Part shown: positions 1-64,000 of the stretch, one piece after another
Numbering within the stretch: position 1 is the first letter of the stretch
Layout: each line of letters begins with the position of its first letter
Notes under the pieces: generated by a model
What the model was told of the DNA's origin: nothing
What the model saw: only the letters and a program-made list of their open reading frames with translations
Database searches by the model: none
Made by a program: the position numbers and the translations under genes
Source of the DNA: Simmondsia chinensis
Taxonomy: Eukaryota > Streptophyta > Magnoliopsida > Caryophyllales > Simmondsiaceae
NCBI GenBank assembly: GCA_018398585.1
Contig: JAGTTD010000002.1
Location: forward strand, 33,100,186 to 33,164,185
Reading direction: 5' to 3'
DNA length: 64,000 bases

Positions 1-340
1 TTTTTAATTTTAAATGGATGTGTCCCTTGTTTGAAGATAAGTATGGATGATGTGTCTCTTCCCAAGATACACATCAAACTTTATAAATAGCCATCATTGT
101 TGCTTTGTAAAGTACTTGAAAAAAACAATACATTCTCTCCTTTGTTAAAAGTCTCAGTCATCTTTCCTCTCGACGTACTTACTCTCACTTTGTATTTGAG
201 TTTTATTATATCTCTGAAACTATTTAGGTATTAACGAAGTAAGTCTTAAAGAAAATGGTTCGTTACATGCCTCGGAATCGGTGACTATAATTAATACATA
301 TTTTATATTTCCCTAATTGTTTTTTGTTTTTATTACCCTA
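1..340 (+). repeat. LTR-like repeat fragment, copy 1
   Basis: Non-coding AT-rich sequence. Its second half (about 180-320) resembles 17900-18048: both share a TCTCACTTTGT block, then an ACTATTT block, a GAAGTAAGTCTT-like block, an AGAAAGTGGTT-like block and a final TTTCCCTAA. Stop-rich, TATA-containing sequence (TTTATAAATAG near 80) ending in this kind of leader suggests a decayed LTR. No partner LTR or TSD is visible because the window starts inside it. Confidence 0.4.
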
Positions 341-901
341 TTGTTCTAACATATTCCATACTAAATAGGTTAACACTCATGATTGTCTAAGAAATGGTCA
401 CCTGGCTATAACTTCGAGAAAGTTGGTGCATGGAAGTTTGTATAGTATAAGATTTTTTCATAACCATTTAACAAATGTATAGAGGCATCCTCCTATCAAA
501 TTATCCATATTTCATCATTTGCCCATTGTGTTTTTTTTTTTTTTTTTTTTTTTTTTTGTGATACGCTACCAACCTCAACGACCATTAGACACACAGTAAT
601 TAGGAGTATTGTATGTAGGTTATGAACAATCATATCAAGGTAACTCAACATTAAAATAAACTAATATAACAATTACTTGGATATGATGTGAACTAATTTA
701 TCAATATTTTCACTTCTCTAAGAATATTTTATGATCCCACTATTTTAAAAAGATAAAGTGCAACATTCAGTAACAATATTATGTAACATACCATTTCACT
801 CTTTTTGAACACGACTACCCCTTTACTCTTGATCAAAGCATTATATGCATTTAAGAAAATTACATTCATATTTAACTAAGTTTAGTTTTTAAAAAAATAT
901 T
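341..901. other. AT-rich intergenic DNA, no gene seen
   Basis: No supported coding region. It holds a poly-T run at about 531-557. Nothing else could be identified. Confidence 0.6.
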
Positions 902-1108
902 ATTAAGCGTACTTGGGCAAGAGTAGTACTAGGATAGGTGACTTCCTGGGCAATCCTTGTGTTGCCAACCCTATAAAGTTGGGGGTCTTCGGAAACAACC
1001 TCTCGGCAGGGTTACACCTTAAAGGAGGTAAGGCTGCGTACATCCACCCTCCCCAGACTCCCTTAGGCAGGAGCCCTTGAGACACTGGGTCTGTTGTTGT
1101 TATTGTTG
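902..1108 (+). mobile_element. 5S rRNA-headed SINE, copy a
   Basis: The first 70 bases match plant 5S rRNA from the A-box region onward: TTAAGCGTACTTGGGCAAGA, then GTAGTACTAGGATAGGTGAC, ending near CTTGTGTTGCC, the 5S 3' end. Then follows the SINE body (GTTGGGGGTCTTCGGAAACA, GGTAAGGCTGCGTACATC, GAGCCCTTGAGACACTGGGT) and a TTG-repeat tail. AGTTTTTA occurs on both sides (about 888 and 1111) as a possible short TSD. The 5' end is truncated inside the 5S part. This is the copy that keeps the 5S 3' end best. Confidence 0.85.
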
Positions 1109-1282
1109 CCAGTTTTTATATAAATTTAAAAAGTTATAAATATACAAGATATAATTGTTGGCATTGAATAAAAATTTATCAACAATTTAAAAGCCATAAA
1201 AAGCATCATCGAATTAACAACTAAAAATATATTTTTATTAAAATATCCAACATATTATTATAATAATACTTTATATTAGCAT

Positions 1283-3961
1283 GTACATATTAAGACTGTT
1301 AGAAGAGGCTCACAACCCCTCAACCCCTCCATTCTCTCTCCTTAAACAAAAACGCCAACGGTCACTTTTCACCCTACTTTTCCCGGCGCGTGTGGGCACG
1401 TGGCCACCCACCCAAAGTCCAGAGCTCTGGTCTCTGTGTCGTCAAGGCCTCCCTGTGCTGGTCGTACAACGTCCGAGGATGTTCGCTGACTCTCAGAGGG
1501 TCCAACCCTTCGTCTTCGTCCTCTCGCTCCATCTGTTCATCCTCCATCTTCACCGGGTTTGTCTACCTACATCGTGCTCCTCTCCCTCCCCCCCCCCCCC
1601 CCCCCCCCCAAAAATCCGACCAGCTGCTTTCAACTACGACGCACCAGTAACTCTTCCCCCATTATCTCTTTTTTCTTCTCCTCACTCTCACATACTCATC
1701 CCGCCACAACGGGTCACCTCCTCAACCTCCGGTGACCACCAGCACAGCATCCCGCTAATGTCGGCTTTTAATGATTCAATGTCAATTTTGTTAACGGTCT
1801 CCCGGAGTTTACTTCAAACTTGTGGCTTAAGGCTGTTTTCAGGATTTTGGATCAATTTATGACTGTTTTGTCCCGCAAACTAGAAGGGCCAAAACAAGAC
1901 TTTCTTATAGTTTTGTTAGATTCCGGCAACGAAATGAGGCCCTAAGGGCAATTGATTCCATGAATGGTCGTTGGATTATGGGATACAAGATTAAGGTTGA
2001 CTGGGCTAAACAACGCAGTGGGTCGAATAGCAGGCAGTATCAGAATCAGAATCATAATCGCACAAGGGTACACTTTTCAGATTGAGATAGAAGGGTTGAT
2101 GATATAGTCATCAATCAAACTCCAGAGGACACCGATCAATCACCCCTGGAAAGGGGTGCAATAGATCATAATAGTCCCAAGGTCATAACAGCTTCCATAA
2201 ACAAACAGGTGGAAGCTTGGATGTGCAAAACAATAATAGCCCATTCGTATAGGGATGATACGCTAGATAATGTCCCCAGGTTCCTTACGGCGAACGAACT
2301 TTTTGACTTGACACCGCGAGGTCTGGGCTCAGAAACCTTTATTCTTACTTGCGACTCGACCAAGGCTATGGATGATTATCTCGATGCCCAGAAACATGTA
2401 CTACTTGGTAAATTCAGAGAGGTGAACCGCTACACAGGACAATCTCTTCGTACTATGAGAGGAAGAGTGTGGATTGAAATCCATTGTCTTCCTTTACAAT
2501 GCTGGTCAACGGAGAGCTTTACTAATTTTGCGTGAATCTGGGGTAACTTCATTCGAGTGGATTCGCGAACATCGGCAATGAGATGTGTGGATGTGGCAAG
2601 GGTTCTCATTGATACTTGCTTCCTATCTATTATCCAACAGGTTGTGCAAGTCAACTTTAGTGAGGGAAGCCAAATGGTTTTTGTAAAAGAAGGGAACTCC
2701 GAGCAAATCCCGAGCTACTCTGCGGAAGTTATCCACCTCACAACGTCTGCCAGATTAAGTAGAGAAGAAGGTCGAACCCTACAACAAGCTCCTAATTGTA
2801 ATACCAACACCAACCCGGATCCTAGTGCTATGTACCCGATCCAGGAGATGGGCCCTTTGATACACCCGTGGACTGGGTGTATGGATGTGTATATTGATAA
2901 TCTGAGTGCAGGACACGTTACGCTATATGTTAACCATTAGATTATTAGTAGCTGGCCCTTGGTTATGCAATCTCCTTACTCGTTTGACTACCTCTCTCCG
3001 CCCCGAGACTTTGAACTGCCTACAGTTATACAGTGCCAGGTTAATAGACCGTATGTAAGGTCGCAACTGCTTCTACCTAGGGTTGAGGACAGTGGATCTA
3101 GTTCACATAGGATGCAAATTCAGAGCATACCTCAAGCAGATCAATTACCAAACACTTATAGTGACAACGAGTCTGAGTCGTCGGGTCCAACTTTTCCACC
3201 GGGGTTTGAACCATTGATTGATCATAGTCATGTCTAGGACATGGACCTATGTGTTAATTTGGCTCAAGATAACGCGGAAACCTCAATGGCAAGAGGAAGG
3301 AGAAGAGGAGAGAGATCGGGGCGCTAGGAACTTAACGATGGTGCCACTAAAAGGGATCGCAAGGCTCTCAAGCGTTGGAAAAAAGATCCAGAGAAATGGA
3401 ACCTTCAAGAGTTCTTCAAAGATATGTCTCCTAGTAGCAGTGGAAAGAAGAGGCCTGAGAAAATGACCAAGGCCAAAGGGAAGAAAAAGACTTAAAACAA
3501 AAACAAGAAGTGCTTCACAGCTGAGCAACTGCTCAAGGGGAAACGCACTTGGGAAACCGGGAAGTTGCTTGAGTTGGAATTTCATGGGGATGAATCCCTT
3601 ATGATTGGATTCGTAGTGCTGTTCTTCCTCAGATCTATTTGGATTTGGTCTCATCGTCCTTCTCTTTTCAGTCCGGTTCTTGTCCAGATCTGTTGCGCCT
3701 TGTCTCCCAATTTTTGGTTTGCTTCTTGTCCGTGTTTTTCTTTGTTGCTCGAGGGTCTGCTTTTTCGTATTGTGTAATTTGTAGGTTGGTTTCCTGTTTT
3801 GTTATTCTTTTGCCCTGTTTTCTGTTGCCCCTCCCCCGTTGTCTTTTCTCGGTTTTGTTTGCCTGTTCCGTCTCCGTTTTTCGGAGTTGTCAGGGATCAC
3901 TTTGTCGAGGCCCCTGTATTATTCTTTAGCTTTGCCAATAATTATCAGGAAAAAAAAACAA
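1283..3961 (+). mobile_element. Truncated plant LINE (non-LTR retrotransposon)
   Basis: An exact 11-bp direct repeat, TATATTAGCAT, lies at 1272-1282 and 3962-3972 and defines the ends. The right end has an A-rich tail (GGAAAAAAAAACAATA). Inside is a degenerate ORF1 with an RRM-like segment and a DUF4283-like segment, as in plant LINE ORF1 proteins. No endonuclease or reverse transcriptase sequence is recognisable, so ORF2 has been lost while the 3' UTR and tail remain. A C-homopolymer sits at about 1588-1609. The TSD and A tail together make target-primed integration very likely. Confidence 0.8.
1755..3237 (+). pseudogene. LINE ORF1 remnant: RRM plus DUF4283
   Basis: At about 1860-2030 one frame reads an RRM half: a SYSFVRFRQRNEALRAI segment (RNP1-like), then MNGRWIMGYKIKVDWAK. 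A frameshift near 1860 separates this from the preceding helix (NLWLKAVFRI in another frame). A stop (TGA) occurs near 2083. The frame 2209-2535 continues with a DUF4283-like domain (RVWIEIHCLPLQCWSTESF), is stopped by TGA at 2533, and resumes as GNFIRVDS then CVDVARVLIDT near 2541-2620. The downstream part (to 3237) is low-complexity and Ser/Pro-rich. Several stops and frameshifts make it non-functional. RNA binding is the known role of such ORF1 proteins. Confidence 0.65.
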
Positions 3962-3972
3962 TATATTAGCAT

Positions 3973-4136
3973 TTTTTGTGTAATACTAGTCTTATTCTTA
4001 CAAAAAAATAATCAAACTTCATATAAAATATATAAATAATAAATATTCAAACTTTAAATACCTAATTAGCTATACAGTAAGACAAAGATACTTAGACAAT
4101 AAATACGAAAACCTCGTTAACAGTAAGTAGTGATAA
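3973..4136. other. AT-rich spacer before MLH3 leader
   Basis: No gene or repeat recognised between the LINE right TSD and the probable MLH3 promoter. Confidence 0.5.
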
Positions 4137-4277
4137 TTTCCCTAATTTTCTAGGTCCGCCAGATTTACATGCTTGCTACATTGCACACTCACTCTCCTTC
4201 GACCGCTCTTTTGGCGCGTTTGGAAAATAATCTTTGATGCCCACTTCTCTTTTCATCTTCGAAATCTTCCTGCTACG
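4137..4277 (+). promoter_or_regulatory. Probable MLH3 promoter/5' leader with E2F-like site
   Basis: The sequence becomes pyrimidine-rich (CACTCACTCTCC, CTTCTCTTTTCATCTTC), as in plant 5' leaders. It contains TTTTGGCGCG at 4209-4218, which fits the E2F consensus TTTSSCGC. A possible donor (CTACGTAAGCG) lies at about 4272-4282. A good acceptor (CTTTGACTAG) ends at about 7224, seven bases before the MLH3 ATG, so a 5'UTR intron of about 2.9 kb is plausible. The transcription start is not established. Inference only. Confidence 0.4.
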
Positions 4278-5155
4278 TAAGCGAAGCCCTACTATTTCGT
4301 ATCAATTGTCATTCCATAATTGAGTTTCCAGCGTGATGATTTAAGTTCATCATTGTACCCAAAATTATGTACGTTGTTGTTGAATTCTACATTTCTGTTG
4401 TTTTTTTCCCCCTTTTCCGGCTTGGTTGATGGTGAATGTGCAAGTTTGCGTTTGCGAATTCAATTGGATTGAATTTGACAAATTTGGCTCTGTTTTTCAT
4501 CATTGGTAAGAAACGCCGAAAATGGGTCGCGGGGTTTCAATGGAATTCTCTGAGATGATGCATTTTTGGGTTGTTTGTCAATTAAGTTCATTGACTTTTG
4601 ATTATGTGAAATGTAGTCCATGTATAATTTACTGTTTCTATCTAAGCTTAGTTGAAATTGAGTTAAGTTGGTGACATAAATTTTAATAACTTGGGTCGGT
4701 GTTAATTGGGTCAACTAGTGAAAGTGTATTAGTATTAGATTGATTGAATCTAACATGACTATGCCATTAAGAAAAAGTCATTAGCTTAATTCAATTTTCA
4801 CCCTAGGCCTAAATTGTCACAAGTTTATATTGTACAAGGACTAAATTGATGTAATTAGAAATAAAATGCTAATTGAGACAATAGGCAAAGTTTTGGCGTG
4901 AAAAATCCTAAATTTTTTTAGTACACTTTGATTTCTGTATTGGGGTGTTATTTGCTATCCCGACAATAGCTTAAACAACTGCATAGAGAATAATATTTCT
5001 CTTGATATTTGATAGGGCTTGCGGGATCTTTTTTTATTTTTATGTCATTAACTAGTTTGCCAGAACTGGGTTGCTTACATTTGACATGACCGTGCTGCAA
5101 AAAACATTTATAATTAACTTAACTTTAATTTTCTCTATAGGATCAAATTGACTTA

Positions 5156-6166
5156 GGCTCTATTTGGCATATAGAATTAGAATTAGACTGTGGAATTACG
5201 ATTCCAATTCCAATCCTGGTGGAATTGGAATTCTAATGGAATTGAAATTCCATTGTTTAGTTCATCAAAGGAAGTGGAAGTCGAAATTATAATTCCATAA
5301 TGATTGAAGTCATCACGGGTTTTCGGTCGACCGAGTTGGAGTATTTCGAGTTTTAAATCAGCTACGATCAAATTTTGGTCAAAGTAGTTCACATTGCATT
5401 TGAGTTATTATGGCCGGAGTGATTCACTTTGAGTTCGATTTTCAAGTCAAATCGGGTCGAGTATCATGTCGGATCATTTGGTGTTCAAGTTATCTCGAAT
5501 TTTTAGTTAATCGAGTTAGGCCTTTTTAGGATTTAGGCTAGAATTGATCGGGTTTGAGTTGCTTTAAGTCATTTCGAACTCAAATCATCTTAGTTTTGGG
5601 ACAAATGAGTTGTATCATTTCAAATTTCGAGTCATCTTGGACTGAGTTTGAGATGTGTCCAGTCATTTTTGGTTTTAGCAATATTAAGTTTTGGGTCAAT
5701 TTGATCGAGTCATTTCTATTTCGGCTCAACTTATTTACATCACATTCAAGCCGAGCCGTTTCATTTCTTGGATTTGAGTCATCTTTAGGTCAATTGGTTT
5801 GGGCCAGTTTGGACTTTGAGTGAAGTTGATTTCGGTCATTTTAAGTTCAAGTCATTTGAGTTGGGTGATTGCAAGGTTCGTGCTGAATTTTATATTGTGT
5901 CTAAGTCTTTTGAGTTTGATTCATCTTGGGTTTGAGTTAATTAAGTAAGGTTATTTTGGGTTTCAGGCCAATTAGGTTGATATAAAATTGCAATTTCTTA
6001 TCCCCTCCCTAAGGAGTTAGAAAGTATGATTTTCAAATAAAATCCAATTCTATAGAATTGTATTTCAAATTTCAGCAAGTGCACCAATTACAAAATTGGA
6101 ATTCTAGTCCCCAATTCCAGTCTCAACTCCAATTCCAAACTCTAATTCCATGCTCTAATCATGTCC
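5156..6166 (+). mobile_element. PIF/Harbinger-like nonautonomous element A (1011 bp)
   Basis: The ends are GGCTCTATTTGGCA at left and, read inverted, GGACATGATTAGAGCATGG at right. Flanking TTA sits at 5153-5155 and 6167-6169, the 3-bp TSD expected for PIF/Harbinger. GGAATT-rich words repeat near both ends, so the termini are largely palindromic. The interior has no transposase. It is a degenerate series of units resembling GAGTCATTT followed by GGGTTTGAG. The left part matches the inverse of element B (18049-19026), for example GAAATTCCATTGTTTRGTTC. Confidence 0.75.
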
Positions 6167-6346
6167 TTAATGTAAATTATATGGGGACTAAATTGACACA
6201 ATTGGAAGTAAAATGATTAAATTGACATAGCAGACAAATAAATGGACCTTTGTTGTGAAATAACCCCAAAACTTTTAAGTACATTTTGATCCCAATATTG
6301 CCAGTGTTATTTGTTGTGTAATCAACAGCTTAAACAACTAGGTATC

Positions 6347-6487
6347 ACAACAACAACAACAACAAACCCAGTGCTTCAAGGGCTCCCGCATACGCAAGGT
6401 CTCGGGGGGGTGGGGGTGGGATGTATGCAGCCTTACCCCTTCAAGGTGCTACCCTAAAGGGAGGCTGTATCCGAGGACCCCCCAACT
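6347..6487 (-). mobile_element. SINE body, copy b (no 5S head)
   Basis: Read on the minus strand: body from TCAAGTTGGGGGGTCCTCGG through GCTGCATACATCCCA to AAGCACTGGGTTTGTTGTTG with five TTG units. It starts exactly at the body boundary and lacks the 5S head. It splits the second unit of the direct duplication described for 4796-6560. Confidence 0.8.
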
Positions 6488-6624
6488 TGATATTTGCCTT
6501 GATATTTGAGAACAATATTTGCCTTGATATTTGATAGGGTTTGCTTTTTGTTCCTTTTTTCTATTCTCTCTTCTCCCCTTTTGATGAGTGATATTATGCT
6601 CGGGTATAAACTAAAGAAATGTAT

Positions 6625-6657
<33 letters not shown>

Positions 6658-6879
6658 TTTATTAGTGACAACATGCACTTTCCAGAGGGATGATCTTTTC
6701 GTAATATTAGTTAAGCCAAATAAATGAAGCGTTGCAGAACTGATAATTGTTAATGTAATCGACGCACATCAGTTTGAGTTGGCTTGTTGCTGCTACATTT
6801 TTCTAGCATAGGATCTAGGACAGAGTGCTTAATAGTAGTAGCCAAGGTTGTTCATGCTATTTGTGTCTGCTAAGTTGCT

Positions 6880-7045
6880 GATATGTGAGATCCATTCATT
6901 TGTCCGAGTGGGATTCAATCCCAAAAGAACTAATCGTCACTAAGTGGAGTAACTCAATAGACCAATATTGATCTTTTTCTCGTCACAACCTCAATATGGG
7001 AATTTTCGTTGCTAGATTCACATGTGGAGTCTTCAAAAATGTCAT
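6880..7045 (+). repeat. Dispersed LTR-derived fragment R, copy 1
   Basis: Contains CTAAGTGGAGTAACTC, then AATATTGATCTTTTTCTCG, then CACATGTGGAGTC. Related blocks recur at 36905-37130 (same strand) and, inverted, at 46795-46985. Non-coding. Probably a piece of an LTR, but no complete element is visible. Confidence 0.45.
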
Positions 7046-7230
7046 TTTTTAGCTTTTCTTATGATTTTTTATCGTAATGACTGGGAATTGCTGGCTGTTT
7101 TCACACGAGTTCATGGCATTTTTTCTTTCCTGGTTTTATAAATTTTTACGAATGTCCTTGTATGGCTGAGTTTAGGTTTATAGTTTGGATGTCAAAGGTA
7201 CTAGAGAGGCTGTTCTTTGACTAGGCTTTG

Positions 7231-10200
7231 ATGGAAAGCATCAAGCCATTAGGAGATGCTGTTCGCAGTTCATTGCGTTCAGGATTTATCATCAGCAGCT
7301 TGACAAGCATTGTGGAAGAGCTTGTATATAACAGTCTTGATGCTGGTGCAACAAAGGTCAGTTTGTTCCTTGCTTCTTTCCGTTGATATGGCAATATGTC
7401 TCGGTTAAAGCACCTGCGTTTGATGGACAATGAAAATTAGAAGAAGATAGTTCTGAAGACTACAAATTCTGCGACCTGGATTTCTGTCGATTTTCCCCCA
7501 TTTGTTTAAGACTGGAGGCCGTATGCCTTTCTCTTGCTAACAATATCATTCCTTCAAGCAAGCAGATCTTAGATGAAAATGGAATCCTCTGATGTCTTAC
7601 TGGTTGATTTTGAACATTTTCCTTTTATGATAGTGCACTGATGTGCTCATTCTAAAAATGATTGTGCATTTCTCTGGTTTTGTTTCTTTTAGACGGGAAG
7701 AGAAGGAGAACGCGGGGGGGGTGGGGGGGTTGTGTTCTAAGCTGCATTAGGTTGTAACATAAGGAACTCCTGTTGCTCAATTCTTATTTTGGCAATATAA
7801 GTATGGTCATACTTTGGTTCTAACATGTGATTACTGGGCCACTTAACCAGGAAAGTACTTAAAATATTTGTTTCCCGTTTATTGCTCGCAGCATATAGTT
7901 GGCCATTAACAGTTTCCCTGTTCTATCAGATATCAGTCTCAGTTGGTGTTAGCACTGGGTATGTTAAAGCAGAAGATGATGGTTAGTAACAATTTCTCGT
8001 TTCAATTAAGAATGCTTAGCTGATCCGTACTTCTGCTCCAGTTTATTAATGTGTGTCTATGCAGGATCTGGCATAAGCCGGGATGGGTTGGTCTTGTTAG
8101 GAGATCGATATGGTAATTAAACTTTTTGACTTATTATTCTCTGCTGAAATTTGTGCTTGCTTATGGATGATAAGCAAAGAGGTTTTCAATAATGTCTCTA
8201 GGAACATATGCTTCCATTGTGACTTTTGGTATATAAATTTGTATGAGCACTACTACAAATCTCCTTTTTGTGCTTTAAGTATTAAACATCTGATTGTGTA
8301 TCGTGTCATGGAGACATCATAAGACATGGGTGGACCTTTGTGCAGTAAAATTGCTCCATTATGACTTTGAAATCACATTTCAACTATTGAATCCAACCGC
8401 CCTATAAGATCGGGGGTTGGCGACTATGTCTAACCCAGAAAGAAACCTGTCTTCGTACCTGATAATTGGATGCTAAGTCTTGCTTCTCATTCAGTGGTGG
8501 CAGCTATTTCCTATAATGCTATGAAAGGTTAACAAGCAAGTAATAGATGTTGAAACCCTGTAAACCACAATGTTATGCCTATGTTTATAATGAACTTTTG
8601 ACTGTAAAGTCCTCATAATGAATCCAAAGAGACAGCAGTCTCTTTCCTGAGCTGTTTTTGACTCAAATCATGAGCCCTTTAAGTCCTTCATGTATTCAAA
8701 ATTGGGATAAAAAGGAGCCCTTCATAGTACTTATTGATTTTCTAGTAGAATTTGTGTCTTAGAAATTAGGGGACTCCCTTCCAAAGCATGGATTGATGAC
8801 CCTAAAGGTGTGTTTTGTTCATCTCTTTTCTTATCTTTTTTCAGTTTATAGAGTAAAGATTTGAATACATATTTAAAAAAAAAAAGGAAAAAAAGGAACT
8901 TATTTATTGGAATGACCAAAAAAACTTAATAATATAAATCGAGGAATAATGGTAGGTGGTCACAATGGTCAGTGGCGGATCCAGAATTTGTGGCCAGTAG
9001 GGGCACAATGGAAATAGAAATTTATGTCTGCGTGTGTTTGTCAACAATCTAGTATAATAACAGGCAATGACAGATCCAAAAAATTCAATTAAAGGGAGTA
9101 ACTAACAAGTTTCAAATTATGCTCTAAACGTAATAAATAAATTATAATCCGCTACTAAATTGTACATATTTACAAAATTAATCAAAATCAAAGAATATAA
9201 AAACTAAAAATTAATTAATTACACAAAATAACTCAAGTGGGACTAGAAATTAATATAGTAAACTATTTATAACTTTGCTGGAAATTTTATGAGTGATCAT
9301 AAATAGAAAATTAATTGATTTGTCAATTAGAGGACATAATACTGAGCGATTTTTATTACTGTGGGATCCGTGATATTATTATAAAAGTAAAAAAAAATTA
9401 TTATATAATTAATTACCTAAAATTAAATATATAATTATTGAAATAAACTTATAACCAGGGCCGGACATAATCCCAAGTGACCCAAGCAGCCGCTTGGGGC
9501 CCCAAATTTTTGGGTTGTGTTTATCATTATTAATATTATTAAGTTTTACTATTGAATATTTACAATTTGTAGTACATGAAGGGCCCCATTTGGAATTTTT
9601 GCTTGGGGACTCGAAAATGTGCCCTACTTATAACACAATATTAATTAAAAGTAGAGATATTAACATATTAAAAAAATATTGAATGATTATTATTTTATAA
9701 GTTAATAAATGTAACAACAACAACAACAACAACAAACCCAGTGCTTGAAGGGCTCCCGCTCGCTCAGGGTCTGGGAGGGGAAGGATGCATGTAGTCTTAT
9801 CCCATCAGGGCGAGACCCTGACGGGAAGCTGTTTCCGAGGTTTATAAGTTAATAAATGTGTTTAATGTAAAATAGAGCTTTTTATGAAGAGGAGTAGAGA
9901 ACCTATGAAAAAACATAAGAAAAAAATATTAATTAAAAAGTAGAGATATTAAAATATATATAAAAAAAAACTAAATGATTATTATTTTATAAGTTAATAA
10001 ATGTGTTTAATATAAAATAGAACTTTTTATTGAGTGGAGGACCAAAGAAAAAAATTAATGAGAAAAGGGGCGCATGAAGAGTGGAACCTGAGTCCTTGTA
10101 ACCTTGTAAAAGAACCCAATTGTGCACAACCACTAGACCAATGGCCAGAATATACCACTTGAGTGCGGATTATTATATATAAATAAAACCTATGGCATCC

Positions 10201-13200
10201 ATGCACCAATATACCTCCAACATAGATCCACCACTGACTAGGGGCATGTGGATCTGCCCTTGACCATGGTTGGCCGCGCTAGTGGGGTGGCTTATGGTGG
10301 TGCCGAGCAACGATGATGGATGATAGCAAATCTTAGTATTGGGTGGTAGCTGTTGTGAAGTTATGGTGATCAAAGGGGCTGCTTGTGTAGTAGAGGAGGA
10401 CCATGGTGGCGGTAAGCCATGGTGATGCGTGATGAAGATGCACCAAGGTGGTAAGGTGGATTTATTGGGGTGCCAAGCCATGGTGACGTTTGGCCATAGT
10501 GGTGGGTGGTGGGAGTGCCCCATGATGGTGGTGACTCATGGTGGTGGATTGGAGTGGTGGCTGTGGTGAGAGGATGGTGTTGAGTCATGGTGGTATGGGC
10601 GAATCATGATAGTGGCTAGTCATTGTAGTAGAGGATGGTGAGTATAGCGAGGCAGGATGGTGGAAATGTTGGTAGGTGTAGGAGGTGGTGGAAGTGAAAG
10701 TCAATCATAGTGGTGAAGATTTAAGACTAACATAGTATGTTTAAAACATCTTTATGATTAAGTTGTGAAAAATATTTAGTTTTGTACATTATTTTGTTTA
10801 GTTATGGAAGAAAATTTTTATTTTTTTATTTAAGCTGTAAAAAAGATGCAAAAATATTCATTCTGTCAATTAAACACAAGAGCTTTTTCATAATTTTATG
10901 CTGTCAAAAAAATTGAACCAAACACTACCTAAATGTTTTTTGGAATGACTTTTTATTTCTTGAGGCTCTGATTACGAGAATTAGCATTGTGCTTTTATAT
11001 CATTCTCTATCATATAATTCAGCCATTTGATTTTTTTGTCCTTTACAATATCAATGCTGGCTGGATAGCTTAGAATCTAGAATTTGGTTTTTCAAAATTC
11101 AGCATTGGAGAAAGAAATGTAGTTTCTTTATTTCTTGGTCAGTGAGGGAGCAATGCTGTAAATATCGCTCAATCATACATAACTCTGATACATAATGCAA
11201 CATATTGCAAGGAGAACATCATTCAAAGTTATTATATTTGTCTATAGGAGTTTTTTATTTATTAAATCATCATTATCTATATGCAGCAACGTCCAAAGTT
11301 CGTCACTTAGGTACTAAGGATGCTGGTTGTGGAAGCTTTGGCTTTCGTGGAGAAGCACTGTGTTCCATTGCTGATCTCTGTTTGATAGAAATTGTGACAA
11401 AAGCTAATGGGATGCCAAATGGGTATCGCAAAGTCTTGAAGGCAAGGGTGGCTATTGCTTTGTGTCTTGACCCTCTTGAGACACTTTTTTTTATTCATTT
11501 TTTCATGGCTGATTATATGGCATTTTGGATGTCCTTCAGGGTTCAAATTGTCTGTATTTGGGCATCAACGACAGGCACCAGGTTGGCACAACGGGTAATG
11601 TGTGTGCCTCAATGATCATGCTAGGGACAAGGATAGCTAGTTTTTGGTTTCCCAATGACATTAGATTATGTTATTTTATTCTGATTAAAATTTTTTTTGC
11701 AGTCACTGTTCGTGATCTGTTTTACAATCAACCTGTCCGGAGAAGACAAATGCAATCCAGGTATTCTCCTTGTCATTGTTATTTCCTAAGTTGGTATTTC
11801 TAGAAGTGCCTGGATGTACCATGTTTAAAGCTGTTTTCAACTAATTTGGAGGTTTACATTTTGGATTGTGTATGTAAGCCCCAAGAAAGAATTGCATTCG
11901 GTCAAAAAATGTGTGCTTCGAATTTCCCTTGTGCAGCCAAAGGTTTCCTTCAAGGTCATGGATGTTGAGAGGTACGTCCATCATACAACCATGAGATAGA
12001 CTTCATAAGGGTGCCCATGAACTTTATTCATTCTTCTCAAATATGTCCAAATGCAGTGAGGATGAGTTACTTCGGACACGTGCTCCCTCCTGTCTTTTGT
12101 CAGCCTTGAGTGCCAATTTTGGTATTGACGCATCGAATTTACATGAGCTGAGCGTTTCTGAAGGGCAATTAAGGCTTTCTGGGTACATCTCTAGTCCTTG
12201 CCATTCTTCAATTTCAAAGGTGGATCCCTTGCCTATGCTGCTGAGTTTTTGTATTTGTGAACATTAAAATCTTGATTCCTTACAAAAGCTTGAACTTCTT
12301 TTTTGCAGGCAATTCAATACATATGTATCCGAAAGGGGAAAAAAAAAAAGAGATCTGCAAATTGTCAATTGAATTCTGCTCAGTGATTTGTGTGAAGAAC
12401 TCCAATTCTCTTTCTGTTTAGTTGGATCTTAACTTATGTAGATATCAACTCAAGGTTTGTGGTCAAAGGTCCAATTCATAAACTTCTGAACCGTCTAGCC
12501 AGTACATTCTGGGATCAATTGATTGATCACAAAGTTCAGAATGGAAATCTGCCTCAAGTGCGTCCAACTTACTGTTTGAATCTGACTTGTCCCTGCTCGT
12601 ACTATGATTTATGTCTTGAGCAGTCAAGGACATATGTAGAATTCAAGGTATTCCTTTTCCTTGTTTGAATGCACTGCACTTGGAACGGTTTACAAGGTTT
12701 ACCAATGATCTGAATCCTTATCTATTTGTTTCCAAGCATATGATGCAAACTTGGGCAATACTCTTTGGTGTTTGGTTCCAAGAAATTGTGAGGATGACGA
12801 TGTAGACAATTTGTTTTGGATAAATGGACTGACCTTGTTAATTACAACGGAGAGGAATGTGAGTCATGAAATGTGTTGAAGGCAAAGAAACAAGATGGTT
12901 GTGAGTTTAAGTTCTTCTAAGATCTTTACAAAAACTTCTACTAGGAGTTCTTAGATTTTGCAATTTTTTTTCTCCTTAGTTTTTCCTTTCATTGACTCTT
13001 TAGATTTTACAAAAACCTTCTAGTTCTTGTTCACACCCCATTCAGTTTCTTTTCCTATTAAAGTTACTGTTTTCAGTTAGCAAGGGGAAAAGGGAAAAGC
13101 ACATAAGTGTTCTATAGTGAATATGACATACTGAGTTTGTTAGTTCTGTTTACACTTTAAGAGTTATTTAGTCCCAAATGAACTGTGCTATTGAATTTTG

Positions 13201-16200
13201 ATCATTCAACATCTTTTCTGTCAAGGCCTCTCAATTTGTGTGCTGGATTTTGTTGTTGGCATTTGCTATGAAGGTTTTGTATCTGTTTATAGCATGCTGA
13301 CTGATTAACACGTAGAAAAGGCTGTACATGTCATTGGCTCTTCTTTTCCTTTTGCAATCAAAACTATTAGTTCATTAGAATCTTCTCAGATTTGCCCTGT
13401 TAACTTGAATTAGTGGGCATCTCTTTCCTCTTTTGTTTCCACTGAAGATTCTTCTGTCTTCTTTTAGGATTGGGTACCTGTACTTGCTTTCATTGAGAAG
13501 TCAGTCACATCCTTGTGGAGTCGGAAAGCATCCAATGGTATGCATTTAAAATACATATTGATTGTGTTGCATATTTTTGTCTTATTATTATATATGTGCA
13601 AATGTTTGACACTTTGCTAGTAGAGTTCTTTAGTTGTGCAGCAGACATTGTAGGAGGAGATAACATAAAGGACATTGCAGATCTTGCATCAGTGGAAGAA
13701 GGTACTTATAACTTCCGACAGGTCTTTAGATTTATGATTTCATGAACAAAATGCCTTTAAGTTCTTAGATGATAAACAGAAAATTGTGCTGAAACAGAAA
13801 ACATGCTGTTAAAAGACTATTGAGTTTTTCTTGACGCAGATGAGTTGGAGATGCACAAATTTCCTAGAAAAAGATCCAGGATGAACAATAACGAGAAACA
13901 GCTGTCTGCTTTTGGAGATTCCTCTTTTCTTATGAGAGGACAGGTTGAAGACAGTGAACGAGCGTCAATTCGACAAAGCATTCATACATCTCCTGGACTG
14001 TCCAGGAAGAACTCTGTAGAAACTAAAAAACCAGAAGTTGTAAATGTTTCCTCTCATCAGATGGACTCTGTAAGATCAGCTGGTGCTTCTTTCTCCAGCT
14101 TCACTTTCGATATAAAAGATAATGGTGATGATATTTTATGGGAACCCAATGATAAGCTCACCTCAGGGAATGAAGATTTATGGGAGCATAATATTTCTAC
14201 TACCAAAAGACATGATAGTGATGGAGAGGATTACATGTTCACTTCTAGATGGAAGGATGAGCGTCTTAGGTCTGTTGATGCCATTGCTGAGAGCAGTGAC
14301 GCTGCAGGAAGCTTGAGAGCTTGTCTCCATTTTGACCATGAGAGGAAGAGAGAATCCAGGTCGTCTCTGGAAAATTGCTCCTTATGGAGAAATCTCCGTG
14401 ATAAAAGACCCAAATTTCAGATTGATGATTACCAAACTGAGAATATTTGTCGCACGTCAGAGGGAAATCCTGATGCTACAAAATTCAATGGTGTTTGTCA
14501 GAAGTTTGGTAAATTTGACCAGATGCTTTGGTCAGATGAAGTAGCAAATACTTGGTCCTCTGCTGAAATTGACGCAGAAAGTAATGTGGCAGAAGATTTT
14601 GGTTTTACCTTGAGAAAGTGTCAGAATTCTCCATTTTATGATGTCATGTCAGATGGGAAACAGAGAACACATGACTTCAGTAAACAAGTTGGTGTCTTTG
14701 GCTCAAGCTGCCGTGTATCAATCTCTGATGCGCATTCCATGATCTCAGACCCCTTACTTGACACCAATACTTGGGATCCAGAGCTATTTATTTATGATAA
14801 AGCAGTTCGAGGAGATTACGTATCAGAAAGGCATGCTAACTTTGACGAATTTGGTGATCAGAGAGAGGATTTTCAATCTGATAGTACGGATGAGTGGTTT
14901 GGCTGTGAGAAATTTGCTTCCCCAAGATTGAGCTCCAGAGTAACCTACAAGAGTAATCATGCCATTGCGAGACATGGCATGTCTGAAGTTTCCTCTCACA
15001 GCCATAGTATTGAAGGTCTATCATCTAAAAGACATGATGAAATGATGGCTAATGAACCTTTGTCCTGTTTGAACCTAATTGGTGGAAATCACAGACATTG
15101 GTCGTTATCAGTCCTTCAGGATCCATCAACATCTGTTCAAGGAGAACCTATAATGGACCTGCGACGAGTTCAAGCTTGTGGGTCAGTTCGTAATCTTGGA
15201 GAAAGCTTAGAAAGAAGCCACCAAGGGCTTAGTCCTATTGGTGATGATTTCTTAGATGATGAAATATATTCTCCTTGCAATTTCCATGACAAAGAACATC
15301 TATGTTCACCATCAAAAGTCTGCCATAGTCCTTTAACTTCCATAGACAGAGGAAGTCCAAAAATTGATTTGCAAAGATATCAATCTTTTGATCCAAATAC
15401 TAGTCGTGAAAGGCCAAGAAGCAGAGCAAAAGCAGGAAGAAGCCATTCAGCTCCGCCAATTTATAAGGGTAGAAGGAGATTCTTTTCAATTAACTATGTG
15501 TCTGCTACAACTGAAAACTATGCCATGCAGGTCGCTTCTGATACTTGCCCTATTACAGGTAGCTTATTGTTTAGAATTGGATTCTTCGCATGTGATTTAG
15601 CACCATATTTGCTGAATGTGATGTCATCCCATGTTCTGCTCAGGAAGAGGGAAGTTTGAGCATCCATCACTGTTGCAACAAGTGTCTTGCGAGGATCATG
15701 GATATCCTGTGACAAGTTCTGCTGAAGATACATCATTCTTCATCGAGTATGAATTTATTTCCTATTGTTTTACTGTTTATGTTGGTTTTTGACATCCAAT
15801 TTCTTACACTTGCATTGATTTCAGAGCAAAGATAAAGGATTCAAACATTGCACAAGATGGTGTCAAGACTCAAATGGAGAACAAAGCTGAGAATGTTTAT
15901 GGCAACCGTGGTAAATATTTTCACATTCTTGATGATATCTGCTCTTTGATTCTTACTGCCTATTCTATCGTGGAAAAATTCATCTAGAGAGTCGAAACAT
16001 AAAGGAAGCTTCTCTGTGGAATCAATGTAATTCACCCATCAATACAAGAGATGTTATCTTAATACGGTCAGCAGTCTGAACCTACGATAATGTTGGGAAT
16101 GAATGTGATGACTGTTTGTCTCCGAAACAGCTAGTTTATTGTGGATTAATGAGGTTTGCATGTTGAGAGTCATAGCACTGAACGAAAGGAAATAACTCCA

Positions 16201-19200
16201 GGAGTTACACAAGTCGGGGCCTAACACAAAGCATTGTCTTCATCATCCATCATCAACCAGAAAAAGATAATTGTAATCCCTATTCACTGTTAAAGAGTCT
16301 TAACAGAGAATTATGATCTACTGATTAATAATAGAGCAATGCTCAGGATTCCTTTTCTTTCCCAGGGAAGTTAACTTTAGCCTTCATCAGAGAAAATTGT
16401 TTTGGTTAGAAGTATATGCCGGTATATATATTAAAGGAAGTCGTATGAAGCTTAATGATTTTAGCCATTGAAAACAAACTTGTTTGTGAAAATGAAATTC
16501 TCATCAAGTTTTGCATTCACTGAGAAAATGAGGGGATTCAGGTTTGTTTGTAAAGTTCCTTAATGATCAATGCTACTACACAACAGAAAAAAAGAAAACA
16601 AGGAAAAATCTTCCTCCATGTTTTCCCTCTAAGAGGCATGAAAAATTGAACATGGTTGCTTTTTCTAGGCAACTACTTGATGCAAGTGAAGGAGCCAGAA
16701 AGTCCACCGGTAAAATGGAGGGCTGGTTGTCCAGTCACTCGACCAGAGGACCTTGTCAAGTTTCAAATGGTCAGTTAACTATTTAAAAGGCTTCAGTTTT
16801 GTTATAGGGTTATGATGTGAAGTTGTCGTGTGTGCAAACAACTTTAATTAATATATCATTATTTTGATTGCAGGGTGTGGATAAATCAAAGAAATCTCAA
16901 GATGAACATATGATACTAGACATCTCTTGTTGTATGCTAAACCTTGCTGGTGAAACATTAGTTCCGAAATCTATCAACAGAAGTTGGCTGGAAAATGCTA
17001 GTGTCCTTCCCCAGGTGGACAGCAAGTTCATTCCAGTTGTGGCTGGTGGTACTCTAGCCGTAATTGACCAGGTATGGAAGCATTATTCCTTTGCTTTTCC
17101 TGCGTGTTTTCAAATGGTTGGTCCCTGTTTATTCATCATTATAGGTTGATAATTGCTGGTTCTCGCATTTGAATACTGTGCAGTGGCATTAAGATGAAGT
17201 TATAGAAAGATCTAAAAGTTGGTGAAAATGGAGACACATTTCTACAGCAGTCTGTGATGGTCAAATGCCCCAAAAACTAAAAGAATTGTAGGAGCTATAT
17301 TAGTGACCTCTGCTATATTGCATACATTGAGTTGAGTTTAGTTGGCTTGAGAATATTAGGATGAATTATGGGGGGTTCTCGGAAACAGCCTCTCTTCAGG
17401 GTAACACCTTGAAGGGGGAAGGCTGCGTACATCCATCCCCCCAGACCCTGCTTAAGCGGAAGCCTTTGGGGCACTAGGAATGTTGCCTTTTGCTTTTACT
17501 TTCAAAATAAAGTGTTTTGGATGTGTTTTGGCGCGGGCAATGGTGTGTGTTGCCACAAAATCTTACGAAAGCCTCAATGCCCAAATTTTGAGGCTATATG
17601 TCTCCACACAGAGCTTTGTGTCGACAAACAGTTTTAACACACAGCCTTGTGTGTCGACACACAGGGTTTGCAGTTTTGGCCGGCTTTGGCGTGGTTTTTT
17701 GTGACATTTGGGAAGAGGTTTTTGGCTTTTTGGAAGGGTTGTGTCTCATCCCAAAAGACGCTTTTGGAAGGGTTGTGTCTCATCCCAAAAGACACTTATG
17801 GATTTATATAAAGCCCCACCAAATCAGATTAAATGGACTTAAAAAAATTACTTTAGAAAATCATATTACTCTCTACTTCTTCCATCTCAGAAATCCATCA
17901 TCTCTACACTTATTCTCACTTTGTTTTTTTGGTTTCGTTGTTTACTCGAGACTATTTCGATAAGGCCAAAGTAAGTCTTTAGGAAAGTGGTTAGCTACAC
18001 ACTTTGAAGCCGCTATATTCTTGTGCCCATTTTATTGAATTTCCCTAAGGCTGTGTTTGGAGCCTGGAATTCCAATTCTGTTGTTTGGTTCACCTGCTGG
18101 AATTGGAATTACAATTCCACTGTCCAATTCTATTTTAACTGAAAATCATAATTTCCAATTCCTTGGGGTGGGGGTAAAGAATTACAATTCCATATTAACT
18201 CTATTGACCTAAAACCCAAAATGACCCCACTTGATTAACCCAAATCCAAGGTGACTCAAAATCTAAAGACTTAAATATAACCTAAAATTTGACTCAAACC
18301 TCAAAATCACCCAAATCGAATGCCTTGAACTTGAAATGACCGAAATCATCTTAGCTCGAAGTTCGAAGTGACCCAAACCCGAGATGACTGAGGTCCAGAA
18401 AATGAAATTACTCGACTTGAATGTGATGTAAATAAGCTGAGCCGAAGTGGAAAATGACCCGACCAAATTGACCCAACACTTAATACGACCCATGCCAAAA
18501 ATGACCTGACCCATCTCAAACTCATGACTTGAAATTTGAAATGATACAACTCATTTATCCCAAAACTAAGATGACTCGAGCTTGAAATGACCTAAATGAA
18601 CTCAAACCCAATCATAATTCGCCTGAATCCCAAAAAGACCTAGCCCGATTAACTGAAAATCCGAGATAACTTGAACACCAAATATCTGACGTGATAATCT
18701 ACCCGATTTGACTCAAAACTCGAATAACTCGACCTTAAAGTGAATCGCTCTGACCGTAATAACTTGAACGCAATGTGAACCACTCCGACCTTAATAACTT
18801 GAACGCAATGTGAACCGCTTCGACCAAAATCCAACAGTAGTTGATTTAAAACTCGAAATACTCCAACTCAATTGACCAAAAATCCTTGATTCGAATCATT
18901 ATTTAACTATAATTCAAAGCTCCTATTCTTTTGATGAACCAAACAATGGAATTTCAATTCCATCAGAATTGGAATTAGAATTGCAATTCCATAGTCCAAT
19001 TCCCATTCCTTGTGCCACACAAAGCCTAAAAGATTATTGGTACATCTCTGAAAGACAAGTACCAACAGAAAATGTATCGTGGTTTTGTACTAGATGAGAT
19101 AAGGAAGGTGTTACGGATGGTGTGGACTTTTAAGTGGCAAGGTAGAATATTACAGAGGTGAATTATTTGACATGTTTGGTGCAAATAATGCAATTATAAA

Positions 19201-21671
19201 GGGAGCACTCATCTGGTTAAGATTAGAGGCATCAGGAAGTGGAAATTAGACGTAAAGAAAAATTGGATAGAGTTTAAGAAAGGTTTTGCAGGCCCTAAAC
19301 TTTTAGAGGATGTCACTTTAGATCAAGTGGGGTAGTAAAAGGCCATTTACAATGTTTGACACTATGTATGGAACTATCGGAGCCAGACACACATCAGGAT
19401 ACCTACAATTTTGATTGAACGGCTGCTGGAATCCCATTTATAAATCTGAGCACTGCTGCATATTTATTTCTTTCTATACACTATTCATGGAATCTAATAA
19501 GTTATGTGGTGGTCGTTACCTGACTTAGGGCTCGTTTGGGATTGCTGTAAAAAAACTGCTTTTTTCAGAAGCACTTTTTGTAAAAGTATTTTTATAAAAA
19601 GTGTTGTTTCTAATAAGCAGTTTGTATTTGGCCAACCAGTAAAGAAGTGCTTATAGTATTATTGTGAGTGTTTGCCCAATATTAAAAAAAGTGTTTTTTT
19701 CTATAAAATTACCAGAAAGAACACTTACAGAAGTCTTTTATAGTTGAAAAAAATCACCATCACCATTTTAAATATTTAATATATTTTTTAAATATTTTTT
19801 ATTATTAAAAATATTTTTTAAATATATAAATATTTCTTAAATATTTTTAATATTTATTATATATTTTAAAATATTTAATTTTTTAAGAAAATTAAAATAT
19901 TTTTAAATATTTTATATATAAAGTATTTGTAAAATATATAAATTATTTTTTAAATATATTAATAAGTTATAAGGTACCTAAAATAAACTTTCTCAATTGT
20001 TTAGTTTTTGCTTCTGTTTCTGCTTAAAAAATAAGCATCAAATTTCTGTCAGCTTCTGCTTTTAATAAAAAGCACTTTTTCTCAGTTGCTAAACACCCTC
20101 AAATCTCAATAAAGTGCTTTTTCTAAAAAAAAGTACTTTTTTCCCTGAAATAAGCAATCTCAAACAGGCCCTTACTTTAGCCTAGCGAAATATGCGATGG
20201 CCATGACAACCTGCTTTGGTAACGATGTGACTGTGGCAACTGTGAACCTGATTTGATTCCTTTGTACTGTTGCATAATAAGAATGTGAACAAAGAGAAAC
20301 AATAGTTGGGCTTAACAACTTGCAAATACAAAGGCATATGTCCTCAGGATTGAGAGCTTCAGATAATTACTACATGATCTAAAGCCAGGGTGTGAACATA
20401 GTGAAACAATCGTTGGGCTTAACACCTTGCGAATACAAAACCATGCATCTTTAGGATTGAGAGTTTCGGATAATTACTACATGATATATCATTATGATGC
20501 GATTGCCAATGTCAAGGATAAAGATGAAAAACGATCTAATTTGCTAGCATATCCTACGGTTACTTCGTGTTCTTGGATGCAACTGCTGATTTTGAATGGT
20601 CACTGGACATGTATTAGTAGATTTGCTGTCAGTTGGAAGTTGTTATATGCACGCAAACACACACTATCACGTTGATTTGGTTGAAGATTGCATTAATATT
20701 TCTACTTTGGATTGTGGTTTCCCTTGTAAAAGGGAAAAAGTACTGTCTTGCTTACTGGGAGGCATTACCTATGCCTAAGTTCACATCAGGTGCCTTATAG
20801 AATTGTCATAGGTTCATGAGATCTGTTGTCCTCCACCTTTGATGAGGCAATGCCTTTAGATGTCATTAGTCAGTATTGTATCTTTCCCTTCCTGCTAGGT
20901 AGCTTTCCCGGTCAATACGTGCATATCCCTGTCCCATAATAGCTGAGGTCGGATTTCTAACTGGTTATCATTATGTTTCACAGCATGCTGCGGATGAGAG
21001 AATTCGACTTGAAGAAATGCGGGAAAAGGTACATACATCTATTGCAATTTTTGTCGTTTGAATATACGTGTCGCTTGTTGCTTGATGCTCGGGCGGTGTA
21101 TTGTGCTTCGCGATGCTATGTGCTTTGATGCTATCTGCTTTGTTGATTTTATTGCTTATTGCTACTGTTTGCTCTCTCCTTGCTGTGTTTGTATGCCTTT
21201 CAAGTTGGGGGTCCTCGGACACAGCCTCCCTCTAGGGTAGCACTCAGAAGGGATAAGGCTGCGTACATCTCATCCCTCCTAGACCCTGCAGTGGTGGGAG
21301 CCCTTGAGGCACTGGGTTTGTTGTTGTTGTTGTTGAATATACAGAATGTCTGGAGCTGAAGTAATGTGTCAATTGTAGGTGCTATCTGGTGAGATGAAGT
21401 CAGTGACCTATCTGGAAGCAGAGAAAGAGTTGGTATACAATCTTCATTCTGCATTCCCTGTTATAACACACTTGAAATTTATTTACATGTTGGAAGGAAT
21501 CAAGGCGGAGTAAAAATCAACAGTTGTATAGCTATTCATACAAACTTTTACAAACATAAGATTAAAAACAGCGTACGTTCCCTTGGAAAACCAGATAGGA
21601 AAGCCACAACCTTTTACATAACATTGCGACTCACTGCTTCTGCGATACCACAATGTCTGCGATCCGATTCC

Positions 21672-21710
<39 letters not shown>

Positions 21711-24700
21711 TGGGACAAGGAGGAGGGAGAGGGTAAGAGGGGGAGAGAGAGGGAGAGAGTGATTTATCTGATTCTCTGAAAGTTTTTGATTGTGTAGGTA
21801 CTGCCTGAGACGGCCTATCAGTTGCTCTACAATTATGCTGAACATATACAGAATTGGGGATGGATCTGTAACATTCACGGCCAAAAAGTTGGTTCATTCA
21901 CCAAGTAAATCTTTTTCTCCTGCTAGTATTTTTCATAGCACAATATAACCTCGATAAATTAATAATCTCAATCTCAATTAAATAATATGTTTGGCTGGTA
22001 AATAATATCTCGATTAGTTAATAAATTTTCATTGTCCCGAGGGTATTAATTTATCGAGGTTATACTGTATTCTGTTAACATGTAAACAAAAGGGGAACTC
22101 TCTCGTCCAGATGATCTCCTGGCTCAAATGCTCACGATGGGTACTTCCATCACCAGCCTCATTTAGGCAATCCCTTGCCCTCCCCCCGAATCAAAATTTG
22201 GCCCAAATGTGATGTACTTATACATTAAAAACTATCAAAGAAACAGAAATTTAGTGATTTTATAGCTATTCATTCTAATTTTGTAAATATAAATTTTTAA
22301 AGCTACTTCAACACATTTCTGCTTGTAATTCTCCCTCGTGTGCAGGAACTTAAGTCTTCTGAATGGACAACCGAATGGTGTCATACTTGTTGCGGTAATC
22401 ATACTTATCGTAGACTATTTGTCTCATTTTTTTGATACACATCAAAAGTGAGAGTCTGAATCTAATCGAATACTCCTTTGCCTTTGGATACTAGTAAAAC
22501 TATTAGCCGTCTGTTACAATGCCCTTCAAAAAATATCTCACGCTTGTCTGACTATAAATACCTAGCCAAATATGACTTTGACATGGCTTCAAGAACCCCT
22601 ATTATGAGCCCATGTCACTTTGTCATCCTTTAAGTATCATGGAGGGGCTATCACGGAGGGTAGCTGATGTAGCAGTTTAGAATATAGAAGCATAATTTAG
22701 CTAACACTAGTGCCACTAGGCATATATGTCTGCCTGTTGGATTTACTTGATATGGCTGTGAGCTGTTATATTGCCAATTGCCACTTTATGATTTCTATTT
22801 GCTTGCTCTGTGCCGTTGTTTTTGCTCTTATCCACCTATGCTTTTACACTTGTATGCTTTTATGCTTTTTATGCTTTTCATGTATGGTTATCAAAATTGC
22901 GAGTCGGATCGTACGATCGTACGATCCCACTATGCCCTACCGACCCAGATCGAGTAAAAAATCGTAAGAAAGTAGACTCGCAACGAAATCGTGTAGGATC
23001 GGTAGAATCGGGGTAGGATCGGTAGGATTGCCGATTCTACACAGATTCTACCGAGTCAATAATAAAAAAATAACATATTTGAGATCTGACACCGATTCTA
23101 CGTCGATTCTACTCCGATTCTACCGATTCTACCGATTCTACCCCGATTCTACCGATTCTACTCCGATTCTACTGATTCTATACGTTATTTTTTAAATTTA
23201 TTTTTTTCAGTTTTTTTTTACTTTCCTCTTCCCCTTTCTCGTTTTTTTCCTCTTCCCTACTCCTCCCCCTCGCATAACCAAACCCTAATCATTCTCTTAC
23301 ATCACACTCTTCACTTATCTTCACCCGCAGCCCTAGCCACCGCCGGTTGCAGCCAACTGACGTCGACCGACTGCCCCAGCCACCCACAGAGGTTTGACAC
23401 CGATCCACGGGCCACACACACACACAGACATAGGTCATTTTCTTTTTAGATAAATTATTGATTTTTGTTTAATTTTTTATTCTTCTAACATATTGAGTTA
23501 CTTGGGTACTTGTTTTGATTTTCATTTTATTTATTTTCAGCTTGATTTTTTTTTTTTTGGGGACTTTTTTGATGTTCTTCATTATATATTTGAGGCTTGT
23601 AATGTGATTTTATTGGATACAAGTTATTGTTTTATATATAAAGTAGAATCTTACGATTCTCGATCCGATTCTGTGATCCCGATCCTGAGTACCCCTCACC
23701 GATCCTATGTAGAATCCCGATTCTGACAACCTTGTTTTCATGCTTCTCAGGTTGGGGGTCCTCGGACACAGTCTCTCTTTAGGGTAGCACCTGAAGGGGT
23801 AAGGCTGCGTACATCCCACCCCCCCGGACCCTGCATGTGGGGGAGCTCTTGAGGCACTGGGTTTGTTGTTGTAAAATAACGATTGTTACTTGTATTGTGA
23901 GCTAACTGTAATGCAATTGGTCATATTACATAATGTTACTTCTGTGGAGGTTCCCACATGACCACTACAAACCATTACCTATGTTCACTACTGGGAACTG
24001 TGATTTGTTACCGTACTGTGAGGAAGATGATCTAAGGGATCCAGGCAGCCTGTTTTCTTCATGTCTTTGCTGACATAATTGTACTGCTGTTGCCCAGGTA
24101 CCCTGTATTCTAGGAGTGAACTTGTCTGATTCAGATTTGCTAGAATATCTTGAACAGGTAAACACATGTTATATTTGCGTCATCCTTTCTTTTTCCATCT
24201 TCTCATAATACCCAGTAATTTGTTTGCATTAGACTTCATTTCTTTTTTCTGATGTGCCAATAGCTTGCTGATACTGACGGGTCATCGACCATGCCACCAT
24301 CTGTTCTTCGAATTCTGAACTACAAAGCGTGTAGAGGTATCATTTTTCTCCTTATTCCTCCAACATCCGTGCCTTCATGATACATGCGAATGGCTAAAAT
24401 ATGCATGTTTCCAGTACAAACATTTAGTTGTTTCTTCCGGTTCGTCTGTCCTAATGTTTAACTTATCTAGCTAGTGAAAGGGCTCTTAATATTTGAGCAG
24501 TGTGTTTAACTTTTGGTTCATCCGTACCTTTGAGCTTGGTTCGATAAGATTTTAGTATATTTGATACTCGGCTCGGCTCAACTCCGCTTGTTAGGCTTAT
24601 CGAGCTGAACCGAGCCGAGCTAGGCTTGTTAACATGCTGAGTCGAGTTCATTATTGAGCTCAATTGAGCTTAAAACCGAGCCCAACTTGTTATCAAGTCG

Positions 24701-25620
24701 AGCTCTGAGCTTTTCAAGTTACTATCAAGCTATTAGTGAACAATTTTCGAACCAAAACTAACTAGTATCGAGCTCTTAACGAGCCCTTAATGTGCTTTTA
24801 ACAAGTTCTTATTGAGGCCTTGTCAAACTGTTCGCGAATGTTAACGAGTCCTAATCGATTTCGAACACAAGTAGTTCATCGAACGTTCAGTTCGTTTACA
24901 CCCCTATGTACAACGCCTTCTTAACAAAACGACATATATTTGCATCTTTTTTCGTGTTAAAATGTTGGGAATACATTATTTGTCTGAGAAAATTAACTCG
25001 CTTCTTGCCCTCAACAATTCTAAAATGGTTATCAATTTCCTCAAAATAAAAAGTACCTAGCTTGAAATGATCAATTATTGAGACCGTTACTAGTATTATA
25101 CTAATTTAACTCAACTTTGCTCACATGTGAGAATAAAGAAACCTGGACATGTTAGAAGAAGATTCATGCAAAGAGTTTCTAAATATTACGTGATTTTAAC
25201 AAAGGGTCTGTTTTAATGGGAAAAATATAGTAAGACCCATTGAATTTTGCAATTAATCACAACACATTCTCTATACTTTTAATTTTAAAAAATAGCCCCC
25301 TGAACTTTATAATTAAACACAACAAATCCTTGCACTTCAATTTCAAAAAATAGCCCCTTGAACTTTGTAAATTAACACAATACACCTCATGCACTTTCAA
25401 TTTCATAAAATGGCCCCCTGAACTTTATTGTACACAAGTCACCCCTCGAACTTTGTTACTAAATATAACACATCCTTTAGACATTTATAAATTTTAAAAT
25501 AAAAAAGTATGAAATTAAAACATTTGAATAAATTATGAAAGATATTTATTTGGAAAAAGCGAAAAGCAAAGCAACATTCCCAGTGTCCCAAGGGCTCCCG
25601 CCTAAGTTGGGTCTTTTTTT

Positions 25621-25657
<37 letters not shown>

Positions 25658-28307
25658 GTTGATGTACGCAGCCTTCCCCCTTCTGGGTGCTACCCTGAAA
25701 AGCGGCTGTTTTCGAGTACCCCTAACTTGATGGGTGAGGACTTTCCAGGAAGTCACCCATCTTGGTGTTACTCTCGCCTAAGCATGCTTAACTTCGGAGT
25801 TCTAGTGGGATCCAGTGCTTGCATGTTGGTATCCTCTTTGGAAAAAGTATGAAAAAATATAATAATAGTTTGAATTTGAATTTTTTCAATGTTCTTAAAA
25901 AAAAAAAATTTAGTATATATTTTCAAAATTTTAATTTTGTTTACTTTTGAGTTTTAAATTTTTTATCTGATTTTAGAATTTATTTTTTAAAAATAAATTA
26001 TTATATTTTCTCTTATATTATTTTTTATGAAAATATAAAAAAATATTTAATTATCTTCTAAATTTATAATATTTTTACTATATTAATTAAAATAATTATT
26101 TTTTGTATATATCCAAAAATCCTCTTATCTTTAATCTAAAAATATAAAACTCATACCTTTTGTCTAAAAACACAATTTTCTATCTTTTGTACAAAACTAA
26201 AAATCCCTGATTTTTAATTTGATGCAAAGTTCTTACCTTTCGTCTAAAAATATAAATTCCTATATTTTGTATGAAGCTAGAAAATCTCTGATTTTTAATT
26301 TGATGGATTTTTTTTATTTTAAATTTATTATTTTTATTTTTATTAAAGTTAAAAATTATTATATTTTTTTAAAAATTTTCTAAATTTTTTTTCATAACTT
26401 GTTTTAATTTCATATATTTTTTATAATTTGAATTTATTAATGACTAAGGGATTAGTTGTGTTTAGTAGTAAAGTTCGGGGGTGAGTTGTGTGTAATAACA
26501 AAGTGCAGGGGGCTATTTTATAAAATTAAAAGTGCAGGGGGTGTGTTGTGTTAATTTGCAAAGTTTAGGGGGCGATTTTATGAAATTGAAAGTGCAGAGA
26601 GTGTGTTGTGTTAATTTGCAAAGTTCGGGGGGCTATTTTATGAAATTGAAAGTGCAGAGAGTGTGTTGTGTTAATTTGCTAAGTTTAGGGGGCTATTTTT
26701 TGAAATTGAAAGTGTAAAGGGTGTGTTGTGTTTAATTACAAAGTTCAGGGGGCTATTTTTCAAAATTGAAAGCTTAGGGGATGTGTGGTCATTAATTGCA
26801 AAGTTCAAGGGGTCTTACTATATTTTGCCCTTTTTTAATTTATAGAAAACAACCTTCAAAAGTAGTCATTTTTCATATAAACACCATAACTTTTCAATTT
26901 TTCAAAAAACGTTTTTTAAAAGTTAAATTCTTTTTCAATCAACCATTTAATTTAACACCGTTAGTTTTCCATTGAGACTACCCGTGTTTTTTTTACATTT
27001 TCTTATACAAAAAAGGAGATAAGCATGCATGTCGGTATTAGCTCACTTGGTAAAGCAATACACCCATAAATGGTCTCTATGTTATGTGTTTGAATCCCTC
27101 CATATGCTTGTTTGTACAGAGATCCAAATCTACACGTTGAGCAACCTTAACAGTATAATGTTTTACCAACTAAGTTAAAACCGACATGTGTTACATTTCC
27201 CCTAATTTTATAGATGACCAAGAAAAATCATACGTGTAACCCAAAAGATGTACTAACTATGTTAGTATAGGTACAACAACAATACAACAGCCCTAATGCC
27301 TCAAGGGCTTCCACTTACGCAGGGTCTGGGGTTAGTATAGGTAGTTGATTGAAAATATTTAAAACCTTTATTGATTTTTTTTTTTTTGAAAATTTGAAAA
27401 ATTATTTTAATTAAGTGAAAAATAACTTCTTTTGAAGGTGGTTTTTTGTTAAAAAATCCTTTTAACAAATCAATTATTTTGAGACAAAGGGAGTGCTCCC
27501 CAAGTATACTACGGCTCTCTCTTTCTTTGAAATTCAAGGTTACTTTTGAATTGCACATCCAGATGCTGGTTCTTATTTGTTCCAATTTCTCACTTTTATG
27601 TGATTTTATGATGCAGGTGCAATAATGTTCGGGGACAAGCTCCTACCTTCAGAATGTTGCCTCATTGTTGAAGAGCTCAGGCGAACATCACTATGCTTTC
27701 AGGTAATTTTGGTTAGTTGTTCAGAGCCTCTGTTCTGCAATGCAATATCCGAATCCATGGAATCAAGTAAAGGTGGTTCTGTAATACGACCATTACGTGA
27801 CATATTCGACCTATGCACAATTGGCCTTAATGTAAGTGATATTTTTGTAATGGGTCAATTTTATAAATCTATTTGTGTTAAAAGCTATAAAAGGGGCCTT
27901 ATGAAGTAAGGCATTTGTTTTTTTTTTTTTTTTTGGTTTTATATGAAGGATTGTACGGTTGTTCATTCTAATTTTTGCAAATATAAGACTTAGAAACTCT
28001 TGAAAGACCCCAAAGAGTCGCTGCAACATCTGTCACACCCCGCTTCTGTGTCAACCATTCCCAATTGATGCAATTGCAAACTGCGATTTGATTCATTCAA
28101 TTACACTAAGAAAATTACTGCTTGCAGTGTGCTCATGGGCGCCCAACGACAGTGCCTTTAGTTAATCTGGAGGCCTTGCACAAGCAGATAGCGCAACTTG
28201 GAACCTGGAATGAGGGTCCAAACACGCCATGGCATGGACTCTGCAGACAAGAGATTAGTCTTGAGCGTGCCAACCAGCGGTTAAATGTGGCTAGAGGTGG
28301 CGGTTGA
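7231..28307 (+). CDS. MLH3: DNA mismatch repair protein MLH3
   Basis: MutL homologue that pairs with MLH1 in meiotic crossover formation and mismatch repair in the nucleus. I assembled 26 coding exons with matching phases: 7231-7356, 7930-7981, 8065-8112, 11287-11441, 11540-11594, 11703-11760, 11879-11971, 12057-12219, 12309-12324, 12442-12647, 13468-13537, 13642-13701, 13840-15558, 15644-15746, 15825-15910, 15988-16026, 16669-16769, 16874-17071, 20984-21028, 21379-21432, 21798-21904, 22346-22394, 24098-24157, 24264-24336, 27617-27702, 28128-28307. Total 4002 nt, 1333 aa, longer than Arabidopsis MLH3 (about 1.17 k aa as I recall it). N-terminal GHKL ATPase: E30/N34 with LDAGAT 36-41, DDGSG 58-62, GFRGEA 94-99, GTTVTVRDLF 143-152. 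A long divergent linker is encoded mostly by the 1719-nt exon 13. C-terminal endonuclease: DQHAADERIRLEE at 1115-1127, ACR 1243-1245, CAHGRP from 1275. The start is chosen at the conserved MESIKPL N-terminus. Exons 15-17 lie in poorly conserved sequence and are less certain. All catalytic motifs are intact, so the gene looks functional. Confidence 0.93.
8113..8969. other. MLH3 intron 3, left part, no other gene seen
   Basis: Ordinary AT-rich intron sequence. No repeat with defined ends was recognised before the hAT-type insertion at 8970. Confidence 0.5.
9456..9626 (+). mobile_element. hAT MITE nested in the larger hAT element (171 bp)
   Basis: Starts CAGGGCCGGACATAATCC and ends GTGCCCTA, a decayed CCCTG end. 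Subterminal GCTTGGGGCCCC at left is echoed by inverted GGGCCCC/GCTTGGGG words at right. A perfect 8-bp TSD, CTTATAAC, is present at 9448-9455 and 9627-9634, as expected for hAT. Confidence 0.8.
9633..10030 (+). repeat. Local tandem duplication carrying a SINE
   Basis: The block AATATTAATTAAAA, AGTAGAGATATTAA, GATTATTATTTTATAAGTTA, AATAAATGTGTTTAATRTAA occurs twice: 9633-9875 (interrupted by the SINE) and about 9925-10020. The SINE is in one copy only, so the duplication is older than the SINE or spread without it. Confidence 0.6.
9713..9840 (-). mobile_element. SINE body, copy c, with 19-bp TSD
   Basis: Minus-strand SINE body with a TTG-repeat tail (seen as ACAACAACAACAACAACAAC on the plus strand) and CCCAGTGCTTGAAGGGCTCC. 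A perfect 19-bp TSD, TTTATAAGTTAATAAATGT, lies at 9694-9712 and 9841-9859, so the insertion limits are exact. It has no 5S head and ends at the CCTCGGAAACAGC part of the body. Confidence 0.92.
10250..10715 (+). repeat. GGTGG/CATGGTGG-rich degenerate repeat
   Basis: Within MLH3 intron 3, a G/T-rich stretch made of variants of CATGGTGGTG and GAGTCATGGTGG. The His/Pro-rich open frames on the minus strand here come from the repeat, not from a gene. The source element was not recognised. Confidence 0.55.
11442..11539 (+). other. Probable GC-AG intron (MLH3 intron 4)
   Basis: Protein conservation places the exon end at GTCTTGAAG, followed by GCAAGG. The next exon starts after TCCTTCAG with GGTTCAAATTG. 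AG|GCAAG is the known GC-donor consensus. A GT donor six bases downstream (AGG|GTGGCT) would add two residues (Ala-Arg) and fits the family less well. Confidence 0.6.
12309..12324 (+). other. 16-nt micro-exon (MLH3 exon 9)
   Basis: GCAATTCAATACATAT, flanked by TTTTTTGCAG and GTATCC, encodes A-I-Q-Y-I plus the first base of Y. It joins SSISK (exon 8) to YINSRFVVKGP (exon 10) in frame. The segment matches the conserved AxQYVYINSRF stretch that follows the ATPase domain in MutL proteins, so skipping it would shift the frame. Confidence 0.75.
17365..17478 (+). mobile_element. SINE body, copy d (5'-truncated)
   Basis: In MLH3 intron 18. Recognisable words: TTCTCGGAAACAGCCTCTC, GGGTAACACCTTGAAG, AAGGCTGCGTACATCC, CAGACCCTGCTTAAGC, GGGGCACTAGGAATGTTG. 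No 5S head and no clear TSD. Confidence 0.8.
17485..18048 (+). repeat. LTR-like repeat fragment, copy 2
   Basis: Right part homologous to 180-320 (see that entry). It includes an imperfect repeat of GGAAGGGTTGTGTCTCATCC (about 17737 and 17766), a TATA-like GGATTTATATAAAGCC, and GTGTGTCGACACACAG. It is cut at 18048 by Harbinger-like element B and may continue from 19027. Confidence 0.45.
18049..19026 (-). mobile_element. PIF/Harbinger-like nonautonomous element B (978 bp)
   Basis: Left end GGCTGTGTTTGGAGCC. The right end read inverted is GGCTTTGTGTGGCAC. TAA flanks at 18046-18048 and 19027-19029. The interior lacks coding sequence and consists of degenerate units around CCAAATGACC/CTCGAA words. 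Its right arm, inverted, matches the left arm of element A (5156-6166), so A and B are one family in opposite orientation, both in MLH3 introns. Confidence 0.75.
19528..20171 (+). mobile_element. PIF/Harbinger MITE C (644 bp)
   Basis: Left end GGGCTCGTTTGGGATTGCTG. The right end inverted is GGGCCTGTTTGAGATTGCTT. TTA TSDs at 19525-19527 and 20172-20174. Subterminal AAGCACTTTTT words recur inverted. The AT-rich centre has no ORF. A clear MITE in MLH3 intron 18. Confidence 0.85.
20283..20492 (+). repeat. Tandem duplication, 107-bp period
   Basis: Two adjacent diverged units share GTGAACA, GAAACAAT, GTTGGGCTTAACA, CTTGC, GGATTGAGAG and GATAATTACTACATGAT. Unit anchors GTGAAC are at 20285 and 20392. 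In MLH3 intron 18. Confidence 0.8.
21068..21332 (+). mobile_element. SINE copy e with a non-5S head
   Basis: The TSD-like repeat TTGAATATAC at 21058-21067 and 21333-21342 encloses about 135 bp of T/G-rich sequence (GCTTGTTGCTTGATGCTC, GATGCTATGTGCTTTGATGC), then a full SINE body (CAAGTTGGGGGTCCTCGGAC, AAGGCTGCGTACATCTC, GAGGCACTGGGTTTGTTG) and TTG repeats. If the TSD is right, this copy carries a head unrelated to 5S rRNA. In MLH3 intron 19. Confidence 0.7.
21674..21709 (+). repeat. G homopolymer, 36 nt
   Basis: An uninterrupted G run, followed by purine-rich GGGAGAGAGAGGGAGAGAG, sits just upstream of MLH3 exon 21. It is not part of a SINE body. Confidence 0.95.
22884..23734 (+). mobile_element. 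Mutator-type nonautonomous element, copy 1 (851 bp)
   Basis: Left end GGTTATCAAAATTGCGAG. The right end read inverted is GGTTGTCAGAATCGGGATTC. Nearly identical 9-mers flank it: TTTTCATGT (22875-22883) and TTTTCATGC (23735-23743). A 9-bp TSD indicates Mutator. Many CGATTCTACC/GGTAGAATCG units occur near the left end. No ORF. The family recurs at 28700-29499. Confidence 0.7.
23747..23873 (+). mobile_element. SINE body, copy f
   Basis: Body from TCAGGTTGGGGGTCCTCGG through AAGGCTGCGTACATCCC to GAGGCACTGGGTTTGTTGTT. It follows directly on the right TSD of the Mutator-type element. The pyrimidine-rich sequence left of that element (TGCTTTTATGC words) may be its original head, split by the Mutator insertion. 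Confidence 0.8.
24515..24910 (+). repeat. GAGCCGAGC-type dispersed repeat
   Basis: In MLH3 intron 24. Rich in GAGCTC/GAGCCGAGC words and ending GTTCAGTTCGTTTACACCCC. Similar words surround the hAT element (31060-31168 and 34393-34440). Class undetermined, no coding capacity. Confidence 0.45.
25218..26830 (+). mobile_element. Fold-back (Mutator-like) element with tandem-repeat arms
   Basis: The left end GGGAAAAATATAGTAAGACC is nearly the inverse of the right end (GGGCAAAATATAGTAAGACC). Flanking 9-mers TGTTTTAAT (25209-25217) and TTTTTTAAT (26831-26839) differ at one base. The right arm (26450-26790) holds about five copies of a ~62-bp unit containing GGGGGCTATTTT, AAATTGAAAGTG and GTGTGTTGTGTTAATTTGC. 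The left arm carries the inverted version. The AT-rich centre has no gene. A 5S-headed SINE is inserted in the left half. Confidence 0.75.
25560..25836 (-). mobile_element. 5S rRNA-headed SINE, copy g (near full length)
   Basis: A perfect 11-bp TSD, TTTGGAAAAAG, at 25549-25559 and 25837-25847. Read on the minus strand: GAGGATACCAACATGC, GGATCCCACTAGAACTCCGA, AGTTAAGCATGCTTAGGCGA, GAGTAACACCAAGATGGGTG, ACTTCCTGGAAAGTCCTC, that is almost the whole plant 5S rRNA. Then comes the SINE body (GTTAGGGGTACTCGAAAACA to GGGAGCCCTTGGGACACTGG). A 34-nt G run (25623-25656, C on the element strand) is expanded at the body's CCCC position. The tail is poorly TTG-like. Confidence 0.92.
27028..27190. repeat. 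Inverted pair of tRNA-like sequences
   Basis: Plus strand: GTCGGTATTAGCTCACTTGG (box A-like) and TGTGTTTGAATCCCTCC (box B-like). Minus strand of the same stretch: GTCGGTTTTAACTTAGTTGG with a weaker box B. The two tRNA-like units face each other as an imperfect palindrome. Not a functional tRNA gene: no complete cloverleaf. Likely SINE-derived. Confidence 0.4.
27274..27330 (-). mobile_element. SINE 3' end only, copy h (57 bp)
   Basis: A perfect 13-bp TSD, GTTAGTATAGGTA, at 27261-27273 and 27331-27343. The insert is only the tail and last part of the body (ACAACAACAATACAAC, GCCTCAAGGGCTTCC, GCAGGGTCTGGG), an extreme 5' truncation typical of reverse transcription that stopped early. Confidence 0.88.
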
Positions 28308-28699
28308 GAGAAAAAAGAAGTGATACATGTGCAAGTCATTTTTCCTCATTTCATTCCCATCATTGGTCCAGTTTCTCGTAACACATATAGTTTTAAACTG
28401 CATAAGTGAGTGTAATGAGTAGTATTCCAATTTCCGGAACATGTTAAATGTACAGAATTTTGTACAGAAAAATTCGCAAACTACACCACTAGCTTCAAAT
28501 ATTAGTACAAATGGACCCGTTACGACAAATGAGCATGTGCAATATTCATAATCATTTGTATGAAAAACTGTACTTCTATTATTTTGTACCATATTTGTTC
28601 GATTTTAAGTCCAAAATTTGCTGAATCGCAAGGTGGGTGAGTTTACCTTCAAATTATTTGCAGATTTGATGTGTTTGATGACAAAGGTGTGTTACATTC

Positions 28700-29499
28700 A
28701 AGGTTGTCAAAATCGGGATTCTAAGTAGAATCGACGAGGGGTCAGTAGAATCGTAGAATCGAATCGAGAACCGTAAGATTCTACTTTCTGTGTAAGTAAA
28801 TTATTTATATTGACAAAATTAGCATAACAATTCTTAAATATATGATAAAGAACATCACAAAGTTCACAAGACAATAGTTTTACAATACCTGGGAAACATA
28901 AAGGTAGGAAAAAGAGTAACATCATTCTAGCATAAAACATACGCTCAAGTCTCTCAACTCATAGCAACATCAAATTCATATCCAAAATCAAAGTTATTGT
29001 CATCAATATCATTTGCAGTACTAGCGTTTGTATTTTCACCATCATTAACAAAATCATCCCTAATGGTAGCATCATCTCCAACCAAACCTTCTATATCACT
29101 TGAGGCGACGATTACACTCTCAATTTCAGTACTAAAATAGTAAAATCTCATCAAGATATACAATTAATAGTAGAATTTTACTTCAATAGTTAATAGAAAA
29201 TATAAAATCAAAGATGAGATTAATATAGAAAGTTGGGCTTAATATATTCTACAAAAATGTAGAAAAACACATTAAAATTGTGACTTTTGCACGTGAGCAC
29301 AAACCTTTAAGTAGAATCGCATCAAAATCGCAATTCTAGTTGTGATTCTACCGATTCTGATGCGATTCTACCGATTGTGCTACGATTTTATAACGATTCT
29401 ACTTGAGTACGATTTTTTAACCGATTTGGATCACTGGGGCAAAGTAAAATCGTAGAATCGTACGATTTTGCAATTTGAATTGCGATTTTAACAACCATC
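28700..29499 (+). mobile_element. Mutator-type nonautonomous element, copy 2 (800 bp)
   Basis: Left end AAGGTTGTCAAAATCGGGAT. The right end inverted is GATGGTTGTTAAAATCGC. 9-mers GTTACATTC (28691-28699) and GTTACATTT (29500-29508) flank it. Subterminal GTAGAATCG units as in copy 1 (22884-23734). Lies 390 bp downstream of the MLH3 stop. Confidence 0.7.
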
Positions 29500-29614
29500 G
29501 TTACATTTGGCAATATGCATTTTTTTTTTTTGATAAATTAGCAATAATAAGCATGTATTTCATGATTCATAATTCTTATCTACAGATATTATAATATTTT
29601 TTTATAAATGATAG

Positions 29615-29757
29615 AGTTAAAGGTGTTGGTGCAGTGGTTTCTCAACCCATCAACTAAAGGTTTTGGGTTCAAAACTTATAAGCTCTCCTCTCCCACGCTT
29701 TGTTTCCCTCTTTAAAGAATGACATTGTACTCCTTGTCAATGTTAAAAAAAAAAAAT
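29615..29757 (+). mobile_element. Candidate tRNA-derived SINE with A tail
   Basis: Box A-like GGTGTTGGTGCAGTGGTTTC and box B-like GGTTTTGGGTTCAAAACTT, then TGACATTGTACTCCTTGTC and a 12-base A run. The layout is that of tRNA-headed plant SINEs with poly(A). No TSD was confirmed. A second, weaker tRNA-like stretch lies at about 29945-30060 (CCTGCTAAGTAAGAGGCC, GATTTAAACCCCC). Confidence 0.5.
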
Positions 29758-30060
29758 ATTGCAAGTGACGAGCCAGATTAAGGTTGAAAATGCAGGCTAG
29801 AGTGGGCCACAATCCAAAGGTTAAACCAGATGAGTTGTTATTCAATGTGGTGCTTATATTTTTACCGATGTTTAGTGATCATTTCTATTTGGTTTGATGA
29901 GCAACCTTCCGTCAACTAATCCGCAGAAAACATATATATTATAAGTAGGTTTGCTTTCCAACCTGCTAAGTAAGAGGCCTTAGATTTAAACCCCCAAATG
30001 TTGGTCTCTCTTTCTTTGGGAAGGATGTCGTACTTCTTTTATATATTTTAGCAACTTCTT

Positions 30061-30544
30061 TATATATAAAAGGGTGAGCGGAAAGGATCATATGACCCTC
30101 CATGATTCGTTGGGCAAAAAAAACGAACAATTTTCTTCTCATATTCCTTCTCTCTCTCCCCTATATATCCCCTCTCCCACTAAGTGACTAGCAGCCATGT
30201 TGCCACTGCCTAGCCGCCTTAGCAGTGTGTGGCTGTTGGTGATGAGGTTTGCCAGCAACATGGTGCGGAAGGAAGTGTGAGAGAGACAGAGAGAACAAGG
30301 GGTATATAGGGAAGGGAGTATTGGCAGGGAGAGAAGGCGGGGGCTGGGCGGCAGCTGATGACTTGGTGGGGGAGGGGGTATGGGGGAGAGCGAAAGAGAA
30401 AGGAGTACGGAAGAGAGAGAAAAGAGGAATATGGAAGGAAAAATATTATTTTTTTAGTGTTCAACAAATTTTAGCTTTTCATTACAATGGAGGATCAAGA
30501 TCTCACACTATCACTAGAATTGTTATATATATATATATATATAT
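30061..30544. other. Intergenic DNA with purine-rich and AT microsatellite
   Basis: A G/A-rich stretch (about 30270-30440) and a TA-dinucleotide run at about 30522-30545. No supported gene. Confidence 0.6.
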
Positions 30545-30609
30545 AATCTAAAAATAATTTAACTATATCTCAATGTATAAAAAAAGAAAAAAGCTAAGTA
30601 ATCCAACTA

Positions 30610-30810
30610 AAGGAAAGGAACATACCCAGTGCCTCAAGGGCTACCGCCTACACAGGATCTGGGGGGGGCAGATGTACTCAATCTTCCTCCTTCAGGGTGT
30701 TAACCTGAAGAGAGGCTGTTTCCCAGTGCTTCCAACCTGAAGGTGAGGACTTCCCAGGAGGTCACCCATCGTAGTACTACTTTCGCCCAAGCACGTTTAA
30801 CTTCGAAGTT
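30610..30810 (-). mobile_element. 5S rRNA-headed SINE, copy i, 16-bp TSD
   Basis: A perfect TSD, CTAAGTAATCCAACTA, at 30594-30609 and 30811-30826. On the minus strand it starts inside 5S: AGAACTTCGAAGTTAAACGT, GCTTGGGCGAAAGTAGTACT, ACGATGGGTGACCTCCTGGG, AAGTCCTCACC, then the body (TTCAGGTTGGAAGCACTGGG to GGTAGCCCTTGAGGCACTGG). The 5S C-box region GATGGGTGACCTCCTGG is intact. Confidence 0.93.
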
Positions 30811-31168
30811 CTAAGTAATCCAACTATATGTCAATATATCAAAAAATAATTCAACTTTATTTTCTAACAAAAAAATAACCCACCCCTAACTTTCTACTAA
30901 AAAATAATTCAACTTTAACTTTTCTACGAAAAATAACCAAACTCTAAAATCAATCTAAAAATAATCCAACTCTAAAAAATTTGATTTAAAAAATACTGAA
31001 TTGTGATGCTGCGAAAGCATATTTTTCTTTTACATATTTTTGGTTTGGCTTGTTCTCTGTAGGCGGCCTCATTTAGTAAAAGAGCTGAGCAAGCATAGAA
31101 ATGCGGCTTGGTTAGATAAATGATACCAATATCGAGCTAGTCTCATTTAATTAACGAGTCAAGCCGAG

Positions 31169-34100
31169 CAGGGGCGGATTTGTGTTTTACGGGGCTAGGG
31201 GCATGGGCCCCCAATGCCTAAAATTAAATTAGTACAAAAAAAAATAGAGCTCACTACCTATTAAGTCCAAATAAAGATGGCCTCCACTTCCTCCCCTATT
31301 TTTCCCCATGTGGGCCCCCACTTCCTCCCCCATTTTTCCCCCCGTGGGCCCCCCTCACCCTCCCCCTCTTCCACTTTTCCGTACCCACACGTCCCCTCCT
31401 CCCACAACAGGCTCTATCTCTCTCTCTCTCCTCTCACTCCCTTTTTTTTATCTCCAAAAATTTTTCTCACCCTACGTTGTCTTTCTATACCACTGGCCCA
31501 CCGCTTTGTTTCTTGTCGCCTGCTCACTCTCACTCTTTGTAATTACAGGTATTTATCCACTCTTTTACTTGCATTTTAATTCTTAATATGTTGTATTTAG
31601 TTTTTCTGTTAGTTTAGGGTATTGTTATATTAAATAGAAAAGTATGAGTGTTGAGTTTTAATATATAATAATTACGGATTTTATCATCTAGGTACCATTA
31701 GGTTTGATTATTTATTACCCAAGTTGTGTTGTAATTTATGCATATTCTTCAATTATTTCATTATTTGTATATTGAGTCAACCGACTATAATTATAGAATT
31801 AGTTTATGAAATTTGTTAATTGTATAAGATTTCATCATTAAAGAAATATATATTATTTGTGACAGATAAAATTATGGAGAGATTTTTTAAAAGAAAACAT
31901 CCATCCACACAAGATAGTGAAAGTGGACCTTCAAGTCGAAATGACTCTAATTCTTCTTCTATGCCAAAGAAAGTTGATTTGGACAACCTACCTTTCGACC
32001 CCGTAGATAGGCTAAAGATTTTCGATTATTACCCTAACGAAAGAGATGAGATAAGGCGAGCATATTGGCTTAAAGGGCCTTCTTAGCCCCGTGGACATGA
32101 TTTTCCTAAAAAATTTATTGGAAAAAAGTTGTGGCGTTTTAATCCAGCTTGGTTTGATCAATATCTGAGATGGTTGGAGTATAGCATAAAAAAGGATAAA
32201 GTGTTTTGCTTGTGTTGCTACTTGTGTAGAGACCAAATTGGGAAACAAGGTGGGAGTGAGGCAATTGTGACCGAAGGGTTTTCATGTTAGAATAAAACTG
32301 AAAGAATGGCTACTCATGTGGGTGACGTCAATAGTGCTCACAATCATGCTTTAAAAAGATGCGAAGACTTAATGAAGCAAAATCAATCCATTCAAGTTGC
32401 TCTTAATAAGCATTCAGATATTGTGAAAAACGAATACCAAATTCGTCTTAATGCCTCAATTAATGTTTCTAGAATTTTGTTACACCAAGGATTAGCTTTT
32501 TGTGGTCATGATGAGTCTGAAGAATCTGACAATAGAGGAAATTTTCTTGAATTTTTGAAGTATACTGGGGAACAAAATGACATTGTAGGTAAGGTCATTC
32601 TCCAAAGTGCTCCAAGAAATCATTAAATGGTTGCTCCAAACATTCAAAAAGATATTGTTCATTGCTTTGCGGAAGAAATAGTTAATGCTATCATGGAGGA
32701 TATAGGTAATGATTTGTTTGCAATATTGGTTGATGAATCTAGTGAGGTATCCAATAAAGAACAAATTGCTGTGGTCTTGAGATATGTTGATAAAAGGGGA
32801 ATAGTGAAAGAAAGGTTTATTGGTATTGTTCATGTTAAAGAGACTTCTGCTGAAGCTCTTAAAGATGCCATTGATTTTTTGTTTGTTAAATATGGATAAG
32901 CTTATCAAAGGTTCGGGGTCAAGGTTATGATGGAGCAAGCAATATGCGAGGTGAGTTTAAGGGTTTGACAACTTTGATTCTGAATGAGAACAAATCAGCT
33001 TATTATATTCATTATTTTGCTCACCAACTTCAATTAGCACTTGTAGCTATTGCTAAAACAAATTTTGATGCGCAATATTTTTTTAGTATGATAAGTACTA
33101 TGTTAAATGTTGTTGGAGCCTCTTGTAAGCGTCGGGATATGGTTCGAGAACGCAATTTGGAGAAGATTATCCAAGAGGTTATAGACGGTGAGATTCAAAC
33201 TGGGACAGGATTAAATCAAGAGCTTGGTCTTCAGAGGCCCGGGGATACATGGTTGGGGTCCCATTGCAAAGCACTTTTGAATTTATTAAAGTTGTATCCT
33301 TTTATTGTTGAAGTGCTTGAATTTGTTAGAGATGAAGCTAAAGATTCAGTGCAACGAGCTCAAGCACGCAGTATTTTGAGATATTTGCAAACATTCAACT
33401 TTGTGTTTCATTTGCATTTGATGCAAGGTATATTAGGAATCATACATGAATTGTCGTTGGCTTTACAAAGAAAGGATCAAGATATCATGAATGCAATGGC
33501 GCTTGTCAAAGCAGCTGAGCAACGGGTGCAAATGTTGAGAGACAATGGGTGGGAACCTCTATTGAGTGAGATTTCTTCTTTTCGTGATAAATATGATATT
33601 CCAATATTGAATATGGAAGAAGATATTCCAATACTAAATATGGAAGAAGAATTTATTGATCCTGATCAACCACAGCGCAAAACTGGTAAGAAGAATTTAC
33701 ATCGTTATCGGGTTGAATTATTTTGTGCTATTGTGGATGAACAACTTGCAGAGCTTAATCATCGCTTTAGTGAAGCAAATTCAGAGTTGCTCCTTTGTGT
33801 GGCTTGCTTGAGTCCAAGTGATTCATTTCGCAATTTTGATATTTCCTAGTTGGTGAAATCGGCTCAATTTTACCCTAATGATTTCTGTGATGTGTCGAAA
33901 ATTGAAAACCAACTTGAAACTTATATCTAGGATGTACACGCAGATGACAGATTTACTAATCTTAGTGGTCTTGGTGATCTTTCTAAAGTACTAGTGGAAA
34001 TAAAGAAGAATCTTTCATTTCCTTTGGTATATCGTCTTTTGAAGTTGGCATTGATTTTGCCCGTGGCAACTGCAAGCGTTGAAAGATGTTTTTCGGCAAT

Positions 34101-34392
34101 GAAATTTGTGAAGACAAATTTGCGGAATCGAATGGGTGACCAGTTTTTGAATGATTGTCTAGCATGTTCCATAGAAAAGTAAATCCTTAAAACTATTACC
34201 AATGAATCTGTAGTACATCGTTTTCAAAATATGAGAACTCGTAGAGGGCAGTTATGAATACATGTTTTTCCTTTTCTTGATTGTGGTTATGTACCTTTGT
34301 ATATTTTTCTTATATTAATGCTATTAGTTTTTGTAAGATCTATACGTTATAATATGTGCCCCCATTGAGTATTTTTTCTGGATCCGCCACTG
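31169..34392 (+). mobile_element. Complete hAT transposon, inactivated (3224 bp)
   Basis: A perfect 8-bp TSD, AAGCCGAG, at 31161-31168 and 34393-34400. Terminal inverted repeats: CAGGGGCGGATTTGTG at left, and CAGTGGCGGATCCAGAA reading in from the right. Subterminal GGGGCACATATT-type words also pair (GGGCATGGGCCCCC left, GTGCCCCCATTGAG right). It encodes a broken TTF/ZMYM-type hAT transposase in the same direction. The exact ends and TSD suggest fairly recent insertion, but the coding region carries several stops. Confidence 0.95.
31874..34257 (+). pseudogene. hAT transposase remnant (TTF zinc finger / DUF4371 / hAT dimerisation)
   Basis: Starts MERFFKRKHPS, the usual N-terminus of plant TTF-type zinc-finger hAT proteins, then GHDFPKKFIGKKLWRFNPAW and CLCCYLCRD (zinc-binding cysteines) near 32095-32230. 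DUF4371 region at about 32290-33000 with ILVDESSEVSNKEQ and RGQGYDGASNMRGEF (read across a frameshift near 32895). C-terminal hAT dimerisation region at 33990-34180: LILPVATASVERCFSAMKFV. In-frame stops at 32084 (TAG), 32287 (TAG, where Trp is expected), 32623 (TAA), 33847 (TAG), 33928 (TAG) and 34180 (TAA) inactivate it. It cannot be translated as one protein. Confidence 0.9.
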
Positions 34393-34805
34393 AAGCCGAG
34401 CCGACCAAGCTGTGGTTAGGCTCGAATCATTTGTAGCCTTAGTTCTCTGGTTGTATTTCTCGATTGTTTTGCTTATTCTTTGCCTTGGGGATGTTACCTT
34501 TTTGTGGGATTGTACTCAATTATTGAAAAATGTATTTTTAGTTTGGTTAAGTGAGAAAAGAAATCAAGCCAAACCAAAAGTACGTAGAAGAAAAATATAT
34601 TGTCGGGGCATCATACTACACACCATGCTTAACCATCAATTCAATATTTTTTAAAATTAATTTTAGAGTTGGGTTATTTTTTGTTAGAAAATAGAGTTGA
34701 TTTATTTTTTAGTAGAAAAGTTAGAGTTGAGTTATTTTTTCAGAAAATAAAATTGGGTTATTTTTTAGTATATTGACATATAGTTGGGTTATTTTTAGAT
34801 TAATT

Positions 34806-35117
34806 GATGAAAAAATAACCCAACTTTAACTTTTCTATCAAAAAATAATCCAACTCTATTTTTTAACTAAAAAATAACCCAACTTTAACTTTTTTATAAA
34901 AAATAATCAAACTCTAAAAATTTTTTAAAAAAAAATACTGAATTGGTGGCTGAGTGTGGCATATAGTATGACGCCCTGGTTATTTTTTGGTAAAAAAGTT
35001 AAAGTTGGGTTATTTCTTAGTTAGAAAATAAAGTTGGGTTATTTTTCTATTTGGAGATATAATTGTGTTATTTTTTGATATATTGAGATACAATTGGGTT
35101 ATTTTTAGATTAATTAT
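34806..35117. mobile_element. Small fold-back element, same unit family
   Basis: Left half AAAAATAACCCAACTTTAAC units (34812-34925). The right half is the inverse (GTTAAAGTTGGGTTATTTCT etc., 34975-35117). A short unique loop holds GGTGGCTGAGTGTGGC. Same repeat unit as the arms at 30545 and 34645. TSD not determined. Confidence 0.5.
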
Positions 35118-35285
35118 TTTGCATATATGAAATGACTCTTATGAAAGGGTGAGAGATAAGACGGTAAATTTTGGGCTACACATTTGGTTAAAGTGGAGGA
35201 AGAAGGTGATGTTAAGTGAGAGAAAGATGATGTCAACAATCAAATGCGTGATCTAAAATTAACTTTCACCCTCTCATCCTCTCAC

Positions 35286-35286
<1 letters not shown>

Positions 35287-35328
<42 letters not shown>
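35287..35328. repeat. TA microsatellite
   Basis: About 20 TA units at the left border of the hairpin element. A similar TA run at about 36207-36236 borders it on the right. Confidence 0.9.
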
Positions 35329-35330
<2 letters not shown>

Positions 35331-35334
35331 GAGT

Positions 35335-36201
35335 GGGTGGAATGAGAATGACAGTTCTGTGATAATATAAGAAAATCAAATCTACACCGTTGGATCTAAA
35401 GTAAGATTTGTCAAGGAACTAACTTTTCCAAAAGCTTAAGCTGATGGGTGAAGGTCCAAGATTAGTTTTATACTCTAACATGCCCCCTTACGCAAATGCC
35501 AGTTTGGGCTTGAAGCATGGACAATGCATAGGCCCACTTCATACCTTGTGTTTAATTGTTTTAATATTGAAAGTGGGGGCTGTTGAGATTCGAACTCTTG
35601 ACCTCTTGGTCATCAGGGCTCTGATACCATGTCAAGGAACCAACTTTCCCAAAAGCTTAAGCTGATGGGTGAAGGTCCAGGATTGGTTTTATACTCTAAC
35701 AAGATTGATCAATGGTTCTAAGAGACTCATCGTATCCGGAGCCCTACCATCACCCAACGGTCACCGCCGCCACCCATCTCTCTCTCTCTCTCTCTCTCCA
35801 TCCCATCTCAAATCCCTACGGTCACCCCCACCCACCACAGCCGCTGCTCCTCTCCACCACCCCGCCACCACCACCCATCTCTCTCTCGGCTGTGGTGGCG
35901 GTGGCGGTGGCAGTGGTGGAGGGAGGTGACGGCGGTGACCGTTGGGATTTAAGATGGGATGGAGAGAGAAAGATGGGTGGCGGTGGTAGGCCGGTAGAGA
36001 GGAGCAGCATCGGTCTTGGGGACGGGTGGCAGCGGTGGCAGTGGTGGGTGACGGCGACGGGGGTGGGCGGCGGCGGCGGTGGTGACCGTTGGGTGGTGGT
36101 AGGGCTCCGGACATGATGAGCCTTTTAGAACCCTTGATCTATCTTACTTAATATTCAACGGCTTAAATTAAATTTTCTCACATTCTCATAAAACTTCCAT
36201 T

Positions 36202-36205
<4 letters not shown>
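35335..36205. mobile_element. Long hairpin (fold-back) element interrupted by SMART
   Basis: Without the SMART insert, left and right halves are near-complete inverted copies. Left ACCGTTGGATCTAAAGTAAG pairs with right CTTACTTAATATTCAACGGC. Left GGAGCCCTACCATCACCC pairs with right GGGTGGTGGTAGGGCTCC. CT/AG-rich and CACC/GGTGG words pair towards a centre near 35890. The Pro/Gly/Arg-rich open frames on both strands result from this GC-rich palindrome and are not genes. No transposase. Confidence 0.7.
35409..35701 (-). mobile_element. SMART mini-LTR retrotransposon (293 bp), intact structure
   Basis: Two 72-bp LTRs (35409-35480 and 35630-35701), each TG...CA: TGTCAAGGAAC start and ATACTCTAACA end. 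A perfect 5-bp TSD, AGATT, at 35404-35408 and 35702-35706. Minus orientation: next to the right LTR, GGCTCTGATACCA (35617-35629) is the complement of the tRNA-iMet primer-binding site TGGTATCAGAGCC. A polypurine tract (TAAGGGGGCA on the minus strand) abuts the left LTR. Published SMART elements are about 290 bp with about 70-bp LTRs and no coding capacity, which fits. The element depends on enzymes supplied in trans. Confidence 0.9.
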
Positions 36206-36239
<34 letters not shown>

Positions 36240-36480
36240 GAAACTCTTATCAAGGAAACTAAATAACAAATCAATAGATGGCCACATGTTTGTGCGCGAA
36301 GGTAATTTGGTAGCTAATTGAGTGGCATCAACCGGTTACAACTATTAAGATCAACGAAGGAGGGATGGAAGCATGAGTCGAACCCTTCACGAGATTACTT
36401 ATTGTGAGGCACTAGGTCGGGCTATTTATGGATAGTACCTTCAGTGTTCTTCTTGCCTTCTTAAAAAAAAATGTTTCTAC
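36240..36480. other. Intergenic DNA, no gene seen
   Basis: A tRNA-like stretch may be present (GTAGCTAATTGAGTGGCATC near 36310; GAAGGGTTCGACTCATGC on the minus strand near 36375), but no cloverleaf or TSD was found. Confidence 0.4.
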
Positions 36481-36499
36481 ACCAAGGAATATGATATAC

Positions 36500-36624
36500 T
36501 ACTACAACAACAACAAACACAAAAGGCTCCCGCCTGAGTAGAGTTGAGAGGTGAGATGTACGCAGTCTTACCCCTTTAAGGTGTTACCCTGAAGGGGTTG
36601 TGTTCGCAAGCCTCAATCCTAGAA
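36500..36624 (-). mobile_element. SINE body, copy j, about 19-bp TSD
   Basis: TSD ACCAAGGAATATRATATAC at 36481-36499 and 36625-36643, one mismatch. Minus-strand body: GGTAACACCTTAAAGGGG, AAGACTGCGTACATCTC, GAGCCTTTTGTGTTTGTTG, then TTG units. Diverged, no 5S head. Confidence 0.8.
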
Positions 36625-36639
36625 ACCAAGGAATATAAT

Positions 36640-37600
36640 ATACACTACGTAAATTGTTAGAATATAAATTTATTTGATTCTTATTTTTATAGTTAGTAGA
36701 TTTTGTTGACAATTATAAAATATAAAATCATTCATGTAATTTTATTGTGTCATTTTATTAAGTCTTCAATTCTAACATTATTATTGTTCTAATGTAAAGT
36801 ATTGTATGGAAAAGATTTCATATCTATTATCAATATTTGACTAAAAAACTTACAAAGTTATGAGGAATATCCGCAAAGAATCAAATAGAAACGTTAAATT
36901 TTACTTGCTATTTTAGGTCCGATTTATAGAGTTGTCACACATGAGATCTACATATAAGCTCAAATAAGGTTTTATCTTAAAACCAATTAGTATTAAGTGG
37001 AGCAACCTATTGGTTTATATATTGATCTCTTATTTATCGGGACTTCTATTTGAGATTTTTACTAGACTTACATGCGGAGTCATTAACTCTCCTTCTCACG
37101 TGTGAGTCTCCTTTAGTATCACTTCTCGTCTTTTCTGATCCAATTTGAGTATTTGTTCATTACGTATATCAAGGTTTAGAGTATTCACCCCATTATAATA
37201 TTATTTCCCATACCCGACACTTATACTTGACTTGGTTATTCGATTATTACTTACACTATATTTTAGTAAAATCATACATCACCAATATATTAATACCAAA
37301 CATACTTCAAAAGCTAAGTTTTCGAAAAATACAAGCAACTGAACATCGAGTTGAGTATCAACTTGAGTACCAATCAAGTATCGAGTATTAAACAACTCGA
37401 CTTGTACTTATTTATTAATTGAGAGCATTTTATGATACTTGAACTTGAACTCGAACTCGAACTCAAGAACAATTAATTCAAATCTATGTTGAGCGTTATC
37501 CAAATTACTTACGAGCAATTTGGATCATCTACACGTCTAGGATGGGCTATCTACCAATAGCTTGGTTATGCTTGGTGCTGTCTTTGTTTTGAAAAAAAAA
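36640..37600. other. Intergenic DNA with LTR-derived fragment R, copy 2
   Basis: 36905-37130 shares with 6880-7045 and 46795-46985 the blocks AAACCAATTAGTATTAAGTG, GGAGCAACCTATTGG and TACATGCGGAGTC. The rest is AT-rich, including a GAACTTGAACTCGAACTCGA run near 37440. No gene seen. Confidence 0.45.
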
Positions 37601-37619
37601 AAAAAAAAAAAAGTAGGTA

Positions 37620-37752
37620 AAGTAATTGAGAAAGGAACGAATTTCGCAATTTCATACACCCACTCACTCTCTTCCTCCTCCGCCGGCGACTCACCAATCC
37701 ACCCGCCACTGCCGCCGCCGCCGCCGCAGCCCGCGCTTCCGCTTCCGCTTCG
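37620..37752 (+). promoter_or_regulatory. Probable 5'UTR exon of the complex I B8 gene
   Basis: A pyrimidine- and CCG-rich stretch (CTCACTCTCTTCCTCCTCCG, GCCGCCGCCGCCGCCGCAG) ends at a donor, CGCTTCG|GTAATTC (37753). It pairs with acceptor ATATGCAG at 39591-39596, which leaves an 11-nt leader before the ATG at 39608. The 5'UTR intron would be 1844 bp. The exact transcription start is not visible. A 20-A run lies just upstream. Confidence 0.55.
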
Positions 37753-38127
37753 GTAATTCAATCTCTTACCTCTGCGTCTTTATCCTTTCTCTTTGTCTTT
37801 CTCTCTCCTCCCTTCCGGATTTCTTCTGGTAACCGCTCCTTAACTTCGCCTTGCAGATCTTCTTCTTTCTCTCTTACTTAGGCGTTGATCAGTCTAAGTT
37901 TAATTTCTCTTTGGATTCATTTTTTTTTTCCAATTTTGATCTCGTGTTTGCATATTTGATTGCGGTGACTCGATTTTCTGTCCACATTTTGGAGATTTAT
38001 TAGTGATATTCATGAATGTTGTAAGGATTTTTAGTTCTGAGATTGCGACTGTTCAATTTTATGATATTATCGGTCAGCGGATTTGAATCAGGGCTTAGGG
38101 CTGTATTTGCATTGTGCTCATCGCAAC

Positions 38128-38236
38128 AACAACCACCCACCCAGAGATTGAAAAAGGCTCCCTCCAAGGTAGGGCATGGGAAGGGTCAGATGGGTGCTAA
38201 CTGGTAGAGATATTGTTTCCAAAGAACCCCAACTCT
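38128..38236 (-). mobile_element. Diverged SINE body, copy k
   Basis: In the 5'UTR intron. CGCAACAACAACCACCC, AAAAAGGCTCCCTCC, AAGGGTCAGATGGGTGC, GATATTGTTTCCAAAG, AACCCCAACTCTAA: the same order of words as the minus-strand SINE body, but strongly mutated. Confidence 0.55.
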
Positions 38237-38428
38237 AAAAGGAACAAATATTTATGAAATCCGATTTTGAAAACAAGCACGGCTCAAGTCAAATGAAGCA
38301 GCGAATTTTGCATTATGCTCATTACGCTTTATTGTCAGTGTAATAGAATATCTGGAAGTAATTGAGCATGGTTTCTCAAATTTATACACAAACAATTCAG
38401 TATATCCATCTCTTTGGGTTTGATTTAA

Positions 38429-38782
38429 GGGTAAATTGTACATTAGTACCTTAAGGTTTAATGTATTCTTTTAGTCTACAAATTTTGTAAAATAAGTTTG
38501 TAGTCCAAAAGTTATATTTATTTAATAAATAGTCCAAGCCACAGTATGTAAGAGTGTAAAATAGGTCCTCGTCCAACTCTATGTCATTAATTGCGGTTCG
38601 TGTTCGAGATGGTGGAAATAGCGAGGGGATGATGGGGTTTACTGACAAATAACGGCAAGTTTTGCATCCTTTCACACTATTACTAAATACATATAACTTT
38701 TAAGCTAAAAAAATTATTTCACAAAGTTTGTGGTCTAAAAACTAATGCATCAAATTTCAAGGTAGTAATATATAATTTACCC
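38429..38782. mobile_element. Mutator-type MITE with perfect 9-bp TSD (354 bp)
   Basis: TSD TTGATTTAA at 38420-38428 and 38783-38791. TIRs of about 60 bp: left GGGTAAATTGTACATTAGTA, right inverted GGGTAAATTATATATTACTA. No coding capacity. Inserted in the 5'UTR intron of the B8 gene. End motif similar in style to 25218-26830. Confidence 0.88.
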
Positions 38783-39607
38783 TTGATTTAATTGAACTAA
38801 TTAGGGTTCATGAGTTGACTGTTTCATAGTGTTAGTTTCGGCTGATGATATGGAGGCGGTGCTTGCTGGTTGTTTTCTTAGTTCTATTTTCTCAAGTTCC
38901 TTCACTGTAATGTATAATCTTGAGGCATTAAGTTTTAGGTATCTTTGGAAAACTCAGTGGGCATAAAAAGATTGATTCAATTGTGCTTCAGACTGGTAGT
39001 AGCTCTTTTTCTCCCTATCCAATTTCCATGACATTCACATATGGAATAGATAGTAGGGGCAAGTTTAGTTTATGAAATTTCTTTAGTTTTCTATCTCTAT
39101 TTTCCAAGCATTTACAATAAAAATTGGAAAACGCTTGAAAAGTTCCAGAAGAAAAATGAAAAAACAAGTCCTTAAATCCAAAGGGAAACTTGGGAGAAAT
39201 GGAATAGTATTTTCCAATTCTTAGTATGAAGGGAAAAAATGGGGGACTGTTACTAGAAGAAGTGGAGAACTGGGTCTTCTTGAAAGCATTTTGCAGAAGA
39301 ATATGGGGACTGGGAACTTTTCTTGGAAAATTATGAAATATTTGCGAGATCAATGCAGACTAGATTGTCCGTTCCTTTCTTGCGGTTTCCTTGAGCTGTC
39401 TCATCATGCCCATGATTTGGATTCCTTAGGATTTGTTTTGAGACTGGCTTGCGAACAATAGATTTAGTTTTGTGTAGTTTGATAACCTTTAGCAAATGAA
39501 GAAAATGTCTTTTTAACTGAAGTGCCTTATCGAGAGGCATGAATCCATTGTATTGAATGATAGGGTATTTCAAAGACAATGTTGGATAATATGCAGTTTC
39601 AAATATC

Positions 39608-42460
39608 ATGGCTTGGAGAGGACAATTATCGAAGAGCTTGAAGGAGCTCCGTATTCTCTTCTGCCAAACATCTCCTGCAAGTGCAGAGGCCAGGTACTTC
39701 ATTGACCTCTCTTTCTCCCCTCATTCATCACTCTCCCCCTCTACCTTGAGCATATAGTATAAAACTATATTAGATAGTTGTTGTCTTGTTCTTTGGTAGG
39801 TTAGTGGGCTTAAGAGTGAGGGAATCTGGACGTAGGACTTGTCCTAGTGTCTCAAGCATTAGTAATGTTTTTGCATTGGACCAAGGCTTCATTGATGGAT
39901 GATTGTTGCCTTCTCATGAGTTCCGTCTCTTTCAAATAAACACTAAGAGATTTTTGTGATCTTATGTTAGAGCCTTCATTGAGAAGAACTACAAGGATCT
40001 GAAGACGCAGAACCCCAAACTTCCAATTATGATCCGTGAAGCCCGTGGGGTTGAGCCTCAGCTTTGGGCTAGATATGGTAAGGACTACCTGGACATCATC
40101 TTTTGACTCTTAATACTTGTCTGACTTTTTTTTTGGGGACAATGTTTGACTTTACTGTCTACTCAAATGCAATCATTAAGCTATTTTGCTTCCAGCCTAT
40201 AGATATAGTAAGCGTTATGCATAGTGATATTAGGTAAATTGGTGACTTGGTAGGATTGTATGGATCTCAATGAATAGATAATTAGGCTGAGTGACATGTG
40301 TCCTAGGCCAACAAGACTGCCATCCAGTGATAAAACACTAGCAAGGTTGAGATTATGGCACAAAAGGTTCGAAGTTATCTTCACTCCAGCTGGCCTCAAA
40401 AAAAGGATCTGAGTCTTCTTAATAGGATCGCCAACTTGGAGGCCCTCATCATCTTTTAAGAATGCAATATCCATAAAACTATAAACTGGTATTACATTCT
40501 TCCGAGGCACTTATGTGTCTACTGGTGCGGGTAACCTTAACTGTAATAGATTATCAATGTACATATTATGGAATATTTTTTTCCAATTGTGCCGTTTCTC
40601 TGGAGGAATGAAAAATGTGTGTGATATTGATTGACTATTTGATAATTTGTTTTGCTAAATAGTTAACTGTTTATTTGATTTTTGATCATGACTATGCTGA
40701 GGAGATATTGCACCATCTATTTAAATGATGTGGAGCTATGTTCGTGGACATAATTTCTTTTGCTTGCAATTTGAGGCAGCCACGACTCCTGGATAAGTTA
40801 CATACTGTTCCATTGACGGAATACATATTGGTTAAGGATAATAGTCAAGGCAACAAATGGACTTTTATGACCGACCCTTCCATATTGAAAATAAATGTCA
40901 TCTAATTGATATTACCAGTATGAGAGGTTGAGTTTTCCATTCTTTTGGTGTTAACACTTAACTGTACATTTGGAGAGTATCGTGGCTTGTATCTCTATGG
41001 GTGCTGATTGTTTAGGGAGGTATCATGGCGTCAAATCACGAATGATTGCAATGTCACACAACTGTAGTGCTGCGAACAATTTGCAAAGGGTTGTGAGTTG
41101 GATTTCTTAAGGGAACATAAATTGCGTTTAGACTTGTTTGCAAAGTTGTGAACATTGACATTATACCATAGTAGATCTTTACATGTAAATAAATTTATAA
41201 ATATGTTTTAGTAAACAGACTACAATATACATGTATTATGGAGCCTGTTACAAAAGTATTGTTACATAATGAAGTTCAATTGCACTACGGTTAGCTCAAA
41301 ATCTACTACATAATGGTTTTCAAATTTTGAGTGAAGACCTTTATTTGATTCCATAGATAGTACTGCATTGCTTGAGAGTTATCTATAAGAGCATCCACCC
41401 AAGCTGGTAAAATTGAGAAGGATTTTCTTTGGAAAAATGCCTGTTAATTTACCATGGAAGTCGGATTAGGAGTAGGTTAACGTTGGATTTCACCTTGGGA
41501 AAAGGTTTATAACTTTGAGGAATAATTGATGACAACTAGTGTTGGGATTCAAAAGGGTGCATCTTTCCTTTCTTCTACTTCTCTTCATAAATCAATCAGT
41601 TCAGGCAGAACCCAAATTTGGCTTTTTTTCCCCCACCTATAAGATGTCCATGCTAGGGCGTGCAATGGTAAAATGTTGACCGTGAAAATTGATCTAAAAC
41701 CACTTTTCTTGAATGATAGTTTATCTACTATGTCCGTGTTTCTATTACTCCGGTAATCCTGGTAATGTATAGAATTCCCATAAGAACCTATGCCAACTCT
41801 AAGGTAAATACCCGGGTCAAGCTGAAGCAATCAACTTTAGAGCCTATTTATCCAAGCTTCTTTTCTAGAAAAAGATTATTTTCCGGGAAAAACATGTTTT
41901 TGAGAATTTGATTTGGGAAGAAAACTGCTAAGGAACAAAAAAAATAGTCATTCTTCTATGAAGTAGAAGTAGAGGTAGAGGTCAACTAAAAATTTTTCAG
42001 ACAAATTAGTGACAATTAGTATCGCATGGAAAAATTGCTTTTAAAAGGCCAAAAAAAAAAAAAAAAAGGGTCTTTTTACAGTTTGACCAAATAGGCCCAC
42101 AGGCAGCACACCCCAAATTCGGCCTTCTTTTCTCAGATGTGGTCTGCAAAGGGTAAAATGTTGACCATAAAAATTAATCTAAAACCCCATTTCGTGATAG
42201 AATTAATCCGATACATCAGTGTTTCTGGCATCTTGCACATCCGTAAGTTGTAGCTGGTTTAGCGTTCATCATTTCCCGTGAAAAATTAGATGCTTAGGAA
42301 TAAGATCAGTGATGTAGCACCGCAAGTTTCCATTGTGAACGTCGATTTTGATGCAGATATGGGAGTTGAGCGTGGGGTGCGTCTAGATGGCATGAACGAG
42401 GCACAAATCTCAAAGGCGCTTGAGGATCTTGTGAAAGCAGGGGTGGCTTCCAAGGCTTGA
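39608..42460 (+). CDS. NDUFA2: NADH dehydrogenase (ubiquinone) 1 alpha subcomplex subunit 2 (complex I B8 subunit)
   Basis: An accessory subunit of mitochondrial complex I with a thioredoxin-like fold (L51/S25/CI-B8 domain). Three coding exons: 39608-39693, 39971-40077, 42357-42460 (86+107+104 = 297 nt, 98 aa), with phases 2 and 1 matching and GT-AG borders. The protein starts [20 protein letters not shown], contains [39 protein letters not shown] and [12 protein letters not shown], and ends VKAGVASKA. The length agrees with the plant family (about 97 aa). No cleavable presequence is expected. Intron 2 (2279 bp) is long and contains a local duplication. All family features are present, so it appears functional. 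Confidence 0.95.
41590..42245 (+). repeat. Diverged direct duplication in B8 intron 2
   Basis: Two blocks (about 41600-41750 and 42100-42235) share CAGGCAG, CCAAATT, GGCTTT/GGCCTT, GGTAAAATGTTGACC, AAAATT, ATCTAAAACC and TCCGTGTTTCT/ATCAGTGTTTCT. Non-coding. A short A run (about 42050-42067) lies between them. Confidence 0.6.
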
Positions 42461-42779
42461 TGCTTCCAACGCTCCCTACGATAAGTTACAACAAAGCTTC
42501 TTTGCTCTGGTTTCCAGGTTTCAATCAATAAGGCCTACCAACATTGCATTTTTCTAACTGCTGCATATAAATTCTGTCAGCATGTAATGTGATAATGATT
42601 TGGCTGCTCATACTGCTGCATTTTTAACTTATAAGAGCATGTGGCTTGAACGGTTAATTTTGGGTATAAACTTCCAAAGTTTAATGCCATGGGTTAATGG
42701 TGCAGCAACTAGCAATTTAATGGCTGGTACTGCTTTATTTGGATTGGATTTTGTAAACATTTTTCTGCTTTTACTTTTT

Positions 42780-42906
42780 AGGTTTGGGCGCCTTTCAGAA
42801 ATAGCCTCTCTATAGGATGCTCTGTAGGGGTAGGGCTGTATACTTGTCACCGTCCCCAAACCTTGCCTTGACGGGAGGCCTTTGAGGCACTGGGTTAGAT
42901 GTTGTA
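42780..42906 (+). mobile_element. Diverged SINE body, copy l
   Basis: TTAGGTTTGGGCGCCTTTCA, AGAAATAGCCTCTCTATAGG, GTAGGGCTGTATACTTG, CGGGAGGCCTTTGAGGCACT, GGGTTAGATGTTG. Starts at the body boundary and has no 5S head. About 320 bp downstream of the B8 stop. Confidence 0.7.
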
Positions 42907-43670
42907 TTCAATATGCGTTCAAGTTGTCTTTTTTTGAATCCCATAAATCGACCAGTACATGGCTCGGTTGATTGAATTTTGAACTCCATTGACTGATCTA
43001 ATACTATGTTTGTTTTGACCAAAAACCTTTCTTTTGTCCAAATTCAATTGTTTCTTTGTATAATTTTATTTTTTTATTTTTAGCAAATTGTATAGTTTTA
43101 TTGTAACAATCATAAATACACAAAATATTTTCCTCTATTGAGTGGAAATTGATTTTGCCCTCAAGGAACAGGGAAAACACTTTCCTTCACGGAGGGAAAT
43201 ACATTTCTTATGGTAATTTTATGTTATATGCTTCACTTTAATCTCAATTTGGCCAATTGAAAAACTCATACAAATTTGTAAAACAAAACCATCTGCTTTA
43301 GCTATAAAGTCAAAAGTTTAAAGGAAAAAAAAAAAAAAAAATTTATATGGAATAATTTATGAAGGTTGGTTTTTCATTAAAAAAATATTTTCCGTTTTAC
43401 CGAACAGAGACTAAACATTTTCTATATATGTAGGTACCCACTTTCACTAATAAACGTCTCGGGCACAGATGTTCTAAGAGCATCTCCAAAGGTTGAGTGT
43501 GATGACGTACCAAACTAAATACAGATTCAAATTAAGCTTATACATGGCTTTTCTCCATCTCTTTACCACATCCATAAGTCAAAACACGATTAATTAACTA
43601 AATACATTCTAATAATGATGAGAGACTAACCGCAATAATTTGATCAATTGAGTTTTCTTTTGGTTTTAAG
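42907..43670. other. Intergenic AT-rich DNA, no gene seen
   Basis: Contains an A run near 43325 and a CTAAGAGCATCTCCAAAGG word (about 43473), common at the ends of plant MITEs, but no second end was found. Confidence 0.5.
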
Positions 43671-43671
43671 A

Positions 43672-43765
43672 TTGGGAGTTTTTCGAAAACAGCTTCCTTT
43701 TAAGATAGCATTCTACAAGACTTGCTGTGGCGAGAGCCTTTCTGAGAAACTGAGCGGTGGTGATG
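43672..43765 (+). mobile_element. Possible decayed SINE body, copy m
   Basis: TTGGGAGTTTTTCGAAAACA, GCTTCCTTTTAAGATAGCA, GGCGAGAGCCTTTCTGAG follow the order of the SINE body but lack the middle GCTGCGTACATC word and the TTG tail. Low certainty. Confidence 0.35.
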
Positions 43766-43799
43766 GTTGTCGAGTTTTCTTTTGGCATTTTTGTCGACC

Positions 43800-43965
43800 T
43801 TTTCTCCTTCTACAAAGGCCAAAGAAAACATTAGAAGTCCTTTTGAGAGATGGATCCACTTAATAGGAAAAGAAGCAACATGGACCATCTTAGCCGCAAA
43901 ATCAGCAACCATATTAACCTTCTTGAAGAGATGTGTGAAATCAGCACGCTTATATTTAGAACGTG
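43800..43965 (-). pseudogene. RNase H-like fragment, probably from a LINE ORF2
   Basis: On the minus strand, THLFKKVNMVADFAAKMVHV resembles the end of the plant LINE RNase H domain (HxxREAN.VAD.LAK). The region to the right (to about 44400) is stop-rich and may hold older parts of the same domain. No ends or TSD. Confidence 0.4.
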
Positions 43966-44432
43966 AATATCTAACTGGATATTATAAATTCTAAAGTTGC
44001 TTTATTACAGTTTTGATGACAATTTCATTATTCTATTTTAATTCTCTTAAATGCTTGATTTAAGGCGTGACGTATACCCTCACTTATGTCATGACTTTTG
44101 CCATAATGATTGGCGCTACGCCAAATAGGAAGTTTCTGTTCAAATAGAGTGATTTGCATGATCTCTAACAATAAATCTTGCTACCATCTCTGCTTTTACT
44201 GAAAAAGCGCTCTATTGATACTAGTGACCATACTTATCGACCTTGTTACGAGCTCTTCATTTAGTAAGAGGATGAATTGCCACCAACATCGTTCTCATCA
44301 GAGGGTCCTCAATAAACTGAGAAGCTTTATTGTTTTTGCTTTTGCCACTATGGCAGCCAGCCTTTGTGTCACACCGTCAAATTTTCGCAGAACCAGGATA
44401 GGAAATTAGGAGATGGTATGGTAAAGTTGGGA

Positions 44433-44487
44433 GAAACAGCCTCTCTTTAGGTTAACACCCTGAAGGGGGAAGGCTGCCTACATCAAC

Positions 44488-44541
<54 letters not shown>

Positions 44542-44587
44542 ACCCTGTGTAGGCGGGAGCCCTTAAGGTACTGGGTATGTTCCTTTT
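44433..44587 (+). mobile_element. SINE body, copy n, with 50-nt C run and 16-bp TSD
   Basis: A perfect TSD, TATGGTAAAGTTGGGA, at 44417-44432 and 44588-44603. Body GAAACAGCCTCTCTTTAGG, AAGGCTGCCTACATCAAC, then 50 C (44490-44539), then GGACCCTGTGTAGGCGGGAG and TACTGGGTATGTTCC. The 5' end is truncated inside the body. Confidence 0.9.
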
Positions 44588-44603
44588 TATGGTAAAGTTG
44601 GGA

Positions 44604-47200
44604 AGGAAAACTCTTAGCCTAGGCCCTAGACAAACTCATACAAAAGTAATGATTTCAAACATATCATGGTAAAAAAAAAAAAAAAACACGGCTACATGAG
44701 TCATAGCCAATACGGCACGGCTAGCATGTTAGTCTTTCCAATACCATTTTTAGCAAGAGTATTGGCAATATGGCTTCTTGATGTTGATGGGAGATCATTA
44801 GACTCAATAAGTTGGGCCTTACATGTCTAGATTATGTTGATGCGGAGATTTAGGTTCCAAGGTGCACTTTCTGGATTAATTTATCGTCTCCATAGAATCC
44901 TATTTTAAGAGAATTTTAAAACCTCGTATTCAGTCAGCGCTTGAGGTATCGCTAATAAATTTGCTGCGTTTGAGTTTTGAATGTCGATTGCAATGGAGAA
45001 CGCTGCTTACATTCCAGTTTGTGAATAATGATAACATGAGCATTTTTCTTCAAATATAATATAAATAAATACAAATTCGGATACTATTTACAATATTCCA
45101 TTAATCTGTTTAATGACAATAACAATTAACAAGATCCATTCACTCTTAATGTGATGGAGAGTGGGCACCATGTCACTGCAACTTGTTTTCAATTTTTTTT
45201 TGCCTTTTTATTCGCGCCTCTTCTTTCTTTAATTTGTGATACTTTAAACCAAAAAAAAAAAAAAACATTTTTTACAGTTGGGTCAAACACGCCCTTAATG
45301 AGCTTTGGCCCTAATAAATAACAAAACAACGAGGTAGCGTTTTTTTTTTTCCCTCCACATAATTTACCTTTTTCCTCTCATTTGTTTTGTCATTTTAACT
45401 CCAATAGAAAAGAAAAAGAAAATGTTACATTTACCTAATTTTTAAAATCAAAACCGGTACCCAATAATTACAGAAGATATTGGTTGAATTATGGTCACAT
45501 GGAATTAGTATGTTTAATATTTGATATAACTTCGTATTTATAAGCTAGTCGAACCAATAGGCTTGAAGTGGCATGACTGAAACTAAGATAAACTGTCAGA
45601 GAATTCTCCTGTTTAGCCGCTTGCTTGGTTTGGGCTTTTAGCGGCAAGCCTTGTAATTTGGCAATTAATTTATAATATGGAGCAGAGATTCTAGACAATT
45701 TTGTCCCTCTTGTGTTCAATTGAAATTAGTAATTACATATTTTAAACATGTCAAAAATTAGTGCAATATTGCCCTGATTCTCTTGACCGATGTATTGTAA
45801 TTCGTTTGTGCATGCAATACTAATTATTGTAAGGATTTATTCCAATCTTGATGGTTGTCTATGATCATAAAAACAATAAATACTAATAATGTTCATACAA
45901 TGTAAGTCGTTATTCTTCTCATTCTTTTCCTCTTTTCTCTTTTTTTGGTGTTTTTGGTATTAATTGCTTTGTTGTTGTTTCGGTTTGTATATGTGCTGAT
46001 AGATCTCATTTTCAAGGGTTTTGGGTCGGTTTCTTGAATCTAAAACCTTCCAATAATATTAAATAATTACTTCTTATGTAAACTTGTCAAACATGATATT
46101 ATTACAAAAACCTCAATGAAGACCAATGAAATTTCACACGTCAGTATGTAATCAGAAACACCTACTAATTTGTCGTAAATATCACCTTTTAGATATAGTA
46201 GAGAAATTTGAGAAGTTAACCACTTCATGGCCGAAGTTCTATCTACGTATTTTTATGGGTGAATTCGGATGATAGAGGCACCCCACTCGGGGGGGCGGGG
46301 GGTGGTTGAATATATGTATAAAGATCAACATTAATATTCTATAAAGATATAATCCTTACCTTCATAAAAAATATCAAACTTTCCCATTTGAAAGCATAAA
46401 TGGTAAATACGTTATAATAGGGGGAAATAAAACTATACAACTTACCCATCATGGCAGAAGATAAGTGAGCGTATAGAGAATTACTCTTGACCAAAAGGTC
46501 TAGAGCTCGATCCCTTTTCCCTGAACTTCTTCCTAAGAAATCCTTAAGTTAACTAGCTTCTATGGTATGTTGGTTGCCTCATGGGTTGGGATTTACTAGG
46601 TAAGGGACACCTAACTTAACTACCTAATAATAAAATCTACCTAATAACTTAAACTTTTGGAGTAATTCCTTAACGCAATAGATGCAATGTTTATGTTGGC
46701 TTGATGCTAACACGAACAAGATCTTTATCAAAGACAAGTTACAAAAATCTCAGAACTAATACCATCTCCCAAAGAAAATCTAATTACACCCATTATTCAT
46801 GTCAATTCACATGAATTCACATGTGAACCTAGTAGAATCCATACATTGGCGGCACGAGAGAAAAAAGATCAATATATAAGCTTAGTGGGCTACTCCACCT
46901 AATGTCAATTGGTTTTAGGTCGGAATCCCACTTGGACTTATATGTGGACCTCATATATACAAGTTCTGTAGGTCGGGCACTCAGGTGAAGATTAACAATC
47001 CAAACTAAATTGAATTAATTGAAGTAGGTAAATCAATTGGATTAGTCATTGTTTCTCATCTCCACAACAAATCAGTAAGTCAAAGAAACATATAATGATG
47101 CCAAAAATTATTTATGATCACCAGTTAAATCACCCTATTCTACATTTCACAAACATATACAAACAGCATTAGTGTTATAAAATGAACTTACTCAAGCCAT
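44604..47200. other. Intergenic DNA, no gene; LTR-derived fragment R copy 3
   Basis: About 2.6 kb without a supported gene. 46795-46985 contains, inverted relative to the other two copies, CACATGTGAACCTAGTAG, AAAAAAGATCAATATATAAG and CTACTCCACCTAATG with CAATTGGTTTTAGGTCGG. A tRNA-like stretch (GTCTAGAGCTCGATCCC near 46500) is noted but not called. Confidence 0.5.
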
Positions 47201-47316
47201 GGGGTTCACATCTTTGAAGAACCCGAGCCTCGTGGATGAACCTCAAGCATGGCCAGTTATGGCCATTTTCTCGGTCTAGTGATCACACGAGCTGAAAAGT
47301 CGACATGTATGTGCCA

Positions 47317-50300
47317 TCAAAGCTGCATATCATTCAAAATTTCGTCAATGATTTCGCCCGTGATTAAGTATTCTAACTCCTTACCCAGGACATTAATCTC
47401 CTCATCAACAAGATTAAGCCAAGGTGTGACATTCAGATCATGAGCCATCAAATCATTGAGCGAGTACGAGGATGGTTCATCCCGAGGGTATAAATACTCA
47501 CTAATCATCTCCCACACCTGAGCCAACAGCTTTTTACCTGTTAGCATTGTTGGTCTGCTTACTCGTCTTATGAATTTGGACAATATCCTGTGTGGCCGGA
47601 GTAGATTTGCAAGTGTTTCATTCAATAAATCGAATAATAATTTATGTTGTAGAATTCGTTCATTGTGATCCTTGGCAACTCCATGATCTTCGTTGGTTGA
47701 TGTAGTGTAAGTGTCTTCTACCTTTTCAAATACCCAGTTGCTGATGGGTTTTACAAAGGGATCCCATCTTGAAAAGGATTGATTCCATGAACCTTCATAT
47801 AATCCAGAAGCAACGAGCAAATCTCGGATATAGGCTTCCGCTTCATCTTCCAAGTCAAGTACCTCGGCTTCTGAATGATCGTCTGTTATAGTTGTGACTT
47901 CAGATCCATCGTACTCAAGTCGTTTCAATTGCTTCCTCAACTCTACAACATAAGAATTTGATGAGAAAAATCAAATGATCAACCTTTATATAAGGATCAG
48001 AAGATCCGCATATAGTTGTTTACAAATGGAACATGGGTTGCAGAAGCATCATGATGTTAGTTTTACGCAAGCAGAGACCTACTTCTTTGAGGCAATACAT
48101 GATTTACGGTTCAAAATGAAGGCGATATTTCAACAAAGTATGTGGTCACTAAAGCTATGCTCAGAGTCTTTCAGATTGAGCGTGAGCAGTCCAAACATAA
48201 ATATAACAACTCTGATTAGCTTAATAGATGAAAGGATAAAGGAATTTAATCAAGGTGCACGTATAAAGCATTTACCATTGTAATATAGAAACAGAGATGC
48301 ATCAAAGATCTCCTTCAACAACAACAACAGTCCCAGTGCCTCAAGGGCTCCCGCATAAGCAGGGTCTGGGGGGTAGATATATGCAGCCTTCCCCCTTCAG
48401 AGTGCTACCCCGAAGAGAGGCTGTTTCCGAGAACCCATCAAAAACCTCCTTATACCAAGAAAACAAGAAAAAGTTCACCAACTTCCTCCATTTTTCCCTT
48501 CAATATTGGAACTAGACTGTACAAGTAACATTTATGCAGTCATGGATTTAGTATTGCGTGGATTGCAGAGAACAACTAACTCAAAAACAGAATTTTTCGA
48601 TATAAATAGACTTATAACGATTATCCTCCAACTATTGACAAATGGATGATGGAAATTAATTTTTATACAAAATCTAGTCCACCACACAGCTTGTGACTTG
48701 TACAGATATTGCATGTTTATGCCGCAAGAAAAGGTCATGGAACCAAATATTGAGGCACAAGTGACACATTAAACCCGAGAAATTCTTGAGAAAATCCAGG
48801 TGACATGCTCTATGCGGCGGACTTGCTTCTTAGGTTGGGGGTCCTCGGGAACAGCCTCTTTTTAGGGTAGCCCCCCGAAGGGGGAAGGCTGCGTATATCT
48901 AACCCCCCCCCCCCCCGACCGTGCTTAGGCGAGAGCCCTTGGAGGCACTGGGTTTGTTGTTGTTGTTGTAAATTCTTGAGAAAATATCATTTAATTTCTT
49001 TTTTGACTTACCATTAAGATTAGAGCTGATCTCCCTGAAAACGTTACCAACACTGTGATCTCCTACTGAGGTCACATCAGAGGTTGATAATGGGCTGGGA
49101 TGATCTGCTGGCTTCCATAACTCGTCATGTGCGTAACTGCAGACAGATGCAGGACTAGGTGGCACCTCGGTAGCATTCTCCTACGGCACAATAACATGTA
49201 AGATAGTGATATAGCCCAGGGAGGAAAACCAAAAAATTAATTGAGAAAAGAGATAGGTGAAACTCTATACTTACTTGCCTATCAGTCAAGGTCATAGCTG
49301 GAGACACACTCTCTACATCTTTCATTGAGTCGAATTCGATATCTTGTGGTACATCAAATGACTGGAACCTTCTACGAAACAACCTTCCTTTAAGAGTGAA
49401 ACTATACTTGATGCTGGAGACCTTCTCTCGGAAATTGAATCTCTCTTTCTTTTGACCATTTTCAAGAGCTTCATGTCTCCTCTTGATGTGAGCCCCAGTT
49501 GAAATATGCCGATCCTCCAGAAGGAGCTTTCCGAATGAGGTTCCAGCTACAGGAGCAGACAAAGATCTAACCAGGCTCCTAGGGGAGCACTTGTCTTGGG
49601 TTATTCTTTCATCGTTTAATTCATGTCTGAAGGATCTTACTTGTGCTTCACCGTCGTAATTGTTATCAAGCCAATGGTGCCTTCCGTGTTCAGCATTCAA
49701 AATATCTCTTGCTTGCTCGAGTCGTGCCCTTGGACTATCGAACGTGGATGGACTCAAGCTGCCACATGAGGAGTTCTGAAGACCAGGATAATTTTCTCCA
49801 TTGAGGACATTCTTCAGCCTATCTGACAAGAATTTCTTTGTATGTCTGCTGATGAATTTGGGAGAGTTTGGCTCATTGAGCTGGATTTCACTTTGATATG
49901 ATCTTGTAGATTTGGATCGATGCAAACTCGTATCATGCTCCCCGACAACACTTTCTCTAACCTGCTTCGTGAAATGCTGATGAGAATCTCTTGAATAAGA
50001 TGGTTTTTCTTTGTAAGGGGTCTCAATCCCTCCACCTCTAACCATAGGGCTCTTCCTTAATGTTTTCCCTTGCAGCTCGCACGTCAGCCTTTCCTTCACC
50101 TCCTCAAGTAGATCTTCTATGCAGTCTCTACCTTCAACAGAGCAAGAAGAACTGACCCAAGACTCATCGTTGGTGTTAAAACTGTCAGGACCAGGCTTCA
50201 AAATTACTATCCTGCTCCTTGTAGGAGCAGAAGATCTGTCAGAGCTCTTATCAGAATCAATCAGGGAGAGTTGGTCGAAGTCTCCACCTGGGCTTCTGCT

Positions 50301-52659
50301 TCGAAAAGAATATGAATGCTTATGTTCATCGGGAAATAATTCCTTCTTGTACCCATGGTTACCGCCACTTTGGATTGACCTAGATTTTGAAATGTTGCTC
50401 TTTGGTTCCGTATGTTTCTCAATGACTTGCCTTCTTGAATTTTCATAAAGAACCATCTTTTCCTTGTTGAGATCCAACTGAGCAAGCCACTGCTCTGGTA
50501 TATTGCTAAGCTCAACAACACGAGCACATTCAAGAAACCTTGCTGCTTGCCATGCTTCAAAATCTTTCTTGAACTGTTGCAGTTCTTTCTCTTGTGGATG
50601 TACTCGAGGTTTTGGCTTGCCAAAGTTCAAGCTGCTGTTCCAGTGTTTAGGATACATATTTCTATACAAATGGTGCTCCTTTTCCCCAGAAGACTTTGTT
50701 TTCTTTCGGGCAATCCTAGTGGAGTCCTTCTCCGTATTTTGATTTTTGAGAACACTGATTCCTGTGCGTTCGGTCTTTATTTCAAGAGGTTGAGCTATGG
50801 ACTTTGTATCAGAAGGCAAAATGTCCATCCCCATAAGTTTGGCAACGATACTTGGTGCACTTTGCTGCTTGTTTGATCTTTTCGCTATTCCATTGTTGAT
50901 CTCCATTTTCTTTCTGGGTAGATCCTGCTTCGTTTCATTTGAGTAAAAAACACAAATAAGTTCATGCGTCGATTGAACAAAGTACAAAAATGCAAAGAGA
51001 GTGAATGAGCAAGTCTGAGAAAGAGAGGGACACTAAATACAAGAGAATTGCAAGACGGAAGAAACTAATCATGCAAATTGATATCGGACAACAGAAAGAA
51101 CGACAGAACATGAGAGAGAGTGATAGAGAGGGAAGAGAGACAGAGAGAGAGAGCATTCTTCCATCACAGCTAATGCAAAAAGCAGGTTTCCTCTGTCTAG
51201 AGCACGATGAAGAAAATATCAATTTACTATTTTAGCTTTATGAAAGAACCTCCTATGTTACACAAAAGGTCATGGGTTCAACCATCCATCCTCCCCCCTT
51301 GCAGCCCTAATCCCAAGAGTTTCATACCAGAATAAATAAGATCCAATAACTTTGAAAAAGTAGTATATCATAAAGTGTTATCCTGTACTCAGAACTGTGT
51401 CCTGCCTGAAGACTGAGATCCAAAGATTTGCAGGGCCGATAAATAAATATGTACATAAAGTCGCACCCGAAATTCTTTCAATGTCAGTATAGATGATGCC
51501 ATGTCAAACCTTCAAATCGGAAGATTTTGCAAAGTGGGATAGTCCCCACTCGTAGAACAGTAAGAGACACCCACTGGAGTACTCAAACACACAGGACGCA
51601 CTTGAATTGTAAACCTAACCACTTCACTTGGAAGCAGAAGTGGGAGTGAGATATTAATAGGATGGTGAAAAAACCACTTAGTGGATCGCCATAACAGTAA
51701 AAAGAGATTCACTTCAGTCAAGGCCAGTAAAGTTACCAGTGTGTGGTTTCCTGAATCATAATAGCTCTGCGAAGTTTCTGCAGGGAGATCCAAACTGTTA
51801 CGGGGAGCTTCCAGACCTGCAGGATTATTTTACGAGGAGTAATATATTCCATACAGAATAGATTAGAACATATACAGTTCCAGATATTTACACCTGAAAA
51901 GTGCATTTAGAAGCAAGGCCATCAAGGCCTGATGCACATGCACTACTAGTATGCCTTATTTCATGAAGTCATGTGATCTTGAAAATAATGATTCCTTAAA
52001 ACAATATTTTTTTTCTTTTGATTGAAAAAAGAAAATATATTAAAAGAGAAAGAATGTACAAAATGTTAAGGACAAGATGTCTTTAAAATTACATAATGCA
52101 ATAATAAACTAAAAACATAAGGCCCTCCAGCCCCTTTGCAAGTCAACTAAGGTTATGCCAGCAAAGTCTACAAAGCTCCTTTTTCCAAAAAGCTGCTAAA
52201 AAGACCACCTTCTCCCATAAAAAATTAATTGGTGTATGCTGATCTTTGAAAATCCTAGCATTCCTTTCAATCCAAATACACCAGAGGATTGCAATCTTAG
52301 CTGTGAAGAATAACGTTAACACGACTTTCTTCTTAGAACATCATAAAATAGGTCAAGAAAGCATCAATTGTGCTGCTTTTTCTCTGCTTTTGGATAATTT
52401 ATCAGCATCTTAACTTGCCATTTCCATGTCAATCTTATGATACAAGATAGACACAGTTCATGGTTCCCCTATAATGAATTTGAGTACTAGAAATTAAAAT
52501 GAAAAAGGACCAAAAAGTAGCCTCTTAGCTCTCAGTCATTTGCTCATTTTAATGCCAGTGTTTATAAGACACTATAGAATACTTACCTCCACCATATTTC
52601 TTCTGCTTCCTCCCCATATGTCCTTGATGAAAATCAAAAAGGTGTATTAAGCCTCCCAT
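47317..52659 (-). CDS. DUF3741/DUF4378-domain protein (TRM/LONGIFOLIA-type superfamily)
   Basis: A plant-specific protein of unknown exact role. Relatives with these two domains act in cell elongation and cortical microtubule organisation. Five coding exons on the minus strand: 52659-52587, 51816-51737, 50924-49275, 49180-49012, 47942-47317 (73+80+1650+169+626 = 2598 nt, 865 aa), phases consistent. Start: MGGLIHLFDFHQGHMGRKQK, then GLEAPRNSLDLPAETSQSY, both recalled as conserved at this family's N-terminus. VARLMGL-type motif PSIVAKLMGMD at 75-85. Basic, Ser-rich middle with SLSAPVAGTSFGKLLLEDRH. C-terminal DUF4378 from about 690 (AYIRDLLVASGLY) to the end. A longer in-frame start inside the intron upstream of exon 3 was rejected in favour of the spliced N-terminus. 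SINEs and a LINE fragment lie in its introns. Confidence 0.88.
48316..48436 (-). mobile_element. SINE body, copy o, in intron of the DUF4378 gene
   Basis: Imperfect 15-bp TSD (ATCAAAGATCTCCTT at 48301 and ATCAAAAACCTCCTT at 48437). Minus-strand body GGTTCTCGGAAACAGCCTCT, AAGGCTGCATATATCTACC, GAGCCCTTGAGGCACTGGGA, then TTG units. Same transcriptional strand as the host gene. Confidence 0.85.
48794..48969 (+). mobile_element. SINE copy p with a short non-5S head
   Basis: A perfect 16-bp TSD, AAATTCTTGAGAAAAT, at about 48778-48793 and 48970-48985. Between TSD and body are about 38 extra bases (CCAGGTGACATGCTCTATGC, GGCGGACTTGCTTC) that are neither 5S-like nor clearly tRNA-like. Body TTAGGTTGGGGGTCCTCGGG, AAGGCTGCGTATATCT, a C run (12-15), GGAGGCACTGGGTTTGTTG, five TTG. 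Antisense to the DUF4378 gene, in its last intron. Confidence 0.85.
51230..51736. other. Intron of the DUF4378 gene, nothing further called
   Basis: The intron spans 50925-51736. It contains a GAGAGAGA-rich stretch (about 51110-51155) and a weak box B-like GGTCATGGGTTCAACC (about 51269). No supported gene. Confidence 0.5.
51990..52400 (-). pseudogene. LINE ORF2 3' end with A tail, in DUF4378 gene intron 1
   Basis: The minus strand reads AILWCIWIERNARIFKDQHT and PINFLWEKVVFLAAFWKK, the usual end of plant LINE ORF2 (LWxIWxERNxRIF). It is followed by a typical LINE 3' UTR (TTTGTACATTCTTTCTCTTT) and an A-rich end (T-rich on the plus strand near 52005). 5'-truncated. No TSD confirmed. Same strand as the host gene. 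Confidence 0.75.
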
Positions 52660-54174
52660 CTAGCCAGTGGTTACCCAAAAGCCCAATTTTTTTTATTTTT
52701 TTTTATTTCAAAATTTCATAACTTGTTCAACCCATAAAAGTTGAAGCCCAAAGCAGTCACCAATAAAATCTATAGCTGCTATGTCAATCTACGGCCTGCA
52801 GAAGTCCATATGAATGAGAATAAGTAAACATAGAGAAGTAAAGTGCCGGTTCATTAAGGCGCGACATATAGAGAATATGATAACTGATCACTTGTACGGG
52901 ACTGATCCATGTTGTATACAACTGATGGGAAATCTTTTATGGAAAAAAGTCATCTAGGATTGTTGAAATGCACTCTATTTTCAAGCCCCTCATATTCGAG
53001 ATATATGGGGTCATGTAAAATCAAAAATAAAGAAAACAAATGTAAAGGACACATAAAGTGAAGTAGGACCCTGAAATTCATAGGAAAGAAGGAAAAAACA
53101 TTATGATATAACAAATTTTATCAACCTAGCGCTCTGTTAGTAAAAAGACAAGTGTAACACGCATATTGAACACATATCTATATTTTTCCATTAAAAGGGT
53201 GATTATGTAAAATTGCAAATAATGGGCCGAAATACCCTTTTTTGTATGTTATCCGTATAATCCAAATCTTATAACACGTAGTTGTACTTTTCTTAAAATA
53301 AATGATAATTAAAAAATAATAAATACTAAGTTTCCATATCTATGACCAAAAAAAAAAAAGTTTCCATATCTATATTTTGCTAAGTTCGCCAATTCAACCC
53401 GCAAGTTATTAATCATACCCTATCCGTGACTATGTATTATGCTTCGTGCTACCCTTATTATGACTAACACTATCAAACAATAGTTGAATATATAATTATA
53501 TCCCTCCTCACTTTGTTTCTATTTTAAAAGGATGAGCTGTGTTAGACATGAATGTTTTCATATCTATTTTTTATAAGTAAACAAACTTTTGACCAAATTT
53601 TTTATTATAAAATTGAATAATACACATACGTAATGAATTTCATTTAATTCCGATACCGTAACTAGGACCTGACATTAGACCTTTCCAAAACCGAAACATT
53701 TTATGAAAATTAACCCAAAAAAAAAAAAAAAAAATTCAATTATGTTTACCAGCATTACATACGAATTCCAATTGTAAACATCAACGATGAAATAATGAAG
53801 AATCCTAATTCCATATCAGCCAGCTTCATAATTTCAACATCATTGATATAATCACACAGATAAATGTAACTCCATTTAAAATTACAGATGTTCTTCCAAA
53901 ATTCAAAATCTAATAAAATCAACCGAAAATCAGACGGCAATGCACTACCAAATTCAATCCAATTTCAACATCTACAAACCGAAACTATTGCGATTAACTA
54001 TCAATTAAGTTAAAAAAATTTGAAATTACAATAAAACAGCACCAAATTCATCACGAAATGAAAAATTACAGATGATCCAGATACTAAAATTGAAGTAATT
54101 CATCGAATTCACGTACAATGAGCGTCTACAAATAGGGGGAAAAAAACAAAAATCGAAATCAAACTCACCAGAGT
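52660..54174 (-). other. Probable 5'UTR intron region of the DUF4378 gene
   Basis: AT-rich sequence between the first coding exon and the CT-rich leader. No additional gene or bounded element recognised. A runs near 53345 and 53715. Confidence 0.5.
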
Positions 54175-54310
54175 GCAACATCACCTACTAAAAAGAGGAT
54201 CAAAATTCAAGAAATCAAGCAATTAAAGTAACAGTGGGCAGCGATGGAGAGAATGAAGGAGAAGAGAGAGAGAGGAAGAGAGGAGAAGTTGGATGGAGAG
54301 GGAAGAAAGA
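54175..54310 (-). promoter_or_regulatory. Probable 5' leader of the DUF4378 gene
   Basis: The minus strand is strongly CT-rich (CTCTCCATCCAACTTCTCCT, CTCTTCCTCTCTCTCTCTTC, CTTCATTCTCTCCATCGCTG), typical of plant 5' untranslated leaders. It ends at a possible donor near 54170 (CTGGTGAGTTTG on the minus strand). The position fits a non-coding first exon. No transcript evidence. Confidence 0.45.
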
Positions 54311-54389
54311 AACGGAGGATTCAAAGTGGGTGGAGAAGGAGCTGGCTTATGGCTTATGAGGGAATAATCATACCAATAATAATATAATA

Positions 54390-54413
54390 ATAATAATATA
54401 TATATATATATGC

Positions 54414-54450
<37 letters not shown>

Positions 54451-54464
54451 GTTATTATTATTAG
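54390..54464. repeat. AT and ATT microsatellites
   Basis: A TA run at about 54397-54412 and an ATT-trinucleotide run at about 54417-54464, with another ATT run at about 54492-54510. They create spurious Leu/Ile and Asn repeat frames. Confidence 0.9.
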
Positions 54465-54522
54465 TACAAAAATCATTAAATAATGTCATCTTCATTATTA
54501 TTATTATTATTTTGGACAAAGT

Positions 54523-54764
54523 AAAAAAAAAAAAAGTAACACATCCAGTGCCCTCAGGGCTCCCATCTAAACAGGGTTTAGGAGGTAAATGTATGCAGCC
54601 TTCCCCCTTTAGAGGCTGTTTTTCAGTACTTCCAACCTGAGGGTGAGGATTTCCCAAGAGGTCACCTATCTTGGTATTGCTCTTGTCTAAACGCGCTTAA
54701 CTTCGAAGTTCTAATGGGATTCGGTAATAGAACGTTGGTACCCTCTTTTTTTTTTTTTTTTTTT
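54523..54764 (-). mobile_element. 5S rRNA-headed SINE, copy q, 12-bp TSD
   Basis: A perfect TSD, TTTGGACAAAGT, at 54511-54522 and 54765-54776. Minus strand: AGAGGGTACCAACGTTC, GAATCCCATTAGAACTTCGA, AGTTAAGCGCGTTTAGACAA, GAGCAATACCAAGATAGGTG, ACCTCTTGGGAAATCCTCAC, then the body (CTCAGGTTGGAAGTACTGAA to GGGCACTGGATGTGTTAC). An A run (T on plus, 54746-54764) precedes the head and a second A/T run follows the tail. The 5' start GAGGGTACCAAC agrees with copy g, so it probably marks the true 5' end. Confidence 0.92.
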
Positions 54765-54776
54765 TTTGGACAAAGT

Positions 54777-57532
54777 GATATTCATTATTAAAAATATATA
54801 ATAAATAATTTTTTATTAATAATTTGATTTTTTTTGTGGCATTGTTTACATTTGTAAATTCATGTATTAAATACATTTTTGTTGGTCAAAATGCATTAAA
54901 TACATTTGAACTGTATATATAATATATAATATGTAGTGATAATTTGAATATGTGACTTTTTGTTATATGTTTTCAATATTATTTATCTTAACCATTCCGT
55001 CAAAGTCTTATTAACTAAGTAATTAATATGTGTATGTTTATGTTATTATTTTAATATTATAGGTATTACGGATAAGTATTGAAAAATACTTTGTGATATA
55101 AACTTGTATATGTTTTACTTGTAAAGCAACAAATTTAAATTTTATCATGAAATTCACGCTTAGGGAAAATAATAGATTGAAACTTTATCATCCTACAACA
55201 TCAATTTTTTTGCAACAGTTGCTCAATTTTTAAAATTTCTTTACAAGATTTAAGAAATTCAAAAAATACAAATAAATCCTTAATTTTATTTATTTATTAA
55301 AGAAAATTTCTCAACACCCATAAACTTATATTACCTTCTCATATTTATACTTCACCAAAAAGTAAAGCCATTGTCGTACTCGATGTAAGTTTTATATGAT
55401 AGCAAAAATGTCAATATTGGTCCATTAGTATCGATTTTATTAATTAGAAAATCTTTAGACACATTATCGAAAAACTGATTTGAAAATAAAATTGGACCAT
55501 TTTTGACAATTCTACGTATTGAAAATAGGCTTCTATTTTGGTACAAAAAAGAGGGAATAAATAGTTCACCTTTATAAAAAATGAGTGTTATCTCGCGCAA
55601 TGCACGGAAATGTTTATATTTTTTAATTTTTTATATTATCACATTGTAATTGTATTATGCATAAACATTAGTGCATACAATAAAAATTACGATAGATCTT
55701 GAACTTTATGATCACACACTAAGATCAAGTACATACCTTAATTAATAGCAATTCTTAGTTGGCGATTGAGTCTAGACACCGAAGAAATCTGATTTCTCTC
55801 TCTTCACCACTTTTTAATTATCTTTCATACTCATGGGTTTATATGTTGTGGTATATGGATAATCAGAATCTTATTTATAGAGAATAAGGGAGTAAATTCC
55901 ATCAAAACGCCAATTGTCGTGTCATTTCGTTCAATAAATACGTCTTTTTATTAATAGACATATCTCTTCAATAATAAATATGTCTCTTTAATAAAAGATG
56001 TGTATCTTTACTAAGAAATATATCAAAGAAACATACTTGTTTATTAAGAGATATATTCTTTCATCAAGACATATGTCTTTCCCTTAATGAGTGCTTTTTT
56101 TTTTGAAAAGTCACTTTGTAATGAAATAACTTAAAATTATAGGATATTTAAAATAGAGAATTTTAGGGGGGGGGGGGGGGGTTTATAAGGAGGGAGAGTT
56201 TTGTAATAATATAATAGATAGATAGATAGATGAATTAAAAAAAAAAAAAGAAAAAGAAAAGGAGAATGGAACAGCTCAAAGGTAATGGACAGTTACTTTT
56301 GCGCACGATGCCCTTCTATTTGGCGGCACTTTCACATTCCTTAATAATTAATTTACAATTAAGATTGTTTGTGGGTGTTTCTTTATTTACATCTAACGTC
56401 TTTTGTATATAATATTTAGTGTTCTTATCTCAAAAACTTCCTTTCTTTTTTAAATTATATTAGTATTATCTCTTGCGATGTATGAAAGCTGTTTTTATTT
56501 CAAATAACAAAAGATTATTAAATTTTTGTGATATTACATTATTACTTAGAATATTTTGTACCTTTCTTAATGGATGTTGCATGTGTTTCATAAACTTTAA
56601 TGTTGGAACTGGGCTTGGGTTGATCCACCATCCGATCCCTAACCCATTGCTGCCTATATCTGACACAATTAACCTAATAGACCTAAATCGGTTTGACACA
56701 TTATGCAGACATGTCTAACCTGCTTGAATTTTATGCTATTTGTTATGTCTAATCCGGTTTGACCCCAATCCAAGCCACTTTGCCATGACAATTCTTATGT
56801 TATTTGTTTTTGAATGTTTTTTTTTTCTTTTTTTTATGATATTTAATAGAAATTAGTTTAGTTTCTACATAATTTTTTACCAGCTACTTACTATGTTATC
56901 TCTTACTATTTGTAAGTTTGTTCAAATTAATTTTTTATATTTTGTTTAAAATAGTCATTTGTGTTTTATTTTATAACCAAATTAATCATTTTTTTGGTGA
57001 TTGTCACTAAATAAATATTAAATGATGAGAAGCCGATTTTTAGACACAAATTAAACAATTCTTTTAAACAAAAATAAGGGACCAATTGAATAAACCCGCA
57101 AATGTTAGGCAACAACAGAGTAAATAACTCTATAATTTAGAGTTATGTCAAATTAGTTGCATGATGAAATTGTTAAGTTAAATCAATGAGGTAATTTTAA
57201 GAATGGTTGCAAGTCAAATACAAGTGACCGAATACAAACCTTTTTGTACTTATGAGTAACTTGACCGTTGGAAGTTTCTTCACAAACTCATTGCCAATTT
57301 TTACTTCGGGACAAACGATGTAAATTATATAAGATTAATTTAACATAAGGAAAAGTATGAATAATATATTAACGCAATGGATAAAATACATGCCCTTTGT
57401 CTTAAAAACCACTAAAATATCATTTATTAAAAGCGAATCAGTAACATACTAAAAAATTTTGAGTTGATAATAACTTATGTGAAACTTCCTAATAAATGAG
57501 AAACATAAAAGTTAGTTATATTTTAACGGTTA
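54777..57532. other. AT-rich intergenic DNA, no gene seen
   Basis: About 2.75 kb with no supported gene. Includes a G run (56166-56181), a GATA run (56216-56231), and a CTCGCGCAATGCACGG word near 55592 that recalls Helitron-type hairpins but was not confirmed. Confidence 0.55.
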
Positions 57533-59308
57533 TGTTGTATCCTAATTTGTAAGTATTTGACCTAAACCATGCCTAATAATGCATAGATTAGGCTTAAATG
57601 AGTTAAAACGAGATTAGCTATTAATAGGTTTATTACAAACTATAAAATGCAACACTTGATATTAAATGACCAGGTAAAACGATGCATTTTTGGTAAAGTT
57701 CATATTCAAATTTAGAATTAGATGACATTGTCTATTATACCCCTGCCCAAATTGCTATATTACTTGCCCAAGCCTTGTACTACCATTGCCCTAATGTGTA
57801 CTGCACTGCCCGTTTGTACTACATACTATCGTTGGAGAAAAGCTTCCTTGAGAAACTTTCCTTTGCTCATCTCAGCCGTTCAACATTGCCACGTGTCACC
57901 CGATAAAGGAGCCCATGTGTGTTTGTTTGGTGAAATCTCGTCTGTTAGATCAAAGTAAAATGAATAGCGATGATGAGATCATACTATTTGTAATAGCCTC
58001 GGTTCGTGACCTCGAGATATTGGCTCGAGATATGAATTGATAGTGTTTTGGAGAATATGGGATGAGAAAGAAGGTGAATTAGACTTAGATGAGAAAAGAA
58101 TTAGAATTAGATGAGTGAAAGAATAGAGAGTATGAGATGACAGAGAATTAAGAGTTGAACTCTTGAATTTCATTCATATTTTCATTGATGACAATTACAA
58201 GTGTTTGCCCTTCTATTTATAGAATTCTAACAATTTATTCTAGAGACTTCCTAAGCTATTACAAATCTGAATTATTCAAATAAAATGGCGGAAAAATAAC
58301 CAACAATTCAAATAATGGAGGGAAAGGGGATTATTCAAATATTTGGAGGGAAAAACGGTTAGGGGAGCGTCCCACTTGGCTGGTTCCAGATTCCTCTAGA
58401 TGCTCCCAGAATTAGGCGCGCCTATGGAGCCTGTTGGAGCACTTGCATCAACCGTTTGAAGCTTAAACCCAACCCTTGACACTATCGTGTGCCTAGGACT
58501 GGGCTCACGGGTGCCCTGGACAAGCCCTTGACACTGCCTTGGCCGACCCTATGACACTACTAGATCGCGAACTGGCCCGGCCCAAACATTGAACCTCTGC
58601 GTCCTTGACATGGTACTGGCTGTGAACCCAGGACCCTGGTGCGGACCCGGCTGCGACCCAAGCCTCGTCTTGACTCGGTTGCTTGGCCTCCCTTGACAAC
58701 CTCTAGAATGACTTATTATTTTTATTTTGTTGTCCTAGGTAATGTGTTGGACCATGTCATGGCTAAGATCATGACCGGGGGGTGGGGTTTGTATTTAACC
58801 CCAGAAAAATTTGGGTTTGGAAGTACAATTCATTTTTCACTGATTTCTAGCTTTTCCTTCCTCGCGTTCCTACAATTGAAACCTTAACCCTAAATTAGAC
58901 CTCTGAGCCACTTCCATAAAGGTTCCGTCCTCATGAGCCTGGATCCATGCAAGATACTGCTACTGGAGAGGTATACTACTGATTTATGGTTAGAAAGTTA
59001 GATTTCTGACTTGGAATCTGAAGAATCAGTTTGTAACTTGAGTCATAAGTGTTGCATGTGCTAGATTCGAGTTGTAATCAGTTGTAATTTGTAATAATCA
59101 TTGACTAATAGTAAAGATCTCTCTAGAAATAGGGAGCCAAGAACTAGGACCAGGACCAGGACCAGTTACAGTCCAAAGCTCATTAAAATATTGGGGTTCT
59201 TTGCGTTTTTCTTACCTTAGTTTCTGATATCTTGAGTCAGTAAATTCGTTTTTGTTTTTTGCGACTTGTAGCGCTTTAACTTTAGTCATCTCACTAAAAA
59301 CGTTAACA
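57533..59308 (+). repeat. copia 5' LTR with about 0.8-kb extra segment
   Basis: Aligns to the 3' LTR except for an extra segment at about 57983-58765, bounded by 7-bp repeats AGATCAT (57976-57982, 58766-58772). That segment has a TATA-like box on the minus strand (TATAAATAGAAGGG) followed by a CT-rich leader, and a GC-rich part at 58480-58700. It may be another LTR inserted in reverse. Its own ends are unresolved. Confidence 0.7.
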
Positions 59309-59309
59309 A

Positions 59310-61484
59310 GTGATATCAGAGCGACAGTTTAACCCTAGGCTAAGTAAGATAGCTTCAGCTAAACATGACATAGAGAAATTTAATGGCAGAAATGACTTTG
59401 AGCTCTCGAAGGTAAAGGTTCATGGCTTACTCATGGTGCTGGTGGTGAGTTCTGCACTCCAAGCTAACAAGCACAAGCTAGCCGGATACTCAAATGCAAA
59501 AAAAGCTAACATGGATAAGGTAGCTCATAAAAACATTCTTCTTTATCATAATAATGCTGTTCTCTTTAAAGTTTCTAATGAAACTAGTGCCTCTGATGTA
59601 TGGTCTAAGTTAGAGAAATTATATGCCTCAAAAATTGCTTGCTAATAGAGTCTTCTATATAGAAAGGTCCTACTCATTTAAAACGGACGAAAATAAGCTA
59701 TTAGAAGATAATATTGATGAATTCCATAGAGTATTAGGTGACTTAAATACTATAAAGGTTGAGATACCGGATGAAGTACAAGCTATTATACTTCTAGGGT
59801 CTTTTCTTAAATATCTGAAGGCACTGAAAGATACCCTAAGATATGGTAGGAAAACAATATCGCTTACTGAGGTTGAGGATGCTTTAAGATCCAAAACAGT
59901 ATAGCTAAAGAAAGAAGGCAAATATCACGTTAGCAGTAGCAGTAATAATGGTGAGGGTCTTATAGTGAGAGGAAGAACAAAAACGAGAGAACACCGTAAT
60001 AAGAAGAGAGGAAAAACTAATAATAGATCTCAATCGAGGGGCAAGAAAGACTTATCTAACGTAAAATATTTTGACTGTGGTAAAATGGGTCATATAAGAC
60101 GCTATTGTCCAAATAAGAACAAGAATCAAGGTACTGCTGCTAATACTATTAACAACGATTATGAATCTGGTGAAGTTCTCTCTGCTTCCGCTGATATTAA
60201 ATGTCATGAATGGGTGCTTCATTCTTGTTGTAGCTTTCACATGACTTGTGATAGATATTATTTCTCTTATTATACAACTATGACTGTGGGGAAAGTAATG
60301 CTTGGAAATAACTATGCTTGTAAGATAGTGGATATCGGTACTGTTAGAGTTAAAATGACTAATGGCACTAGCTCTGTCCTAGAGGCGATAAGGCATGTCC
60401 CAGAACTGAAAAGGAACCTTATATCTTTAGAACAACTTGACCTAAGTAGACTAACCCTTAAAGCTTGTAAGGGAGAGATGAAAGTCTTAAAAGGAGTGCT
60501 AGTTGTGATAAAGGGAGTGGTCAAGAATGGATTATATGTTCTAAAGGGAGAGGTTGTGTCTGGCAGGGGTAATGTGGCCAAGAATGACTCTATGGACACC
60601 ACTAGGCTTCGGCATAAGAGATTAGGACATATCTCGTAAAGGGGATTGTCAAAACTGCAGAAATAGAGAGTGTTTGGATCTGATGTTGTGTCTCAACTTT
60701 ATTTCTGTGATTATTTTCATCTATGGTAAACGTTATAGGATTGCATTCAGTACTGGTTCACATATAACAGAAGGCATTGTAGATTATGTGCATACTAATT
60801 TGTGGGGACCTTCTAGGGTTCCTACAATGGGTGGAGCAAGTTACTTCCCGGTAATAGTTGATGATTTATCTAGGAAAGTGTGGGTTTATCTGCTTAAGAA
60901 TAAATATAAAGCATTAGAAACCTTTGTGAAATGGAAAACACTAACTGAGAATCAAACAGGAAGAAAACTTAAAATAATTAGAATTGACAATGGCCTTGAA
61001 TTTGTGAACAAAGAATTTGAGACATTTTGCACTGAAAATTGTATTAAATGACATAAAAGAGTAAGAGGAACTCCCCAACATAATGAAGTAGCTAAAAGAA
61101 TGAACAAAACACTTTTAGATAGGGTTCTTTGTATGTTATTTTCATCAGGATTGCCAAAACAGTTTTGGGGTGAGGCTGTTAACACAACTGCCTATTTGAT
61201 TAATAGGTCCCTCAACTTAGCTTTAAAAATAAAAGCACCTAAAAATATTTGGATTGGAAGGCCAGTAAACTATAACAATCTAAAAGTGTTTGGCTGTTCA
61301 ACTTTCGCTCATCAAAGAGAGGATAAACTTGAACCTAGGATGGTTAAGGGCATTTTCCTGGGGTATCTTTCAGGTTTTAAGGGTTATAGATTGGGTATAA
61401 AGAAGGGTAACAAAACTGCAACTATTGTTAGTAGGGATGTCATCTTCAATGAATGTGAGATGCCCTATATTAAAGAATAAATGA
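59310..61484 (+). pseudogene. copia gag-protease-integrase remnant
   Basis: Gag (59310-59903) starts MISERQFNPRLSK and has IEKFNGRNDFELSKVKVHGL; a frameshift near 59640. The zinc knuckle near 60061 reads YFDCGKMGHIRRYC and lacks the first Cys. Protease site WVLHSCCSFHM (near 60208) has HSC where DSG is expected. GAG-pre-integrase end LRHKRLGHIS. Integrase: HTNLWGP (Asp expected at Asn), IDNGLEF (Asp present), stop TGA at 61049, then QHNEVAKRMN (Glu expected at Lys). Two of the three catalytic residues are lost. Ends with CSTFAHQREDKLEPR and KGIFLGY, the usual integrase C-terminal part. Non-functional. Confidence 0.88.
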
Positions 61485-61529
61485 GTGATAGTTCAGCAGT
61501 TAGGACATTTGGCCCTGACTTACGTAATG

Positions 61530-62130
61530 GCCTGTACTAGGCCATATTTAGCTTTTCCCTTGAGTGTTCTATCCAGAGACATGTCGAATTCAAGAAAACA
61601 TCCATTGGGATGTTGTGAAATGGTTACTTAGATATGTTAAAGGAACCATAGATTTAGGCCTAATCTTTGGTAATAATCAAGGAGACCTTAGGCTGACTGG
61701 ATAAGTTGATTATGACTTTGTTGATGACCTAGATAGAAGAAGATCAACCTTTGCATATATTTCTACTTTAACTGGTGGAGCCATTAGTTGGAGGTCAAAG
61801 TTACAACCTTTAACCTCACTATCAACTATAGAATCTGAGTTTCTATCTTTATTAGACGCAGTAAAAGAAGCAATTTGGCTAAGTGGCTTATCAACTAGAA
61901 TCAAGCTTGACCTAGGATCACCCAAAATTTATTCAAATAGTCAATATGCAATTGCCTTATGTAGGAATCTAGTTTTTCATAATAGAATAAAGCATCTAGC
62001 TGTAAGAAGATTTATCATGGACCAACTTGAAAACAACCAAATTGAACTGCTCAAAATTGATACTGAAGCTAATCCAACTAACATGGGTATGAAGGCATTT
62101 CCTTTGGAGAAGTTTAAACATTTTTATTGA
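61530..62130 (+). pseudogene. copia RT end and RNase H remnant
   Basis: Begins CTRPYLAFPLSVLSR (end of RT), frameshift near 61605, then HWDVVKWLLRYVKGTIDLGL, a stop at about 61702, YISTLTGGAISWRSKLQPL, STIESEFLSLLDAVKEAIWL, HNRIKHLAVRRFIM and KAFPLEKFKHFY. Order and motifs are those of copia RNase H. The RT catalytic YVDD region is absent upstream, so this copy cannot reverse transcribe. Confidence 0.88.
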
Positions 62131-62234
62131 ACTTGTCCAAATGGATTGGAACCCGGGGTCAAGAGTTTGCGAAAATGCTCCTTATTTCTAGAGAGGATCC
62201 AGTGGTTAGTTCATATAAATACCAAGATGGAGAT

Positions 62235-63207
62235 TGTTGTATCCTAATTGCTAAGTCTATGACCTAAACCATGCCTAATAATGTATAGACTAGGCTTAAA
62301 ATGAGTTAAAATGAGAATCGCTATTAATAGGATTATTGCAAACTATAAAACGCAACACTTGATATTAATTCAAATTTGGACTTAGATGACATTGCCAATT
62401 ATACCCCTGCTCTATTACCTGCCGAAGCCTTGTACTACCACTGTCCTAATGTGTACTACACTGCCCGTTTGTACTACATATTACTGTTGGAGAAAAGCTT
62501 CCTTGAGAAGCTTTGCTTTGCTCATCTCATCAGTTTAGCATTGCTGCGTGTCACCCGCTAAAGCAGCCAAAGTGTTTTTGTTTGGAAAAATCTCGTCTGT
62601 TAGATTAAAGTAAAATAAACGGCGATGATGAGATCTTAAGGGTAGCACACAGATTGAGCTGGGGCCGGGGGGGGGGGGGGGAGGGGGGGGGGTATTTAAG
62701 CCGAGAAAAATTAGGGTTTGGAAGTATAGTTCATTTTTTACTGATTTCTTCCCCTTTTCTCTCTGCCTTTTTCTTCCTCGCATTCATACGATTGAAACCC
62801 TAACCCTAAATTAGACCTCTGAGCCACTTCCATTAAGGTTCCATCCTTGCAAGCCTAGATCCATGCAACATATTGCTACTGCAGAGGTATATTGTTGATT
62901 TATGGTTAGAAAGTTAGGTGACTTGGAATCCGGCGAACGAGTTTGTAACTTGAGTCATAAGTGCTGCATGTGTTAGATTCAAGTTGTAATCAGATATAAT
63001 TTTTAATAATCATTGATTAATAGTCAACATCTGTCTAGGAATAGGGAGCTAAGGATTAGGACAAGTTAAGGTTCGAACCTCATAAAATCTTGGTGTTTTT
63101 TGTGTTTTTCTTGCCTTAGTTTATGAGATCTTCAGTCTGTAAATTTATTTTTGTTTTGTGCCACTTGTAACGGTTTAATTTTAGTCATCTCACTAAAAAC
63201 TTTAACA
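62235..63207 (+). repeat. copia 3' LTR (973 bp)
   Basis: Matches the 5' LTR at both ends and through TATTATACCCCTGC-type and AGACCTCTGAGCCACTTCCA words. Contains a G-rich run (about 62664-62692) where the 5' LTR has GGGGGGTGGGG. Confidence 0.9.
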
Positions 63208-64000
63208 TGTTAAATTTGATATGGTGTACATTTTTGGAAAAACGTGTTAAATGATTTCAGTGAGGATAAGAAGGTGACAACTTTGCATCCAATTGTATTT
63301 CCTGCAAGACGAGCAACCAGTCGGAGAGATCCACAAATTTTGCCCATAGGGGGAACCTCCTATGTTCAAGTGAATGTGAGTCCCTATTAACAATTCTCGA
63401 AATAAGCAAGAGATAAGTAAATATAATAAAATACTTAATTTAGGGGGCAGATATATAGCAAATATGATATGGTGAGATAGACTTATAGAGTACATGGTCC
63501 TAGGCTAGCATAAGGACTTTGCTAGTATGCCATTAGCCTGGAAGACTTAGCATTGATATAGGTGGACTTGACTTAGGCTTGGAAAGCTTGCCTTTTAAAA
63601 GTTGGCCTGAGATGGACATTTATACATTAGAGAAGGGATGCGAGTTGTCAAGAATGAAACTGGCTTGGTTCCTTAATCGATAAGTGGCCTTGGCGCTACT
63701 CCTTGGTCAACAAGTGCCCTTTTCGATGCTCCTAGACTGAGACTTCATGCTTAGTAGTCGGATGAGCTACTAGATACTTGACAAAAGGGGCTCCATACTT
63801 GCCTAAAGTGGCAAACACCCTACCCACTAAAGGGGATGGCGAGCACATCACTCATCAATGGCATATGGTGAGTGATGTGGTTTTAGAAGTGTACTAAAAC
63901 CATCTACTCGTAAGCATACGAGCAAGTCGTAGCTGTGGCGGGTATATGGGTGTCACATCCATAAGGAATTGATGTAAAGTCGGATTTAATTATCAACAAC
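63208..64000. other. Terminal intergenic stretch, no gene seen
   Basis: No conserved coding sequence recognised on either strand. The open frames are short. Function unknown. Confidence 0.5.

Follow-up and report, generated by a model that had tools for sequence, protein, structure and literature searches.

Simmondsia chinensis carries a real plant SINE with a 5S rRNA head, one that is probably undescribed. We are highly confident that it represents a high-copy SINE family that has captured a 5S rRNA gene or transcript as its pol III promoter head, set on a body that also exists apart from it. The fusion of 5S and body is directly observed, as are three subfamilies that differ in junction and tail, TSDs placed outside the head, truncations that carry TSDs, and dispersal through the genome.

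Copies with a 5S head in the window

The window, by which we mean the entire stretch of 64,000 nucleotides under analysis, holds four 5S-headed copies, here called A to D. All four are found where the first-pass annotation had placed them, and the borders it gave for B and C are exact. Copy A (902–1108, plus strand; subfamily T1) comprises a 5S part at 903–965, a body at 973–1105 and a TTG tail. Copy B (25560–25836, minus strand) has the 5' end GAGGATACC, a C-tract of 34 and the tail GTTGCTTTGCTTTT; its head and tail are T2-like, but the last part of the 5S is missing, as in T3. The 5S rRNA-derived head of B (25727–25837, minus strand) matches Rfam RF00001 at 48.9 bits, and its TSDs lie at 25549–25559 on the 3' side (CTTTTTCCAAA in minus-strand reading) and at 25837–25847 on the 5' side. 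Copy C (30610–30810, minus strand; subfamily T3) has its 5S part at 30810–30747 and the tail GTTCCTTTCCTTT, with a 3' TSD at 30594–30609 (TAGTTGGATTACTTAG, minus-strand reading) and a 5' TSD at 30811–30826 that adjoins the truncation point. Copy D (54523–54763, minus strand; also T3) has a 5S rRNA-derived head at 54634–54749 (minus strand; RF00001, 57.7 bits) that starts with GAGGGTACC at 54745, just after an A-run of about 18; its tail is GTTACTTTTT and its TSDs occupy 54510–54522 (3' side; ACTTTGTCCAAAA, minus-strand reading) and 54764–54776 (5' side).

The proposal that these heads follow 5S rRNA is confirmed by two kinds of comparison. Against the Rfam 5S model, which has a gathering score of 38, the matches of B and D lie above that score and those of C and A, at 28.1 and 25.9 bits, below it. 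Aligned to a host 5S gene from a tandem array on contig C8, the copies show identities of 84% for B (95 nt aligned), 93% for C (68 nt), 85% for D (79 nt) and 84% for A (63 nt). Their local scores are 87–130, whereas none of the 500 dinucleotide shuffles made of each copy scored above 33. The copies had been said to begin with 5S sequence; 5S is present in all four, but A and C are truncated inside it. Copy A is 5'-truncated and keeps 5S nt 52–114, and C is 5'-truncated at about 5S nt 42, with nt 38–41 common to the element and the TSD, leaving B and D as the only window copies with a 5' end.

The TSDs measure 11 bp in B, 16 bp in C and 13 bp in D, while that of A is imperfect (13/15); the perfect TSDs of 11 and 16 bp announced for B and C are therefore correct, and the one announced as 12 bp, for D, is one base longer. 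In B, C and D these TSDs enclose the 5S part together with the body, as expected of retrotransposed units and not of decayed 5S genes, and a 5S part outside the TSDs, which the first-pass annotation had named as a refutation, was seen in none of the copies with TSDs. A TTG-repeat tail had been attributed to all four copies and belongs to A only, whereas B has a tail of the GTTGCTTT type, C of the GTTCCTTT type and D of the GTTACTTT type (YTTT-like).

Two other features of the window were recorded. Polyprotein fragments with Pol_BBD and retroviral SH3-like domains, presumably Copia-type, lie at 59965–61480 on the plus strand. Two adjacent open reading frames with DUF4378 and VARLMGL domains (47317–50987, minus strand) are probably one gene, which we take to be of a plant type.

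Subfamilies and abundance in the genome

The family is larger, with more subfamilies, than four window copies could reveal. The assembly comprises 831 Mb in 35 contigs, and our sample of 264 kb consisted of the window and 20 stretches (L011–L030), these being one 10-kb stretch from each of 18 contigs, taken 1.5 Mb in from the contig start, plus 10 kb on either side of the window. Loci picked for holding 5S genes (L001–L010) were left out of the count of 5S matches. At E ≤ 1e-3 the sample contains 20 such matches, four from the window and 16 from the other stretches, a density not to be equated with genome copy number, as the 1.5-Mb stretches are near contig ends and possibly richer in SINEs than average; all 20 matches continue into the SINE body. 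Three further interior stretches yielded one 5S-headed copy in one (L031) and none in the other two. A search of the genome with copy D returned 3,983 first-look candidates, of which 40 (copy D itself and 39 others) were scored, all with E ≤ 3.9e-33.

The 20 copies fall into three groups, assigned by eye from the alignment and not from a tree, with seven copies in T1, seven in T2 and six in T3. Where its 5' end is kept, T1 starts with AGGGTT(T/C)ATTTACCAGG; it retains the 5S to near the 3' end (GTGTTGCCAACCCTATAAGGTTGGGG), its junction does not coincide exactly with the end of the 5S, and its tail is TTG-like. T2 starts with ACCTAAGAGGGTACCAACACGCAAGCACC and has a GTTGCTTT-like tail, and six of its seven copies can be aligned to 5S up to the final nucleotide (consensus CACCCC), after which the body, TCAGGTTGGGG, starts immediately; the seventh member is window copy B, which is without the 5S 3' end. 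T3 has lost the last part of the 5S (GTCCTCA, then CCCTCAGGTTGG) and has a GTTCCTTT-like tail. The regular junction of the group is present in 18 of the 20 copies, the exceptions being window copy B and the T1 copy L026:7412, in which a deletion spans the junction. Genome-wide, allowing at most one mismatch, the T2 junction occurs 1,531 times and the T1 junction 2,301 times, while the reversed patterns that served as controls for both gave 0 matches each.

TSDs were sought by an ungapped search with a score cut-off of at least 10, using mismatched upstream/downstream pairs as the control. The cut-off was reached by 13 of the 20 5S-headed copies compared to 10 of 380 mismatched pairs, although in two of them (L013:4081 and L014:1525) the match depends on T-runs; the remaining seven copies have no TSD scoring at least 10. 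Those TSDs that reach it are 11–25 bp long, the variable length typical of a SINE. The family is also short, non-coding, dispersed and high in copy number, as SINEs are, its units being about 190–280 bp and its body present at 53 loci in 264 kb. In several copies the TSDs abut the 5' truncation point (copy C at 5S nt ~42, the body-only copy at 44433–44587 within the body), as expected of target-primed reverse transcription, and the combination of 5' truncation and TSDs is consistent with mobilisation by a LINE.

These observations bear on two other ways in which 5S sequence and a repeat might have come to be adjacent. The 5S parts could be dispersed or decayed gene copies that neighbour the repeat by chance; in plants, pseudogenes of 5S are common close to its arrays, and contig C29 does hold a solitary 5S copy that is almost intact. 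This account is, in our view, already refuted by the recurrence of the junctions in such numbers against controls of 0, and the fact that all 20 matches enter one body, with 18 using one of three regular junctions, together with good TSDs around head and body in 13 of 20, leaves it with next to no probability. The other candidate source is Cassandra, an LTR-TRIM of plants that likewise carries pol III promoter sequence derived from 5S, whose remnants (solo LTRs) might be mistaken for the units seen here, or whose LTR instead of 5S might have furnished the SINE head. Cassandra is LTR-flanked, with a primer-binding site and TSDs of 5 bp, whereas the present units have 3' tails, 5' truncations and much longer TSDs at their ends, which in 13 copies stand at both ends of head plus body and leave no LTR pair. 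Passages in PMC10853983 and PMC7215508 describe Cassandra as widespread in vascular plants and as bearing a 5S-like stretch, but the portion shared with 5S is there given as about 70 bp (PMC10853983), and the T2 copies follow 5S to its last nucleotide in six of seven cases; we regard a Cassandra origin as very improbable.

As in SINE3 elements, the 5' part of the family is homologous to 5S rRNA including the A box, intermediate element and C box. A head that aligns to 5S no better than chance had been named beforehand as grounds for rejecting the family, and the opposite was found: over nt 25–105 the majority consensus of T2 is identical to the host 5S gene at 78/81 positions, T1 at 76/81 and T3 at 73/80, the T3 consensus being weak at the 5' end because half of its copies are truncated there. 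Individual copies diverge from the consensus of their own group by 6.9–18.0%. Taken over the copies, identity to the host gene is lowest at nt 1–24 (155/326) and stands at 362/430 for nt 25–49, 138/157 for nt 98–105 and 152/215 for nt 106–119; at the positions that we take to be the promoter elements within these heads, the A box (266/294) and the intermediate element (109/120) give the two highest values and the C box gives 297/345. Since the C box is hardly better kept than its neighbours (nt 25–49 and nt 98–105), selection on the promoter is only partly visible. MFE folds of single heads gave no consistent 5S-like shape.

Two side observations concern the anatomy of the element. By eye, the 5' end of each subfamily is complementary to its own junction (AGGGTT with AACCCT in T1, GAGGGT with ACCC(C)TC in T2 and T3), which is a lead only, because four of the pairs come free from helix I of 5S. 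The C-tract in the middle of the body has in several copies grown to roughly 20–50 C (window 25623–25656 and 44433–44587; L016:1901-2037; L024:6414-6494), which suggests an unstable homopolymer seeded by the element.

The body without a 5S head

Body sequence was found at 53 loci in the 264 kb, 20 with a 5S head and 33 without. Many of the 33 are 5'-truncated, and a few have some other leader sequence inside the TSDs, such as L016:3175 and the window copy at 21199. TSDs scoring at least 10 accompany 18 of the 33 compared to 59 of 1,056 mismatched pairs, though at least two of the 18 (L022:3 and L021:147) look like simple-sequence matches.

Eleven of these places lie in the window. On the plus strand, the copy at 44433–44587, with a T3-like tail and a long C-tract, has a perfect 16-bp TSD (TATGGTAAAGTTGGGA) at its truncation point, and that at 48829–48968 has a perfect 16-bp TSD situated 33 bp upstream of the body match. 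At 21199–21332 (plus strand, TTG tail) a 10-bp TSD candidate 131 bp upstream encloses a non-5S leader. On the minus strand, the last part of the body at 27286–27331 has a perfect 13-bp TSD, the copy at 36506–36601 a 19-bp TSD with one mismatch, and the copy at 48316–48436 a 16-bp TSD with two mismatches; beside the truncation point of the copy at 9721–9839 (minus strand) we identified the TSD ACATTTATTAACTTATAAA by eye, the automated search having chosen a longer match further upstream instead. No clear TSD was seen at 17369–17491 (plus strand, T2-like tail), none was found at 6351–6491 (minus strand, TTG tail), and none was convincing at 23746–23872 (plus strand, TTG tail) or for the degenerate 3' part of the body at 42826–42895 (plus strand).

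The third refutation named by the first-pass annotation was a library match to a tRNA-headed family; in this genome, the body-only loci gave no sign of a tRNA head. Within up to 160 nt upstream of the body, ARAGORN reported a tRNA at 0 of the 33 loci, and a scan with motifs that we take to represent the A and B boxes found paired boxes upstream at 0 of 33, compared to 0.4 expected from shuffles. The tRNA-derived head of a SINE2 is thus not in evidence, the 20 headed copies having 5S and the 33 others no tRNA. T-rich leaders, partly shared, precede the body at window 21199–21332 and 42826–42895, L016:3175-3296, L026:9780-9916 and L022:3-78; these may represent other SINE heads, or else a helper LINE's 3' end.

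Origin of the head and relation to known elements

The host has two 5S arrays on C8, near 4.69 Mb (L001) and 6.41 Mb (L010), in opposite orientation, and the pair of 5S genes that were compared differs at positions 12, 24 and 106. The solitary 5S copy on C29, at G000:C29:34924734, differs from the C8 array gene at 3 of 119 bases. It is full-length and is followed by TTTACAA and then by the 5' end of a T3 SINE (L009, that is G000:C29:34924300-34925300; unit 425–806). By eye, TATATTAAA occurs on both sides of this unit (L009:425-433 and 798–806), a possible 9-bp TSD whose left half adjoins an AT repeat. An exact search for the pattern of this joint gave a single occurrence genome-wide, and mismatched or T1-type joints would escape such a search. 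This chimera is compatible with reverse transcriptase having recently jumped from SINE RNA onto 5S RNA, and it could also have arisen if a SINE landed beside an existing 5S copy.

If the body were the 3' end of a LINE, the 5S-headed copies might be chimeras formed repeatedly as reverse transcription switched template from LINE RNA to 5S RNA, and not members of a self-propagating SINE family. The C29 unit demonstrates that a 5S-plus-SINE chimera exists, the T2 junction falls at the end of the 5S, and 33 of 53 body loci are without 5S, a few with other upstream sequence inside their TSDs, all of which would suit such an origin. Against it, three regular junctions with group-specific differences in head, body and tail need propagation of the fused elements, and two of the three junctions number in the thousands (1,531 and 2,301), such that we assign repeated chimera formation only a small probability.

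For the SINE family that we favour, we propose a cycle in which TFIIIA, TFIIIC and pol III would assemble on the internal A box, intermediate element and C box, every full copy thus carrying a type-1 promoter of its own. The RNA would run through the body into the TTG or YTTT tail and would be copied back by a LINE reverse transcriptase through target-primed reverse transcription. As the T2 body stands directly after the last 5S nucleotide, the head was probably gained through a jump of the reverse transcriptase from body RNA onto the 5S RNA 3' end. A fuller proposal, that a native plant SINE body took its 5S head by template jumping at the 5S RNA 3' end, that the process has been caught in the act, and that the result is a plant SINE3-like class of its own, is one we advance tentatively and think somewhat doubtful.

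SINE3, reportedly the class to which Kapitonov and Jurka assigned the 5S-derived SINEs of animals in 2003, likewise combines a 5S-derived head containing an internal pol III type-1 promoter with a body, a 3' tail and TSDs. The likeness described here is one of architecture. SINE3 hosts are animals whereas the host here is a plant and the head matches its own 5S, and an origin independent of animal SINE3 seems likely. The 3' body, with GGTAAGGCTGCGTACATC...CACTGGG(T), presumably resembles the plant Angio-domain, the shared 3' domain of the Angio-domain SINEs that Seibt et al. are said to have described from flowering plants in 2020, and T1 adds a TTG tail to the resemblance. Those elements differ in being tRNA-derived, as plant SINEs are described in a passage of PMC9033089, where the present family has a 5S head.

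Fusions of 5S to a SINE are also described, in other kingdoms, for Aspergillus fumigatus (5S-related SINEs, in a part of PMC5063351) and for lepidopteran SINE3 such as HaSE3 (in a part of PMC10886601), and are likened to the present family by description only. Among the open-access matches listed, 5S SINEs are recorded for animals and Aspergillus and none for a plant; subscription journals or repeat databases may hold one. A statement in PMC3095306 places 5S-homologous sequences among SINE3 elements 'including plants', the citation for plants being the Cassandra paper, and two places in PMC8825457 name 5S as a possible SINE head, neither of them in a plant. The plant SINE tool presented in the latter seeks tRNA boxes A and B in its de novo route and drops near-identical matches to Rfam RNAs (PMC8825457), and 5S-headed families may therefore be missed elsewhere.

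A passage of the 2024 Cassandra study offers animal SINEs as the example of non-autonomous retrotransposons gaining a 5S-type promoter (PMC10853983). A plant SINE with a 5S head means that such a promoter gain happened in plants too, at thousands of copies, and gives the element a different built-in promoter from the expected tRNA front end. It also bears on the origin of Cassandra, which is speculated in a passage of PMC10886601 to stem from a SINE3 inserted into an LTR; if that is true, a plant 5S SINE would be the kind of donor speculated for the 5S part of Cassandra.
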